From: Gautieria morchelliformis
Lineage: Eukaryota; Basidiomycota; Agaricomycetes; Gomphales; Gomphaceae
Assembly: GCA_015179125.1 (NCBI GenBank)
Contig: WHVA01000400.1
Location: 1-64,000, forward strand
Length of the DNA stretch: 64,000 nucleotides
Direction of reading: 5' to 3'
Shown here: positions 1-64,000 of the stretch, in pieces
How positions within the stretch are numbered: the first letter of the stretch is position 1
Layout of the letters: each line of letters starts with the position of its first letter
Position numbers and translations under genes: made by a program
Notes under the pieces: generated by a model
What the model saw: the letters and a program-made list of their open reading frames with translations, nothing else
Told to the model about the DNA's origin: nothing
The model's database searches: none

Positions 1-10
1 TGATCCGTCA

Positions 11-2451
11 ATGTCCTTGACACACACAACGGCCCCAAGCCAAGGGGCCGCAGACATCCTACGAGCCCCAGTTGACCAGGAAAACTGGATGATCGTAGGA
101 TGGGAAGACACTTTGGCAATCGTCCACCCAGACAATTGCGACACCTGCACAGCTTACGCCGTGCACTTATGGGCCACGACAGGCACCCGCAAGGTGAAAC
201 TGTGGGATGAGGACATCGGCGACACCGTCGACGCTGCCTGGGGATGGCTCCCGAGGGGCACCGCACGTGATGCGCGGGTGGAGCCCCTGCGGGACGTCCA
301 TGACCTCAAAAAGGAGGTCAAGGATTTGGAGCACGCGGTTGAAGACCATGACGATGCGCTCGAAGTCGAGCGCACTGAAGTAAAAGAGCTCGAGGAGCAG
401 CTGACTGTGCTCCAGCTCCAGCTCAAGCTTGCACACGCAGCCTCAAAAAGGCCATGCCATGACCCGGCCACAGACCCAGTGGCTGGGCCCTCATCACCTC
501 GTGCGATGGCACCCTTGCCAGCGCGTGCAACACCGGGGCTAGCATCCTGATTATTGGCTCCCACCCTGACATTGACAGAGGGGCGGAGTGTCCCATCCGA
601 CGCAGCGTACAGCATCCCAGAAGGATGGGAGTCCGACTCCTCCGTCTGGAAGACATACGAGCTGGACAGAGCTCAGTGTATGGCTGAGCAGCCAAAAAAG
701 AAGCGCAAGAAATTGCGCAGCACCCCCAACACTGTCAATGGTCTAGCTATTGCGAGGGAAAGTGCAATCAGCGCATACCTGGCAGCGTCACCATCGCACA
801 CAATCAATGACCCTGCCCTACAACGGCAGGTAGCATTGATCAAGGCTCAGTACATTGGGCCTCACGTGGACCTGCCGCCACCGGCGGGACAGTTTACCCT
901 CCCTACCCGGGGGAGGGAGTGATCATTCCACTCGGAGACCCGCCGATCTCCGAGACGGGCCTCCTACCACGACCGGTAGGAAAGGCACAACAGCGTCGTA
1001 CGCAATGGTACGACGTCTGCCCGCTTAATGACGCATGATTCGTTGAGCTCCTAGCGCATGCAAAATACACGCTGCAATTCTTGCGCACACATGAGATGAT
1101 CGGTGTGTTCAAGCACATCGAGTGCAAGCAACGCGCTCGCAATCCCAAATGGGATTGTCTCGTAATAGCGAGCGGTACCCGCATGACATCGCTGCTATCC
1201 TAAGGGGTTGGATGTAGAGGACAGGAATTATAGGCAGTAGGTATGGACTTGTTGCTCAAAAGAATAGACTAGAAATTAATTCACTCTCTCAGTGAATTTA
1301 GTTGTCACTATAAATATATTATACACTACCTAGAAATTAATTCACTACAGAGAATTTCTAGGTCAATAAATCGAAAGAACACTAGACTAATCTACTTGCC
1401 TCTCTCAGTGAATTTAGTTGTCACTGAGAGAGGGGGAAATCTGTCTCACTGTGCATGTACTACTACCCGGCCCTTTAGCGCCCAAGAGCTCGCGCGTCGA
1501 AGTCATTTCAGACTCCGCTGGGTGCAGCCGCTTGTGAAAATAGAAATAACAAGATGAAATGGAGAGGTAGGGAGTGACAGGAAAATTTCGAAAATAATCA
1601 GAGAAATGGGTGCATGGTACAAGAACAATGTGAGAGGAGATTGAAACACCATACAGCAAATCGAATATATTATGCTTGATTTTGGTGCAGGAGCATAAAT
1701 GCACCCAACATTGGATACATAACCCCGAAGGAATCCCCACCGCCATCTGCGACAACGCGGATGGAACCCTCAACCTAGACGACATGGACGTCTGGATGTG
1801 GTTGAAGGCACTCACGCCCCGAGTTAAAGGGGTTGCGTCACCTCTCAAGTTGAGACTCCTTGACTTGTTCGGCTCGACCGACCAATGGTTGAGCTTCATT
1901 GATGCCAGGGAATGCCTGACACCGCAGAGCACCAGCCTGGGGCTATCCATCATGGGTCCATATCCTGTGGGAGGCTGAGCGGGCCCTGACATCCCGCTCG
2001 CCGAGATCGCACGATGGCTGGCCCGCTACGCCGGCGTCACTCGCGGACGAGTGGTGCACATTGAACATTATGTTCAACGCAGCCTCACCGGCGTGGCATT
2101 CAGTGCTGCCGCATGGGAGGGCCAACAAAGGTCCTCGAGACCAGCCACATGAGGGCCGCGGTGCCACAACCGCTCACCCATGCTCAGCTTGATCAAGAGC
2201 TGGCGCGCTTCTGGCCTCCTCCCCAGGCCAAGGACCCGGCCGTCGAGGCCATGCTCCATGAGGACACCGGCCTCATCAACCAAGCACAAACCCCTGCCAG
2301 TGGTGAGGTAGAGCCGCCTCACCCAACCACCCCTGCGGATGCGGAGGTGCCTCCGGAGGAGTTGCATGCTCCACCGGCCCCATACGATGATGATGTCATC
2401 GTATTGGAATCACTAGAGGATGCCATCATGGATGACCTCTATGAGTCCTAA
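11..2451 (+). pseudogene. Decayed unrecognised ORF, retroelement-associated
   Basis: A long coding-like stretch is readable in pieces: 11-550 and 554-922 in one frame separated by a single TGA (548-550), then about 923-1207, 1711-1978 and 2113-2451 in shifted frames. The first piece has a charged heptad-like segment (about residues 95-145 of the 179-residue piece) that should form a coiled coil; the last piece ends in an acidic tail (motif DDDVIVLESLEDA). I do not recognise the family. A purine tract and an LTR-like sequence follow directly (2474 on), so I infer that this is the 3' coding part of an LTR element rather than a cellular gene. It carries several in-frame stops, frame shifts and a solo Copia LTR inserted at 1213, so it is not functional. 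The start lies at or before the window edge. Confidence 0.5.
1213..1710 (-). mobile_element. Solo Copia LTR, 498 bp, with TSD
   Basis: Reverse-complement match to the LTRs of the Copia element at 50347-55603, of identical length (498 bp), with TGT...ACA ends. It is flanked by a perfect 5-bp target duplication TTGGA (1208-1212 and 1711-1715). It has the same internal 61-bp duplication as the full element, so it belongs to the same young subfamily. LTR-LTR recombination removing the internal region is the usual origin of such solo LTRs. It splits the decayed ORF at 11-2451. Confidence 0.95.
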
Positions 2452-2473
2452 GCGGTACCCTATAGTTGTCTAT

Positions 2474-2566
2474 AGAGGGGGAGGGTCTAAATAACCTATG
2501 TATCCATATGTACACTAGTTATTACCTAATCCCAGTAGGCCCCTTAGGGACCCACTGTATAGTTTA
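2474..2566 (+). repeat. Purine tract plus LTR-like fragment (family L5)
   Basis: A purine run (2474-2485) immediately precedes a sequence beginning TCTAAATAACC that matches 14384-14470, where it begins TGTAAATAACC. The arrangement polypurine tract then LTR start is what is expected at the 3' end of an LTR retroelement. The match is lost after about 2566, so only the first ~80 bp of the LTR is present. The rest of 2567-2671 shows nothing I can support. Confidence 0.5.
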
Positions 2567-2671
2567 TGCGTGGGAACCGGTCAGCGGCTCCCATCGCATC
2601 TTACCCTTACACTGTCACTACGTAGCATCAGAATACCACACATTGGTCAAGATCTGCCGTGCTCTTGTGAC

Positions 2672-3265
2672 TCAAGGCTTAAGATAGACATCTTTACAGT
2701 CCTGAAAGTATGGAAAGAGCTTTGGGTTGCTCTCAATCTCTTCAGCAAGTGGTGTGTTCTCATCAGGGAGTTGGACATAGGTATTATAGAATGGGGTTGT
2801 GGTGAGAGCTTCGAGTACTCTGTGAAAGCATCTAGGGACATGATCAAAACAGGTAATCACATAAAAATAGTAAACTCAATAACTTTGATATGGTGTCTCC
2901 ACTTCACTGAAAGCGTTCGGCAAGTCTCCTATTAGACAGGTTGGTTACGGCTGTGTACAAGAAAATAGCAACTTGTTCCTCCAAGCAAATGTGGCGGGTA
3001 TGGCTCAGTAGACTTTTGCTTGCAAGCTACAAGCACAACGCTTGAAATACATGTTTATGCATGCCAAGTTGGTCCTTCATGCGTTGGGATTGCCATCCAG
3101 AAGTTCCTTCACCCAGCCCCATCCTGACAGTACTGAATTATGGAGCGGTTTTTTATCTAAGTACCTTTTTTGATAGAATGTTGCAGTATTGGCAAGGGCA
3201 CCGGTAAGCACCAACAAAGCAGCCTTTCGGTGTTTCTGGAGCCTCTCTGACGTGCCCCGTCTCAA
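2672..3265 (-). pseudogene. PIF/Harbinger-type transposase, N-terminal remnant
   Basis: Read on the minus strand from 3265, the pieces line up with the N-terminal half of fungal Harbinger nucleases: a segment with SVLSGWGWVKELLDGNP, then QLGMHKHVF, then LEEQVAIFLYTAVTNLSNRR and AERFQ, then CFHRVLEALTTTPFYNTYVQ and NPKLFPYFQDC. An intron of 52 nt (2832-2883, GT...CCCTAG) joins the last two pieces in frame, as expected from the family. At least one frameshift (near 3075) and two stops break the frame, and the homology ends just where the conserved DGTH block with the first catalytic Asp should begin. The DDE catalytic domain is therefore absent. Confidence 0.75.
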
Positions 3266-3524
3266 TCAGGAATGTACTGGCCCCATTGCTTTCTTTGAAG
3301 TGGTGCGGTGGCAGCGGTGCAGAGGAAAAATTCTGTGTCACGTGACAGAATTTCAGTTTGGAGTGTTCGGCTGCCTTCGGTGAAATTGAGCAAAATCACG
3401 CATTTTGAGTGTCACGTTTGGTGGGCTGAAACTGAGCAAACGAGATCACAATACCGCACCACCCGAATTGACATTGCGTTTTCTAATTGCGAATTACAAT
3501 TCCGCCGCCGAACGAGCTCTTACT

Positions 3525-4747
3525 AGCCATTCTGGGCATTCTTGTGGCCTGATTTGGAGGCTCGAGTCAATTCCCTCGTTGTCTGTCAATTTACCTAAAG
3601 ATATGAGCTACTTCGACAGATATACCATCCTTTCAACTTCGGGGCAGTATGTATTGTCGGCTGTTGCTTAGTTCTGCTACTCCACTCAGCCTTAGAGGTA
3701 GTGCTTGCAGCATAGCCCATGGGAATAGGCCTCTCCCCAAGAGACCACTGCTTGAAAATGAAAATAAATGTAACTTTATGGGGAACCAATGGGGAACCAG
3801 CAGGGAAGTATGGACCACTCTGAATCCCCACTCCGCATGGCACGGTTTTCACCAAGCCATCACAAATGACAAGACCACCTTACAGTAAGATGGGTGCACT
3901 GACATCATTGTACCATGAGACAATGTGTGGGCTGCAACACATCGTGACTAGATGTGAAGAATGGCCTCACCAGTGACATATGCACTGGCTTCTATGGATT
4001 GTATGGTCACCTGCAGAGTGGATAGCCGACACCACCTAGGGCATCTACCAGTATAGAGCAGGGCAAGGTGTTGAGCCTGAGACCAGGCCCTTGGTATGAG
4101 GCATGTGGTATGTGTACATGCCATGCTAGTGTTGGGTGCATCTATGCTCTTGCACCAAAATCAAGCCAAATAAATTCCACCATTCATATTTCTTTCAATT
4201 TTGACCTGAAACCATGCTGGCATTCATTCTATGATTTTTAAAAATTTTCTTTGATTTTTTGAGGCTGCATTACTACTTCTTTTCATGTTCTGTCCAACCG
4301 ACCCTTTGTGGGTGGTTGTAGACAAGTTTCCTTTTTGAGCTGCAGCGATTCATTGATGCGTTACATTCCACGGGCGCTAAAGGGCCAGGCAGTAGTATAT
4401 GCACAGTGAGACACATTTCCGACCTCTCTCAGTGACAACCAAATTCACCGAGAGAGGCAAGTAAATCAGTCTCATTTTCCTTTGATTTGTTGACCCAGAA
4501 ATCTTGTAGTGAATTGATTTCTAGTCTATTCTTTTGAGCACCAAGTCCAGTCCTACTGCCTATAATTCCTGTCCTCTACAGCTAGCACTATGATGACCAC
4601 CATACGCACAATCCAAAATGCCCACCAGTGCACACTCGCTGAATGACACACATGCACACAGGCAAGCGACTAGGGTGGATCGAGACGGACCTGAGCGTGA
4701 GGGGGACGTACTTTATCTCTCCGGGATATGTGATCAGGCTTGAACCC
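3525..4747 (+). repeat. Noncoding repeat R1, copy 1 (occupied)
   Basis: Direct match over its whole length to 36214-36993, apart from the solo LTR at 4130-4580 and small indels. It continues after the palindromic element at 11149-11245. No coding sequence was recognised. Differences from the second copy are mainly CG to TG or CA changes. In the second copy the sequence runs into a Gypsy reverse transcriptase at 37076, so R1 may be the leader or LTR region of that element; this is inference. The stretch 3266-3524 shows nothing I can support. Confidence 0.8.
4130..4580 (+). mobile_element. Solo Copia LTR, 451 bp, with TSD
   Basis: Starts TGTTGGGTGC and ends CCTCTACA like the 498-bp Copia LTRs, and carries the same stem CTCTCTCAGTGA...CACCGAGAGAG. 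It lacks the 61-bp internal duplication and so represents an older subfamily. A perfect 5-bp duplication GCTAG flanks it (4125-4129, 4581-4585). The paralogous sequence near 36805-36815 is uninterrupted, confirming the insertion limits. Confidence 0.93.
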
Positions 4748-5739
4748 CAGTGAGAATCGACCCGGGTCTGAGCGGTTCAGGTCGGTGAGAACCACGGACC
4801 CGGTCTGATCATGCTGGATCCAAGTTTTGCAACCACTGTCATCTGTTCACATATGTTCAGGCAGGATGAATAGAATTTTTTATATATGATGCTATCAGTT
4901 CAGAGAGGGAGACAACATATGTTTGCAGAAAATCAGTTCACATTGGTTGCAAAATTATTTACAAATATGGCATTACAGCTGGGGACTGATCCCAGCAGAC
5001 CCCCTGGTCCCAACTGATCACCTCAGGTTCCTCACCCTCAACCGATCTACCAGGGGCACTGGTCTGAACTGATCCCACCCGAACCACCACTCCCAGTACA
5101 CAAAGAAAGATAGTATGCTGGAAAATGCTAGCCAGGGAGAGGAAGAGGGACTCATGTGGGGGATGGAGATGGACAAGGTGGTGTCGTCAGTAAGCCGACA
5201 GGTGAGGATGTGTGAGTGTACCAGTCATAGGGGGCGGTGCAGTGTTGGGCAAGGGTGAGGGCGAGTGCAAGGAGTCCTCTTCGGGGTCCAGCAGGTTCAG
5301 TGAGTAGTGTGAAGACAGTGCTTGAGGTTGATGGGGATAGACCTCCTATAAAATGTTCCAGTCTGATTAAATGTGGATTCAGTGCGGTGAGCTCAAAGTT
5401 GACATTGCCCGGAGATCTGCTCACAAGCATACTGTATAGAGTGAGGATAACCCAAACTTGGTGTAAGATAGTTGGGTCTTGGCTGCATCATAGCATGAGT
5501 TGGGTTAATGACTTTTCCTTGATGAGGAGCGGTACTGTAAAAAGAAATTTGTTGCATTGTCTCGAAAGCTAAGCCCACAAATGGAAAAAAAAAAAGTATT
5601 GGGCAAGGCAAAGTCATGACCCACAGAAAATTGTTTTGACACCAGTGTCAAGCTTTTGTGAGTAAAATTGATAGAACAAAGAGCATTTTAGTTTGAAGTC
5701 AATTCACAGAGGATTAAGGCATCCGGATGGCCAGGGAAG

Positions 5740-6928
5740 TCACAAACACTGGTGAGTTTTCATACTTCACCTTCGTTACCTTAGTCTTCGAATTATTATC
5801 TGCGCTGTCGGCGAAGGCTCTGAAGGAGCACCTTCACCAGTGAAAGGATTGTTGCTGCTGAACAACCTTTCCATGACACCTTGCACGTTACATCATCAAG
5901 TGTCACGGGCTACTTCGCTACGACTGTAGATAGGGGGAGCTCCGTTCGGGCAGCCCTCTTACCTTTTGAACATTTATTGGTTCACCCTATTCGCCAAACG
6001 GCATATTCCTTCACACAGGCTATTTAGGCATTTGCTGTGTTCACTAATACATGATATTAACGCCTAAAAACCAATCTTGACACCACCTATAACAATCCAG
6101 GAATAGCAGTAAAAATGGATGAAGTGCTCCTGCTGAAAATGGAAATAACGGAGGGGCGGAATGTGTTGCGGAAATATCGGAGGGGCGGAAAGGTGTGGCG
6201 GAACTGAGGGTCAGAAGTCGGAAATGAACGGTCGTAACCATGTTACATTGTGAAGTGCCATGGGCTATTGCGCTACGACTGTAGATAGGGCGAGCTCCTC
6301 TTATCTTGTGAACATTTATTGGTGGGCTCAAGACGATGGTCACAGTGAGGTCAAGTTTTGCACAAGCTAGATGTATGATAATTGAACTGGGGAATATACA
6401 TGCAAATGGAAACTACTTATATCAAATGCTCGTATGATATCAGCGAATAGGGAAGAGGCCTTCTTGAGTCAGGGTTGGATAGGGGTGTGCAGTCATGATA
6501 CAAATAGATGAAACACATATACAATAGAATGGAAAAGGAGTGTGAACATGAAACGACAGGGAGGAAAGAGGATGTAGGTACCTATGTATGAAAACACACC
6601 TTGAGACCTGCATACATGTTACCCTGCACGGGCTCTTCGTCTGCTGGGTTGATCCCACAGGACCTATGGGTAGGACGCCCTGCGAATGCATTCCGGCCAT
6701 AGGAACACCCAAAGGGGGTTGAGTCAAGAAGATGATGGGGCCAGTGATGAACCATCAAGCGGGGTAAAGGATGTTGATTGTGTTTGATGGCATGCCTGCT
6801 GGTGAATGATGCGAGTAGCGAATAACCGTTTGGCGAATTTGGTGAACAGTGAACAGAGCGAACATAGAAGTGGGGTGACAAAAGGGAGAATGGAGTTATT
6901 GGACACAAGAAATAAATGAGTCATGACA
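5740..6928 (-). mobile_element. Rearranged L3-type LTR in left arm
   Basis: The right end (6320-6928) is the 5' part of an L3 LTR in minus orientation, beginning TGTCATGACTC at 6928. The left end (5740-6081) is the 3' part of the same LTR type but in plus orientation, ending CTTGACA. A piece of left-arm sequence (6082-6165) beside it is also flipped relative to the rest of the arm. The target duplication reads GATGG at 6929 and, inverted with one change, CCACC at 6082. This fits one inversion with a breakpoint inside the LTR. Confidence 0.65.
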
Positions 6929-7118
6929 GATGGCTTTAATGACAGGAATGTGACATTTCAGATCAGACTCGCACTGTTCTCTCTGAACTTGAATATAATA
7001 TTGGGATCTGTCTCCAATGTTGACCATGTTTTGTCCCAGCTGAGAGGAACCTCTGCAGAAATAGTCTTCAAGTGACTCCGATTCAGAAAGAGCAATAGCT
7101 AGCCCATGATTCGGTATG

Positions 7119-7512
7119 TTTTTATTTTATTTAATTTAATTTAATTTAATTTTATATCCAATTTATTGTCTTTTGCGGCATGGCCCTATGTAAGACATTT
7201 CATACAAAGCGCTGGTCAACACATGTTTATTCTACCTCTCCTTTCCTTCTCAATCACTGCTTGTGCTCCATGGGTGTGTCCCTGCCTGTGTGGGTGGGGT
7301 TATTGTATGACTTGCACTAGCTTCCCTGTTCTACCCCCTCTTTGTGATCATCCCCTCATGGTAGATATAAATCCCTGTATGTCTTCTTGAACCACCCCGT
7401 TTCATGTATGTACTTGAACAGTGGAGTCATTGCTTTCGGCCTTGTTAGAAGTGTCCTCACCGACCTTGCTCCTCTGCACAGCTCTCTCTCCAGGTCCTCT
7501 CTCTGCCTGCAG
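7119..7512 (-). mobile_element. 5'-truncated retrocopy with 11-bp TSD
   Basis: A 394-bp insertion relative to the opposite palindrome arm, bounded by an 11-bp direct repeat GATTCGGTATG (7108-7118, 7513-7523). On the minus strand it begins inside an open frame with charged residues (EDLERELCRGAR, then MTPLFKYIHETGWFKK), stops, continues as an apparent 3' UTR with AATAAA, and ends in an A/T-rich tail of TTTAA-type repeats. Variable-length duplication, 5' truncation and a 3' tail are hallmarks of target-primed reverse transcription. It may be the 3' end of a LINE or a copied cellular mRNA; I cannot tell which. Confidence 0.7.
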
Positions 7513-8388
7513 GATTCGGTATGTGCATATGGAAAATGTAACTCAGCGTTGATGTCATGGGCCACATCAAGGGATGCTGCAAGCATAAAGGTGAGAGTGA
7601 TGTGGGCGGTTGAGTTAGGACTCCTGGGGACCATGCTATGCCCCCCAGAAGTCACTGCTCATTGTGGTGGAGAGCAAGATGCAAATATGCGTAGTATATT
7701 TGCATGTATATGCCTAAGAGTCTAATTTAAATTTGGCTGCAAAGGACAGCAATCACCAGGTGAGAGGAGAATGGTGCCAATCTTTTTGGACTTGAAGAAA
7801 TTGAAAGCTTTTGAGTTTGTAAAAAGCATATTGTCTAAAGTAAAATTTTGCATGCATGTGCATGTTTCAAAAAAAAAATGGCAAGTTTTGAAATGAATTT
7901 GAGAAGCCCAAAGTATGCTGATTTCACTGTTCAAAGGTTGACAATGTTCTCAGAATTTATATTTGTATTTTTTCACTTCTGGAAATGCTATGGTCAGATT
8001 TAGTAGTGTGGATTACATCAGATTTCTAAAGCAAACTAATGACTGTATCGGATAAAAACAGATCTTTTAATTTCTTTAGTCTTGTGTCTGGTACTCAACC
8101 GAATTGTCAACAGAAGCTCAAGATTTTACAGCTCCCACCCAGGTCCAGCACTCACTGAAGCAGCTTCCATGTGTTGCTACCATTCAGTCGATGCGCACAT
8201 CAATGTGGCTCCATAGTTGGCCAAATTCCTTTAGGCACCTCTGTGAATGATAAAACAACGCACAATTTCTTCAAGTCCAAAAAAATTGGCACTATTCTCC
8301 TCTCACCTGGTGATTGCTGTCCTTTGCAGTCAAATTTAAATTAGACTCTTAGGCAAATACATGCAAACATACTACACATCTTTGCATC

Positions 8389-8793
8389 TTGCTCTCCACC
8401 ATGATAAGCAATGACTTCTGCGGGCATAGCATGGTCCCTAGGAATCCTAACTCAACTGCCTGCATCACTCTCACCTTTATGCTTGCAGCATCCCCTGACG
8501 TCGTCGCTTACGACATCAACTCTGAGTTACATTTTCCATATGCACATATTGAATCATGGCTAGCTATTGCTCTTTCTGAATTGGAGTCACTTAAGACAAT
8601 TTCTGGAGACCTTCCTCTCAGATGGGATGAAACATGGTCAACAATGGTGACAGATCCCAATATTATATTCAAGTTCAGAGAGAAACAGCGTGAGTCTGAT
8701 CTGAAACATCACATTCCTGTCATTAAAGCCATCTATAACAATCCAGGAATAGCAGTAAAAATGGATGAAGCACTCCTGCTGAAAATTCTGTGA
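8389..8793 (+). CDS. Unrecognised ORF in right palindrome arm
   Basis: A 134-codon open frame with no recognised domain. The same protein sequence is readable on the minus strand of the left arm (7513-7690 and 6929-7107), where it is split by the 394-bp retrocopy and by the rearranged LTR. Shared segments include PNSTACITLTFMLAAS and INSELHFPYAH. The two arms differ at few residues, but because they may be homogenised this is not strong evidence of selection. If the palindromic element codes for anything, this is the only candidate seen. The start is uncertain. Confidence 0.3.
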   Translation: MLSTMISNDFCGHSMVPRNPNSTACITLTFMLAASPDVVAYDINSELHFPYAHIESWLAIALSELESLKTISGDLPLRWDETWSTMVTDPNIIFKFREKQRESDLKHHIPVIKAIYNNPGIAVKMDEALLLKIL

Positions 8794-9215
8794 GAGTCTA
8801 TATATGCACTGCATTCTTCCTTGCTCATGGTGTCACAACTGTAGAATTGCTTTGGACAATGATCATCACATTTGCGACTTCTCCTGGCCATCCAGATGCC
8901 TTAATCCTCTGTGAATTAACTTCAAACTGAAATGCTCTTTGTTCTATCAATTTTACTCACAAAAGCTTGAAGCTGGCATCGAAATAATTATCTGTGTGTC
9001 GTGACTTTGCCCTGCCCAATACTTTCTTTTTCCTGTTTGTGGGCTTAGCTTTCGAAACAGTGCAACAAATTTCTTTTTACAGTACCGCTCCTCATCAAGG
9101 AAAAGTCATTAACCCAGCTTGTGTTATGATGCAGCCAAGGCCCAACTATCTTACACCAAGTTTGGGTTATCCTCACTCTATACAGTATGCTTGTGAGCAG
9201 ATCTCCAGGCAATGT

Positions 9216-10490
9216 TGTCAAGATTGGTTTTCAGGCATTAATATCATGTATTAGTGAACACAGCGAATGCCCGAATGACTTGTGCGAATAGGTATGCCAT
9301 TCGGCGAATAGATGAACCAATGAATGTTCACAAGGTAAGAGGGTTTGCCTAAACGGGGCTCACCCTATCTACAGTCGTAGTGAAATGGCCCGTGACTCTT
9401 GATGATGTAACGTGCAAGGTCTCACGGAAGGGCTGTCTAAGTCTCGACAATCCCTTCGCTGGCGAAGGTGCTCCTTCGGAGCCCTTCGCCAACAGCACAG
9501 AAAATGGTTCGAAGGCTAAGGTAACGAAGATGAAGTATGAGAACTCACCAGTGATGCCTAAGTCCTCTGCTAGTCGAAGATGGAAATCTCCAAGAGAAGG
9601 CTTAAGACGATGACCACGGCAAGGTCAAGGCTGCACAAGGTGAACGACGTATGATAATTGAACTGGGGAATATACATGCGAATGTAAACTACTTATACCG
9701 AATGCTCGTAAGGTATCAGCGAATAGGAAAGAGGCCATCACAAGTCAGGGTTGGATAGGGGTGCGCAGCCATGATACAACATAGATGAAATAAACATACA
9801 ATAGAATGTGAGAAGAGGGAGAACATGAAACGACGGAGAGTAAAGGTGGCGAAGGCACTTATGGACAAAACCATGTCTTGGGACCCGCATACATGCTACC
9901 CTGCACGGACTCTTGGTCTACTGGGTTGATTCTGCACGACCTATGGAGGGGATGTCCTGCGAACATACTTTGACCATACAAACGCCCAATGGGGTTGGAT
10001 TTAAGAAGACAATGGGGTTAATGATGAACCATCATGCCGGGTGAATGGTATCGATCGTTTTTGATGGTGTGCCTGCTGGCGAATGATGCGAGTGGCGAAT
10101 AGCCGTTCGGCGAAATGCAAGGAAGGGCGAACAGAAGTGACATAGGGGAGGAGAGGTCGAGGTGGAGGGTGAAGCTGAGCGAACACTGAGGAGGAGTAGT
10201 GAAAGGGAAAATGGGGATACCAAGGTGCAGGAAATGCACAGGTCATGACAACCCAACTATTAGAACACCATCGGAAGAGGGTCGAGCAGAGGAGGTGGTA
10301 GGCCCAGTGATGACTGCCGAGTCAGTCCCAAGACATCGATCGTGTGTTTGATGGCGCGGCTATGGTAGTTGGTGCAAACAGCGAGAGTTGGTTGCCGAAC
10401 ATGACAATGGTGATCGGAACGAACACGAAGGTGGGGTGAGAAAATAGGAAAACTGAGCTTCTGAGTATGGGAGATAAACGCGTCATGACA
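9216..10490 (-). mobile_element. Solo LTR of family L3, 1275 bp, with TSD
   Basis: On the minus strand it begins TGTCATGACG (at 10490) and ends CAATCTTGACA (at 9216). A perfect 5-bp duplication AATGT flanks it (9211-9215, 10491-10495), and the opposite arm of the palindrome (about 5395-5405) gives the uninterrupted target. It is longer than the 884-bp copy at 41517-42400; a second TCATGACA occurs at 10243-10250, so part of the 5' region appears duplicated inside the LTR. The LTR is rich in TTCGC/GCGAA motifs. Confidence 0.88.
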
Positions 10491-11148
10491 AATGTCAACT
10501 TTGAGCTCACCGCACTGAATCCACATTTAATCAGACTGGAACATTTTATAGGAGGTCTATCCCCGTCAACCTCAAGCACTGTCTTCACACTACTCACTGA
10601 ACCTGCTGGACCCTGATGAGGACTCCTTGCATTCGCCCTCACCCTTTCCCGACACCGCACCGCCCCCCTATGACTGGCACACTCACGCATCCTCACCTGT
10701 CCGCTTACCGACACCGCTGCCTTGTCCATCTCCATCCCCCACATGAGTCCCTCTTCCCTCTCCCTGGCTAGCATTTTCCAGCATACTATCTTTCTTCATG
10801 TACTGGGAGTGGTGTTTCAGGTGGGATCGGTTGAGAATGGTGTGCCTGGTGGATCGGTTAAGGGCAAGGAATCTGAGGTGATCAGTTGGGGCCAGGGGAT
10901 CTGCTGATATCGGTCCCCAGCTGTAATGCCATATTTGTAAATAATTTTGCAACCAATGTGAACTGATTTTCTGCAAACATATGTTGTCATCCTCTCTGAA
11001 CTGATAGCATCATATATAAAAAATTCTATTCATCTGGCCTGAACATATGGGAACAGAGAAAGTGGTTGCAAAACTTGGATCCAGTATGATCAGACCAGGT
11101 CCATGGTTCTCACCAACCCCGCTTGGAGCCGGGTTGATTTTCACTGGG

Positions 11149-11245
11149 CATCATGAGGGGGCAGTAGAGTCACATGGTGCTAAAGCGGGCGATCAGGGCA
11201 CTGGCATCTGATCTGAGCTGATGTTCATGAGTTGGGTGGGGGGGT
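11149..11245 (+). repeat. Continuation of repeat R1 copy 1
   Basis: Matches 36993-37080 (shared blocks GAGGGGGCAGTAGAGTCAC and AAAGCGGGCGATCAGGGCAC). This is the right flank of the palindromic element and ends where the second copy enters Gypsy coding sequence. The following 11246-11640 holds no feature I can support. Confidence 0.75.
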
Positions 11246-11642
11246 CCTCCGCAGTTGTACATGAAGAGTTATATTGATGTGCCCCTGGCCAGGCTGGCAG
11301 GGGATTTATCTGGCACTGGAAAGATGGCGATATACTGACAGCAGTACTCCATCAGCAACTGTATAGGGTGAGTGCTGAAAGGGTAGGTAGACACGCCAGT
11401 ATGCAGAGGGCACACAGTGCCACCTATGTGTGTCATGGCACTGGGCACTGGAACTAGCACCCAAAACACCAAGCCATCTGTGAAGCAAAGCTGCATAAGG
11501 TAAACCAACCAACCAGGCGTGGCATGGCATGGGAGGTAGGGTACCTACCCATCAGCACTGGCAGATTGATGTGTTATGCCAGTGCTCATAGGTGTGTGCT
11601 ACATTGTCTGATCAGTACCAGGTCTTAGTATCTTCCAAGGTC

Positions 11643-11755
11643 GGGCTTAAGCCTGGGCTGAGCCCGTGCTGAGCCTTAGAAAGCTGAGCCAAGCTGGGCC
11701 ATGCATCAGAAAGACCAAGCCTGCCCCTAAAGCCCAACCAGGGCTTTTGAGTGGG
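11643..11755. repeat. Degenerate GGGCTTGAGCCC-type MITE-like sequence
   Basis: Repeated GGGCT/AGCCC words, with GGGCTTAAGCCTGGGC at the left and AAGCCCAACCAGGGC toward the right, resemble the inverted-repeat element at 33676-33808. Target duplications are not clear. The rest of 11756-12130 shows nothing recognisable. Confidence 0.35.
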
Positions 11756-12213
11756 AAACCTGATTGTCGCCATCGAGGATTGTCATTTGACAACACCAAA
11801 TATAGACATATATATACTATATGTGATTGGAATGTACCAGATAGGTCAGTTCTAGAACTATCATTACTGTGCATAAGCAAGTATGAGAGAACTTTACCTC
11901 AGTTACACAGTATGTGTAATGTGGCTGAGGGAAAGGTGTGAAATTCCGACTCATGTCTCAAGCACCCCAAACATGCAGGTGCTAGTGTATGTGACTCAGG
12001 CATGCTTGTAACTCCAACACACCCCTTCAAACTGTAAATTTACCTATTTACCTGCATTGCCAATAAACCTGTGTGAAGCATGGGGTTAACATTGCACATG
12101 GGTAGTTAATAGAATCAAAGAATTATTTGGTGAAATGAAACTACATACATTAAATGCAAATGTAAATACATATTTAATCAGGCTTTGGCAACACCTCTTT
12201 GTATACAATATTA

Positions 12214-12896
12214 GTGTTACGACCATGCTATTCTGACTTCTGACACTCTGGCAGTTCCACCCTGTTTCTAACATTCTGATACTTCCAATAGTCCCACCCT
12301 TTGTGATATCCTTTCCCCATTCGACTCCATTGCTCTGACTCTTCAGACTTGATTTGCAGCACAGCAAGACAATATGTCCAACCCCTCTGGAGTCCCGTTG
12401 TTCTGTCATGTCAAATATGCTTTCTGTCCCGTTCTTCTTTTGCCCGTTGTTCTTATTTCCTGATTAGTTACTTACCTTGTATATCATATCTGACTTCTGC
12501 TTTCTTTGGAACATGCTTAGCAGTACAGCATTACATGTTGCCTCAGCTATTTGTATAAAACCCCACATGTATGCTCTCGATTCTGCAGTCAGATAATCAC
12601 CTTTGATATGTGATTCCCTTTGCTCTATCTCCTGTTCTTAGCACAGCGAGTATTGCAAGATTCTCCATCCCTCTGCTTTCCGACCTCTGCCTCTCTGCCT
12701 TACCACTTTCTGCCTTGCGACTCAGTTTCTGACCTTTGACTTACTTCAACACATTCCGACTTCTGACTTCTGATCTGAAATACTTAGGAGGATAGTTCAT
12801 CGGGGGCACAACACACAAGTTGAAGCTGCTGTTTTTTCTAGTTCCAACTTCCAGGAGTCATGATATGTGACAATTAGAAGTTTTGTTCCCCTCCCA
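12214..12896 (+). repeat. Noncoding repeat, inverted copy at 41.0-41.5 kb
   Basis: From about 12390 to 12896 this matches the reverse complement of 41025-41500. It lies directly downstream (minus sense) of the Helitron helicase end in both places, so it may be Helitron 3' sequence with an LTR inserted in it. The plus strand has a TATAAAACCC box at about 12555 and many repeats of the words TTCTGACTTCTGA and CTCTGC, which look promoter- or LTR-like. No gene was seen. Confidence 0.5.
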
Positions 12897-13121
12897 TCAA
12901 AGAACATGGACTCTGTTCCAATTAGTGCCTCTTAACACTGAAACATAAAAATGTCCATGTGAAAATACAATGTATCGTAAGTCTATGCCTACCGTGCCAA
13001 GAGACTGCCCTTGAGACTTGTTGATAGTCCTGGCAAAGGCCAGCCTGACAGGAAACTGGCAACATTGGAGCTCAAATGGCAAGGTCTGAGGTGGCTGTCT
13101 GTAAATAACCCACTTACCCAC
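12897..13121 (-). pseudogene. Helitron helicase C-terminal fragment
   Basis: The minus strand encodes a segment with FPVRLAFARTINKSQGQ followed by GIDLRYIVFSHGHFYVSV, which is the conserved C-terminal part of the Pif1-like helicase of fungal Helitrons (motif of the TINKxQGQ and FSHGQxYVAxSR type). The rest of the Rep/helicase protein is missing. The fragment ends at the TA where the DDE transposon of 13143 begins, and the same junction recurs at 39761 and 47503. Confidence 0.8.
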
Positions 13122-13142
13122 ATTGCCCCTATGAATGTGCTA

Positions 13143-13981
13143 AGATAGATGTTGTTTAAATGCAGCACCTTTATATAAGCTCAGGACCATCCAATGGTGA
13201 GCTCAATAACACTCGAAGGCAGAAACTTTTTGCCAAACTGCTTCCTAGATTCTCTTTGGGTTATGCATAGCGACAACCTCTAGGAGAGACTTGGGAAATA
13301 TCGACATTACTGGAGGAGAAATATGATGTTCAAAGTGTGACACAAGAAAATTTCCAAATTATTTTTTTGATGTCCTAGAGTGATTCCATGCAATTTTGGT
13401 ATTTGGAGCGACATAATTTGGCGGTCACGTGAAGGATCATGTGACACATGTCAGCTTTGGAAGTCAAAGAAAAAAATTTATACCACCACTCCTAGGCCCT
13501 TCCTACCCTTCCGCTTCTCAAAATAGTTATATTTGAAGAATCTGAGCTACAAGATAGGGCAAAAATCTAAAAATAAGGCTTTGCGACTCCATAATCTCAA
13601 AACTGCATGTTCAAGGCCACCAAAGGCTACAGTCACGGTTGCAGAGGATTCAGAGGATTCAGATGATGAGTACATACCTTCTGTTGATGAGCACACTTCA
13701 CATGCAGCTGAATGAGAGGATGGTGCTTCTAGATAGCTTCCGGTGCTTGGAGATGAAGGATTTATTTTAGGGTCAGATGATGAAGAGGCTGAAGAGGCTG
13801 AAGATGAAATATGTACTGATGCTGAGCTATTGATCTTTGCAGAAACACTGCAGAGGGCTCATGATGCTGCTGTGCTGCCGCTGAAGAAGAGAGACAAAAG
13901 AAGAGAAAGTGATCAAGACACTACACTAGGAATTCAGTGAGGTCAAAACAACGGTAGGCTGCAAAAAAGAAAAGGTATAAC
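13143..13981 (+). mobile_element. TA-target DDE transposon, 5' fragment
   Basis: Starts at TA (13141-13142) with AGATAGATGTTGTTTAAATG, similar to the ends of 35130-36035 and of the copy ending at 39760. Contains the decayed N-terminal acidic part of the transposase (EDSEDSDDEYIPSVDEH, then LIFAETLQRAHDA) and stops at the L3 LTR beginning at 13982. Truncated, with stops and frame changes. Confidence 0.7.
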
Positions 13982-14383
13982 TGTCATGACCTGTTCATTA
14001 TTGTACCAAGTTACCCCCATTTTCCCTGTCATCCCTCCATCTCTATGTTCACTCCATTCGCCATTTGCTAGATTCACCGAATGACCATTTGCTACTTGCA
14101 TCATTCGCCTGCAGTCACACCATCAAACACAATTGACATCCTCTAACCAGTGTGATGGTTCATCACTGGCCCCATCACCTTCCTGATTCGATCCCCTTTA
14201 GGTGTTCCTATGGCTGGCATGCATTCGCGGGACATCCTACCTGTAGATCATGCAGGGTCGACCCCCTATACCAAGAGTCTGTGCAGGGTAAGATGTATAC
14301 AGGTCTCAAGGTGTGTTTTTTTACTTATGTACCTTTGTCTGCTTTCCCCCCACCATTGTTTCATGTTTGCACTACTGCTTCAT
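13982..14383 (+). mobile_element. Truncated L3 LTR, 5' part
   Basis: Begins TGTCATGACC and follows the first ~400 bp of the solo L3 LTR at 41517-42400. It is then replaced abruptly at 14384 by an L5-type LTR start. The abutment without target duplications suggests deletion or recombination between elements. Confidence 0.75.
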
Positions 14384-14480
14384 TGTAAATAACCTGTGTA
14401 TCTACATGTACAATAGTTATTACATAATCCCAGTGGGTCCCTTAGGGACCCACTGTATAGTTTATGCGTGTGCACTGGCA
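14384..14480 (+). repeat. L5 LTR-like fragment
   Basis: Starts TGTAAATAACCTGTG and matches 2486-2566. Contains a CCCTTAGGGACCCACTG block and a short palindrome around CCCTTAGGG. Only a fragment is recognisable. Confidence 0.5.
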
Positions 14481-14512
14481 TTAGCTAAGATACAATGTAC
14501 ATAGTTGATTTA

Positions 14513-14697
14513 TGGTCTCACTATGTCACATGGGAGCAAAACAGGGTAAAACATATGCAAAGTGCATGGTGCACCCATAAGTAACCAATGGCACAAATCC
14601 TTAGTAACATTTGTCTCAAAGGATAGCCAATGAAATGAAGAGTAAGCATTGTCTCACAATGTCACATGGGAGGAAAACAGGGTAAAGCATATGCAAA
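14513..14697 (+). repeat. Pair of ~48-bp direct repeats
   Basis: GTCTCACTATGTCACATGGG at 14513 and GTCTCACAATGTCACATGGG at about 14650 begin two ~48-bp near-identical segments that both end GCATATGCAAAG or a one-base variant. They are 137 bp apart. Function unknown; probably internal LTR repeats. Confidence 0.6.
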
Positions 14698-14774
14698 GGA
14701 ACACAAACCTTTACATGTTGTATGCATAATAGAAGACTAATCTAATATATCCTATGTTAAGACTATACGTCCTA

Positions 14775-15209
14775 CTGAGGTTCATCTCTCAACCAGAGCC
14801 GAATCGGGATCTTGGAACAGAGGGCTTGGCTTCAACCTCATGGGTTGTGCCCACTCAGTGTTCCGCCCTAATTTTGGGAACAGGCTTGGCTATAAGCTGA
14901 GAATTGGGAACGGTATCAGGCGGGAGAGTTTACTGTACAAGGAGCTAAGTTGATATCTGAACTGAGGAACTACGATACAAGATTTGGGGCTTATGTAGTA
15001 AAGTAGTATGCAGGGTCAGGGGGATCAATGATCAGAACTAGGGACAAGGGGAACAATGGGTTGAACATATGGGGAACTAACTAAGAAGGGGAATCAGGAT
15101 TGATGGAAGGGTACAAAGAGAACCTGAGGAAAGCCGAGTGAAATCCAAGGTTCCCAAGTGAGTACCAAAGCTGAGGCTTCGGGACCAGACTTGGGAATGG
15201 ATTGTAACA
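14775..15209 (-). mobile_element. Solo LTR of Gypsy family G2, 435 bp, with TSD
   Basis: Matches the 3' LTR of the G2 Gypsy at 42797-43189 (shared block GGGCTTGGCTTCAACCTCAT). On the minus strand it starts TGTTACAATCC. It is flanked by TCCTA at 14770-14774 and 15210-15214. Confidence 0.85.
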
Positions 15210-15337
15210 TCCTAGAAGGATGTACATTATTGTCAATCTGAACACCCTCCCATGAGCTTGGGCTTGGGTTCATAATCACAAGGCTCGAGCATGGCATTCA
15301 TAAGCCTCAGAGGGACAGCTTGAGGTATCACTGCTAA

Positions 15338-15463
15338 GTAACCAGCCAGAGGCTAGGTTCTTACACTGACCTCCCTCTCGGAATCTCATTCTATAACCTC
15401 AGACCTTTCCTCAGGTCTCCTCCCCAAGCTCGGTCAACCCCCCTCTGAAGGATTGTGTCATAA
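15338..15463. repeat. Two head-to-head fragments of the G1 Gypsy LTR
   Basis: 15338-15371 is the reverse complement of the G1 LTR start (TGTAAGGACCCGGCC... type), and 15376-15463 is the plus-strand LTR end (CCTCAGACCTTTCCTCAGG ... GTCATAACA). The halves are in opposite orientations, so this is a rearranged LTR relic. 15464-15913 shows no gene. Confidence 0.6.
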
Positions 15464-15918
15464 CAGCTTCCAACCACTGTCTAACACTCCTTTCCCCAAT
15501 GAGTGATGCTTTGCCAGAGCATGCTGACCTAACTTCCCCTCACACTAGCAACTCTGGCCCAGGTGCTCTGGACTGGATGTGAGCCCATGGGGTCTCAGTT
15601 GTTTCCCTACACTCACAAGATCCAATTGTCAAGACTCATTTCCTCCTATCATACAATCTATCTGCCACAGTTTCCTTAATGGCAGTAGATACTTAATTAT
15701 ATCTTGCATAGTATAAAAGTGCATCATAAGCATATGGCACTTCAAGCACTATAATTGATACTCTCTGTCTCTCACAGAAGTGGTGGAGTTGCAGTTGGCA
15801 GGAATTGGTACACAGCATAGTCATAACAGTTCTTATCTGAGCTCAATTCTCTCCTGTCTTGAGAGTAGGTGGGAAAGCAATGTTGAAGGGAATATGCCTT
15901 TGGTGGTTGCAAATCAAC

Positions 15919-16045
15919 TGTAAGGACCCGGCCTTTGGCCAGTTACTTACCGGTACAACCTTTTTTCCGAGCCCAAGCCTTGTGATACTCGTGCCCAAGT
16001 ACTGTGATTCTAAACCCGAGCCCAAGCCCAAGCCTGAGCTCATAT
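15919..16045 (+). repeat. Truncated 5' LTR of Gypsy G1 copy 1
   Basis: Starts TGTAAGGACCCGGCC as does the 3' LTR at 26675, then jumps at about 16045 straight into gag coding sequence. About 390 bp of LTR and the whole leader with the primer-binding site are deleted, so this copy cannot be transcribed or primed normally. Confidence 0.85.
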
Positions 16046-16056
16046 CTGACCTTGAT

Positions 16057-16601
16057 CACCACCGGGTGATCCAGGTGATGGCTCTGAAGGTTCTGACAAT
16101 GATCAGGACCTCCTGAACCTGCCACCCGAAGACCTCAGTGACCTTGAGGACAACAAGCTAATGCGTCGAGTATTCATAAAGCTCGCTAAGCCTCACGAGT
16201 CTGAAGCCCGAGCCAAGGTCAAGGAACCAGACACTTATGATGGTACTGACCAGGCCAAGCTTTGCACCTTCTTCCTCCAATGTGTACTCAACTTCAGAGA
16301 TCGCCCCTCAGCTTTCAAAACTGGGGCATTGAAGGTACAGTATGCTATCTCTTACTTGTCGGGTTCAGCCCTCCAGTACTTTGAACCGGCAATCCTCGGC
16401 GAAGTCCAGATCGGCTCGAGGACTGGGACAGCTTCAAGGCCGACCTTGAGCTCAACTTTGGCCCCTACGACAATGCTGCCCAAGATCGGCCTCAAGAAGA
16501 TTGTTATGAAAGAGCACCACAAAGCTGCATGATTCTTCATTGACTTCGCCCAAGCTTCAACTCGGACTCAGTGGAACGATGCTGCACTCTGACACTTTGC
16601 A
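16057..16601 (+). pseudogene. Gypsy G1 copy 1 gag, first part
   Basis: The capsid-like part of gag: an acidic lead (NLPPEDLSDLEDN), then MRRVFIKLAKPHESEARAK, VKEPDTYDGTDQAKL, FFLQCVLNFRDR and AISYLSGSALQYFEPAI. This is the retrotransposon gag (PF03732-like) pattern that forms the particle shell. The reading frame shifts near 16410 compared with the minus-strand copy at 63179-63772. The ORF resumes after the nested transposon at 19810. Confidence 0.85.
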
Positions 16602-16603
16602 TA

Positions 16604-19451
16604 AGATAGAGGACACCCTAATAGGGCACCCTTATGTAATCTAGTTTAGCACAATATTTTGAGCTCAAATAGATGTTCACACGGTCAATTTTTCGCAACT
16701 TTGCGTCCTACAATCCATGCAAATAACCTCTAGAAATGATTCCTAGGAAACAGAATATTATTTGAATAAAAATTGAGCTGTATATAGACTAAAAAACTTG
16801 AATTTTACAAAAGTGCAGGAAATCACTTCTATGATGCAAGGACATGCTCAGAAAATTTTTGGGTGGGGACGATGAAGAAATTTGGCCGCTTATGTAATCG
16901 ATCATGTGACATCAGCGGAGCGCGAAAATTGAAGAAAAGCTCGCTGAACCAACCGCATCTCTGTACCTTGTGCATCCAGCAGGGGCCGGAACTCTAAAGC
17001 GCGATTAGCATGCCTCAAAGACCTGAGAAAGGGTGCCTCCAATGACCATGGTGTAACTGTAGAGGATGATGCCACAAACTGGGAGGATGAGTCTGATGAC
17101 GCGGATTACAACCAGACCACCTTGGGAACAATGCAGGAGAGCTCAAACATGGAGGGAGAGGGCTCAGAAGCTGGTGTTGAAGAGATCCATGGCCAATTAG
17201 CTTTTGTGGAGGATGACCTGTCTGATGATGAATCAGACTTGGACTCTGAAGATGGGGACTGGGAGTTGGATGATGAAGAGGAAGCAGAGATCAATGATGA
17301 AGCAGCACTGCTCACCTTTTCTGAGGTGCTTCGGACAGGCCAAGAGCTTGCAACAGCTGCTGAAAAGCTGAAATGGGGTCAAAAGCGCCCCCGGCAATAC
17401 ACGAAAAATTCTGCACGGACACTCAGGCGACGAAAAGGTCTTCAGGAAAAGCTTGCAGCTATGGGACAGCCCTCAATATCAGCCTGGATGCAATCCGTGA
17501 AGGAGACTGCTAAAAACAATAGGGAGGACTCAGAGACTGTTTGTGATTCTGTGGAAATGCAAGATGGACCTGCATCTCCAGAGATGGTAAGCGTTTTAGA
17601 TAGCAATGACAGCATTGCTTACAAGGTCTCCAGCACCAATACCATGACTTCCAAGAGGAAGAAGAGGAAGAATCCTCAGAGGACTCTGCCACTGAAGAGG
17701 TGAATTCTAAGAATATATTGGCAGACCGTCAATTGCCTGTTAACAAACTCTTGGAGGAGATGCGAAAGGGCCGCATACCAATCGATGATCAAAATGAAGA
17801 AGAAACGACTGCAGATGGAGCATTGAACATCTTGAATTACAAGAATTTCCCCAAACTGCGTTGAGCAAGAGCAAAACTGAGTGTCAAAGCACGTGATCCA
17901 AAACTTGCTGTTATCTTTCGTTCACGAATTACTGCAATGGTTGGGACCCTCAACTTGTACATGGACACAGAGCTGTCATATTCATGGAGAGAGGCCTCTC
18001 TGGTTGTTGCTAAATCACTGAGGATTGGAGTTCAGAGTGGATCAAAATGAGTGTGTAACATACGCACCTGGATTCATCAATTCCTTGCCTCTGGCAAACT
18101 ACCCACTCATCGTCAAGGTCAGAACCATTCCTCCATCTTGGACCATGAAGATTTTGCAAGAGATCCAGCTTCATCTGATGGAAAAGGCCAAGGGTGGCTA
18201 TGTTCGAGCGCAGGATATTGTAGACTTTGTTGCAACACCTGAGATGCAAGTGAAGTTAGGATAAAAAGCACGAAATATCTCAGTGAGGACTGCCCGACGA
18301 TGGCTGAAGAAGTTAGATTGGCGATATGGTCGAAAGAAGAATGGCATGTACATTGATGGTCATGAACGAGAAGATGTTGTTCAATACCGAAAGGAGTTCC
18401 TTACACAATGGAAAGAGTATGAAAAACGCATGTTTACCTATGACAATGATGGGAACATTGATAACACCCTGAGAGGCTTCCCAGTTCCTCAAAAGGGCCA
18501 ATTTCGACTCATTCTAGTCACCCATGATGAATCCACATTCTATGCATTTGGTCGCCGAAAGACTCAATGGTCTCATTCAAGTGAAAAAGCAACCCCACAG
18601 CGCAAAGGTGAAGGTGCCTCCTTGATGATTTCTGACTTTGTGACCTCAGAATGGGGACAGCTTACTGATGGCAATGAGTGCATACCTTTCCAACCCAGTA
18701 ACAATCACTGACTGGTTTGCTGAATTTAGTGAGGCACGCATCATTTTCAAAGCTGGGAAGGACCGTGATGGATACTTATCCTGTGATGACCTGATGCGAC
18801 AGGTAGAAAAAGCAATTGACATCTTTGAATCTAAGGTCAATGGATTTGCCACTGGCCTCTTTGCATTTGACAATGCCCCTAGCCACCAAAAGCAAGCTGC
18901 TGATGCCCTTTCTGCACGAAAAATGCCCAAGGGTGCAAGCAAGGATTGGGTGCCAAATAAAGACACACCAAGGATGCGAAATGGTTCTTTTGGGACTGGT
19001 GCTAATCAGCAATCACAAGATTTTTATTACCCACATGACCATCCGTCAATGCCTGGATGGTTTAAAGGCATGGAGACTATTATTCGTGAGCGGGGTCTTT
19101 GGCCACAAACGGCAACCTTGAATGCCCAGTGTCCAGGCTAATGCAGGCAAGGCAGCCTGCTGCTGCCGGCATCGTTTATTTTGTCAGCCCGACTTCTGTT
19201 CACAGAAATCACAGCTTGAGGAGTACATCACCTCCCGTGGCCACATTTGTGAATTTTATCCAAAATTTCATTGTAAGCTCAACTTTATTGAGCAATACTG
19301 GGGTGCAGTCAAGTTCTGATACAGATCAAGTGCACAAACAACAGATATGGATGCCATGGAGCGCAATGTGATTGCATGCCTTGACGATATCCCATTGATC
19401 CAAATTCGGCGGTCAGTGGTTTCCACATCATCTGAATATGGATTACTCATT

Positions 19452-19484
<33 letters not shown>

Positions 19485-19807
19485 GAGTAGCTATGCAAAT
19501 AGATCTGCCAGATTCATTTCAGCATACTCACAAGGCCTTTCTGGCTCAATGGCTGCCTGGGAAAACTGAAGGTATCATGGACACCGGACATTACCCCCTT
19601 GGATGGCTGAGAAAGCAAAGGCTGCCTATGCATAGCACTTTGGTACTTAATACATTACAATACATAGACTATGGGTGGGGAGGCATCCTTGATGTGAAAT
19701 CTAATGTGTAGTTTTTTTTTTTTTTTACTCGACTTCAAGATTTTGGCCACTTGTAGGGTTAGGGTTAGAGATTATGTAAGGGTGCCCTATCAGGGCGTCC
19801 TCTATCT
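16604..19807 (+). mobile_element. Nested TA-target DDE transposon, 3.2 kb
   Basis: Inserted in gag between duplicated TA dinucleotides (16602-16603, 19808-19809). The terminal inverted repeats are about 39 bp with four mismatches, beginning AGATAGAGGAC[A/G]CCCT. TA target and a D..D..E protein place it with IS630/Tc1/mariner-like elements (inference). Three telomere-like TAGGG units lie just inside the right end (about 19757-19772). A run of about 31 T residues sits at 19452-19483. Confidence 0.9.
17009..19700 (+). pseudogene. DDE transposase of nested transposon (broken)
   Basis: Readable in order: an acidic N-terminus (17122 on, DDLSDDESDLDSEDGDWELD), a basic region (SARTLRRRKGLQEKL), a helix-turn-helix-like part (VRTARRWLKKLDWRYGRKKN), then GMYIDGHEREDVVQYRKEFL. 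The catalytic region has THDESTFYAFGRRKTQW (first Asp), LFAFDNAPSHQ (second Asp) and FHCKLNFIEQYWG (Glu). A 52-nt intron (18678-18729) lies between the first and second Asp blocks. The frame is broken by stops at 17701, 17862 and 18262 and by shifts after 18700. Parts of the same family recur at 13143, 35130, 37691, 48896 and 56395. Confidence 0.8.
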
Positions 19808-19809
19808 TA

Positions 19810-21209
19810 TAAAGGCCTGGCCAGACGAATCAAGGATGACCTACTTCACTTCCCTTGATTCTGCAGCCTTGCCGAGCTTAGGAACTTCGTGCTGGAATGC
19901 GACAGCCGTTACTGGGAGCGTAAGGAATATGATGCTATGCCAATGGTCATAGCTCCCAGCCTGTGTGCCCCACTAATCAGTCCAGCAGCAATGCCGCTAA
20001 CAACAATCAGTCTCTAACAACAACAAGAACCTCAACAAGACCAACAACAACAGCAAGGGTTCCAACAACAACTCCTCGGCCAACAACAAAAGCCAGCCCA
20101 ACATCTCGAGCAAGCTTGGGAAAGACGGTAAATTGCTTCCCGACGAATGCCACCATCGGATTTACCAAGGCCTTTGCCTGCTTTGTGGCACCAAGGGCCA
20201 CATAGTCAAGGACTGCCCGAAGAACAAGTCTACCAACGGTAGCGGCTCCAAATGTCGGGCAATGAAGACCTCTAACGAGGGGACTTCAGCCTCCATTACT
20301 GAGGTGAAAAAAATAAGTAGCAACCTTGGAACCACACGATCCGAGGATTGTGGTAACCTCACCCGTGTGCTCAGACTCAGCACCACTTCTCATTCATTGT
20401 CCAAAGATTCCCTTAATGTAGATCTAACCTCGCCTTCGCTCCCCAACATCTCTTTTGTTGCATTAGTTGACTGTGGGTCTTCTGATTGTTTTATTGAATC
20501 CAAATTTGTCCAGAAGTACTCTATGCCTGCTTATCCTGTCTCTCCTATACCCTTGAAACTATTTGACAGTAGTACTAACACTACTGCCATTACCCAAGCT
20601 CGGGAATCAGGGATGATCGGAAGTACGAAGGGAAACCCAAAGGAAGCTGAGAAAATACCCAAGGTTCCCGAACCAGAGCCGAAGCTGAGCTTCAGTCCGG
20701 ATTTGGGTACGGGTCGTAACACCGGCCAACAACAATGGGTTACGTTCTATGTAACCTCGCTCAACTCAAGTTGCTTGGTGGTACTTGGCCACAACTGGCT
20801 CACCCGCTACAATCCATCGATTGACTGGGTATTGGGCAGTATTACTTTCAAGACCATCAATTTAACCGCGACTCCAGCAACCATTGCGACTTCAGCCTGC
20901 TCAGCTTCGGCTAGGACCTCAACTTCACCTATAGCATCTTCGCCCCCACCTCCGACCTCGCCTCCGAAGTTACAAGCACCACTTGTTTCCCTAATCAATG
21001 CGCCCGCTTTTCTGCGCACATCCAGGTTAGAAGGATCTGAAGTGTTTCAACTCAACCTGGCTTCACCTGAGCTCCTCATCCGAGGAGCAACGTCGGGAGA
21101 AGGCTCCCCAAAGCTTTCTGAGAGCATTAAAAAACATGTTCCCAAAGTATATCACGAATTTGCAGATGTGTTCAGCAAAGCACCCGCTGACACTCTAGCT
21201 CCCCACTGA
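19810..21209 (+). pseudogene. Gypsy G1 copy 1 gag nucleocapsid and protease
   Basis: Continues gag after the nested transposon: an Asn/Ser/Thr-rich linker, then a zinc knuckle GLCLLCGTKGHIVKDCPKNK (C-x2-C-x4-H-x4-C, about 20175-20230), then the protease with ALVDCGSSDCFIESKFVQKY (about 20458-20520) and VVLGHNWLTRYNPSIDWV. The active site is D-C-G-S rather than D-S/T-G; the minus-strand copy has the same. A proline-rich linker follows, and the frame ends at 21209 before the RT. Upstream of 20133 the frame is disturbed. Confidence 0.85.
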
Positions 21210-22041
21210 CCCCACAATATCAAGATCAACCTTGAAGAAGGGACCTTGCCACCTATTGGTCCCATCTACTCCCTCCCCACTTCCAAACTCATGGCACGCC
21301 GCGAGTTCATTGACAAGCATTTGAACATTGGTTTCATCCGACCTTCACGCTCGCCTCATGGTGCACTGGTATTGTTTGTCTGCAAAAAAAGATGGCTCAC
21401 TTTGGTTGTGTGTTGACTTCCGAGGTTTAAACAAAATTTCGAAAAAAGATTGGTATCCATTGCCATTGATTGCTGACTTACTTGAGGCTCCAAAGAATGC
21501 TCGCATCTATATGAAGATTGACCTTAGTCATGCTTACCACCTCGTAAGGGTGGCCGAGGGTGACGAATGGAAAACCGCCTTCAGGACTCGCTATGGGTCC
21601 TTTGAATGGTTGGTTATGCCATTTGGTCTCACTAATGGCCCTGCTGCTTTCCAGAGATTCATGAATGAGATTTTCGCTGACCTTTTGGATGTTTGCGCGG
21701 TGGTATACTTGGATGACATTCAAATCTATTCTAGTGACCCCCCCAAACATGTTGAACATGTCAAGGAAGTCCTGCGACAACTACAACTCAACAACCTCTT
21801 CGCAAAGGAGGATAAGTGCGAGATTCATCGCAACTCGGCTGAATTTCTTGGCTACATTCTCTCTCCCGAGGGCCTCACTATGGCGGATGATAAGGTAAAG
21901 GTCATTCAAGACTGGCCTGAACCTCACAAAGTTCGCGACATCCAGTCCTTCCTCAGTTATGCAAATTTCTACCGATGTTTCATTCATAACTACTCCGACA
22001 TCACCATTCCCTTAACCTGACTTACCTGCAAGGGTACCCCT
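21210..22041 (+). pseudogene. Gypsy G1 copy 1 reverse transcriptase
   Basis: Starts with the RT entry segment (INLEEGTLPPIGPIYSLPTS, then a frame break near 21300-21330). Core motifs: [60 protein letters not shown], and catalytic [11 protein letters not shown] (about 21695-21730), then [19 protein letters not shown]. This polymerase copies element RNA to DNA. It is interrupted at 22042-22046 (TGGAA) by the L4 repeat, and the same coding line continues at 23090. Confidence 0.9.
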
Positions 22042-22046
22042 TGGAA

Positions 22047-23084
22047 TTTTAGATTAAGGTGTTAGATGGTGCTTTTGAAAAATGATTTCTATTGCTCAGC
22101 GGTTGGGACCACTATGTCTGACCCTCTCCTGTGTGCTGACTAAGCCTCTCGAGGCACATCCAGCACTGATGAATGGAAGTCACGTGACCATGTCGACGAG
22201 AGAATGGTCTCGATCTAAGGGATAACTAAGTCAAAAGGCTTCGCTTTTGAGATAGTCTAGAGTAAACAGTAATAGTGAACTCTCAACGAAGAATTGGAGT
22301 AAACTATCGAGATTTAAGTTCTATAGCTATCAAACAAGACTATAGTGACTTCGAGGGGTGAAACAGTTGATTCTGGATGACTGATTCATACATTCATAGT
22401 AGCTACTTATACTATATAGTGGTGTTCGAGATAGTGAGTCAATGGGTCGAAAAACTACTTGTAACTAGAGGGGTGACTACTTGTAGTCATAAAATCATGG
22501 GAGTGATGGGGATAGTATCAGGGTTGTTAAGCTTTGGAATAGAGTCTTGTACCCATTATACAAAGCCCCTGTCTACAAGGTGTCAAGATAGTAGTCAGCT
22601 GGTTGTGTCATGGAAAATAGAAATTCAATCCCTCCTGCCTAGCATAAATGCTAGTCTTGGTGATGGGGCTGCTGTCTCTGTGCCTCTTCTGTGGGGCAGC
22701 TGATTGAGCACACGTATTAGGAATGACATTCTGAGGTCATTCCGCGACATCCGGTGCTCCTGCGCAGTCTATACTCCTATGCGGCGTTTGGTGCCCGCAC
22801 CTCCTCGGTGCCTGTGGCCTGGCGCCTGTTGACGTCATGGCTGATGCCATCAGTCGATAGGCGCGCTGTCTCTGATCGGCCGCACGTGGTTGACGCCCAT
22901 ATCCCTGTATCTTATCTAATCTGTAGATAAGATAGCTGTTCATGATGTCATGTATCTGTCGTCTGTGTCGATGTCCGTCGTAAGTGTTGTTCCTATCTTT
23001 TTAGTTGTTTTTCTTTTCTCTTCTTTATTAGTTTCTTTGTATACATAGATGACTTAAAATAGAATAGTTGTGTATATCACAACA
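22047..23084 (-). mobile_element. L4 LTR-like repeat, 1038 bp, with TSD
   Basis: Inserted in pol between duplicated TGGAA (22042-22046, 23085-23089); excising it restores the Gypsy coding line. On the minus strand it begins TGTTGTGATATACACAACTA and ends TAATCTAAAA, so only one end has the usual TG/CA form. Homologous copies: 39966-41024 and 47711-48766. No ORF is conserved. A perfect 11-bp-stem hairpin (TATCTTATCTA/TAGATAAGATA, 22908-22934) is shared by all three. Confidence 0.88.
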
Positions 23085-23089
23085 TGGAA

Positions 23090-23507
23090 CTTTTCCAAGA
23101 ATTATCGACAAGCTTTCAACTTGTTGAAAAAAGCGTTCACCACTGCTCCTATCCTTACCCACTGGATTCCTGACCTCCCACTAATCGTAGAGACTGAGGC
23201 TTCAGATTACGCCCTTGCAGTGATCTTATCATTGCAAACCTCGGAAGGCGAACTTCATCCTGTCGCTTTCCACTCCTGCATGTTCACCTCTACTGAACTC
23301 AACTATGATGTTCACGACAAGGAGCTCCTGGCGATCCTTGAAGCCTTTCAATGCTGGAAACACTACCTTGAGGGTTCTGGCGACCCTGTTGACCTTATAA
23401 CCAATCACAAGAACCCCAAATACTTTTCAACCACGAAGCTCTTCACCCGCCGACAAGCTCGTTGGTCAGAATACCTCTCTCAGTTCAACCTTGCCATCCG
23501 TTTCTGA
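23090..23507 (+). pseudogene. Gypsy G1 copy 1 RNase H
   Basis: Runs on from the RT after the L4 repeat: YRQAFNLLKKAFTTAPILTH, then VETEASDYALAVILS (first catalytic acidic position; here TEAS where TDAS is usual), ELNYDVHDKELLAILEAFQ (Glu), and ITNHKNPKYFSTTKLFTRRQ (usually TDHKNL). RNase H removes the RNA strand during reverse transcription. The D-to-E and D-to-N changes at conserved acidic positions suggest loss of activity. Stop TGA at 23505-23507. Confidence 0.85.
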
Positions 23508-25283
23508 CCTGGTCGCCTCGGAACGAAGCCTGACTCTCTCACTAGATGATGGGACATCTACCTTAAAGAGGGGACTAGCGACTATGCCACCATAAACCCA
23601 CAGAACCTACAGCCAGTGTTTACTCAACACCAGTTGGTATCGTCCCTTAGAGCTACTAACCGTGCTCCTGTCGTACTCCGAGCCACTTCACTGCTTGATA
23701 CCACTTCGACCCGAATAACCCGATCGTCATCGAGACGGATGCCTCCAACTACGCCATCGCCGCCATCATCTCCCAGATCACCCCCCAGATCCGAGCTGAC
23801 ATCCTAGCGAACCTTCCCTCAGACCCCATAGCCAAGTCGCACCTCGGCTTGGTTAATGACCTGAGATGGACCACAGACCCCGAGGGCTTCCTCAAGCTTG
23901 ACAACCGAACCTATGTTCCAGTGGCCCAAGATCTTCGACTTTGCATCCTTCAGTACAAGCACGACTACATTCTCTCGGGACACTTCGGGGTCAACAAGAC
24001 CTTAGAGCTGATCTGATGAGACTATACTTGGCCAGGGATTAGATCCTTTGTCAAGGAGTATTGCAAAACTTGCACCACTTGTATGCAAAGCAAGCCGTAA
24101 CGTCACAAGCCCTATGGTCTCCTCAAACAACTCCCCGTTCCTGAGAAGCCTTGGAATTCCATCTCTATGGATTTCATTGAGCAGCTCCCACCTTCATCCG
24201 AGTTCACCTCCATACTAGTGATTGTTGACTGTTTGACTAAGCAGGTTATCTTCATCCCAACCACAGACAAGATACTCTCGCAAGAGCTTGCTCACCTCTT
24301 TGTCTTTCATGTCTTTTCCAAGCATGGAGTCCCCTTGCACGTCACCTCGGACAGGGGTTCCTAGTTCATCTCCCACTTCTGACGTTCTCTAGGGAAGGCC
24401 TTGGACATGCAGTTGTATTTCACCTCGGGATATCATCCCAAGGGTGATTGTCAAACCGAGCGTGCTAACCAAACCTTGGAACAGTACCTTGGAATCTATT
24501 GCAACTATCAGCAGTCCAATTGGGCTTCACTCCTTCCCCTCGCCAAGTTTTCTTACAACAATGCACCTAGCACAACCACTGGTATATCCCCGTTCTTTGC
24601 TAACAAGGGTTACCACCCCAACCTTGTGGTCCACCCTGAGCGCGACCTCGCCTCGGCACAAGCTCGAGACTTTGTGGTTGACCTGGACGAGCTCCACCAA
24701 AAACTTCGCTAAGCCATCCTCAAGGCTCAGAAGACCTACCAAGCCTCAGCTGATGTTTGTTGCAAGCCTGCCCCTGATTTCCAAGTAGGATCCCTTGCCT
24801 TTGTAAAGGCACAGTACTTCAGAACAACTCGGCCCACGAAGAAGCTCGCTGAGAAGTTTTTGGGTCCTTTTGAGATCATTTCCCGAGTGGGTACTCACTC
24901 CTTCACCCTTTGGCTTCCAGAACACATGCATTCAGTCCATCCAGCATTCCACATATCCATGCTCGAACCAGCCTTGTACCATTCTGAACCGAGTCCAGCC
25001 TCCTCTGCCCCCAGTTGTTATTGATGGTGAACCCAAGTTTGAAGTCTCAGAAATCCTCGACTCGAAAATCAATAATAGACCGAAGAGCTGCAAGCTACTC
25101 TATCTCGTTAGGTGGACTGGTTACCAGGGTACCAACCAAGAAACCTCGTGGATCATTGCCTCTGAGCTTGATCATGCCTCGGAGCTGGTCACAGACTTTC
25201 ACGGGTCTTATCTGGGCAAGCCGGGGCCTTTGACTGCTTTATTATCATTTCCTTGTTTAACCCCCATGACCCCCAGTAGTTAG
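23508..25283 (+). pseudogene. Gypsy G1 copy 1 integrase and chromodomain
   Basis: Zinc-binding HHCC region around 23940-24100 (LQYKHDYILSGHFGVNKTLE, TCTTCM), catalytic core 24167-24712 (MDFIEQLPPSSEF, TILVIVD-type first Asp, FSKHGVPLHVTSDRGS second Asp, DCQTERANQTLEQYL Glu), GPY-like part near 24850, and a C-terminal chromodomain 25030-25190 (ILDSKINNRPKSCKLLYLVR, WTGYQGTNQETSWI). Chromodomains direct chromoviruses to heterochromatin marks. In-frame stops at several sites, for example 24361-24363 (TAG) and 24710-24712, break it. A foreign patch lies at 23699-23784. Confidence 0.9.
23699..23784 (+). other. Foreign RNase H patch inside integrase region
   Basis: The plus strand reads HFDPNNPIVIETDASNYAIA, the start of a Gypsy RNase H domain, placed within the integrase N-terminal region where the related copy (about 61760-61775, minus) runs straight from LLDNE to QIRADIL. 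The patch is GC-richer than its surroundings and does not derive from this element's own RNase H (which reads VETEASDYALAVIL). It looks like a template-switch or gene-conversion tract from another Gypsy family. Confidence 0.8.
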
Positions 25284-25363
25284 ATAACAAAAAAATCCTC
25301 GCAATCAAGCAACAAAAAAAGAGAAAAAACGTCAAGAAAATTCCATTATTCTCATTAGCTAGT

Positions 25364-26502
25364 TTACTCCAACATCCTCATATCCTCCACCTCGCTCTCC
25401 TCGCTATCCTTGCCCATCTCATCCTCGTTACTACTACTACTCCACTCCACTAAACCCCCATTTCCTCCATATTCTGCCAAGTCCCTCGCTGCCTGCATCC
25501 ACTTCAAGTAATTCCTCCTCCACCTTATCCGCATGAACTCTACATCTGCCCTGTTTATCCTGTCATTCGCCGCCCTGAACTCCCCCAGCAGCTCGCACAC
25601 TTTCTCCCCAACCTCACCAACCTTCTGTCCCACATCCCTCACCGCCACTATCAGCTCCCTCATCTCCGCACTTCACTCCGACCTTTTGGTCTTCTTGTCC
25701 TTCTTTGGCTTCCGACCCTCCTCCACCTCGGTTTCCTTCCCCTCACTCTGCCTCACTTCCCCAACCTCCCTTTCCTTCCCCTCACTCTGCCTCGCTTCCT
25801 CCATCTCTTTTCCCTTCTCCTCACTCTGCCTTGCTTCCATCCGCTCCACCCTCGCCTCCAAGTTTTGCACGACCCAGTCGCTTGAGTCGCCGTCCTCAAC
25901 CTCGTGCTGAACCTTGGCCTCCTTCTTTGGCCTCGGTCCATCCTCGCTGTCCTCACTCCGTGCACGCTTCCTCCCCTCGCTTGCCTGGCCCTTCCCCATG
26001 TTCGCCTTGCCGCCTCTGCCGCGGCGACTGTGGGCTATACTGCAGCCCAGCGACCGTGTCTGGCGCCATATGCAAGCCGCCCCCCGAGGTCAGTAAGACC
26101 AAAGTCGAGGCTCACGGCGCACAGACATGTGTAATTGCACTCCTTGCAGTGCACACACCTTGCCTCGGCCTTGCTTGCGATCTGCCACTCGTGAGGCCCG
26201 CCGTCGGCAAGCTTGTACCCGTATAGCGACAGGTCAGTCGGGTGGTATGCAAACAGCATACGCTTGCACTATTCAAGTCAGCGACGTTCATCATAAGACC
26301 ACACAACACTCACCTTTTTGCCTTTTGGCCCTTCCTGCCACGGCTCCTGCATATCGATGGCACCATCATCCTCGATGGGCCTCAGAGCAGCCTCGGGCTG
26401 AACCTCGGGCATAACTTCACCCGAGGGGCTGTCCCCCTGAGAGAGCAGAGGTTGGTCGAACACATTGCTGGCAGAGTTGAATAGAGCTTGCGGGCGCACC
26501 AT
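25364..26502 (-). pseudogene. Opposite-strand Cys-cluster gene in Gypsy G1 copy 1
   Basis: Lies between pol and the 3' LTR, antisense to pol. Exon 1 starts at ATG 26502 (MVRPQALFNSASNVFDQ); a 45-nt intron (26269-26313, GTGAGT...AATAG) precedes KRMLFAYHPTDLSLYGYKLA, HEWQIASKAEARC and CVHCKECNYTC. The second half of the Cys cluster is frame-shifted and has lost one Cys. Downstream are a charged region (DGDSSDWVVQNLEARVERME), a repeated EEARQSEGKE motif and a coiled coil (VGQKVGEVGEKVCELLGEFR), ending in an acidic tail at 25364. The same gene occurs in the copies at 59061-60175 and 43322-44664. Function unknown; DNA binding is inferred from the cluster. Confidence 0.75.
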
Positions 26503-26654
26503 ATTCGCTGGCACTTGGTTTTGCCGCCTCCTACCCAGCCTTTTATCTAACCTCGGCTATGATTTAAGCTTCGCCTTTCTGGCTACTTAACATTGGGCCT
26601 GTATCTAGATTCGAGGATAGGCAAACCTTGTTCATATTACCGCCTCGAGGGTCT

Positions 26655-26674
26655 CGGCCATAAGGGGGGAATAC
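26655..26674 (+). other. Polypurine tract of Gypsy G1 copy 1
   Basis: AAGGGGGGAA immediately before the 3' LTR; the equivalent in the other G1 copy is AAGGAGGGGATAC at about 58889-58901 on the minus strand. It primes plus-strand DNA synthesis. Confidence 0.75.
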
Positions 26675-27192
26675 TGTAAGGACCCGGCCTTTGGCCGGTT
26701 ACTTATGAGTACAACCTTTTTTCTGAGCCCGAGCCTTGTGATACTTGTGCCCGAGTACTGTGATTCTAAGCCCGAGGCTGAGCTCATATCCAACCTTGCT
26801 CCCATGCCCGAATCCCCTTAGTTACTTATTCTGTTCCATCATGCATCATTTGTATATTGACCTTGCCCTGATTCCCCCATATATGCTCGCCCCTGACCCA
26901 TACTCTCACCCATATATAAACCCCTTGTATGCATTCCTATTCTTCAGTCTGAATCAACTATCGTACTCTTTGATCCTTAGCCAGTTTGTAAGTCTTCACC
27001 TCTTAAGCCAAACCTCGCCTCTTATTCGTTTACCTCCGAAGTTGGGACTCGTACATAGGGTCGGCACAGCACATAAGCTGAAGCCAAGTCCCTCTCCGAC
27101 CTCCCTATCAGAACCTCGCTCTGTAACCTCAGACCTTACCTCAGGTTTCGCCCCCGAGCTCGGTCAACCTTACGAAGGATCGTATCGTAACA
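26675..27192 (+). repeat. 3' LTR of Gypsy G1 copy 1, 518 bp
   Basis: Starts TGTAAGGACCCGGCCTTTGG with the palindromic CCGGCCTTTGGCCGG, and ends CGTATCGTAACA. Followed by the target duplication TCAAC. The TATA box at 26913 should drive transcription from the corresponding 5' LTR, which is mostly deleted here. Confidence 0.92.
26913..26919 (+). promoter_or_regulatory. TATA box in G1 LTR
   Basis: TATATAA in the context CCCATATATAAACCCC. The same box is present in the LTR of the minus-strand copy (about 58615-58622), so it is conserved between family members. Confidence 0.6.
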
Positions 27193-27714
27193 TCAACACA
27201 AATTCCATTATATAAGCTATGGTGTCCCTTCTAATCTTCAGCATTCAGGTATATACACTATGTAACATTGGGTTTTCTAATTGTGAACTACAATTATATA
27301 GTGGAATGAATGTGACAAAAAAAAGAATGAAAATATAGTAGCCTTTCAAAGATCTTTAATAATGACAAAAACAATCAAGAGCATGAATTTTTAGATTAAA
27401 AGTAAGGACAGAAGCAAAAGCCCAATTAATGTTTTAAATTTTAGTTACCACATTTCTTGGTGAGTTTTCTAGTAGTATGGAAGCAGCTAAATATATTTAC
27501 TTTCTCTGTCTTTTTTAGACTATAGCTTTGACAAGTGTTTCTTACAGCTTTTTACACTTATGGTTTATAATTGAGAAAACACTAAATGTGGTGCAAGTGT
27601 TTTGTTACACAAAAGACTTTAAAGTTTTTGGGAAAATCTTGGCTGTCTTTTAAACAGTTTTTCAAACCAAAAATTCTTCTATACCGCCAATATTGGGAAA
27701 AGCCTAGCTTGTGT
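27193..27714. other. AT-rich intergenic sequence downstream of NLR
   Basis: Between the Gypsy 3' LTR and the stop codon of the NLR gene. AT-rich, without an ORF or recognised repeat; it probably holds the NLR 3' UTR and terminator (minus sense). Confidence 0.5.
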
Positions 27715-30700
27715 CTATCCATATGTTTGGGCTTGTGTCAGTATGTTGGGATGCTCCTCACCAAGGACCCTCTTCCATTCCTCCATGACTTTAATATCCA
27801 GGTTCTGAGCATCCTTCCACTGGCCCAGACTCCGATAGGTTGCAGCAAGGCTGCCCATGGTGGTCAGTGTGTCAGGATGCTTGTCACCAAGGACCCTCTT
27901 CCTTGCCTCCATGACTTTAATCTGCAGCTCCTGAGCATCCTTCCACTGGCCCTGACTCTGATAGGTTGCAGCAAGGTTGGCGATGGCAGTCAGTGTGTGA
28001 GGATGCTCCTCACCAAGGACTCTCTTGCTTGCCTCCATGACTTTAATCTCCAGCTCCTGAGCATCCTTCCACTGGCCCAGACTCCGATAGGTTGCAGCAA
28101 GGTTTCCCATGGCATTCAGTGTGTAAGGATGCTCCTCACCAAGGACCCTCTTGCTTGCCTCCATGACTTTAATCTCCAGCTCCTGAGCATCCTTCCACTG
28201 GCCCAGACTCCGATAGGTTCCAGCAAAATTGGCGATGGCAGTCAGTGTGTGAGGATGCTCCTCACCAAGGACCCTCTTCCTTGCCTCCATGACTTTAATC
28301 TGCAGCTCCTGAGCATCCTTCCACTGGCCCTGACTCTGATAGGTTGCAGCAAGGTTGGCGATGGCAGTCAGTGTGTGAGGATGCTCCTCACCAAGGACCC
28401 TCTTCCTTGCCTCCATGACTTTAATCTCCAGCTCCTGACCATCCTTCCACTGGCCCAGACTCCGATAGGTTGCAGCAAGGCTGCCCATGCTAGTCAGCGT
28501 ATCAGGATGCTCCTCACCAAGGACTCTCTTGCTTGCCTCCATGACTTTAATCTCCAGCTCCTGAGCATCCTTCCACTGGCCCAGATTCCGATAGGTTGCA
28601 GCAAGGTTTCCCATGGCATTCAGTGTGTGAGGATGCTCCTCACCAAGGACCCTCTTGCTTGCCTCCATGACTTTAATCTCCAGCTCCTGAGCATCTTTCC
28701 ACTGGCCCAGATTCCAATAGGTTGCAGCAAGGCTGCCCATGGTGGTCAGTGTGTCAGGATGCTCGTCACCAAGGACCCTCTTCCTTGCCTCCATGACTTT
28801 AATCTGCAGCTCCTGAGCATCTTTCCACTGGCCCAGACTCCAATAGGTTGCTGCAAGGTTGGCCATGGTAGTCAGTGTGTGAGGATGCTTCTCACCAAGG
28901 ACCCTCTTGCTTGCCTCCATGACTTTAATCTCCAGCTCCTGAGCATCCTTCCACTGGCCCAGCCTCCGATAGGTTCCAGCAAAATTGGCGATGGCAGTCA
29001 GTGTGTGAGGATGCTCCTCACCAAGGACCCTCTTCCTTGCCTCCATGACTTTAATCTGCAGCTCCTGAGCATCCTTCCACTGGCACAGACTCCGATAGGT
29101 TGAAGCAAGGTTTCCCATGGCATTCAGTGTGTGAGGATGCTCCTCACCAAGGACCCTCTTGCTTGCCTCCATGACTTTAATCTCCAGCTCCTGACCATCT
29201 TTCCACTGGCCCAGACTCTGATAGGTGCCAGCAAGGCTGTCCATGGCGGTCAGTGTCTTGGGATGCTCCTCACCAAGGTCCCTCTTCCTTGCCTCCATGA
29301 CTTTAATCTGCAGCTCCTGAGCATCTTTCCACTGGCCCAGACTCCGATAGGTTGCTGCAAGGTGGGTCATGGCAGTCAGTGTGTGAGGATGCTCCTCACC
29401 AAGGACCCTCTTGCTTGCCTCCATGACTTTAATGCCCAGCTCCTGAGCATTCTTCCATTGGCCCAGATTACGATAGGTTCCAGCAAGGCTGCCCATGGCA
29501 GTCAATGTGTTGGGATGTTCCTCACCAAGGTCCCTCTTCCTTGCTTCCATGACCTTAACATGCAGCTCTTGAGCATCCATCCATCGCCCTGCTTCATCAA
29601 ACACTTGTGCAAATTTATTTGCCATGTCTGGATTTGCACCTTTTCTATGTTGCTCATTAATATGAGAGAGAAGAGATCTCCTAAAGGTGTAGTCCTCTGT
29701 ACTCTCTCCAAATGGGATAGAAAGTGCTAGTATCTGCATCATGCACCCTTGGTTATGCTCCTGCTCTGCCACCCCCAGCCTTTCTCCAGCCCAAGCATGT
29801 ACTAGTGGATGAAGGAAAAATGTATAGTCTCCCTCATTAGTGGTGATCAATGAGTAAGAAGTTAATTCATTAATGACCTCCTGAAATTGAAAGTCACTCC
29901 AGGTACCATTTGTGGCTTGAAAGTTGTGTAGGAACTGTCTTGCATCATCAAATGGCCCATCTGGATCTATGAGAGCTGCCCTCTGAAATATGCTCTTGGA
30001 AATACCCCTATAATGCAGACATGCAAACAGGTGTAGCAGGCTTGCTGCTTTAGGACTTAGCCTTTTAAAGCTGATTTCCCATGTTGCATATACTCCCCAC
30101 TGATAGTTATCGATCATCTGTACAGAGTGCTTGTTCATCAGCTGAACCCGATCCTTCAGGAGAATATTCAGGTATTCATTCAAGCTGCACCCCTTTGAGA
30201 TATAGGCACCTGCTTGTACAATAGCAAGGGCAAGGTAACCAAGTTCTTTGGCAATCAGAGCTGCCAAACCATGATCCTTTGGGGAACCTTCAGCTGTAGA
30301 GAACAGGAGGAGCAAATGAATTGCTTCATCAGGATTCATGCCTGACACATGCCAGTTGGAGCTGGGTGCATGCACACGACACTCCACATTGCGACTTGTC
30401 ACAATGATGTTTCCATGCTTGCATGCTGGGAAGAACTTTTGAAGGTTTATATCTGGGTCATCAGCATTGTCCAGGAAGAGCAGCCACGCTTGGTGTTGTC
30501 CAGAAAGCCATAGAAGAGCATCCTCAGCAGTCTCACCAATGCCCTCATCCTGAGCAATGTCCTCTAGGCCACATTCTATAGTGGACACACTACTTGCATC
30601 CACATAATACACCCTCCAAAAGCTAAATATAAAACAGATTAGTCGATACATAACAGACCTGGATAAACTCCAACACCATTGATAAAACTCATCAATAAAT

Positions 30701-32382
30701 GACAAAGCAATCTGTGTTTTTCCCACCCCACCAAGCCCATACAAGACAAAGATGCGCTGTTGCTCCTTAGCAGTGGATGTTTGTTTTGGGAAGAAGTATT
30801 CCTCAAGTTGTGAAAGAATATCACGTCTTCCAGTAAATCTCCGCATTGGTAGAGGACAAGCCTTACGGCGAGCTCTGTGTTTACCTGATAGTCGGCTGAC
30901 AGTGCCTCCGCCTACAGTGTCTACCATACAACATATGTCATCAGCTGGGAGCCATTGCACATTGTACGCACTGAGGTATGCAGAGGGTATCACTTCCCGG
31001 CGCTCCCTGAGAGCAATGGCAGCAGCTGTTACCCTCTCATCTACCGGTGGCCGCCCAAGATAGTGTAATGTTTGCGTTGTCACCTCGGGTGACCTTTCCC
31101 AATCTGCTAATGTTACACTTTCCATTCCCTGCTCCACACTGAACCGGAAGTAGACGTTCGATGCAGATCTAAAGCGCTGCTCGGTTTCCTCCGCTGTTGT
31201 CTCACATTCCGTGGTGATCTTCTTCAATACCTCAGCTACACTTAGTGGTATGATATTATTAAGCAGACCAGATGCCGGCAGGCTGGCAGTGGTGACATGT
31301 CCAGTGCCAATGCTGACAATGCAAGCAATATGTTGAAGAGGAAAGATGTGTTCTGCTTCTTTGAGGATTTGCTTGATCGGATTGTTGCAACCCAGGCCGG
31401 CATCAACAAAGGGTTCACGCGTAGGTGGCTTTCCGATGAAAATCGGTTTGAAAAAAGTAGGGGCGGCAGACGTAGCACGGGCGGCCTCCCATATCGCGCA
31501 GTCGAATGATTCGTATTTGCCGACGCTGTACGTACGAAAGAGGCGGGGTGTGCTGATGTTATTTGCGGGCATCGCGCAAACGAAACTGGGATACGGTCAG
31601 CTATGTACCAAGTCGAGAACGAGCGGCAATGTGAACATACGTTTTGCACACTTCTCTGCTCGACCTTGGGTCGAACATGCGTGCGTCAGGGTCACCAGTC
31701 GATTCCTGGATGATTGCCTTGATAGCGTTCTCCAAATTGCTAGCCTTGAACCTTCCGTCCTTCCAAAATGGTTTCTTCTCCGAGAAGACTTGCTCGGCAA
31801 ACGTGCCATAGGCATCGATCGCTTTATCTATGGGCAGGCGAAGGCGGCCCAGCATGAGTGCTATGAGTCTGCATTGAAAGTATTAGTGAACGAGGGCGAT
31901 CGAGAAGAAAATAACTTACCCGCCTGTACTCGTACCGCAGATCAAGTCGAAATATTCACAAGGAAGGGGGGCGGTGGGTCGCCCTTCTTCGAGCTGGATT
32001 CTTCGCATGATTTCCCGTAGTATGATGAGTTCTGACAAGCCACGGATTCCGCCACCATCTGCTGAGGGAGTTAGAAGGTAGTAGCTAACAGGCATGAAAA
32101 CATTACCGAGTGAAAGCAACCTCAGCCCGGCCCGCTGATGCTGATCGGTTTGCGTCGTGGGGGTAGATTCGATGTCCGTTCTCCCTGCGGCAAGACCAGG
32201 AGTAGACAGTGGTGTGACCTGTTCATAAAGATTCATGAGATAGTCAGTCCCTTTGTTTATTCAGGGGTCACGGAATAAACTTTGCTTACCGTTGACGGTA
32301 CCAAAGACGGCTTTACGATCGGCGGCGTTTCGCCATGCGTGGATGAAGTGGAAGCTTTGGAAATCTGCTGATTATGGTCCAT
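27715..32382 (-). CDS. NLR: patatin phospholipase, NB-ARC, TPR repeats
   Basis: Exons (minus): 32382-32290, 32218-32107, 32058-31920, 31868-31641, 31585-27715; introns of 71, 48, 51 and 55 nt have GT...AG ends and CTRAY-like branch sites, and all join in frame to give 1480 codons. A further 54-nt candidate intron is at 30623-30676. Residues about 64-260 are a patatin-like lipase: DGGGIRG (69-75), nucleophile GTSTGG (Ser112) and DAGLGCNNP (Asp252). An NB-ARC/NTPase follows: P-loop GLGGVGKT (474-481), Walker B LLFLDNADD, GNIIVTSRN, and LGYLALAIVQAGAYI in place of GLPLA. Residues 870-1457 are 14 TPR-like 42-residue repeats. This architecture is known for fungal NOD-like receptors linked to allorecognition and non-self response; ligand and outcome here are unknown. 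ATG chosen because it is the first in frame. The C-terminus stops mid-repeat and may be truncated. Confidence 0.92.
27787..29550 (-). repeat. 14 x 126-bp tandem TPR-coding repeats
   Basis: Fourteen units of 42 codons, each following the scheme MEA[R/S]KRVLGEEHPHTLTAM, then about five variable residues, ATYRSLGQWKDAQELEIKV. Units are nearly identical at DNA level; differences are concentrated at a few codons (R/S after MEA; E/Q/G before IKV; T/N, I/M and N/S in the LTAM block; W/R/Q at TYxS). Kinesin-light-chain-like TPRs form a superhelical binding surface. Such similarity among units implies recent amplification or gene conversion. A divergent unit precedes (RWMDAQELHVKV) and a half unit follows. 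Confidence 0.95.
30623..30676 (-). other. Candidate 54-nt stop-free intron in NLR
   Basis: On the minus strand GTGTTGGAG...TATTTAG with branch-like CGACTAAT. Its length is a multiple of three and it has no stop, so both spliced and unspliced forms stay open. Read through, it adds hydrophobic residues (LSRSVMYRLICFIFS) about 20 residues after the P-loop, where related proteins are compact. I favour removal, but the sequence alone does not decide. Confidence 0.55.
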
Positions 32383-33667
32383 GGAGGAGTTAGAGGTCGT
32401 GGTGGTCTCCGGGAAAGGAGGCAATGCGAGGCAACTGCGGTGAGAACGTGGGAATAAGAAGACACGAAGGCCTACCCAAACTTGTAGGAATATTCTGAGC
32501 TTCACGCACGGGCACGGAGCCTCTATAGAACGAGTCTCTCAACGGTGGTACGTGGTTGCTTATGGTCCTATCCCCACTATGGATGAAATGGTTTCGGAGA
32601 TCATGTGCTGGCCCCTGGGAACGAGGTTTATTTTATGGATTTTGTTGGACGGTTACTCTAGACGACGTTTTACAATGGCTGTTATATCGCAGAGGACGAC
32701 GGTGTATTGTCCCAAGCCAGAACTAAACATAATAGAGAAATCTAGAGCATACTGTGCATATTACGAATGTATGGAACGCCGAGCTTAAGTGCTGCGTGAG
32801 GGAGGGTCTTTTAGCGTGAACGATCCCCACCCTCTTCATCCTGTGAAGAAGGCGTCAGGTCTGCTTGGTGCGTTCAACGCGGGGTAGAACCTATCCCACC
32901 CTTTATCGTTCCCCTTGCCAACCCTCACGCAAAAGCCAAACGCGACCCCCTGCGAAACAGCCGCCTCCAAACCACGGAGCCATCAAAACCCCTACCAGGG
33001 AAACCCCCACGAAAGAAGCTCGCAAAGAACCCACGACCCATCCTGGTGCATGAAGCGTGGAGCGTGAAGACGATGAAGGAAGATGCATGCAACGTCTAAC
33101 GTCAGGCGCGGGATGAGGAGTGATATCGGCCTCGGCGCCCTCATGCGCTGCCGTCCGATTCTGCACCCCATACCCCTCCTTCCGCAGTACTGCGCCCCCG
33201 CGTTCATGCCCACGCACGCAATCGCCTCACCATACTCACCCTGCGCCGTAAACCCCGCATGCCCTATCTTGACCTACTTGGAATCGAAGGCGCCACGCTT
33301 GCAGGAGGCCAGGATGCGGAGGTCGAGATGTGCCACGAGGTGGCGCGGGTCACCAGAATGAAGAGAATGAAACCGAGTCGCCTTCTCTTCGAGTGGGGCC
33401 GTCAGCTTTGGCCGCGCGGACCATTGATCCTCGCTATGCCTCTCCATTACGTGAGAACGGCGCACCAACAGACCCTTCAAGTCCCATCCATGGATCTGCG
33501 GAACGCGTCTGGTCATGATGTTTCAGCCATATGAGGACGTAGCAGTGAGCATAAGCCCTCGCAGCTCGCCACACGCGTATTCAGCCCTCAAGACCCATGC
33601 CGCCCCGCCTTGACAGCGTCGACACCTGCTACGCTCGGAGCTACGATGGTATGGCGGCGCAGCCTAG
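32383..33667. other. Intergenic region, CpG-rich, no supported gene
   Basis: Between the NLR start and the GT8 gene. The first ~150 bp should hold the NLR promoter (minus sense). From 32800 to 33660 it is GC- and CpG-rich compared with the repeats around it. Several overlapping open frames exist but none has recognisable domains or splice structure. Confidence 0.5.
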
Positions 33668-33675
33668 TGATGCAC

Positions 33676-33808
33676 GGGGCTCGGGCTCAAGCCCGAAGCC
33701 GAGCCCAGCCGAGCCTGATTTGGCGGAGCCTAGCCCGGGCCCAGCCCGCATTGGTGGGCCGGGCTTCTACCTTGCGGAAGCCCAAGCCCTGGGCTTGAGC
33801 CCGGGCTT
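33676..33808. mobile_element. 133-bp hAT-type MITE
   Basis: Terminal inverted repeats built from GGGCTCGGGCTCAAGCCC and its complement, flanked by an 8-bp target duplication with one mismatch: TGATGCAC (33668-33675) and TGCTGCAC (33809-33816). Eight-bp duplications are typical of hAT elements. It has no coding capacity. It lies in front of the GT8 gene and could affect its promoter. Confidence 0.75.
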
Positions 33809-33941
33809 TGCTGCACTTATATGGTACAATTTGCCTTGATTTGGACGGCAACTGTATATACATGAAACAAGGTTATTTCTCTCGTTCTGCCCCGACTAAT
33901 CACTGGATATTTTTTCTCTAGACTATTATGAGCCGCTGTGA

Positions 33942-34871
33942 GTGCTTTGCGTGTCTTTGCTGTTATATGTACCTATTCATTTGTGGTTAAGAAATAGTGC
34001 CTCTGTCATTGACTGGTCGCAAGAGACTTATTTGTCCCAGACGACAGCACTCAATCCCGAGGAGCATGCGGTCGTTTCGTCCCTTTACACCGATTCCTAT
34101 ATCAGACCGATAATCACGTTGGGCCACTCCTTGGATGCTGCCAATATGAACATGCGCAGGATTCTCGTCTACATCCTGGGCAGCGTGTCGGCGGGCTCGC
34201 TTTGCCTGGCGACCGCAGCTGGGTAGACTGTGCATCCAGTGTCGCAGATCGCCCCGCCGCACCACGGCAAGGGCGTGAACCGTCTATACCTCGACCAATA
34301 CACGAAACTCAACATCTGGACACTGGACTCGATAGGGATCAAAAGCCTCGTATACGTTGACGCGGACACGCTCGTCCGCCGGAATTTTGTCGAGCTGTTC
34401 ACGCTGCCTTATAACTTTGCGGCCGTGCCGGACATCTACCGGGACCACCGCGGGTTTACCGTCGAGTTCAACGCGGGCGTGCTGTTCCTCCGCACGAGCA
34501 CCGCGGTGTTCGAGGACATGCTCTCGAAAATCGGGACGGCGAGGTTCCCGCCGTCGATGGCGGAGCAGGCGTTCCTGAACGCGTATTTCGGGCTGCAGGC
34601 GATCCGGCTGCCGTACGCGTACAACGCCAACATCGCGATAAAGTGGCGGAGCCCGGCGCTCTGGAAGGCGATGGTGGCCGACCTGTGCATTGTGCATTAT
34701 ACGTTGGACAAGCCCTTTCCGCTGCAGGGACAGGGGCGACAGTCGGTGAAGGAGTTTTTTGAGAGCCCGCTGGACCCGGGGAGGGGACTCTGGACGGAGG
34801 AGATAGCGTGGTGGCAGGAATCGTGGCGAGAAACGGCGGCCACATTGAAGAACAAGGCTGCACATTGCTAG
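33942..34871 (+). pseudogene. GT8-family (glycogenin-like) glycosyltransferase, nonsense codon
   Basis: One frame runs from before 34030 to the stop at 34871. Motifs: AVVSSLYTDSYIRPIITLGH near the N-terminus, KGVNRLYLDQYTKLNIW, the metal/nucleotide-binding DxD in LVYVDADTLVRRNF (about 34350), EFNAGVLFLRTS, AEQAFLNAYF, and LCIVHYTLDKPF with the conserved His. These are features of GT8 enzymes that transfer sugar from UDP-sugar. A single TAG (34224-34226) sits where this family has a Trp (AAG-stop-TVHP), so the gene is either a recent pseudogene or a variant allele. The true 5' end is unclear: there is no convincing ATG, a 54-nt GTGAGT...TTAAG intron may lie at about 33936-33990, and a hydrophobic stretch there may be a signal anchor. 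Confidence 0.8.
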
Positions 34872-34962
34872 TTAATATAATATATAATCTTTATTTGACA
34901 TTACTGTATAGCAAATGCGATCACTTCTAATTTAGATGAACTATGGTTCCTGGTTACAAATA

Positions 34963-34979
34963 CTAGGGTTAGGGTTAGC
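34963..34979 (+). repeat. Short telomere-like repeat
   Basis: TAGGGTTAGGGTTAG, 2.5 units of the TTAGGG telomere repeat found in most filamentous fungi, 150 bp upstream of the 906-bp TA-flanked element. The same motif is found near the right ends of the DDE elements at 19757 and 56917. The rest of 34872-35127 has no feature. Confidence 0.7.
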
Positions 34980-35129
34980 CCTCGCAAACGGCCAAAAACA
35001 AGAGCCCGGCCACTCCGAGGAGCGAACCAGGACAGAAAAGATTGAGACGGTGCATACAGCCTAAACCGTATACAAGCTACAAGAGCTGGCTGGGGACAAT
35101 GTGTCGCCGTGCTATGGTCATCTCCCATA

Positions 35130-36035
35130 AGATAGAAGTCATCTTAAACTGGCACCCCTTACGTAAGCTGAGCACAGTCCAACGGCGAGCTCAATAACAC
35201 TCGAAGGCAAACACTTTTTGCCAAATGGCTTCCTAGAGTCTCTTTGGGACATGTCTACCTACAATCCTTAGGAGAGACTTAGGATATATCTATATTTATT
35301 GAGGAGATATATAGCATCCAAAATGTGACATAGAAAAAATACCAAATTATTTTTCTGATGTCCTAGAATGATTTCCTGCAATTTCGGTTTTTGGACCGAT
35401 GGAATTTGGCGGTCACGTGATAGGTCACGTGACCTATTTGTCAGCCTTTCGAACCTTTGGACGACGCACGGAAAAAGCTTCAAGGGGCCTTGCTACACAT
35501 TTCTACTGCTTAAATCAGGGTTTAGGTAGGTACAACCTTACACTAGGTGAGTTCCACTGCAGGCCGCTTGCTTAGTCATCACTTTGACCGCCCGGCAGGT
35601 TGTGCTTGACCCCATTCACACATTCAGGCCTCAGGGATTGCGGCTGTCTAGATGATGTCCCCTTTGTACAGATTCAGAGGTGTGTGAGAATTGTTTCCTA
35701 TCAGCAGATTCTAACTCCTCAACAGGGATGCTAATAGGTTGGCCTGATTTATAGATGCCTACAAAAAAGGGTTGAATGGGGCACAAGCTGTCTGGGAAAA
35801 CCGTAAATACCATGCCCATCGTACTTTACCTCCAAACATTATGTCTGAGTTGGACAAGGAATTCATGTAATATAATTCAATGTCACTAATTATATTATAG
35901 AACATGTCATTGCACCAAGGTGCCTTCTGAAAGGGGAAAAAAAAAAAAAAAAAATCCCCAAGGCGAGGATTTGGCGCATCACGTGACCTAAGCGCCCGCT
36001 TACATAAAGGTGCCAGTTTAAGATGACTTCTATCT
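35130..36035. mobile_element. 906-bp non-autonomous TA-target element
   Basis: Flanked by TA (35128-35129, 36036-36037). The terminal repeats are perfect for 27 bp, beginning AGATAGAAGTCATCTTAAAC, and similar for a further ~12 bp. The left part matches the left parts of the copies at 13143 and 39760 (minus), and a piece near 35750-35870 codes for a transposase C-terminal segment (KKGLNGAQAVWENRKYH). It is therefore a deletion derivative that an autonomous relative could move. A GGGG(A)17TCCCC run is at about 35936-35960. Confidence 0.88.
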
Positions 36036-36213
36036 TAGCCCGCAGCCGCAGCACATGAAAGCACCTGCGCCATCAAGGTAAGTATGAAGAAAAGCGTTCT
36101 ACTGCGCTTGGTCTTTATACCCGCACAGACCGCGCACGGACCAGGCGGCTAATAATAAACTCGCGTACACTCGGATCAAGGTGCCGGCTGCCATAGCAAT
36201 GACTTCTTTACTC

Positions 36214-36993
36214 AGCCATTCTGGGCATTCTTGTGGCCTGATTTGGATGCTCGAGTCAATTCCCTTGTCGTCTGTCAATTTACGAGCTACTTCGACAGAC
36301 CATCCTTGGGCAGTATGTATCGTCGACTGTTGCTTAGTTCTGCTACTCCACTCACCCTCAGAGGTCATGCTCACAGCGTAGCCCATGGGGATAGGCCTCT
36401 AGCTTTCCCTAGAGACCGCCGCTTGAAAATAAAAATAATTGCAACTTTACGGGGAACCAGCAGGGAAGTGTGGACCGCTCTGAATCCCCACTCCGCACGG
36501 CACGGTTTTCACCAAGCCATCACAAATGAGGAGAGCACCTTACAGTAAGACGGGTGCGCTGACATCATTGTACCGCGAGACAATGCGTGGGCTGCAATAC
36601 ATCGTGACTAGACGCGAAGAATGGCCTCACAAGTGACATATGCACTGGCTTCTATGGATTGTATGGTCACCCGCAGAGTGGATAGCCGACACCACCTAGG
36701 GCATCTACCAGTATAGAGCAGGGTGAGGTGTTGAGCCTGAGACCAGGCCATATCCAATTCTCACTTTGGCTTGGTAGGAGGCATGTGGCATCTGTACGTG
36801 CCATGCCACTATGATGACCGCCGCACGCACAATCTAAAACGCTCACCGGTGCACACCTCGCCGAATGGCACACATGCACACAGGCAAGCGACGAGGGGGG
36901 GGAGGGGGACGCGAGTCACGACTGGGTATAGGGTGGATTGAGACAGACCTGAGCGCAAGGGGGACGTACGTTATCTCGCCGGGATATGCGATC
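36214..36993 (+). repeat. Noncoding repeat R1, copy 2 (empty site)
   Basis: Match to 3525-4747 without the solo LTR and without the 6.4-kb element. It keeps more CpG than copy 1. It continues through 36994-37075, matching 11149-11245, and then enters the Gypsy RT ORF. 36036-36213 holds nothing recognisable. Confidence 0.8.
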
Positions 36994-37075
36994 AGGCTTG
37001 AACCGTCATGAGGGGGCAGTAGAGTCACCTCGTACTAAAGCGGGCGATCAGGGCACTGGCATCTGATCTGATCTG

Positions 37076-37690
37076 ATGTTCGTGAAGTGCCCAGAGCACT
37101 TTTGTGAGGAGCTATCCGTGAAGCTCAAGCATTACACCACTGCAAAGTGGTGGATCCCAGCAGTCGCACACCAAGCGGTGCCTATGCTGTGTGTGCCAAA
37201 AAAGAACAGTACACTCCATACCATCTTCGGTCTGCAACAGCAGAATGAGAACACCGTAAAGGATGTCACACCCTTCCCGGATCAGGACATCATCTGCAGC
37301 GACATGGGGTGCTGCAGGTATCAAACAAAAATCAATATGTCTGAGGCATATGAGCAAATCTGGATCGGTCTGGAAGACGTAGCAAAAACTGCTTTTGCTA
37401 TGATACTTGGCACATTTAGGAGCCAAGTAATACAGATGGGAGACTGCAATGCACCATCAATGTTCCAATGTCTGATGATGGCAATCTTCTGCGACTGTAT
37501 AGGTGGCTTCATCCATGTATACATGGACGACATTTTCATCTTCTCGCACTCGATCAAAGAGCACAAGGAGCACCTCCGCATAGTTTTTGACAGGCTGTGG
37601 AAGAACCACCTCTTCTTGAGTAAGAAGAAAGTGGACTTCTATTCACAGAGAATGGAGTGCCTGGGTCACATCATTGACACATTTCAAAAA
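37076..37690 (+). pseudogene. Gypsy reverse transcriptase fragment (third family)
   Basis: Codes for an RT core: WWIPAVAHQAVPMLCVPKKN, INMSEAYEQIWIGLEDVAKT, VIQMGDCNAPSMFQCLMMAI, catalytic VYMDDIFIFSHSIKEH, then MECLGHIID. It stops at about 37685, where a DDE transposon fragment in minus orientation abuts. Protease, RNase H and integrase are absent. The sequence differs from G1 ([11 protein letters not shown]), so it is a separate family. Confidence 0.88.
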
Positions 37691-39760
37691 ATAAACCAGT
37701 TAAAGGTAAAGTTACTCACTCATTATCATCCTTTAAATGACCCCATTCAGATGTAAGAAAGTCTGACACCATGAGGGATGGTCCTTCCCCTTTCCACTCC
37801 AGCAATTCCTTCTCACATGAATGTATCCATTTTGTTTTTCAGCAATCATTAGCATAAAATGTCAACTCATCGTGCCTGACCAAAATGAGCTGGAACCAAC
37901 CTCCAGGTACACATAACCCATCAAGTGTGGTGAGCACATTGCCTAAATGGCCATATGTGACCATTTGGTTTGTGTATTCTTCCCAGCATACCAGAAACCT
38001 GTGACGATGTGCCACAACATCATCACATTCATGGCCATCAATATACATCCCATTTGGTTTCCTTGAAAACCGCCAATCAAGTTTGTGCAACCACCACCGT
38101 GCCATTGAGAGGCTGGTTTTAGGTTTGTTTGTCACCAAGTCATTCCTGCATCTCTGAGGTGGCCATATAATCAACAACATTGTGTGCTTGTATGTAACCT
38201 TCCTTTGCAATTGACTGCATGTGTAGCTGAATTGCCTGGGACAAGTCTTCATCCTCCAGAACTGAACAAGTATGCCGACCATACCAATGCACTGGCAGTT
38301 TGCCATTGGCCAGAAACTGGTGGATCCATGAATGCAGAGCTCATGCATGTTGATTTCCCTTACCTGCTGCTCTGGCAGCAAGTAGGGATGCTTCGCACCA
38401 TGAAAATGAAAGCTCAGGGTCAAGGTACAGGTTCAGAGTACTAACCATTGTGGTGTTTCAGCTCCAGAAGAACACATCTAGTTTCTTATCTTTACTAACC
38501 ACCATGAGCTTTGACTGTGCTTGACGCAGTGCAGGGAAAGCACACCAGTTAAGGCTACCCCATGCCCTGTCTGTAGCATTTGGCAGGCTCTCATTTTGTA
38601 GGTTTTATTTTTTGTGCAGCATCTGCACTGTTTATCTGTGCTTCAGCTGTATTTCCGGTCTCAGCATCTTCCTTCTGAGTCGCTCACACTTTGCCAAGGT
38701 GTACTTTCCTCAGCAGTTGTGTCAGTAACAGCAGGCTAGGCAGGCATTCAGGTGATAATTTAAATCAACAGTGAATCAAACAGCCTACCTGAGTCTCCAC
38801 TGCATGCTCTTTGTCTGCTGAAGGATCTGACCTGAGTTCTGCAATGTCTCCAGCTACCATGACAGTTTTATTTGTTTTTGAGAGTTAGTTTATTCCCTGC
38901 ATAGGTTATGTCTTTTCTTTTTGCAGCCCACTGTTGTTTCAACCTCACTGAATTCCCAGTGTAGTGTCTTGACCACTTTCTCGTCTTTTGTCTCCCTCCT
39001 TCAGCAGCAGCAGCAGCATCATGACCCCTCAGCAGTGTTTCTGCAAAGATCAATAGCTCAGTGTTGGTATGTATTTCATCTTCAGCCTCTTCATCTTCTC
39101 ACCCCACTGAATCTTCGTCATCTGACCCCATAATAAATCCTTCATCTCCAAGCACTGGAAGCCATCTAGAAGCACCATGCTCTCATTCAGCTGCATGTGA
39201 AGTGTGCCCATCAACGGAAGGTATGTACTCATCATCTGAATCCTCTGAATCCTCTACAACCATGACTGCAGCATTCAGTGGCCTTGGACATGCAGATTTG
39301 AGATTGTGGAGTTGAAAAGCCTTATTTTTAGATTTCAGCCCATCTTGTGGCTCAGATTGTGCAAATATAACTATTTTGAGAAGTGGAAGGGGTAGGAAGG
39401 GCCTAGGAGTCGCAGTGCAATGTTTTTTCTTCGACCTCCAAAGCTGACAAATGTGTCATGTGATCCTTCACATGATCGCCAAATTATGTCAGTCCAAATA
39501 CCAAAATTGTGTGGAATCACTCTAGGACATCAAAAAAATAATTTGGATTTTTTTTTCTTGTGTCACACTTTGAACATCATATTTCCCCTCCAGTAATGTA
39601 GATATTTCCCAAGTCTGTCCTAGAAGTTGTAGCTATGCATAACCCAAAGAGAATCAGGGAAGCCATTTGGCAAAAAGTTTCTGCTTTCAAGTATTATTGA
39701 GCTCACTGTTGGATGGTCCTGAGCTTATGTAAAGGTGCCACATTTAAACGACTTCTATCT
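37691..39760 (-). mobile_element. TA-target DDE transposon, 5' half
   Basis: The right end (39760) carries the inverted repeat AGATAGAAGTCGTTTAAATG beside TA (39761-39762). On the minus strand the acidic/basic N-terminus (LIFAETLLRGHDAAAAAEGG, NSVRLKQQWAAKRKDI) is followed by MARWWLHKLDWRFSRKPNGM, YIDGHECDDVVAHRHRFLV, HDELTFYAND (first catalytic Asp) and KGEGPSLMVSDFLTSEWG. It is cut off before the second Asp by the Gypsy RT fragment. Stops and shifts are present. A close inverted relative is at 48896-50346. Confidence 0.8.
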
Positions 39761-39762
39761 TA

Positions 39763-39965
39763 GCACATTGCCCTAGGGGCAATGTGGGTAAACAGGGTAG
39801 TTACAGACACCTGCCATTTGAGCTCCAGCATCACCAGTTTTCTGTCAGGCTGGCCTTTGCCATGACTATCAACAAGTCTCAAGGGCAGTCTCTTGGCAGG
39901 GTAGGCATAGACTTACGATACATAGTATTTTCACATGGACAGTTTTATGTTGCAGTGTCAAGAGG
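39763..39965 (+). pseudogene. Helitron helicase C-terminal fragment
   Basis: HLPFELQHHQFSVRLAFAMT, INKSQGQSLGRVGIDLRYIV and FSHGQFYVAVSRG, the end of a Helitron Pif1-type helicase. It is bounded on the left by the DDE transposon at the same TA as at 13141 and interrupted on the right by the L4 repeat within SRG. The coding line resumes at 41030 (TNWNRFHVL-like), showing that the L4 inserted into a Helitron. Confidence 0.85.
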
Positions 39966-41024
39966 TTTTGGATTAAGATATCAACTAGTGCCTTTAGCAA
40001 ATAAAATCTATTGCTTAGCGGTTGGAACTGCTATGTTCGTCCTTCCTCTGTGTGCTGACTAAGCCTCTTGAGACGCGTCGGGCACTGATGGCTGGAAGTC
40101 CCGTGACCGTGTTGACAAGAAAATGGTGTCGATCTAAGGGATAACCAAATCAAAAGCATTCGCTTTTGAGGTAGTGTAGAGTAAACAGTGATAATGAACC
40201 CTCAACGAAGATTTGGAGTAAACTATCAAGACTTGAGCCCTGTAGCTATCAAACAAGACTACAGTGGTTTCAGGGGGTAAAATAATTGATTATGGATGAT
40301 CTCGTTCATACATTTGTAGTAGCTATTTATACTATATTAGTGGTAACTACTGGTGTTCAAGATAGTGAGCAGATGGGTCGAAAAACTACTTGTAACTAGG
40401 GGGTGACTAATTATAGTCATGAAGTCATGGGGTGATGGAGATAGTATCAGGATTATTTAGGCTTTGGAATAGGGATATGTACTTAGCATACAAAGCCCCT
40501 GTGATGTTAGATAATAGTCAGCCGGTCGTGTCATGGAGTTCAAATAGAAAATGAGAATTGAATTTGCCCTGCCTAGCATAAATGCTAGGCTTGGTGATGG
40601 GGCCGCTGTCTCTGTGCCTTTTCTGTGGGGCAGCTAATTGAGTACATGTATTGTGGATGACATTCTCAAGTCACTCCACAATACCCGGTGCTCCTGCGCA
40701 GTCTGTACCTCTCTGCGGCGTTTGGTGCCCGCACCTCCTCAGTGCCTGTGGCCTGGCGCCTGTCGACGTCATGGCCAATGCCATCACTCGATAGGCGCGC
40801 TGTCTCTGATCGGCCGCAGGTGGTCGACGCCTGTATCCCTGTATCTTATCTAATCTGTAGATAAGATAGCAATTCATGATTTCATGTGTCCGCCGTCTGC
40901 GCCGACGTCCATCGTAAGTGTTATTTCTATATCTTTTGATCCTTTTTCTTTGTTTCCTTTTATTAGTTTTTTTTTGTATATATATAGATGATTTGAAATG
41001 AAAGTAATTGCGTCTATCATAACA
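39966..41024 (-). mobile_element. L4 LTR-like repeat, 1059 bp, with TSD
   Basis: Flanked by AGAGG (39961-39965, 41025-41029). The minus strand reads TGTTATGATAGACGCAATTA ... TAATCCAAAA. Contains the hairpins GCCTAGCATAAATGCTAGGC (40571-40590) and TATCTTATCTA/TAGATAAGATA (about 40847-40873). Confidence 0.88.
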
Positions 41025-41516
41025 AGAGGCACTAATTGGAACAGATTCCATGTTCTTTTAGGGGAGGGGAACAAAACTTCTAATTGTTACATATCATGAA
41101 GCCAGAAGTCGGAACTAGAAAGGACAGCGGCTTAAACTTATGTGTTGCACCCCCAATGAACTATCTTCCTAAGCATTTCAGATCGGAAGTCAGAAGTCAG
41201 AATGTGTTGAAGTAAGTCAAAGGTCAGAAGCTAAGTTGGAAGGCAGAAAGTGGTAAGGCAGAGAGGCAGAGGTTGGAAAGCAGAGGTAGGGAGAATCTTG
41301 CAATACTCGCTATGCTAAGAACAGGAGATAGAGCAAAGGGAAACACATATCAAAGGTGATTATCTGATTGCAGAATCGAGAGCATACATGAGGGTTTTAT
41401 AGAAAGAGCTGAGTTGACATGTAATGTTGTACTACTAAGCATGTTCCGCAGAAAGCAAAAGTCGGATATGATATACAGGGTAAGTAACTAATCAGGAACA
41501 AAAAACTACAAGGGGG
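41025..41516 (-). repeat. Helitron-derived 3' region, inverted copy of 12.4-12.9 kb
   Basis: Begins with the continuation of the helicase end and then matches the reverse complement of 12390-12896, including the GAAGTCAGAAGTCAG and GGCAGAGAGGCAGAG words. It ends at the solo L3 LTR. Confidence 0.65.
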
Positions 41517-42400
41517 TGTCATGACCCATTTATTATTGTATCAAGTTACCCCCATTTTCCCTTTCATCCCTCCATCTCTATGTTCGCTCCATTTGCCCTT
41601 CGCCGGATTCACCAAATGACCAATTGCCGCTCGCATCATTCACCAGTAGTCACCATCAAACACTATGGACATCCTCTAACCAGTGTGATGGTTCATCACT
41701 GGCCCCATCACCTTCCCAATTCAACCCCCTTTGGGTGTTCCTATGGCCAACATGCATTCGCAGGACGTCCTACCTGTAGATCATGCAGGATCGACCCATT
41801 GGACCAAGAGTCCATGCAGGGTAAGATATATACAGGTCTCAAGGTGTGTTTTCTTACCTAGGTGCCTTTGTCCCCTTTCCTCCTCATCATTTCATGTTTG
41901 CACTCCTCCTTAGTTCTATTGTATATGTGTTTCATCTATTTGTATCCTGACTGCGCAACCCCTATCCAACCCTGACTCACAATAGCCTCTTTCCTATTTG
42001 CTGATAACATACGAGTATTCGGTATAAGTAGTTTACATTCACATGTATATTCTGCAGTTCAATTATCATGTGTCTATCTTGTGTAAAACCCAACTACACT
42101 GTGACCATCATTTTATGCCCTCTTCTCTAGACTACTACCTTTAACCAGAGTAGAGCTTAAGCACCACTGGTGAGTTTCTATATCTCACCTTCACCACCTT
42201 TGTCTCCAAACCCTTGTCTGTGCTGTTGGCGAAGGGCTCTGAAGGAGTGCCTTCTCCAGCAAAAGGAGTGTTACTACTAGACAGCTCCGTTCAAGTAGCC
42301 CCCTTACTTCATAACCTGTATTGGCTTTACATTATTTGCTGAACTACATTCACCATGTTCACTAATACACAATATTAACACCCAAAAACCAATCTTGACA
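41517..42400 (+). mobile_element. Solo LTR of family L3, 884 bp
   Basis: Starts TGTCATGACC and ends CCAATCTTGACA. Flanked by GGGGG on the left (41512-41516) and GGGGGG on the right, consistent with a 5-bp duplication in a G run. This copy defines the family: others are at 9216-10490, 13982-14383, 5740-6928 and a fragment at 48767-48895. No internal domain for this family is present in the window. Confidence 0.85.
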
Positions 42401-42427
42401 GGGGGGTGCAGGGTAGAGTCAAGAACA

Positions 42428-42784
42428 TGTTGGGTGCATATATGCTCCAGCACCAGAATCAAGCCAAACACCTTCCATTATTTGTGTTTCATTCAAATTT
42501 CATTTCAGATCATTCTCCTATGATCACTTCATTTTTTAGAATTTTTCTGAAATTTTCTATCAAGTATGTGTATTTCTATTTCTATTTGTTTTTCTTGTTT
42601 TGCTAGCCGGCTCGCCTACCTTTTGCTTCCGTTGTCCTGACCAGTTGGCTCTGCCGAATGTGGGACCCAAAATGAATTGGCCACTTGCCCTGCCATGGGT
42701 GCTAAAGGGCTGGGTGGTAGTATATGTGAAGTAAGACATGATTTCAACCTCTCTCAGTGACAATTAAATTCACTGAGAGAGGCA
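42428..42784 (+). mobile_element. Partial Copia LTR
   Basis: Begins TGTTGGGTGCATATATGCTC and keeps the CTCTCTCAGTGACAATTAAA / TTCACTGAGAGAG stem at its end (about 42751-42782), but lacks the last ~100-170 bp of the LTR. More diverged than the other Copia LTRs here. Confidence 0.8.
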
Positions 42785-42796
42785 ATGTGTATTGTA

Positions 42797-43189
42797 CTGT
42801 AGTTCAGCTTTACCAAGGCCAAACTTGGGTCACTGGTCAGAGGGCTTGGCTTCAACCTCATGGGTTGCGCCCACTCAGTGTTCCGCCCTAATTTTGGGAG
42901 CAGGGAGGTCTTAAGTATGAGAAACTAATTCAATATCTGAACTGGGGAACTACAATACATGGACTGGAGGTCTATATAGTAAAGTAGTGTGCAGGGTCGC
43001 GAAGAGAATGATCAGATCAACGGACATGGGGACAAAAGGGTCAGGCAAACGGGGAACTAACTAGAAAAGGAAATCAGGGGTGATGGAAGGTGCAAAGGGA
43101 AACCTGAGGAAAGCCAAATAGAACATGAGGTTCCCGAACGAGAACCAAAGCCAAGGCTTCAGGACCGGATTCGGGAACGGATAGTAACA
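42797..43189 (-). repeat. 3' LTR of Gypsy G2 with polypurine tract at 43190-43207
   Basis: On the minus strand TGTTACTATCCGTTCCCGAA begins right after AAGGGGGAGGTAC. Matches the solo LTR 14775-15209. The left limit (42797) is set by that comparison and is approximate. Confidence 0.8.
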
Positions 43190-43321
43190 GTACCTCCCCC
43201 TTATGGCCAAACCCATGAGGCCATAAGTGAGATCCCAGAGATCGCTGGGTTGGGGGGTTATGTAAGCTTTGTTTTGCGTTCTGCTTCTTGTCTTCTCCCA
43301 TTATCATCAGAATTGCGGATC

Positions 43322-44664
43322 ATGTCAGAAACATGTGAGCTTCCCATCGACAAAGTTGACGAGCTTGACGCTGAGCTCGCACAAGCTGAGCGCGAGGCCA
43401 ACAAGCGATGGAAAGCTCTTCAAGAATGACAATGACTTGCGCAAGAGGGCAAGGAAGCTGTGGAGAAGAAACAGTGAGAGGACAAAGAAAAAGCCAAGGT
43501 GGAATGGAAGGAGTGGGAGGCACAGGCCAAAGCTGCGCGACAACCCAAGGAGGCACAAAAAGCCAAGGAAGCTTGGAAGGCTTCTGAGGTGTGGGAGGCG
43601 GAGAAGAAAGCCCTAAAGGCAAAAGCCAACGAGGCTCCGAAGGCATGGGGGCCAGCATTCGAACATGAGCGACAGCGACTTCTCATTATATTGGAAGCTG
43701 AAATGATCCAACAAGCCGATGTGAATCAAAATTATCACATCCCGTCACCCAAGCCAGTGATTGTGGATTTGGCCACCGGGCAGGCTCAGTTTTTGGCGGC
43801 AAAACGTGCAGTGGAAAGAAATGCAGCTAAGGCAAAGCCGAAAGCCTTGGGAACAAAAAGGAAAGCAACCAAGGAGTCAGATGAGGAGGAGTCGGATGAA
43901 AATGTAAGTACTCGGGTCGGGTCAGTTCGGTTGGACTTATGCTTTTTTGTTCAGCATGAACCTTGCGACACTTGCAGGCGTCGCCACACCCGGTGTCTGA
44001 GCGGAAAGAAAACTGCATGCCAGCAGTGCATGGACTGGAAAGTCTGGTGCAGTTTCCTGGATGGGAAACGGAAATGAAAGGATGAGGAGGGAACCGAAGG
44101 GCCGGGGCCGAAGAAGGCCAAGGTGGCTTCGGTCAAGCTGTTGGGAGTCATACTGATGATTGACATCTGTGCTGGGCCATCGGGAGCAGGGATTAAGGGT
44201 TTGAAACCCGTCGGATATTCCTGAGCCAAGGTTTGCGGTATGCTGAGGAACTTGCTGTCCCAGCAGAACCAGCAACTGGAGCGGAGCAATCACCTGCTCT
44301 GGGGTGTACTCGGCTTTGTGCAGCAGATCGAGCAGCACAATTCATGGATGAACAAGCGGCTGCACTTGTGGACCAGAGTGGCTGAGAATGCTGCCTTGTG
44401 GTTGGGTTTGGTTCGGGTTGGGGCAGGTTTGATTTGGCTGGGGGTTCAGGTTTGGGTTTGGGAAGTGTGGAGAAAGGGAAGGAGGCAGAGGGAAAAGAAA
44501 AGGGAAAAGAAAAAGAAACAGAGATAGAGGAAAGATCAGAGACGGGTTTGGGTTTGGAGGATGGGGACGAGGATGTGGGAAAGACGGGGGATGGGGATTC
44601 GAAAGATGAGCAGGCTGACGGGCAAAGGGATGTGGATGAGGATGCTACAATGGAAGATAATTAA
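43322..44664 (+). pseudogene. Opposite-strand Zn2Cys6-like gene in Gypsy G2
   Basis: ATG at 43322 opens a frame rich in Ala, Lys, Glu and Trp (coiled-coil-like, KEWEAQAKAARQPKEAQKAK) with three in-frame TGA codons before 43499. It then reads cleanly to a 51-nt intron (43904-43954, GTAAGT...TTCAG, stop-free) placed just before the Cys cluster. The cluster is C-x2-C-x6-C-x7-C-x2-C-x6-C (CDTCRRRHTRC, then CQQCMDWKVWC), exactly the spacing of fungal Zn2Cys6 DNA-binding domains. TGA at 44075-44077, then a KKAK basic motif, a second coiled coil (LSQQNQQLERSNHLLWGVLG) and an acidic tail ending EDATMEDN at 44664. Likely a decayed nuclear protein gene of the element; the function is inferred only from the cluster. 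Confidence 0.75.
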
Positions 44665-44884
44665 ACTAATGTTTTTTAGGATTTTCTATCTTAATGTGAA
44701 TCTTTTTTCTTGGTGCTTTTTGTTTCGGAATCAGGATTGGAAACGGGAGTGAAATTAACAGACAGAGAGAAAGGAAAAGCCGAGAACTACAAGCGTAGCT
44801 ATTTGGCCAAACGGCTGAGATAAAACATAGCAAATGAGTGTTGTGTCTAACTAAGAAAGTGACCATTAAATGATTCAAAGGAAA

Positions 44885-45183
44885 CGGGAGAGCCAAAGCT
44901 TGGGTTCTGGTCCAGGCTTGGCAGGGTAGGCTGAGTGAAAGTCAGTCATTATCTCGGCCGCGTGGCCAAGCTCAGTCGCAAGGACCCATGACGTCTCTTC
45001 ATCGGTACCTTCATAACCAGCCCAATGGACAAGGTACAGGAGGTTACAGGGTCTACGTCGTCGGTCGATCTTGGAATCAAGAATATCTGAAATCTTGTAC
45101 TCTGTCTTGCCCTCGATTTCGACTGGAGGTGGCGTAGACTGAACCCAGTTCAGAATGGTGTTCGGGATTGTGGGTTTGAGCAT
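44885..45183 (-). pseudogene. Gypsy G2 chromodomain
   Basis: KISDILDSKIDRRRRPCNLL, YLVHWAGYEGTDEETSWVLA and ELGHAAEIMTDFHSAYP. The aromatic cage positions Y, W and Y/W are kept. It forms the C-terminal end of the integrase in chromoviruses and guides integration to heterochromatin. Confidence 0.88.
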
Positions 45184-46880
45184 GGAGACGTGAAAGACCG
45201 GGTGGACTGCCCGAAGGCTATCTGGGAGGTGTAGAATGTAAGCTCAGGATCTGGCCTGGCCTATAATCTCAAAGGGACTGAGGTACTTCTCAGCCAGCTT
45301 CTTTGAGGGCTGGGTTGTCCGGAAGAACTGCGCGTTTACAAAAATGGAGGAACCTATCATGAACTTGGGAGCGGGAGCGTGACGCGCATCGGCCGAGACC
45401 TGATACCAAGATTAAGTAGATTTGATTTGCTCTTTCAAGGCAGTGTGAAGCTTGTCAAGGTCAACTGTGAAGTCTCAGGCTCGGGAGGATGCGAGGTCCC
45501 GTTTGGGGTGAACCGTGAGGTTTGGGTTGTATCCCTTGTTGGCAAAGAAGGGTGATATGCCGGTAGTTGCACTGGGAGCATTGTTGTACAAAAACTCGGC
45601 GAGTGGTAGCAACTCGGAACAATTGTCCTGTTGGTAGTTGCAGTACACACGAAGATACTGTTCCAGAGTTTGGTTTACACGTTCTGTTTGACCATCGCCT
45701 TTGGGATGATATCCCGAGGTGAAATGTGGTTTCATGTCGAGGGCCTTACCAAGGGAACGGAAAAAGTGAGAGACGAATTCCGTGTTGGAAATGCTGAGGA
45801 AATACAATGTCAACACAGTGATCATAACAACACAACCCCAAACTGAGACCAACTCACCGATATTCTTCCGAACGCATACACATTACAACGACTTATGCCC
45901 AAGATCACCGAACTCACACCTGCCCACTCAATACAACCCAATTCACGCCCCCGACCGTTCCAATATCACAGGAACACACACCATATGCCACTGTAGTCTA
46001 GAACACCCCTAAAGACCCTTCCCAAGCACGCCGAGCCCGACTCAAATGGTAAACACCCCATAATCACATGACCCAATCAAGGGACGCGACGCGACGAGCC
46101 GACCCTGCCCATAGTTAGATCACGCCCCTATCCATTCCCAAAGACCGTTCCCTTTCTCTATTTTACACTTCACACCCCAACCCAACTTGTATAACACCCG
46201 TCAACACTCCTATCAACGGCTATGCGCCGCTCCCCCATCCCACCTTTTCTTTGTTCCTATTCCATGAACGTTATGACCGCCAAGCACTAGCACCAACTAA
46301 TAAATAGCTAGTCTCATGTACCATAAAGAAGCAGCAAAATCCTATTCCATTTTGCTCTACATTTTTTACAATAGTTAAACTCTCATCAACATATATCATA
46401 AGACGCACATATATAATTGTGTGTGCAGATATTCTTACTAGCTTTGATTCCTACTCGATTTATCTCACATTCAGGGATTAAATCACATCATTTTCGATAT
46501 CATTTACAATACTAACAAGATTCCGAACCTCGGTTGGATGTCACATGGCTAGGGACACAGTGCTTTGAGAATACATGCAAGACAAACAGGCAGGCGAGGT
46601 CTGCGGATGTGACCGCATTGTAAGTCGGGATGAATATGCTCTGCTTGGTTAAGCGACAAACTATTACAAGGATTGCAGTGAATCCTGAAGACACCCACAA
46701 CTGCTCAATGAAATCCATGGAGATGGAATTCCAAGGTTGCTCGGGTATCGGAAGTTGCTGTAGGGAGCTGTAAGGCCGATGACGCTGTGACTTTGAATGC
46801 AAGCAAGTAGTGCAGGACTTCTTGTTAGTATCGATATTAGTATTGATAGAAATATGATTCAATCTCTGAATGTGAGACAA
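45184..46880 (-). pseudogene. Gypsy G2 integrase, interrupted
   Basis: Minus-strand pieces: TTCLHSKSQRHRPYSSLQQL, SISMDFIEQLWVSSGFTAIL and FSKHCVPSHVTSNRGSE (46880-46526; the second core Asp is changed to Asn in TSNRG), then after the insert HFFRSLGKALDMKPHFTSGY, GDGQTERVNQTLEQYL (Glu) and FLYNNAPSATTGISPFFANK (45782-45475), with further linker frames to 45190. The H2C2 zinc part and all upstream domains are gone. Confidence 0.85.
45783..46520 (-). mobile_element. L6 LTR-like repeat, 738 bp, with TSD
   Basis: Inserted in the integrase with a 5-bp duplication TTCCG (45778-45782, 46521-46525); excision restores the coding line (RGSEF...). On the minus strand it starts TCTTGTTAGTATTG and ends GCATTTCCAACA. 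A related copy in opposite orientation is at 46823. No ORF. Confidence 0.82.
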
Positions 46881-47486
46881 ATCAAGTGAAAACTTGGAGT
46901 AGCAAAATATCTGCGTGTATAACTAAGTATATGCGTCTTACAATAGATGCTATCAAGAATTGACTAGTACAATGTAGAACGAGTAAGAGTCGTATTTCAC
47001 TATCGATTGTAGTATACAGAATCGACTATTTATCTGACAAGAAGTAGGACTTGGCGTTCTTGGTACATTATGGAAAGAGAACAATGGATAGGTGGGATGG
47101 GGAGAATGGCGCATGGATGTGGATAGGAGCGATGATAGATGCTGTACAGAATTTACTAGAGTGTAAAGCATAATGTTGTGAAAGGAAATGGGTCTTAGGG
47201 AAGGATAGGAGTTGTGGTCCAGCTATAAGCAGGGTCGACTCGTCGTGTCACATCCCTTGATTGAATCACATGACTATGCAACATGTGGCTCTTGGGTTGG
47301 GCTTGGCGTACTTGTGCAGGGTTTATAGGAGTGGTCTGGACTGTCGTAGCATGTGGTGTGAGCTCCTGTGATATCGGGGTATTCGGACCTGTGGATTGGG
47401 TTGGTTCGAGTGTGCATGTGGGGGTTCGGCGATCTCGGGGATAGGTTGTAGTGGTGTATGCGTATTCGGGTGTGTGTAGGCGACTT
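46823..47486 (+). mobile_element. Second L6 LTR-like repeat, truncated
   Basis: Starts TTGTTAGTATCGATATTAGT within the integrase zinc region and follows the inverted sequence of 45783-46520 in part (shared CTGAATGTGAGA, GTGTATGCGT). It ends near 47486 where a ~20-bp scrap of DDE-transposon end (TTTAATGACTTCTATCT) abuts the Helitron fragment. Confidence 0.6.
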
Positions 47487-47504
47487 GGTTTAATGACTTC
47501 TATC

Positions 47505-47710
47505 TTAGCACATTGCCCTAGGGGCAATGTGGGTAAACAGGTTAGTTACAGACACCTGCCATTTGAGCTCCAGCATCACCAGTTTTCTGTCAGGCTGGCC
47601 TTTGCCATGACTATCAACAAGTCTCAAGGGCAGTCTCTTGGCAGGGTAGGCATAGACTTACGATACATAGTATTTTCACATGGACAGTTTTATGTTGCAG
47701 TGTCAAGAGG
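47505..47710 (+). pseudogene. Helitron helicase fragment, near-copy of 39763
   Basis: Codes for the same helicase C-terminus as 39763-39965 with about two base differences, including the same L4 insertion point. It is part of a ~430-bp duplicated block (47505-47935 with 39761-40190). Confidence 0.85.
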
Positions 47711-48766
47711 TTTTGGATTAAGATATCAACTAGTGCCTTTAGCAAATAAAATCTATTGCTTAGCGGTTGGAACTGCTATGTTCGTCCTTCCTCTGTGTGC
47801 TGACTAAGCCTCTTGAGACGCGTCGGGCACTGATGGCTGGAAGTCACGTGACCGTGTTGACAAGAAAATGGTGTCGATCTAAGGGATAACCAAATCAAAA
47901 GCATTCGCTTTTGAGGTAGTGTAGAGTAAACAGTGATAGTGAACTCTCAATGAAGAATTGGAGTAAAATATCGAGATCTAAGTCCTGTAGCTATCAAACA
48001 AGACTACAATGACTTCAAGGGGTGAAACAGTTGATTCTGGATGATTGATTCATACATTCGTAGTAGCTATTTATACTATACTAGTGGTAACTACTAGTGT
48101 TCGAGATAGTGAGTCAATGGGTCGAAAAACTTGTAACTAGAGGGGTGACTAATTATAGTCATAAAGTCATGGGAGTGATGGGGATAGTATCAGGGTTGTT
48201 TAAGCTTTGGAATAGAGTCTTGTACCTATTATACAAAGCCCCTGTCTACATGGTGTCAAGATAGTAGTCAGCTGGTCATGTCATGGAGCTCACTAGAAAA
48301 TGAAATTAAATCTCTCCTGCCTAGCATAAATGCTAGGCTTGGTGATGGGGCCGCTGTCTCTGTGCCTCTTCTATGGGGCAGCTGATTGAGCACACGTATT
48401 AGGGATGACATTCTGAAGTCACGCCACGATGTCCGGTGCTCCTGCGCAGTCTACACTCCTCTGCGGCGTTTGGTGCCCGCACCTCCTCGGTGCCTGTGGC
48501 CTGGCACCTGGCGACATCATGGCCGATGCGATCAGTCGATAGGCGTGCTGTCTCTGATCGGCCGCACATGGTCAATGCCCGTATCCCTGTATCTTATCTA
48601 ATCTGTAGATAAGATAGCTGTTCGTGATGTCATGTGTCTGTCGTCTGTGTCGATGTCCGTCATAAATGTCGTTCCTATTCTTTTTGGTCGTCTTTCTTCC
48701 TTTCTTTTATTAGCTTCTTTGTGTACATAGATGACTTAAAATAAAATAGTTGTGTATATCATAACA
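47711..48766 (-). mobile_element. L4 LTR-like repeat, chimeric copy, 1056 bp
   Basis: The left ~220 bp is virtually identical to 39966-40190, but from about 47935 the sequence is closer to 22047-23084. The flanks do not match (AGAGG left, AGCAC right), as expected for a recombinant between two L4 copies. Both hairpins are present. Confidence 0.8.
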
Positions 48767-48895
48767 AGCACAAACAAGGGTTTGGAGACAAAGGTGGTGA
48801 AGGTGAGATATAGAAACTCACCAGGGTGCTTAAGCTCTACTCTGGTTAAAGGTAGTAGTCTAGAGAAGAGGGCTTAAGACAGACGATGGTCACAG
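48767..48895 (-). repeat. L3 LTR fragment
   Basis: Reverse complement of part of the L3 LTR at about 42120-42235 (GGGTTTGGAGACAAAGGTGG, CTCTACTCTGGTTAAAGGTA). Joined at 48896 to DDE-transposon sequence. Confidence 0.7.
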
Positions 48896-50346
48896 TGTAG
48901 TTTGGCAGTCACATGAAGGATCACATGACTCATTTGTCAGCTTTGGAGGTCTAAGAAAAAACATTGCACTGCTACTCCTAGGCCCTCCTACCCCTTCTGC
49001 TTCTCAGAATAGTTATATTTGAACAATCTGAGCCACAAGATGGGCTGAAAATATAAAGATAAGGCTTTTCAACTCCACAATCTCAAATCTGCATGTCCAA
49101 GGCCACCAAAGGCTGCAGTCATGGTTGCAGAGGATTCAGAGGATTCAGATGATGAGTACATACCTTCCGTTGATGGGCACACTTCACATGCAGCTGAATG
49201 AGAGCATGATGCTTCTAGATGGCTTCCAGTGCTTGGAGATGAAGGATTTATTATGGGGGCAGAAGACGAAGATGAAGCGAGGTCAGAAGATGAAGCGCTG
49301 AAGATGAAATACATATGGACACTGAGCTATTGATCTTTGCAGAAACACTGCAGAGGGCTCATGATGCTGCTGCTGCTGCTGAAGGAGAGAGACAAAAGAA
49401 GAGAAAGTGGTCAAGACACTACACTGGGAATTCAGTGAGGTTGAAACAACAGTGGGCTGCAAAAAGAAAAGACATAACCTATGCAGGGAATAAACTAACT
49501 CTCAAAAACAAATAGAACTGTCATGGTAGCTGGAGACATTGCAGAACTCAGGTCAGATCCTTCAGCGGCCAAAGAGCATGCAGTGGAGACTCAGGTAGGC
49601 TGTTTGATTCACTGTTGATTTAAATTATCACCTGAATGCCTGCTTAGCCCGCTGTTACTGCCACAACTGTCGAGGAAAGTGCACCTTGGCGAAGTGCGGG
49701 CAACTAAGAGTCTCAGGAAGATGCCAAGACCAGAAATACAGCTGAAGCACAGATAAACAGTGCAGATGCTGCACAAAAAATAAAACCTACAAAATGAGAG
49801 CCTGCCAAATGCCACAGACAGGGCACTGGGTAGCCTTAACTGGTGTGATTTCCCTGCACTGTGTCAAGCACAATCAAAGCTCACAGTGGTTAGTAAATAT
49901 AAGAAACTAGATGTGTTCTTCTGGAGCTGAAACACCACAATGGTTAGTACTCTGAACCTGTACCTTGACCCTGAGCTTTTGTTTTCATGGTGCGAAGCAT
50001 CACTTGCTTCCAAAGCAGCAGGTAAGGGAAATCAACATGCATGAGCTCTGCGTTCATGGATCCACCAGTTTCTGGCCAGTGGCAAACTGCCAGTGCATTG
50101 GTGTGGTCGGCGTAGTTGTTCAGTTCTGGAGGATGAAGACTTGTCCCAGGCAATTCAGCTACACATGCAGTCAATTGCAAAGGAAGGTTACATACAAGCA
50201 CACAATGTTGTTGATTATATGGCCACCTCAGAGATGCAGGAATGACTTGGTGACAAACAAACCTAAAACCAGCCTCTCAATGGCACGGTGGTGGTTGCAC
50301 AAACTTGATTGGCGGTTTTCAAGGAAACCAAATGGGATGTATATTG
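48896..50346 (+). mobile_element. TA-target DDE transposon, 5' half, cut by Copia
   Basis: Plus-strand counterpart of 37691-39480 (shared LIFAETLQRAHDAAAAAEGE, QQWAAKRKDITYAG, MARWWLHKLDWRFSRKPNGM). The terminal inverted repeat is missing on the left. The right end stops in the YI of GMYI, where the Copia 5' LTR begins at 50347; the remainder is not found after the 3' LTR. Confidence 0.8.
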
Positions 50347-50844
50347 TGTTGGGTGCATTTATGCTCCTGCACCAAAATCAAGCATAATATATCCAATTTG
50401 TTGTGTGGCCTTCCAATTTCTTCTCACATTGTTCTTGTATTATGCATCCATTTCTCTGGTTATTTTCGAAATTTTCCACTCATTCCTTATCTCTCTATTT
50501 CATCTTGTTATCCCTACTTTCACAAGCGGCTGCACCCAGCGGAGTCTGAAATGACTTCGACGCGCGAGCTCTTGGGCGCTAAAGGGCCGGGTAGTAGTAC
50601 ATGCGCAGTGGAACACATTTCCCCCTCTCTCAGTGACCACTAAATTCACTGAGAGAGGCAAGTAAATTAGTCTAGTGTTCTTTGCATTTATTGACCTAGA
50701 AATGCTCTGTAGTGAATTGATTTCTAGGTAGTGTATAATATATTTATAGTGACCACTAAATTCACTGAGAGAGTGAATTGATTTCTAGTCTATTCTTTTG
50801 AATAACAAGTCCATACCTACTGCCTATAATTCCTGTCCTCTACA
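50347..50844 (+). repeat. Copia 5' LTR
   Basis: TGTTGGGTGC...CCTCTACA. Contains the stem CTCTCTCAGTGA/TCACTGAGAGAG (about 50624-50656). A 61-bp duplicated block (about 50725-50785) repeats TCACTGAGAGAG and GAATTGATTTCTAG and is absent from the 451-bp LTR at 4130. Confidence 0.95.
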
Positions 50845-50858
50845 GGGTTATGGGCCCC
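50845..50858 (+). other. Copia primer-binding site (half initiator tRNA-Met)
   Basis: GGGTTATGGGCCCC directly after the LTR is complementary to the anticodon stem-loop of initiator tRNA-Met (which contains GGGCCCAUAACCC) rather than to a tRNA 3' end. Drosophila copia is known to prime from an internal fragment of this tRNA. The ATG of the gag frame (50850-50852) lies inside the site, opposite the CAU anticodon. Confidence 0.75.
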
Positions 50859-53800
50859 GGAGACACTTCTGAGAAGCTATTGGGTGTTGAGAAGCTTGCT
50901 ACTGATGGTAGTAATTGGCCACTGTGGCGAGCCACTCTCATCAGCTATTTCGAGTCCAAAAATCTACTCAAGCATGTAGAAGGGAGAGTCACTCGACCTC
51001 CTGATCCTCCAGTTATGCCCCCAGGCCATATTCTAACAGAAGCTGAGGAAACTCAGATGGATAAGGCCGAGGAGAAGCTGGAGAGATACCTTGCTAGAGA
51101 AGGACAAGCCAAGACCCAAATCATCGTCTCAGTGTCAGAGTCATTAGCCCTGATGCTACAGAAGCAGAAGACAGCAAAAGAGACTTGGGATGCACTGGTC
51201 AATGAAATGACCAAAAAGCCCAAGATGGTCCTCACCAGCCTGCAGAGACAACTCCGCAGTATGAGATGTCCTGAGGATGGAGACTTGAGAGATCACTTGG
51301 ACAAGGCCCAAGACCTATATGCTCGTCTTAATGAGATGGGGGCTAGAGTTTCTGAAGAAGAATTCATGGACATAATCCTTGCGTCACTTCCACCATCCTA
51401 TGAGGCAGTCATGAATGCCCTTACAACTTCGCTTGAAGAATGCGGGATGCCATTGGTCCCTGATAATATTATTAGGGTACTAAAGGCTCAGTATGACAGG
51501 AAGAAAACACTCCCGCAAGAAGAGCAGGTGTTTATTGGTTCATCTACTAAGAAGGACCAGAAGGGGCAGAAGGCGCATGTATGCACCAACTGCAAAAAGC
51601 CTGGACATTCCATCGAAAATTGCTGGGCTAAAGGAGGTGGTAAAGAAGGTCAAGGACCACGTCAGAAGAAGAAAGCCAAAGGCAAGAAGAAGAAGAAGGG
51701 TAAAGCAAAAGCGAATGTTGCCGAAGAAGAGTCTACTTCTGAGGAAAGTGGTGATGGGCATCTTGCCTTCACCAATTTCGACGAGTGCTCTAATTTCAAT
51801 TTGAGCACATCCTCAGGAGTTATAGTTATACTCGACACCGGAACGACATCGCATATGACTCCTCACAAAAATTTATTGAGGAACTACTGTCAATTCTCAC
51901 AGCCGAGGACTATCCGAGCAGCCAACAAAGGTACCTTTGATGCCTTCGGCTCAGGACTGCTCGTATTATCCAATAAGGTTGGAGATAGAACAGTAGAAGT
52001 CACGTTGCAAGATACATACTATGCACCCAAAATTGCTGCTACCCTCGTCTCGATCGGTCGGTGCGATGATGCTGGCTACGACATTCGACTCGGTGGCCAG
52101 AAATGCACAATATCTAACGCTACTGGAAAGGTATTGATGCAAGCACCGAAAGTCAATGGCTTATATCGACTAGACCTCCAGTCACCAAGTGCTCAAGCCC
52201 ATATGTGTTTATCTGCCATGGAAATTCATCAAAAGATGGGGCACATCTCGCAGAAGTCCCTACAACATCTATTAAATCATGGCATGATATTGGGCATTGA
52301 ACTGAGCTCCACAGGCGATAGAATTGTCTGTGATGCGTGTATTCAGGCCAAGATTGCGCGCAAACCTCTTCCTCGAGAACCCAGAGACCGAACATCAAAA
52401 TTCGGTGACAGAATTTATTCTGATGTCTGGGGACCTGCAAGACACCTCACGATCGATAAGAAGTCATATTATGTCTCCTTTATCGATGACTACTCAAGAG
52501 AATCGGTGATCTATCTCATGGCGAACAAATCAGAAGCATTCTCAAAGTACAAGCTCTACGAGGCTTTAATGCTTCGACAGAGAAATGTGCACATCAAGGC
52601 ACTTGTTTCTGATCGAGGGGGCGAGTATACGAGCTCTGAATTCGAACAGCATCTAGCCAAACAAGGCACGAAGCATCAGTTGACGGTACACGACACACCA
52701 GAGTCCAATGGTGTTGCGGAACACCTGAACCGAACTCTCACTGAGAGAACTCGTGCCATGCTGCTAGAATCAGGTCTTCCTAAGATATTATGGGGCTATG
52801 CGATACAGCATGCCAATTATCTTAGGAACAGGACGCATACAAGAGCTCTACCAGATAAAACACCCTACGAGATGATTCACCATGAAAAACCGAATCTCAA
52901 AGACATTCACGCGTGGGGAACTGAAATTTACGTTAAAATCACTCAGGGAGATAAATTGGCAGCTCGTGCCAAGAGAGCTCGGTGGATAGGAATTTCTGCG
53001 CAGAGCCATGGTCATTATGTTTATTGGCCTGACTCGCACAAAGTTTCTGTCGAGCGGAACGTTGTCTTTGATTCAGAAATGAAGAAGGGAAAGGTCCCAA
53101 TCATTTCTATTGAGGAATCCAAGCTACCTACGTCTAAAGAAGAGAAGAAGCCATTCCGGCATCAGTGCCTGTGCCCGGTCGCTTAGTCAGCGAAGAGGCA
53201 AAGATCGAAGAAATTGATGAAAGTGCACCGGAAGAATATCTTGAAAAGCTGCAACCTATTCAGGGAGTTGATGACAGACCTAGAGAAGCTGAACCGATAA
53301 GGAGAAGCGAAAGGATCCGTCAACAACAAGTGCAGCCGGCCCCATCAGGTCCCGTGACAAGATCTCAAACTCAGAGACAAACTGGCGCACATATGACTAC
53401 GCTAGCTTACGAGGACGTTGAGGACCATGAAGAAGTTTTATTCGACCAAGAATTATCCTCCGAGATTGATGGCATCAGTAGCTATGAGTGTGCCATCAGT
53501 GCGTTTCTAACCGACGGTCAAAACAAAACAAGGCGCCGGATTTGAGTCAAATTGAACCTAGCAATGCAGACGAAGCTCTGAATAATCCTATGTGGAAGAA
53601 ATCAATGGACAAAGAGTATGAGGCCCTAATCGACAAGGGAGTGTGGGAAAGAACCAAACCACCTCCTGGAGCCAACATTGTCGGCAACAAATGGGTCTAC
53701 CTTTGGAAGCGTAATCCAGAAGGGAAACCAATAGTACCTAAATCGAGAATGGTCGCCCAAGGCTTCACGCAGAAGTTTGGAATCGACTATGATGAGACAT

Positions 53801-55092
53801 ACTCACCTGTTGCTCGGTTATCCTCCCTACGGATCATATGCGCCATTGCTGCTAGGAATGACTGGCCTATTCATCAAATGGACGTGGACTATGCATACCT
53901 CAATGCTAAGTTGCCCGAACCTATTTACATGAAGCAGCCGTATGGATATGAGTCAGGAGACAAAGGCGAAGTGCTACTTTTGAAGAAAGCACTCTACGGC
54001 CTCAAGCAATCTGGAAGAGAATGGTACAAACGTCTAAGTGGTGAATTCCACAAGTTAGGATTCACTACGTCAGCCACAGACGGGGCTGTATTTTATAGAC
54101 GTGGCGGAAAGGGGCATGTGATCATTGCAACAGCTGTGGACGACCTTACCATCACAGCTGAGAATCAATCAGTCCTGGACGAAGTCAAACGAGATCTTGC
54201 TCAGGTCTTCAGTATGAAAGATCTAGGCGAGATTCATTGGCTATTGAATCTCAAAATCGAAAGAGACTGGCAGAAGAAGACCATTGCAATTTCACAACCT
54301 GCATACATCGAGAAGATCATCAAAAAATTTAATCTCGAAGATGCAAAGACTTATGCTACGCCTCTTGATCCAGCCGTAAAATTATCTAAAGACCAATGTC
54401 CTTCTACAGAGAGAGGCAAGAAAGCCATGTCGAAGTTTCCATACAGGCAAGCTATAGGATCACTGATGTGGGCGGCTGTAGCCACTCGACCTGACATTGC
54501 ATTTGCGGTGTCATTACTCTCGCAATTCCTTGAAAATCCAGGTGGCACACACTGGAATGCAGTCAAACGTGTCTTCAAATATTTGAAAGGCACGAAGCAT
54601 TACAAGCTCACACTTGGAAGAAATCAAGACGGCTTGATGGGGTATTCAGATGCGGATTGGGGTTCACAGAGTCATAGGCGTTCGTATTCGGCATACTTAT
54701 TTCAGATTGATGGAGGCACTGTTTCATGGAGTTGCCAGAAACAGTCGATAGTAGCCCTCTCATCAACTGAAGCCGAATTCGTCGCCCTGACCCATGCGGG
54801 CAAAGAGGCTCTTTGGATGCGCCATTTTATTTCTGAAATATTCCAACCACTGAACAGACCCATCCAAGTTTATTCAGACAATCAATCAGCCATTGCCATC
54901 ACGTATGGCACCCAACAACACACGAGAACCAAGCATTTCGACATCAGGTTATATTTCCTCCGAGATATAATCAAAAATCAACAAGCCAAGCTCGTTTATT
55001 TGCCAACCGAACAAATGTTGGCAGATATCCTCACTAAAGGACTTCCTAGTCCTAGAGTGAAGATTCTCAACGAGCAAATCGGAATATATTAA
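50850..55092 (+). pseudogene. Copia gag-pol polyprotein with two frame breaks
   Basis: Frame 1 (50850-53186): gag with a UBN2-like domain, basic linker and zinc knuckle CTNCKKPGHSIENC; protease VILDTGTTSHMT; integrase zinc region HQKMGH...CDACIQAK; core YSDVWGP (Asp), VSDRGGEY (Asp), ESNGVAEHLNRTL (Glu). Frame 2 (53165-53545): linker with RRSERIRQQ. Frame 3 (53488-55092): RT (NKWVYLWKRNPEGKPIVPKS, MDVDYAYLNAKL, ALYGLKQSGREWY, catalytic AVDDLTI) and RNase H (YSDADWG, SSTEAEFVAL, VYSDNQSA, TRTKHFDIR). Each break is explained by loss of a single base (near 53158 and near 53525), the second in an A-rich run. Everything else is intact, so the copy was functional until recently. The catalytic box reads AVDD rather than YVDD. 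Confidence 0.92.
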
Positions 55093-55105
55093 GCTTGAGG
55101 GGGCG
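55093..55105 (+). other. Copia polypurine tract
   Basis: TTGAGGGGGCG immediately before the 3' LTR. Confidence 0.7.
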
Positions 55106-55603
55106 TGTTGGGTGCATTTATGCTCCTGCACCAAAATCAAGCATAATATATCCAATTTGTTGTGTGGCCTTCCAATTTCTTCTCACATTGTTCTTGTATT
55201 ATGCATCCATTTCTCTGGTTATTTTCGAAATTTTCCACTCATTCCTTATCTCTCTATTTCATCTTGTTATTCCTACTTTCACAAGCGGCTGCACCCAGCG
55301 GAGTCTGAAATGACTTCGACGCGCGAGCTCTTGGGCGCTAAAGGGCCGGGTAGTAGTACATGCGCAGTGGAACACATTTCCCCCTCTCTCAGTGACCACT
55401 AAATTCACTGAGAGAGGCAAGTAAATTAGTCTAGTAGTCTTTGCATTTATTGACCTAGAAATGCTCTGTAGTGAATTGATTTCTAGGTAGTGTATAATAT
55501 ATTTATAGTGACCACTAAATTCACTGAGAGAGTGAATTGATTTCTAGTCTATTCTTTTGAATAACAAGTCCATACCTACTGCCTATAATTCCTGTCCTCT
55601 ACA
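55106..55603 (+). repeat. Copia 3' LTR
   Basis: 498 bp, the same as the 5' LTR except for one C/T change and a 2-base change near the middle. Ends CCTCTACA at 55603. Confidence 0.95.
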
Positions 55604-56394
55604 GTTCCTCCTCTGCGCAGTCCGTGATTCTCGCATTTATACCCTTCTCCCACCCCCAACAGGCCATTGTACATTCTCCCTGCATCTGGGAGTCTGTCAG
55701 GGAATGCGGGTGCCTGGAACACACGGGCCACACGCCCCTGTACCACATCACCTCTTGGAACGTGTCCAACACGTCACTGCTTCCCCATGCTCATTTCCAA
55801 AGAAAAGCACTTCCCCGCTCGATCAACTCGCTCTAGCACCTAACATGGCAGTTTATATGACGATCATGATCCAAGTGATCAATCAACTGTGGATCATGAT
55901 ATACCCATTTAGGGTCGATTCACATCAAGCGCAGGCCGCTTCGCTGGCACGCCACACCACAAGACACACATCAATTTGGGAAGCAGAAGCCCCGAAGCTT
56001 GCAAGCACGAGAAGCATGTATAGCTCGAAGCGCTCACAGTAGATACGTTATAGAGGTTTGTAGTTCAATGTCCTGACAGCAATGAGAGTCACTGTCCTAA
56101 ATACACATTCTATCCTAATTGTATTAAGTTCCTTGTTCTATAGTTCCTTGTATCTTACTGCACTCCTTTGCCCATTCTCTCTTTTGTGTCCTATACGCGT
56201 CATTGGCACATGCATCATCGGCTTACATTAGCAGACCGAAGTGCCGCATCCATGCCGTACCGTCCTTTACTCAACAGTGTGCGCAATCTTCGTTTCTATT
56301 CTTGGCACCCGGCAGCACATGGTGCCCCATTATGCTCAATTTGGTTACGACCCATCACACATGGCGGTGTAGCTAGTATGAGAAAAGGTGCCCC
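55604..56394. other. Unassigned sequence right of Copia element
   Basis: Does not continue the DDE transposon that is cut on the left side of the Copia element. A few short open frames, no recognised domains or repeats. An imperfect ATGATCC-rich stretch lies near 55860-55905. Confidence 0.5.
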
Positions 56395-56968
56395 GAATGA
56401 CTTTTATCCAAAATTTCATTGTGAGCTCAACTTTATTGAGCAATACTGAGGTGCAGTCAAGTTCTGATACAGGTCAAGTGCACAAATGACAGATATAGAT
56501 GCCATGGAGCACAATGTGATTGCTTGCCTTGATGATATCCCATTGATCCAAATTCAGCGGTCAGTGGTTTCCAAGTCCATCATCTGAATATGGATTACTC
56601 ATTGGTTTTATTTATTTATTTATTTATTTATTTATTTGGAGTAGCTATGCAAATCAATCTGCAATATTCATTTCAGCATACTCACAAGGCTTTTCTGGCT
56701 CAATGGCTGCCTGGGCAAACCAAAACCAAAGGTATCATGGACAACAGACTTTGGATGGCTGAGAAAGCAAAGGCTGCCTATGCATAGCACTTCATTATTG
56801 ATCTGGAGGTACTTGATACATTACAATACATAGACTATGAGTGGGGAGGCATCCTTGATGTGAAATTTGATGAGTAGTTTTTTCAAACTCGACTTGAGGA
56901 TTTTGGCCACCTTTTAGGGTTAGGGTTAGGGATTACATAAGGTTGCCCTATTAGAGCGTCCTCTATCT
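56395..56968 (+). mobile_element. TA-target DDE transposon, 3' end
   Basis: Matches the last part of 16604-19807: FYPKFHCELNFIEQY (catalytic Glu region), then noncoding sequence with three TAGGG units near 56917 and the terminal repeat ending TCTATCT at 56968 beside TA (56969-56970). Where the copy at 19452 has a T run, this one has (ATTT)n (56605-56637). It inserted in a Gypsy RT gene, which continues at 56971. Confidence 0.85.
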
Positions 56969-56970
56969 TA

Positions 56971-57612
56971 TGCTGATAGTAATGAAGAAGCCGGGTCCCA
57001 ATGGAGAACCCCGCATCCTGACCGTACTGGACAAACGTGAGCAGAATCAAAACACATGCAAATTGGCAAGCCCACTCCCAAATATTGAAACTATTCTGAC
57101 CAACATCCTATGACACCCGTTCAGAACGCTAGTAGATGGGAGGGACGCGTATGAGCAGATCCATGTTATTGACGAACATGTCGGTCGTACGACTTTCAAC
57201 ACACCTGATGGCACAATGGAGAGTTTAGTCATGCAGCAGGGAGACTGCAACGGTCCAGCAACATACCAAACTGTCATGAACAATATCTTTGGCGCACACC
57301 TTGGTGTCTTCATGGACGTATATCTCGATGACATAGTGATTTACTCAAACTCAATCGAGGACCACATAAAACACTGCAAGTTAGTCATTGACATCCTGCA
57401 CCGAGAAAAAATGTACCTTTCCACACCAGATAAGCTCCAGTTTTTTGCAAAGGAAATGAAGATCCTGGGTCATGTAATCGACGCGCAAGGAATCGTCATG
57501 GATCCTGAAAAGGTCGACCAAATATTGAACTGGAAAACACCTACGGGTAGGGATACCCTGGCATCCTTCATAGGCACTGTCAGCTACATGGCGCCAAACT
57601 GCAACATGGTAT
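56971..57612 (+). pseudogene. Gypsy reverse transcriptase fragment (fourth type)
   Basis: Reads LIVMKKPGPNGEPRIL, then LASPLPNIETILTNIL, one stop (57111-57113), GRDAYEQIHVIDEHVGRTTF, MQQGDCNGPATYQTVMNNIF, catalytic VYLDDIVIYSNSIEDH, MKILGHVIDAQGIVMDPEKV and TLASFIGTVSYMAPN. The part before 56971 has been displaced by the transposon. It ends near 57610. A different family from G1, G2 and the fragment at 37076. Confidence 0.88.
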
Positions 57613-57919
57613 ATTCACTGGTGCTGTTGTGATGTGACCAGACCCCTTGTTGATCCTTCAAATGCCACACATTCAAAGATTTGCCCTTGATTCTAAACTG
57701 TGCTGTCAAGTCACCCACCATCCATCTTGCCACACAGTATCTGAAGCCATGGACCTTCATCCTACAAGCACTGCTGAGGGAGGGGGCAAGGTTCAGATTG
57801 CCGATGGTGGTGACTGCATGAGAACTAGCAGGACAGCTGGATGTTATCAGTCGTTCATTTGGGTGCACACACATCTCCTATTTTATTTATTGGTGGTGAT
57901 ACTTGAATTTTAGTTCAAT

Positions 57920-58297
57920 TTGCTGGTTGATGTGTATGCACATAAACTGAAGCACCCATCTGTCTTTGAGAGACAGTGCTTCTATAGACAGCTCCATCAT
58001 GTTCTTGTATGTAAACTACCTGATGATCCCCTCTTTGAAGCCTGTCCTATAAGACACTGGCTCATGGCTGTAAAAAGGTGTCATACAGGCAGTGTGGACA
58101 TGATGAAGGAAATGGTAACATATATGAGCATGCGACCACAGTTGGAGGTGATTGAGATTACTGCCATAAGCTGTGTGGTGGGATGCATACAAGTGGGGAT
58201 GGGGAACAATTGGAGCATCATTGACCAAAGCAGAGATGTAGTCAGGCTAGACCTTATTCATGACCCTGAGCTAATTGAGGAAATGGATGCAGTGTAG
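57920..58297 (+). CDS. Small unrecognised ORF, possible TE C-terminal module
   Basis: A 125-codon frame with YRQLHHVLVCKLPDDPLFEA, VKRCHTGSVDMMKEMVTY and ISCVVGCIQVGMGNNWSIID followed by QSRDVVRL. The CVVG..x..NWSIIDxS pattern resembles a C-terminal module I associate with large transposon-linked proteins of agaricomycetes, but I cannot name the family. Upstream (57647-57913) another short frame may be joined by an intron ending ATTTTAG at 57911. Probably a remnant. Confidence 0.35.
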   Translation: MLVDVYAHKLKHPSVFERQCFYRQLHHVLVCKLPDDPLFEACPIRHWLMAVKRCHTGSVDMMKEMVTYMSMRPQLEVIEITAISCVVGCIQVGMGNNWSIIDQSRDVVRLDLIHDPELIEEMDAV

Positions 58298-58341
58298 GAC
58301 TACAATATGCAATATATTGAATTGATGGCTTACTAGCCTTT

Positions 58342-58888
58342 TGTTACAGTACGATCCGTCGTAAGATGGACCTAGGTCGGGGACGAAACCCGAGGCAAGG
58401 TCCGAGGTTGCGGGGCGAGGTTGGATGGGGAAGTCGGAGAGGGACTTGGCTTCAGCTTATGTGCTGCACCGACCCTACGCACGAGTCCTAATTTCGGAGG
58501 TAAACGAATAAGAGGCGAGGTTTGGCTTAAGAGGCGAGGCTTAGAAACTAGCTAAGGATCGAAGGGATACGATAGTTGATTTTCAGACTGAGGAGTAGGA
58601 ATGCATACAAGGGGGTTTATATATGGGCGAGGGTGCGAGTCAGGGGCGAACATATTAGTGGAGGTCAGGGCGAGGTCAGGGCGAGGTAATATACGAATGA
58701 TGCATGATGGAGCGGAATCAGTAACTAAGGGGATACGGGCATGGCATCAAGGTCGGATATGAACTCAAGCTCGGGCTCGGGCTTGGGCGCGGATAAGGAT
58801 CATATGTACTCGGGCACGAATATCACACGGCTCGGGCTCGGAAGAAGGTTTTACCGGTAAGTAACCGGCCAAAGGCCGGGTTCTTACA
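58342..58888 (-). repeat. 3' LTR of Gypsy G1 copy 2, 547 bp
   Basis: On the minus strand TGTAAGAACCCGGCCTTTGG ... CTGTAACA. Contains the TATATAAA box (58615-58622) and is preceded by the purine tract AAGGAGGGGATAC. 547 bp against 518 bp in copy 1. Confidence 0.9.
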
Positions 58889-59060
58889 GTATCCCCTCCT
58901 TATGGCCGAGACCCCCGAGGCCGTAATGTGAACAAGGTTCGCCTATCCTCGAATCTAGATCCCGGCCCGATGTTAAGTAGCCGGAAAGGCGAAGCTTAAA
59001 TCGTAGCCGAGGTTAGATAAAAGGGTGGGTAGGAGGCAGCGAACCCAAGTGCCAACGAAT

Positions 59061-60175
59061 ATGGTGCGCCCGCAACCCCTCTTCAACTCAGCCGTCGACG
59101 AGAACAGCGCGAACAATGCGTTTGACCAGACATTGCTGTCTGAGGAGAACGGAGCCTTGGGCGAGGTTATGCCCGAGGATCGACACAAGGTTGGCACATT
59201 GCCAGTTGATGAGACGGGGGCCATCGACATGCGGCAGCCGTGGCAGGAAGGGCCGAATGGTAAAAAGGTGAGTCGTTGAGTAGTATCGTTTTTGCTGTTC
59301 GCTGACTTGAGTAGTACAAGCGAATGTTATTCTCGTACCACCCGACCGACTTGTCCCCATACAGGTACAAGCTCGCCGACGGGGGACCTCGTGAGTGGCA
59401 ACTCGCGACCAAGGCCGAGGCGAGGTGCACGCGCTGTGAAGAGCACGACTATACGTGCCTTCGGGCCGTTAGTCTCGACTTCGGGCTCGCCGACCAGGGT
59501 GCCTGCGTGTGGTGCAGGACACGCTCCTTGGGCTGTAGCATAGCCCAAGGTCGCCGCAGTAAGGCGTCCTTAGGAAAAGGTCAGGCGGGTGCCGGGGGCA
59601 AGAAGCGAGCGAGGAGCGAGGAGGCCGAGGAAAGAGGCCAAGGTTCGGGACGAGGTTGAGGATGACAACGACTCGAGCGACTGGGTCGAGCGGAATCTCG
59701 AGACGAGGGTTGAGAGGATGGAAGCGAGGATGAGCCAGGAGAAGGGTAAGGGGACAGAGGGAGCGAGGCAGAGTGAGGGGAAGGAAACCGAGGTGGAAGG
59801 TCGGAGGGCGAAGAAAGACAAGAAGGTGAAAAGGTCGGAGCGAAGTGCGGAGATGAGGGAGTTGATAGCGGTGGTGAGGGACGTGGGACAGAAGGTTGGC
59901 GAGGTTGGGGAGAGGGTGTGCGAGTTGCTGGGGAGAGGGTGTGCGAGTTGCTGGGGGAGTTTAGGGCTGCGAATGACCGGATGAACAGGGCGGATGTGGA
60001 GTTCATGAGAATAAGGAGGAGGCGGAATTACTTGAAGCGGATGCAGGGGGCGAGAGACTTGGCCGATTATGGGGGACATGGGGGTCTGGTGGAGCGAAGT
60101 AGCAGTAGTAATGAGGAGGAGTCAGGCGAGGGTAGCGAGGAGAGCGAGGGAGAGGATATGAGGATGGTGGAATAA
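59061..60175 (+). pseudogene. Opposite-strand Cys-cluster gene in Gypsy G1 copy 2
   Basis: ATG 59061 (MVRPQPLFNSAVDENSANNA); intron 59268-59314 (47 nt, GTGAGT...GAGTAG, branch CTGAC); exon 2 YKRMLFSYHPTDLSPYRYKL then the full cluster C-x2-C-x6-C (CTRCEEHDYTC), 15 residues, C-x2-C-x6-C (CVWCRTRSLGC). It then has a KKRAR-type basic motif, a frame break near 59610, SSDWVERNLETRVERMEARM, SEGKETEVEGRRAKKDKKVK, coiled coil VGQKVGEVGERVCELLG, and an acidic tail ending at 60175. A 23-bp tandem duplication near 59916-59957 shifts the frame again. Same layout as in the other two Gypsy copies; function unknown. Confidence 0.8.
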
Positions 60176-60293
60176 ACTAGTAACTGGAATAATGGAAGAT
60201 TTCTTGGATTTTATTGATTTTTTTTGTTGGTGTTCGATTGCGAGGGGATTTTGTTATCTAACTACTGGGTCATGGGGGGTAAACAAGGAATGA

Positions 60294-61376
60294 TCATAGA
60301 GAAGTCAAAGGTCCTGGCTTGGCCGGGTAAGATTCGTGGAAGTCAGTGACCAGCTCCGAGGCATGATCAAGCTTGGAAGCGAGGATCCACGAGGTTTCTT
60401 CGTCGGTACCTTCGTAACCAGTCCACCTAACAAGATAGAGTAACTTGCAGCTCTTGCGTCTATTATCGATCTTCGAGTCGAGGATTTCGGAAACCTCGAA
60501 CTCGGGTTCACCATCGATAATGACTGGGGGCGGAGGCGGCTGAACTCGGTTCGGGATGGTGTTGGGTGAGGCTGGTTCGAGCATAGATACGTGGAATACT
60601 GGATGGACTGAATGCATGTGTTCTGGAAGTCGAAGGGTGAATGGGTGAGTACCCGCTCGGGAAATGATCTCAAACGGTCCCAAGAACTTCTCGGCGAGTT
60701 TTTTGGTAGGGTGAGTCATTCTGAAGTACTGTGCCTTCACAAAGGCGAGGGATCCCACTTGGAAATCAGGAGCGGGCTTGCGGCGAACATCGGCCGAGGC
60801 TTGGTAGGTCTTCTGAGCCTCGAGGATGGCGCGGCGAAGTTCTTGGTGAAGCTCGTCCAGGTCAACCACAAAGTCTCGAGCTCGTGCCGAGGTGAGGTCA
60901 CGCTCGGGGTGAACTGCGAGGTTCGGATGGTAACCCTTATTAGCAAAGAATGGGGAGATACCGGTGGTTGCGCTAGGCGCGTTGTTGTAGGCGAACTCGG
61001 CTAGGGGAAGGAGCGAAGCCCAATTGGACTGCTGATAGTTGCAATATATCCTGAGGTACTGTTCCAAGGTCTGGTTAGCACGCTCGGTTTGACCGTCACC
61101 CTCGGGATGATATCCCGAGGTGAAATGCAACCGCATGTCCAATGCTTTCCCTAGGGAACGCCAGAAGTGCGAGACGAACTCGGAACCCCTGTCCGAGGTG
61201 ATGTGCGAGGGGACTCCATGCTTGGAAAAGACATGAAGGACGAAGAGGTGAGCGAGCTCTTGCGAGGTTATCTTGTCTGTGGTTGGATTGAAGATAACCT
61301 GCTTAGTGAAGTGGTCAACAATCACTAGGATGGAGGTGAACTCGGATGAAGGGGGAAGCTGCTCAATGAAATCCAT
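60294..61376 (-). CDS. Gypsy G1 copy 2 integrase core and chromodomain (intact ORF)
   Basis: A 360-codon uninterrupted frame: MDFIEQLPPSSEFTSILVIV (first Asp in VDHF), FSKHGVPSHITSDRGSEFVS (second Asp), GDGQTERANQTLEQYLRIYC (Glu), FAYNNAPSATTGISPFFANK, KLAEKFLGPFEIISRAGTHP (GPF/Y module), then chromodomain FEVSEILDSKIDNRRKSCKL, YLVRWTGYEGTDEETSWILA. The integrase catalytic triad and chromodomain aromatics are all present. It is separated from the zinc-binding part upstream by a stop near 61455, so the whole polyprotein is not continuous. Confidence 0.9.
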   Translation of the reverse strand: MDFIEQLPPSSEFTSILVIVDHFTKQVIFNPTTDKITSQELAHLFVLHVFSKHGVPSHITSDRGSEFVSHFWRSLGKALDMRLHFTSGYHPEGDGQTERANQTLEQYLRIYCNYQQSNWASLLPLAEFAYNNAPSATTGISPFFANKGYHPNLAVHPERDLTSARARDFVVDLDELHQELRRAILEAQKTYQASADVRRKPAPDFQVGSLAFVKAQYFRMTHPTKKLAEKFLGPFEIISRAGTHPFTLRLPEHMHSVHPVFHVSMLEPASPNTIPNRVQPPPPPVIIDGEPEFEVSEILDSKIDNRRKSCKLLYLVRWTGYEGTDEETSWILASKLDHASELVTDFHESYPAKPGPLTSL

Positions 61377-61454
61377 AGAGATGGAATTCCAAGGCTTCTC
61401 GGGAACGGGAAGTTGTTTGAGGAGACCATAGGGTTTGTGACATTGCGGCTTGCT

Positions 61455-62030
61455 TCACATACAAGTGGTGCATGTTTTGCAATATTCCTTGACAAAGGAT
61501 CTAATCCCTGGCCAAGTGTAGTCTCGTCGGATCAGCTCCAAGGTCTTGTTGACTCCGAAGTGTCCCGAGAGAATGTGGTCGTGCTTGTATTGCAGGATGT
61601 GAAGTCGAAGGTCTTGGGCCGCTGGAACATAGGTTCGGTTGTCAAGCTTGAGAAAACCCTCGGGGTCTGTGGTCCACCTCGGGTCATCAACCAAGCCGAG
61701 GTGCGACTTGGCTATGGGGTCCGAGGGGAGGTTCGCTAGTATGTCAGCTCGGATCTGCTCGTTATCAAGCAGTGAAGCTGCTCGGAGTACAACCGGAGCG
61801 ATGTTAGTAGCTCTAAGGGATGATGCCAGCTGGTGTTGGGTAAACACTGGTCGTAGGTTCTGTGGGTTTATGGTGGCATAGTCGCTATTCCCCTCTTTAA
61901 GATAGACGTCCCATCGTCTAGTGAGAGAGTAGATGGGACCGATAGGTGGCGAGGTCCCTTCTTCGAGGTTGATTTTGATATCGTGGGGTCGGTGGGGAGC
62001 TAGAGTGTCAGCGCGTGCTTTGCTGAACAC
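61455..62030 (-). pseudogene. Gypsy G1 copy 2 linker fused to integrase zinc region
   Basis: Reads DIKINLEEGTSPPIGPIYSL and goes directly into TRRWDVYLKEGNSDYATINP, which in copy 1 are about 1.2 kb apart once the L4 repeat is discounted. RT and RNase H are therefore deleted. The HHCC zinc region follows (LQYKHDHILSGHFGVNKTLE, YCKTCTTCM). A stop follows at 61455. Confidence 0.88.
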
Positions 62031-62760
62031 ATCTGCAAATTCGTGATATACTTCGGGAACATGTTTTTTAATGTTCTCAGAAAGCTCGGAAGAACTTTCT
62101 CCCGATGTTGCCCCTCTGGCGAGGAGCTCAGGCGAAGCCAGATTGAGCTGAACACTTCGGACCCTTCCAACCTAGATGCACGCATGAAAGCAGGCGCATT
62201 GATTAGGGACATGAGCGGTGCTTGCAATTTCGGAGGCGAGGTCGGAGGTGAGGTCGGAAGCGGGGGCGAAGATGCCGTAGGCGAGGTTGAAGTCGTAGCC
62301 AAAGCTGAGCGGGCTGACGTCGCCGTGGTCGCTGGAGCCGTAGTTAGGTCGATGGTCTTGAACGTAATACTGCCCAATACCCAGTCAATCGACGGATTGT
62401 AGCGGGTGAGCCAGTTGTGGCCAAGTACCATCGAGAAACTCGAGTCGAGCGAGGTTACGTAGAAGGTAACCCATTGTTGTTCACCAGTCGGAAAGCAAAT
62501 GCAGAGGTCTAGAGCTTGGGTAATGGTAGTGTTAGTACTACCGTCAAACAGTTCAGAGGTATAGGGGAGACAGGATAAGCAGGCATAGAGTACTTCTGGA
62601 CAAATCTGGATTCAATAAAACAATCTGAGGACCCACAGTCAACTAATGCAACAAAAGCGACGTTGGGGAGCGAAGGCGAGGTTAGATCTACATTAAGGGA
62701 ATCTTTGGACAATGAATGAGAAGCGGCGCTGAGTCTGAGCACACGGGTGAGGGTACCGCA
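62000..62760 (-). pseudogene. Gypsy G1 copy 2 protease and linker
   Basis: PNVAFVALVDCGSSDCFIES carries the aspartic protease site (D-C-G-S-S, as in copy 1), then MVLGHNWLTRYNPSIDWVLG. Frameshifts occur near 62530-62430 and 62150. The SPPLPTSPPTSPP linker is proline-rich. Confidence 0.85.
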
Positions 62761-62792
62761 ATCCTCGGATCGTGCGGTTCCGAGGTTGCTAC

Positions 62793-64000
62793 CTATTTTT
62801 TCACCTCCGTAATGGAGGCCGAAGTCCCCTCGTTAGGGGTCTTCGCTGCCCGACCTTTAGAACCGCTACCGCTGGTAGACTTGTTCTTCGGGCAGTCCTT
62901 GACGATGTGGCCTTTGGTGCCGCAAAGCAGACAAAGGCCTTGGTCGACCCGACGTTGGCGCTCCTTGGGAAGTAGTTTGCCATCCTTCCCGAGCTTGCTC
63001 GAAATGTCGGGCTGGCCCTTGTTGTTCGAAGAGTTGTTATTGGAACCCCTGCCGTTGTTGTTAGTCTTGTTGCGGTTCTTATTGCTGTTGGAACCACTGG
63101 AAGACTGGTTGTTGTTAGTGGCATTGCTGCTGGACTGATTAGCAGTGCGTGCAGGCTGGGAGCTACTACGACCATGGATCATGGCGTCATATTCCTTACG
63201 CTCCCAGTAGCGGCTGTCGCATTCCAGCGCGAAGTTCCTAAGCTCGGCGAGGCTGTGGAATCGAGGGAAGTGAAGTAAGTCGTCCTTGATTCTTTTGGCC
63301 AAGCCCTTGTAGGCGAAGTGTCGGAGGGCCGCATCGTTCCACTGAGTCTGAGTCGAAGCTCGGGCGAAGTCGATAAAGAATCGGCGGCCTTGTGGTGCTC
63401 TTTCATAACGATCTTCTCGAGGTCAATCTCGGCTTGGGCAGCGTTGTCGTATGGGCCGAAGTTGAGCTCGAGCTCGGCTTTGAAGCTGTCCCAGTCCTCG
63501 AGCCAATCTGGCTCGGGTTGGACTTCGCCGAGGATCGCCCGCTCAAAATACTGTAGAGCTGAGCCGGACAGGTAAGAAATAGCATAATGCACCTTCGAGG
63601 CCCCAGTCTTGAACGCTGTGGGACAATCTCGGAAGTTGAGTACGCATTGAAGGAAGAAGGTGCGAAGCTTGGCTTGGTCAGTACCGTCATAACTATCCGG
63701 TTCCTTGACCTTGGCTCGTGCTTCGGACTCGCAAGGTTTCGCGAGTTTGATGAACACTCGACGCATAAGCACGTTGTCCTCGAGGTCACCGAGGTCCTCG
63801 GGTGGTAGGTTGGGGAGATCCTGATCGTTGTCAGAACTTCCCGAGCCATCACCTGGATCACCTGAAGGATCACCGGGGTTAGCCCTACCTTTGCCTTTGT
63901 TACTAGGCTCGGCGGGGTCTGCGAGGGGTATCCCCGGCGACGGTGGTGAATCATCGGGGGCTTCCGAGAAGCGTCGTTGTTCTGATATACCCCGAAGGGT
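62793..64000 (-). pseudogene. Gypsy G1 copy 2 gag
   Basis: From the window edge: acidic/Gly-rich N-terminus, MRRVFIKLAKPCESEARAKV, FFLQCVLNFRDCPTAFKTGA, SYLSGSALQYFERAILGEVQ, WLEDWDSFKAELELNFGPYD (63772-63400), a frameshift near 63390, then DDLLHFPRFHSLAELRNFAL, an Asn/Ser-rich linker, and zinc knuckle GLCLLCGTKGHIVKDCPKNK (C-x2-C-x4-H-x4-C). Stop at 62793. The N-terminus continues outside the window. Confidence 0.88.

Follow-up and report, generated by a model that had tools for sequence, protein, structure and literature searches.

Antisense genes of chromodomain Gypsy elements in the window

The window (the whole analysed stretch of 64,000 nucleotides from Gautieria morchelliformis) holds three Gypsy copies with a chromodomain, two of family G1 and one of family G2, each of which carries a gene on the strand opposite to pol. 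The genes and their surroundings are laid out as follows.

G2 copy
43322..44664, + strand: antisense gene, from ATG to stop (coordinates verified)
43322..43903, + strand: exon 1, 582 nt, a long Ala/Glu/Lys-rich N-terminal region; three in-frame stops here
43904..43954, + strand: intron, 51 nt, phase 0, GTAAGT...CAG
43955..44664, + strand: exon 2 with the zinc cluster, a basic KKAKV motif, a helix-like region and an acidic tail
43964..44050, + strand: cluster C-x2-C-x6-C-x7-C-x2-C-x6-C (PF00172, 22.8 bits; PUT3 and LAC9 in the PDB)
43201..43226, no strand: inverted repeat TTATGGCC-N10-GGCCATAA in the interval from LTR/polypurine tract to ATG
42702..43189, - strand: 3' LTR, outer end approximate (from the limit of inter-copy similarity and the position of the polypurine tract)
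44908..45243, - strand: chromodomain end of pol (tblastn)

G1 copy 2
59061..60175, + strand: antisense gene
59061..59267, + strand: exon 1, 207 nt
59268..59314, + strand: intron, 47 nt, GTGAGT...TAG, phase 0
59315..60175, + strand: exon 2, frame broken past the cluster
59426..59536, + strand: cluster C-x2-C-x6-C-x15-C-x2-C-x6-C (partial, sub-threshold Pfam match, 13.4 bits)
58900..58926, no strand: inverted repeat TTATGGCC-N11-GGCCGTAA, arms matching at 7/8 positions
60294..61376, - strand: pol with integrase core, SH3_Tf2-1 and chromodomain (Pfam)

G1 copy 1
26502 to 25364, - strand: antisense gene
26314..26502, - strand: exon 1
26269..26313, - strand: intron, 45 nt
25364..26268, - strand: exon 2, with a frame change inside the cluster and the fifth Cys lost
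26637..26663, no strand: inverted repeat, one arm changed further

The positions of the three genes, the intron lengths of 51, 45 and 47 nt, and the cysteine spacings of G2 and of G1 copy 2 had all been given correctly in an earlier note on this DNA. Its placement of the genes in the slot between chromodomain and 3' LTR likewise holds, with the opposite-strand pol chromodomain found at 44908-45243 and within 60294-61376 (Chromo, 7.4e-08). The common layout that it had drawn needs some correction. A short first exon is a feature of G1 (207 nt) and not of G2 (582 nt), and the intron does precede the cysteine cluster in both families, but by 37 codons before the first Cys in G1 and by only 3 in G2. 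The charged, coiled-coil-like stretch, said to follow the cluster, lies in exon 1 of G2, upstream of the cluster.

All three copies are broken: the G2 copy by five in-frame stops and a frame change (two of the stops and the frame change falling in exon 2), G1 copy 1 by the frame change in the cluster and the missing fifth cysteine, and G1 copy 2 by a frame change downstream of the cluster. The reality of the gene can thus not be demonstrated from the window alone.

Copies and gene model in the genome

The Gautieria morchelliformis assembly (G000; 122 Mb in 1113 contigs) was used as search space and yielded at least 151 matches to the G2 protein (150 of 363 first-look candidates scored) and at least 150 to the G1 protein (150 of 377 candidates scored). 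The matched stretch is free of stops in 139 of the 150 G1 matches listed, and 25 of those listed share an identical score and identity (210.8 bits, 91 %), as would follow from a recent spread; this points to G1 elements having recently multiplied with the frame open.

Gene models were obtained for 27 of 28 G1 loci, with an exon 1 of 207 nt in 22 and a frame change in exon 1 in three. Their predicted introns begin with GTGAGT (once with GTAAGT), end in AG, measure 46-48 nt and lie in phase 0. At 17 of the 28 loci, the gene encodes at least 340 aa without interruption, a proportion that is not to be read as a frequency, because 20 of these loci were hand-picked for long open frames and a spread of identities. 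For G2, the window copy was joined by 40 further loci, taken from the 41 places that ranked next (one lay close to the end of a contig and was skipped), the near-duplicate loci L030/L031 and L037/L038 being retained; 36 of these 41 loci were modelled, including one spurious model (L049) that was dropped from later tests. Only three of the 36 models (L019, L020, L025) are open to the shared C-terminus, so that the majority of G2 copies are dead. Introns with a GTRAG start are present in 32 of the 36 and measure 46-60 nt. Since 24 of 27 G1 and 15 of 32 G2 introns have a length not divisible by three, splicing alone gives the downstream frame in those copies.

The gene appears to start just inside the 3' LTR and to carry one small intron, and its predicted product of about 350-435 aa has a six-cysteine cluster, stretches rich in Lys/Arg and helix-like parts, and ends in an acidic tail; among the last 40 residues, 13 and 17 are Asp/Glu in three G1 and three G2 copies, respectively.

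The G2 introns have some peculiarities of their own. Their identity (0.76) is as high as that of the exons (0.70 and 0.71), an ACTTATG motif resembling a branch site occurs in 23 of 32, and CGG-N2-CGG is found in 17 of 32 as TCGG(G/T) repeats, for example, at 43904-43954. The latter was discarded as evidence, as the copies share ancestry and count as one observation.

Selection on the antisense frame

In a reference-anchored codon comparison that included broken copies, the median pairwise NG86 dN/dS of the antisense frame was 0.213 for G1 (26 copies, 325 pairs) and 0.218 for G2 (35 copies, 583 of 595 pairs), where copy pairs are not independent and G2 dS (median 1.13) is close to saturation. 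The G1 window copy (L009) and the unmodelled L061 were excluded, as were L049 and the five unmodelled G2 loci. The other two forward frames gave 1.11 and 1.24 in G1 and 0.93 and 0.97 in G2. On the opposite strand, two of three frames ranged from 0.92 to 1.60; the third had 0.38 and 0.36, low values that are to be expected of a frame sharing its third codon positions with the gene. Both exons contribute, with values for exon 1 and exon 2 of 0.24 and 0.19 in G1 and of 0.21 in either exon of G2, and the 17 intact G1 copies alone gave 0.23. For comparison, the chromodomain end of G2 pol had a dN/dS of 0.34 (28 of the 36 loci, 8 being left out; 375 pairs), and the antisense gene thus looks at least as constrained as that pol end.

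These comparisons between copies show an antisense frame that behaves, with its predicted splice, as coding and as subject to purifying selection in G1 and in G2. The earlier note had suggested selection as the reason for the retention of the gene and had named a dN/dS near 1 with no spliced antisense transcripts as the mark of a chance ORF; the value of about 0.2, confined to this frame while the other forward frames lie near 1, bears out the former. Loss of the cluster in relatives was to be the other such mark, and the cluster cysteines are in fact retained in 155 of 156 codons in G1 and 202 of 210 in G2.

The six-cysteine cluster

The retention just given covers the six cluster cysteines in 26 G1 and 35 G2 copies, at mean column identities of 86 % and 66 %, respectively. 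The sole cysteine of the reference outside the cluster is retained in 22 % of G2 copies and in 96 % of G1 copies, which makes cysteine retention less telling in the young G1 family.

Proteins with a Zn2Cys6 cluster follow the spacing C-x2-C-x6-C-x(5-12)-C-x2-C-x(6-8)-C. The x7 loop of G2, in the window and in the other copies, and that of a third subfamily described below fall within this range; the 15-residue loop of G1 falls outside, and the G1 cluster has acidic residues where the classical one has basic ones. The profile PF00172 (Zn_clus; gathering cut-off 21 bits) gave scores on both sides of its cut-off. It matches the G2 cluster of the window above the cut-off at 22.8 bits and G2 exon-2 proteins at E <1 in seven of nine cases (best 3.6e-4), and gives scores below the cut-off for L002 (18.0 bits), L008 (14.1), L020 (18.3) and L082 (18.7). 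None of 16 G1 members is recognised, the G1 copy of the window reaching a partial, sub-threshold 13.4 bits. The canonical Zn2Cys6 spacing, which the earlier note had described for G2, is upheld for G2 and extends to the third subfamily, and the search against PF00172 that it had proposed succeeded for the G2 copy of the window and gave nothing above 21 bits for G1.

In the PDB, a 40-residue piece of G2 found PUT3 (E 0.0017) and LAC9 (E 0.45) as the sole chains up to E 10. With a profile built from the complete exon 2 of G2, eight chains came up, none significant (best E 0.53), with PUT3 at E 5.9 and 6.8 behind unrelated chains, and no Zn2Cys6 chain was among the G1 matches. Pfam scans of the antisense proteins found no regulatory domain of fungal transcription factors, and single-sequence structure models were of low confidence (pLDDT 67.5 and 42). 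A relationship of the G2 and third-subfamily cluster to fungal Zn2Cys6 factors is supported, and binding of zinc and DNA would be expected from it.

A third subfamily and the question of common origin

Searches of a protein database with the antisense proteins found only two proteins, P0001 and P0002, both from Gautieria (in one search, the best 8000 candidates were scored), and scans of IMG/VR found no relatives. P0002 was recovered in a profile search and is 41 % identical to G2 over 60 %; genes of its type have 146 matches in the assembly. P0002 itself is missing the fourth Cys and matches nothing in Pfam (E up to 1). An open copy of this third subfamily (L082), however, retains all six Cys in G2 spacing, with a Zn_clus score somewhat below the cut-off (see above) and a 47-nt intron at the place of the G2 intron. 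Moreover, residues 91-195 and 194-307 of P0002 match (85 % and 73 %) the sequences flanking a 47-nt gap on contig C649, which is consistent with the public gene model of P0002 using the same splice. The third subfamily, assigned by the antisense gene alone, hence shares the predicted architecture of cluster and intron.

Whether G1 and G2 derive their antisense proteins from the same source is less clear. Their profiles align at the cluster only (37 columns, 35 % identity, E 0.0022, probability 13 %), and adding the third subfamily changed this little (38 columns, E 0.0027, probability 11 %); P0002 against the G1 profile gave E 0.044. In shuffle tests with six pairs, the stretch behind the cluster reached p <= 2/500 in four pairs and failed in two, and the full exon 2 gave 0/500 in one of six. 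These alignments are suggestive of a common origin and leave it unproved.

The second database protein, P0001 (residues 27-258; G000:C170:55543-56349), joins the C-terminus of the G1 antisense protein to another multicopy protein, which recurs at other genomic places with 42-68 % identity.

Linkage to pol and a family without the gene

Behind the antisense gene, a chromodomain on the opposite strand was present in 26 of 27 G1 and 29 of 36 G2 models, the loci having been found via the antisense gene. G1 pol exceeds the Pfam cut-offs for rve, SH3_Tf2-1 and Chromo, and the G2 chromodomain is recognised by similarity, which places both among the chromoviruses. At their chromodomain ends, G1 and G2 share 77 % identity with each other and 36-41 % with another chromodomain family, which looks numerous from its many equal scores (150 of 3407 SH3_Tf2-1 candidates scored). 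In this other family, tblastn found no G1- or G2-like antisense gene at any of the four top loci (L078-L081). At L078, L079 and L081, the pol frame continues directly into a stretch that is common to these loci and resembles an LTR; at L080, the chromodomain itself is interrupted. Carrying the gene is thus no general trait of the chromodomain Gypsies in this genome: the statement of the earlier note that such elements carry it applies to G1 and G2, and four out of four loci read from one seemingly numerous family, one of them truncated, have no gene like that of G1 or G2.

Outside pol, the G1 and G2 elements of the window share no DNA match. Within G2, 21 elements (of the 36 loci) were compared pairwise along their length. 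The median identity rises from about 0.5 in the LTR to 0.68-0.76 across the antisense gene and 0.81 in the spacer that follows, and reaches 0.83-0.89 over the next 600 nt, which hold the pol end; further into pol the alignment degrades (0.51-0.79), and poor alignment also lowers the LTR values. Distances in antisense exons 1 and 2 are well correlated (Spearman 0.87), those in exon 2 and pol hardly (0.26). This divergence of the antisense gene and LTR, far beyond that of the pol end, suggests recombination or homogenisation of pol between element subfamilies; recombination that homogenises pol or a faster change of the antisense part would each fit. The median dS in G2 (loci among L001 and L018-L056) was 1.13 in the antisense gene and 0.29 in the adjacent pol end.

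A co-evolution of the LTR with the antisense gene was also considered and is not claimed, because the LTR distance in G2 tracks pol (Spearman 0.54) more closely than antisense exon 2 (0.34), with LTR distances that saturate.

A candidate site beside the gene

An inverted repeat, TTATGGCC-N10/11-GGCC(A/G)TAA, is common to G1 and G2 in the interval from the polypurine tract to the ATG. Searched for with a tolerant pattern, it is present in all seven G1 loci that include this flank, 18 of 36 G2 loci and none of four loci of the family without the gene; both arms are exact in 12 of the 36 G2 loci, where copies are older and often truncated. The repeat may be a regulatory site or a part of the plus-strand priming region; it adjoins the polypurine tract and may have been kept for priming.

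The LTRs themselves were searched for CGG motifs in 16 stretches (seven G1, eight G2 and one from the family without the gene) against dinucleotide shuffles. Single CGG/CCG triplets were within about 2 SD of the shuffles, all eight G2 stretches lying slightly over the mean. Pairs of the form CGG-N3-CGG were raised in seven of eight G2 and six of seven G1 LTRs, but also in the LTR without the gene (8 against 0.9 expected), and CGG enrichment was for this reason rejected as a sign of Zn2Cys6 binding. As the pairs are not specific to gene-bearing LTRs, the simplest version of a regulator acting on its own LTR is weakened.

Known counterparts

Antisense genes are already known in fungal Gypsy elements, and the Gautieria gene is a further one, with a zinc cluster. 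The gene brtn of Boty-like elements in Botrytis cinerea and Sclerotinia (Zhao et al. 2011, Virology, as cited in PMC7264820, PMC8365987, PMC4227169 and PMC5987419) is likewise an extra antisense gene in the slot from pol to 3' LTR of a fungal Gypsy with a chromodomain gag-pol. It differs in its ascomycete host, and the comparison with the Gautieria gene is one of descriptions, not of sequences. The passages that cite brtn in PMC7264820, PMC8365987 and PMC4227169 make no statement of a zinc cluster. The earlier note, which knew of no described fungal counterpart with a zinc cluster, stands in so far as none was found in these sources, while a fungal antisense gene as such, brtn, had been published. 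A figure legend in a further paper on fungal chromodomain Gypsies (PMC2864245) points out, in some element, an extra ORF to which no function is assigned; the text of that paper does not mention antisense or zinc. Among the matches listed, the open-licence literature contained no description of an antisense gene of the Zn2Cys6 type encoded by a retrotransposon.

In plants, the Retand, Grande and RIRE2 elements are described as carrying an antisense ORF (aORF) between pol and 3' LTR, which in 97 % of Retand clusters is of the TRP28 type and for which DNA binding and a regulatory role have been proposed (PMC11963269, PMC7264820). The shared trait is the antisense gene in this interval. The Retand elements, however, are not chromoviruses and have TRP28 (PF04195), whereas the Gautieria gene has a Zn2Cys6-type cluster and a small intron; accordingly, Pfam scans of the Gautieria antisense proteins found no PF04195.

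With PUT3 and the LAC9/GAL4 class, the protein shares the Cys spacing, the CxxCRRR..RC start and what lies behind the cluster, namely a basic and a helix-like region and then an acidic tail. Unlike these factors, it is encoded on the minus strand of a retrotransposon, and its cluster either sits mid-protein after a long charged N-terminus (G2) or has the 15-residue loop (G1).

HBZ of HTLV-1 is a bZIP protein, whereas the Gautieria protein has a zinc cluster, and no relation in sequence is claimed. What HBZ and retroviral antisense genes have in common with it, as they are described, is a start at or near the 3' LTR and, for the product, a role as nuclear regulator (PMC11963269, PMC7264820).

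Proposed function

We consider it somewhat better than an even bet (roughly 55 %) that the antisense gene encodes an element-borne transcriptional regulator of the Zn2Cys6 type that acts on the element itself. This lineage of chromodomain Gypsies carries the accessory gene on the minus strand, in the slot from pol to the 3' LTR, and its product may enter the nucleus by virtue of its basic KKAKV-type motifs, dimerise and bind DNA by its zinc cluster, much as Zn2Cys6 factors do, and tune transcription of the element by means of its acidic tail. The target would most likely be the LTR or leader of the element, with the inverted repeat beside the gene's own ATG as the closest candidate for a binding site. 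Functionally, such a protein would be an analogue of the antisense genes of the plant Retand and Grande elements and of retroviral antisense regulators.

The strongest competitor, which we regard as rather unlikely, is a post-transcriptional role as a nucleic-acid-binding factor for particle assembly, nuclear import or, together with the chromodomain of the integrase, the choice of integration sites. Strongly basic stretches next to a Cys cluster could well bind RNA or cDNA, a chromodomain integrase is already part of the element, and the G1 cluster deviates from the classical DNA-binding form. G2 and the third subfamily, however, have the exact Zn2Cys6 spacing, PUT3 and LAC9 are the only PDB relatives of the G2 piece, and a spliced mRNA from the opposite strand would be an odd route to a virion component.

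That the protein acts on host genes or on host silencing (e.g., as a repressor or as a decoy of chromatin-silencing factors) and not on its own LTR seems improbable to us. An acidic tail with a zinc cluster would suit any transcriptional role, and gene-bearing LTRs have no CGG enrichment beyond that of the LTR without the gene; yet the conserved inverted repeat beside the gene offers a target in cis. Still less credit is due to the antisense transcript as the functional product, acting through dsRNA/siRNA or by interference with the sense RNA, with the protein being secondary. The 3' part of the genomic RNA would have its complement in such a transcript, and the possibility is raised in a plant review (PMC7264820), but the dN/dS of 0.21-0.22 and the retention of the cysteines (155/156 and 202/210) indicate selection on the protein. 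Finally, a functionless chance or hitch-hiking ORF, which the damage to all three window copies and to most G2 copies might have suggested, is effectively refuted by the frame-specific dN/dS of about 0.2 in two diverged families with broken copies included, by the six retained Cys and the same cluster and intron in the third subfamily, and by the three opposite-strand frames, which are interrupted by 3-10 stops in every one of the 17 intact G1 copies and by 1-11 in three copies of G2.

Returning to the regulator of the element itself, one may tentatively go a step further, with more doubt than confidence: a retrotransposon lineage may have co-opted the Zn2Cys6 fold, a hallmark of regulators in the kingdom of its host, as a self-contained antisense cassette, consisting of the 3' LTR, the inverted-repeat site and the spliced regulator, that diversifies largely independently of pol. 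If so, elements would differ in their regulator and yet share a nearly common pol. Antisense accessory genes of Gypsy elements have been known before; here, one comes with a domain of DNA-binding type, predicted splicing, selection over dozens of copies and a candidate site, so that the function of such genes becomes directly testable in a fungus with simple reporters. Mushroom genomes may also obtain lineage-specific Zn2Cys6-like genes from such elements.

Other features of the window

The remainder of the window includes a gene on the minus strand at 27715-31572 that resembles NLRs, with patatin, NB-ARC-like and TPR parts. It has many similar TPR repeats of 126 nt, the DNA identity of which (82-91 % in self-comparison) is a sign of recent repeat expansion, and its mirror frame gives rise to a spurious ORF of 505 aa. 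A glycosyltransferase family 8 gene (34230-34871, + strand) lies amid transposons. At 50346-55604 (+ strand), a young Copia element is flanked by LTRs (50346-50845 and 55105-55604) that are 99.4 % identical, with its gag-pol split over two ORFs.
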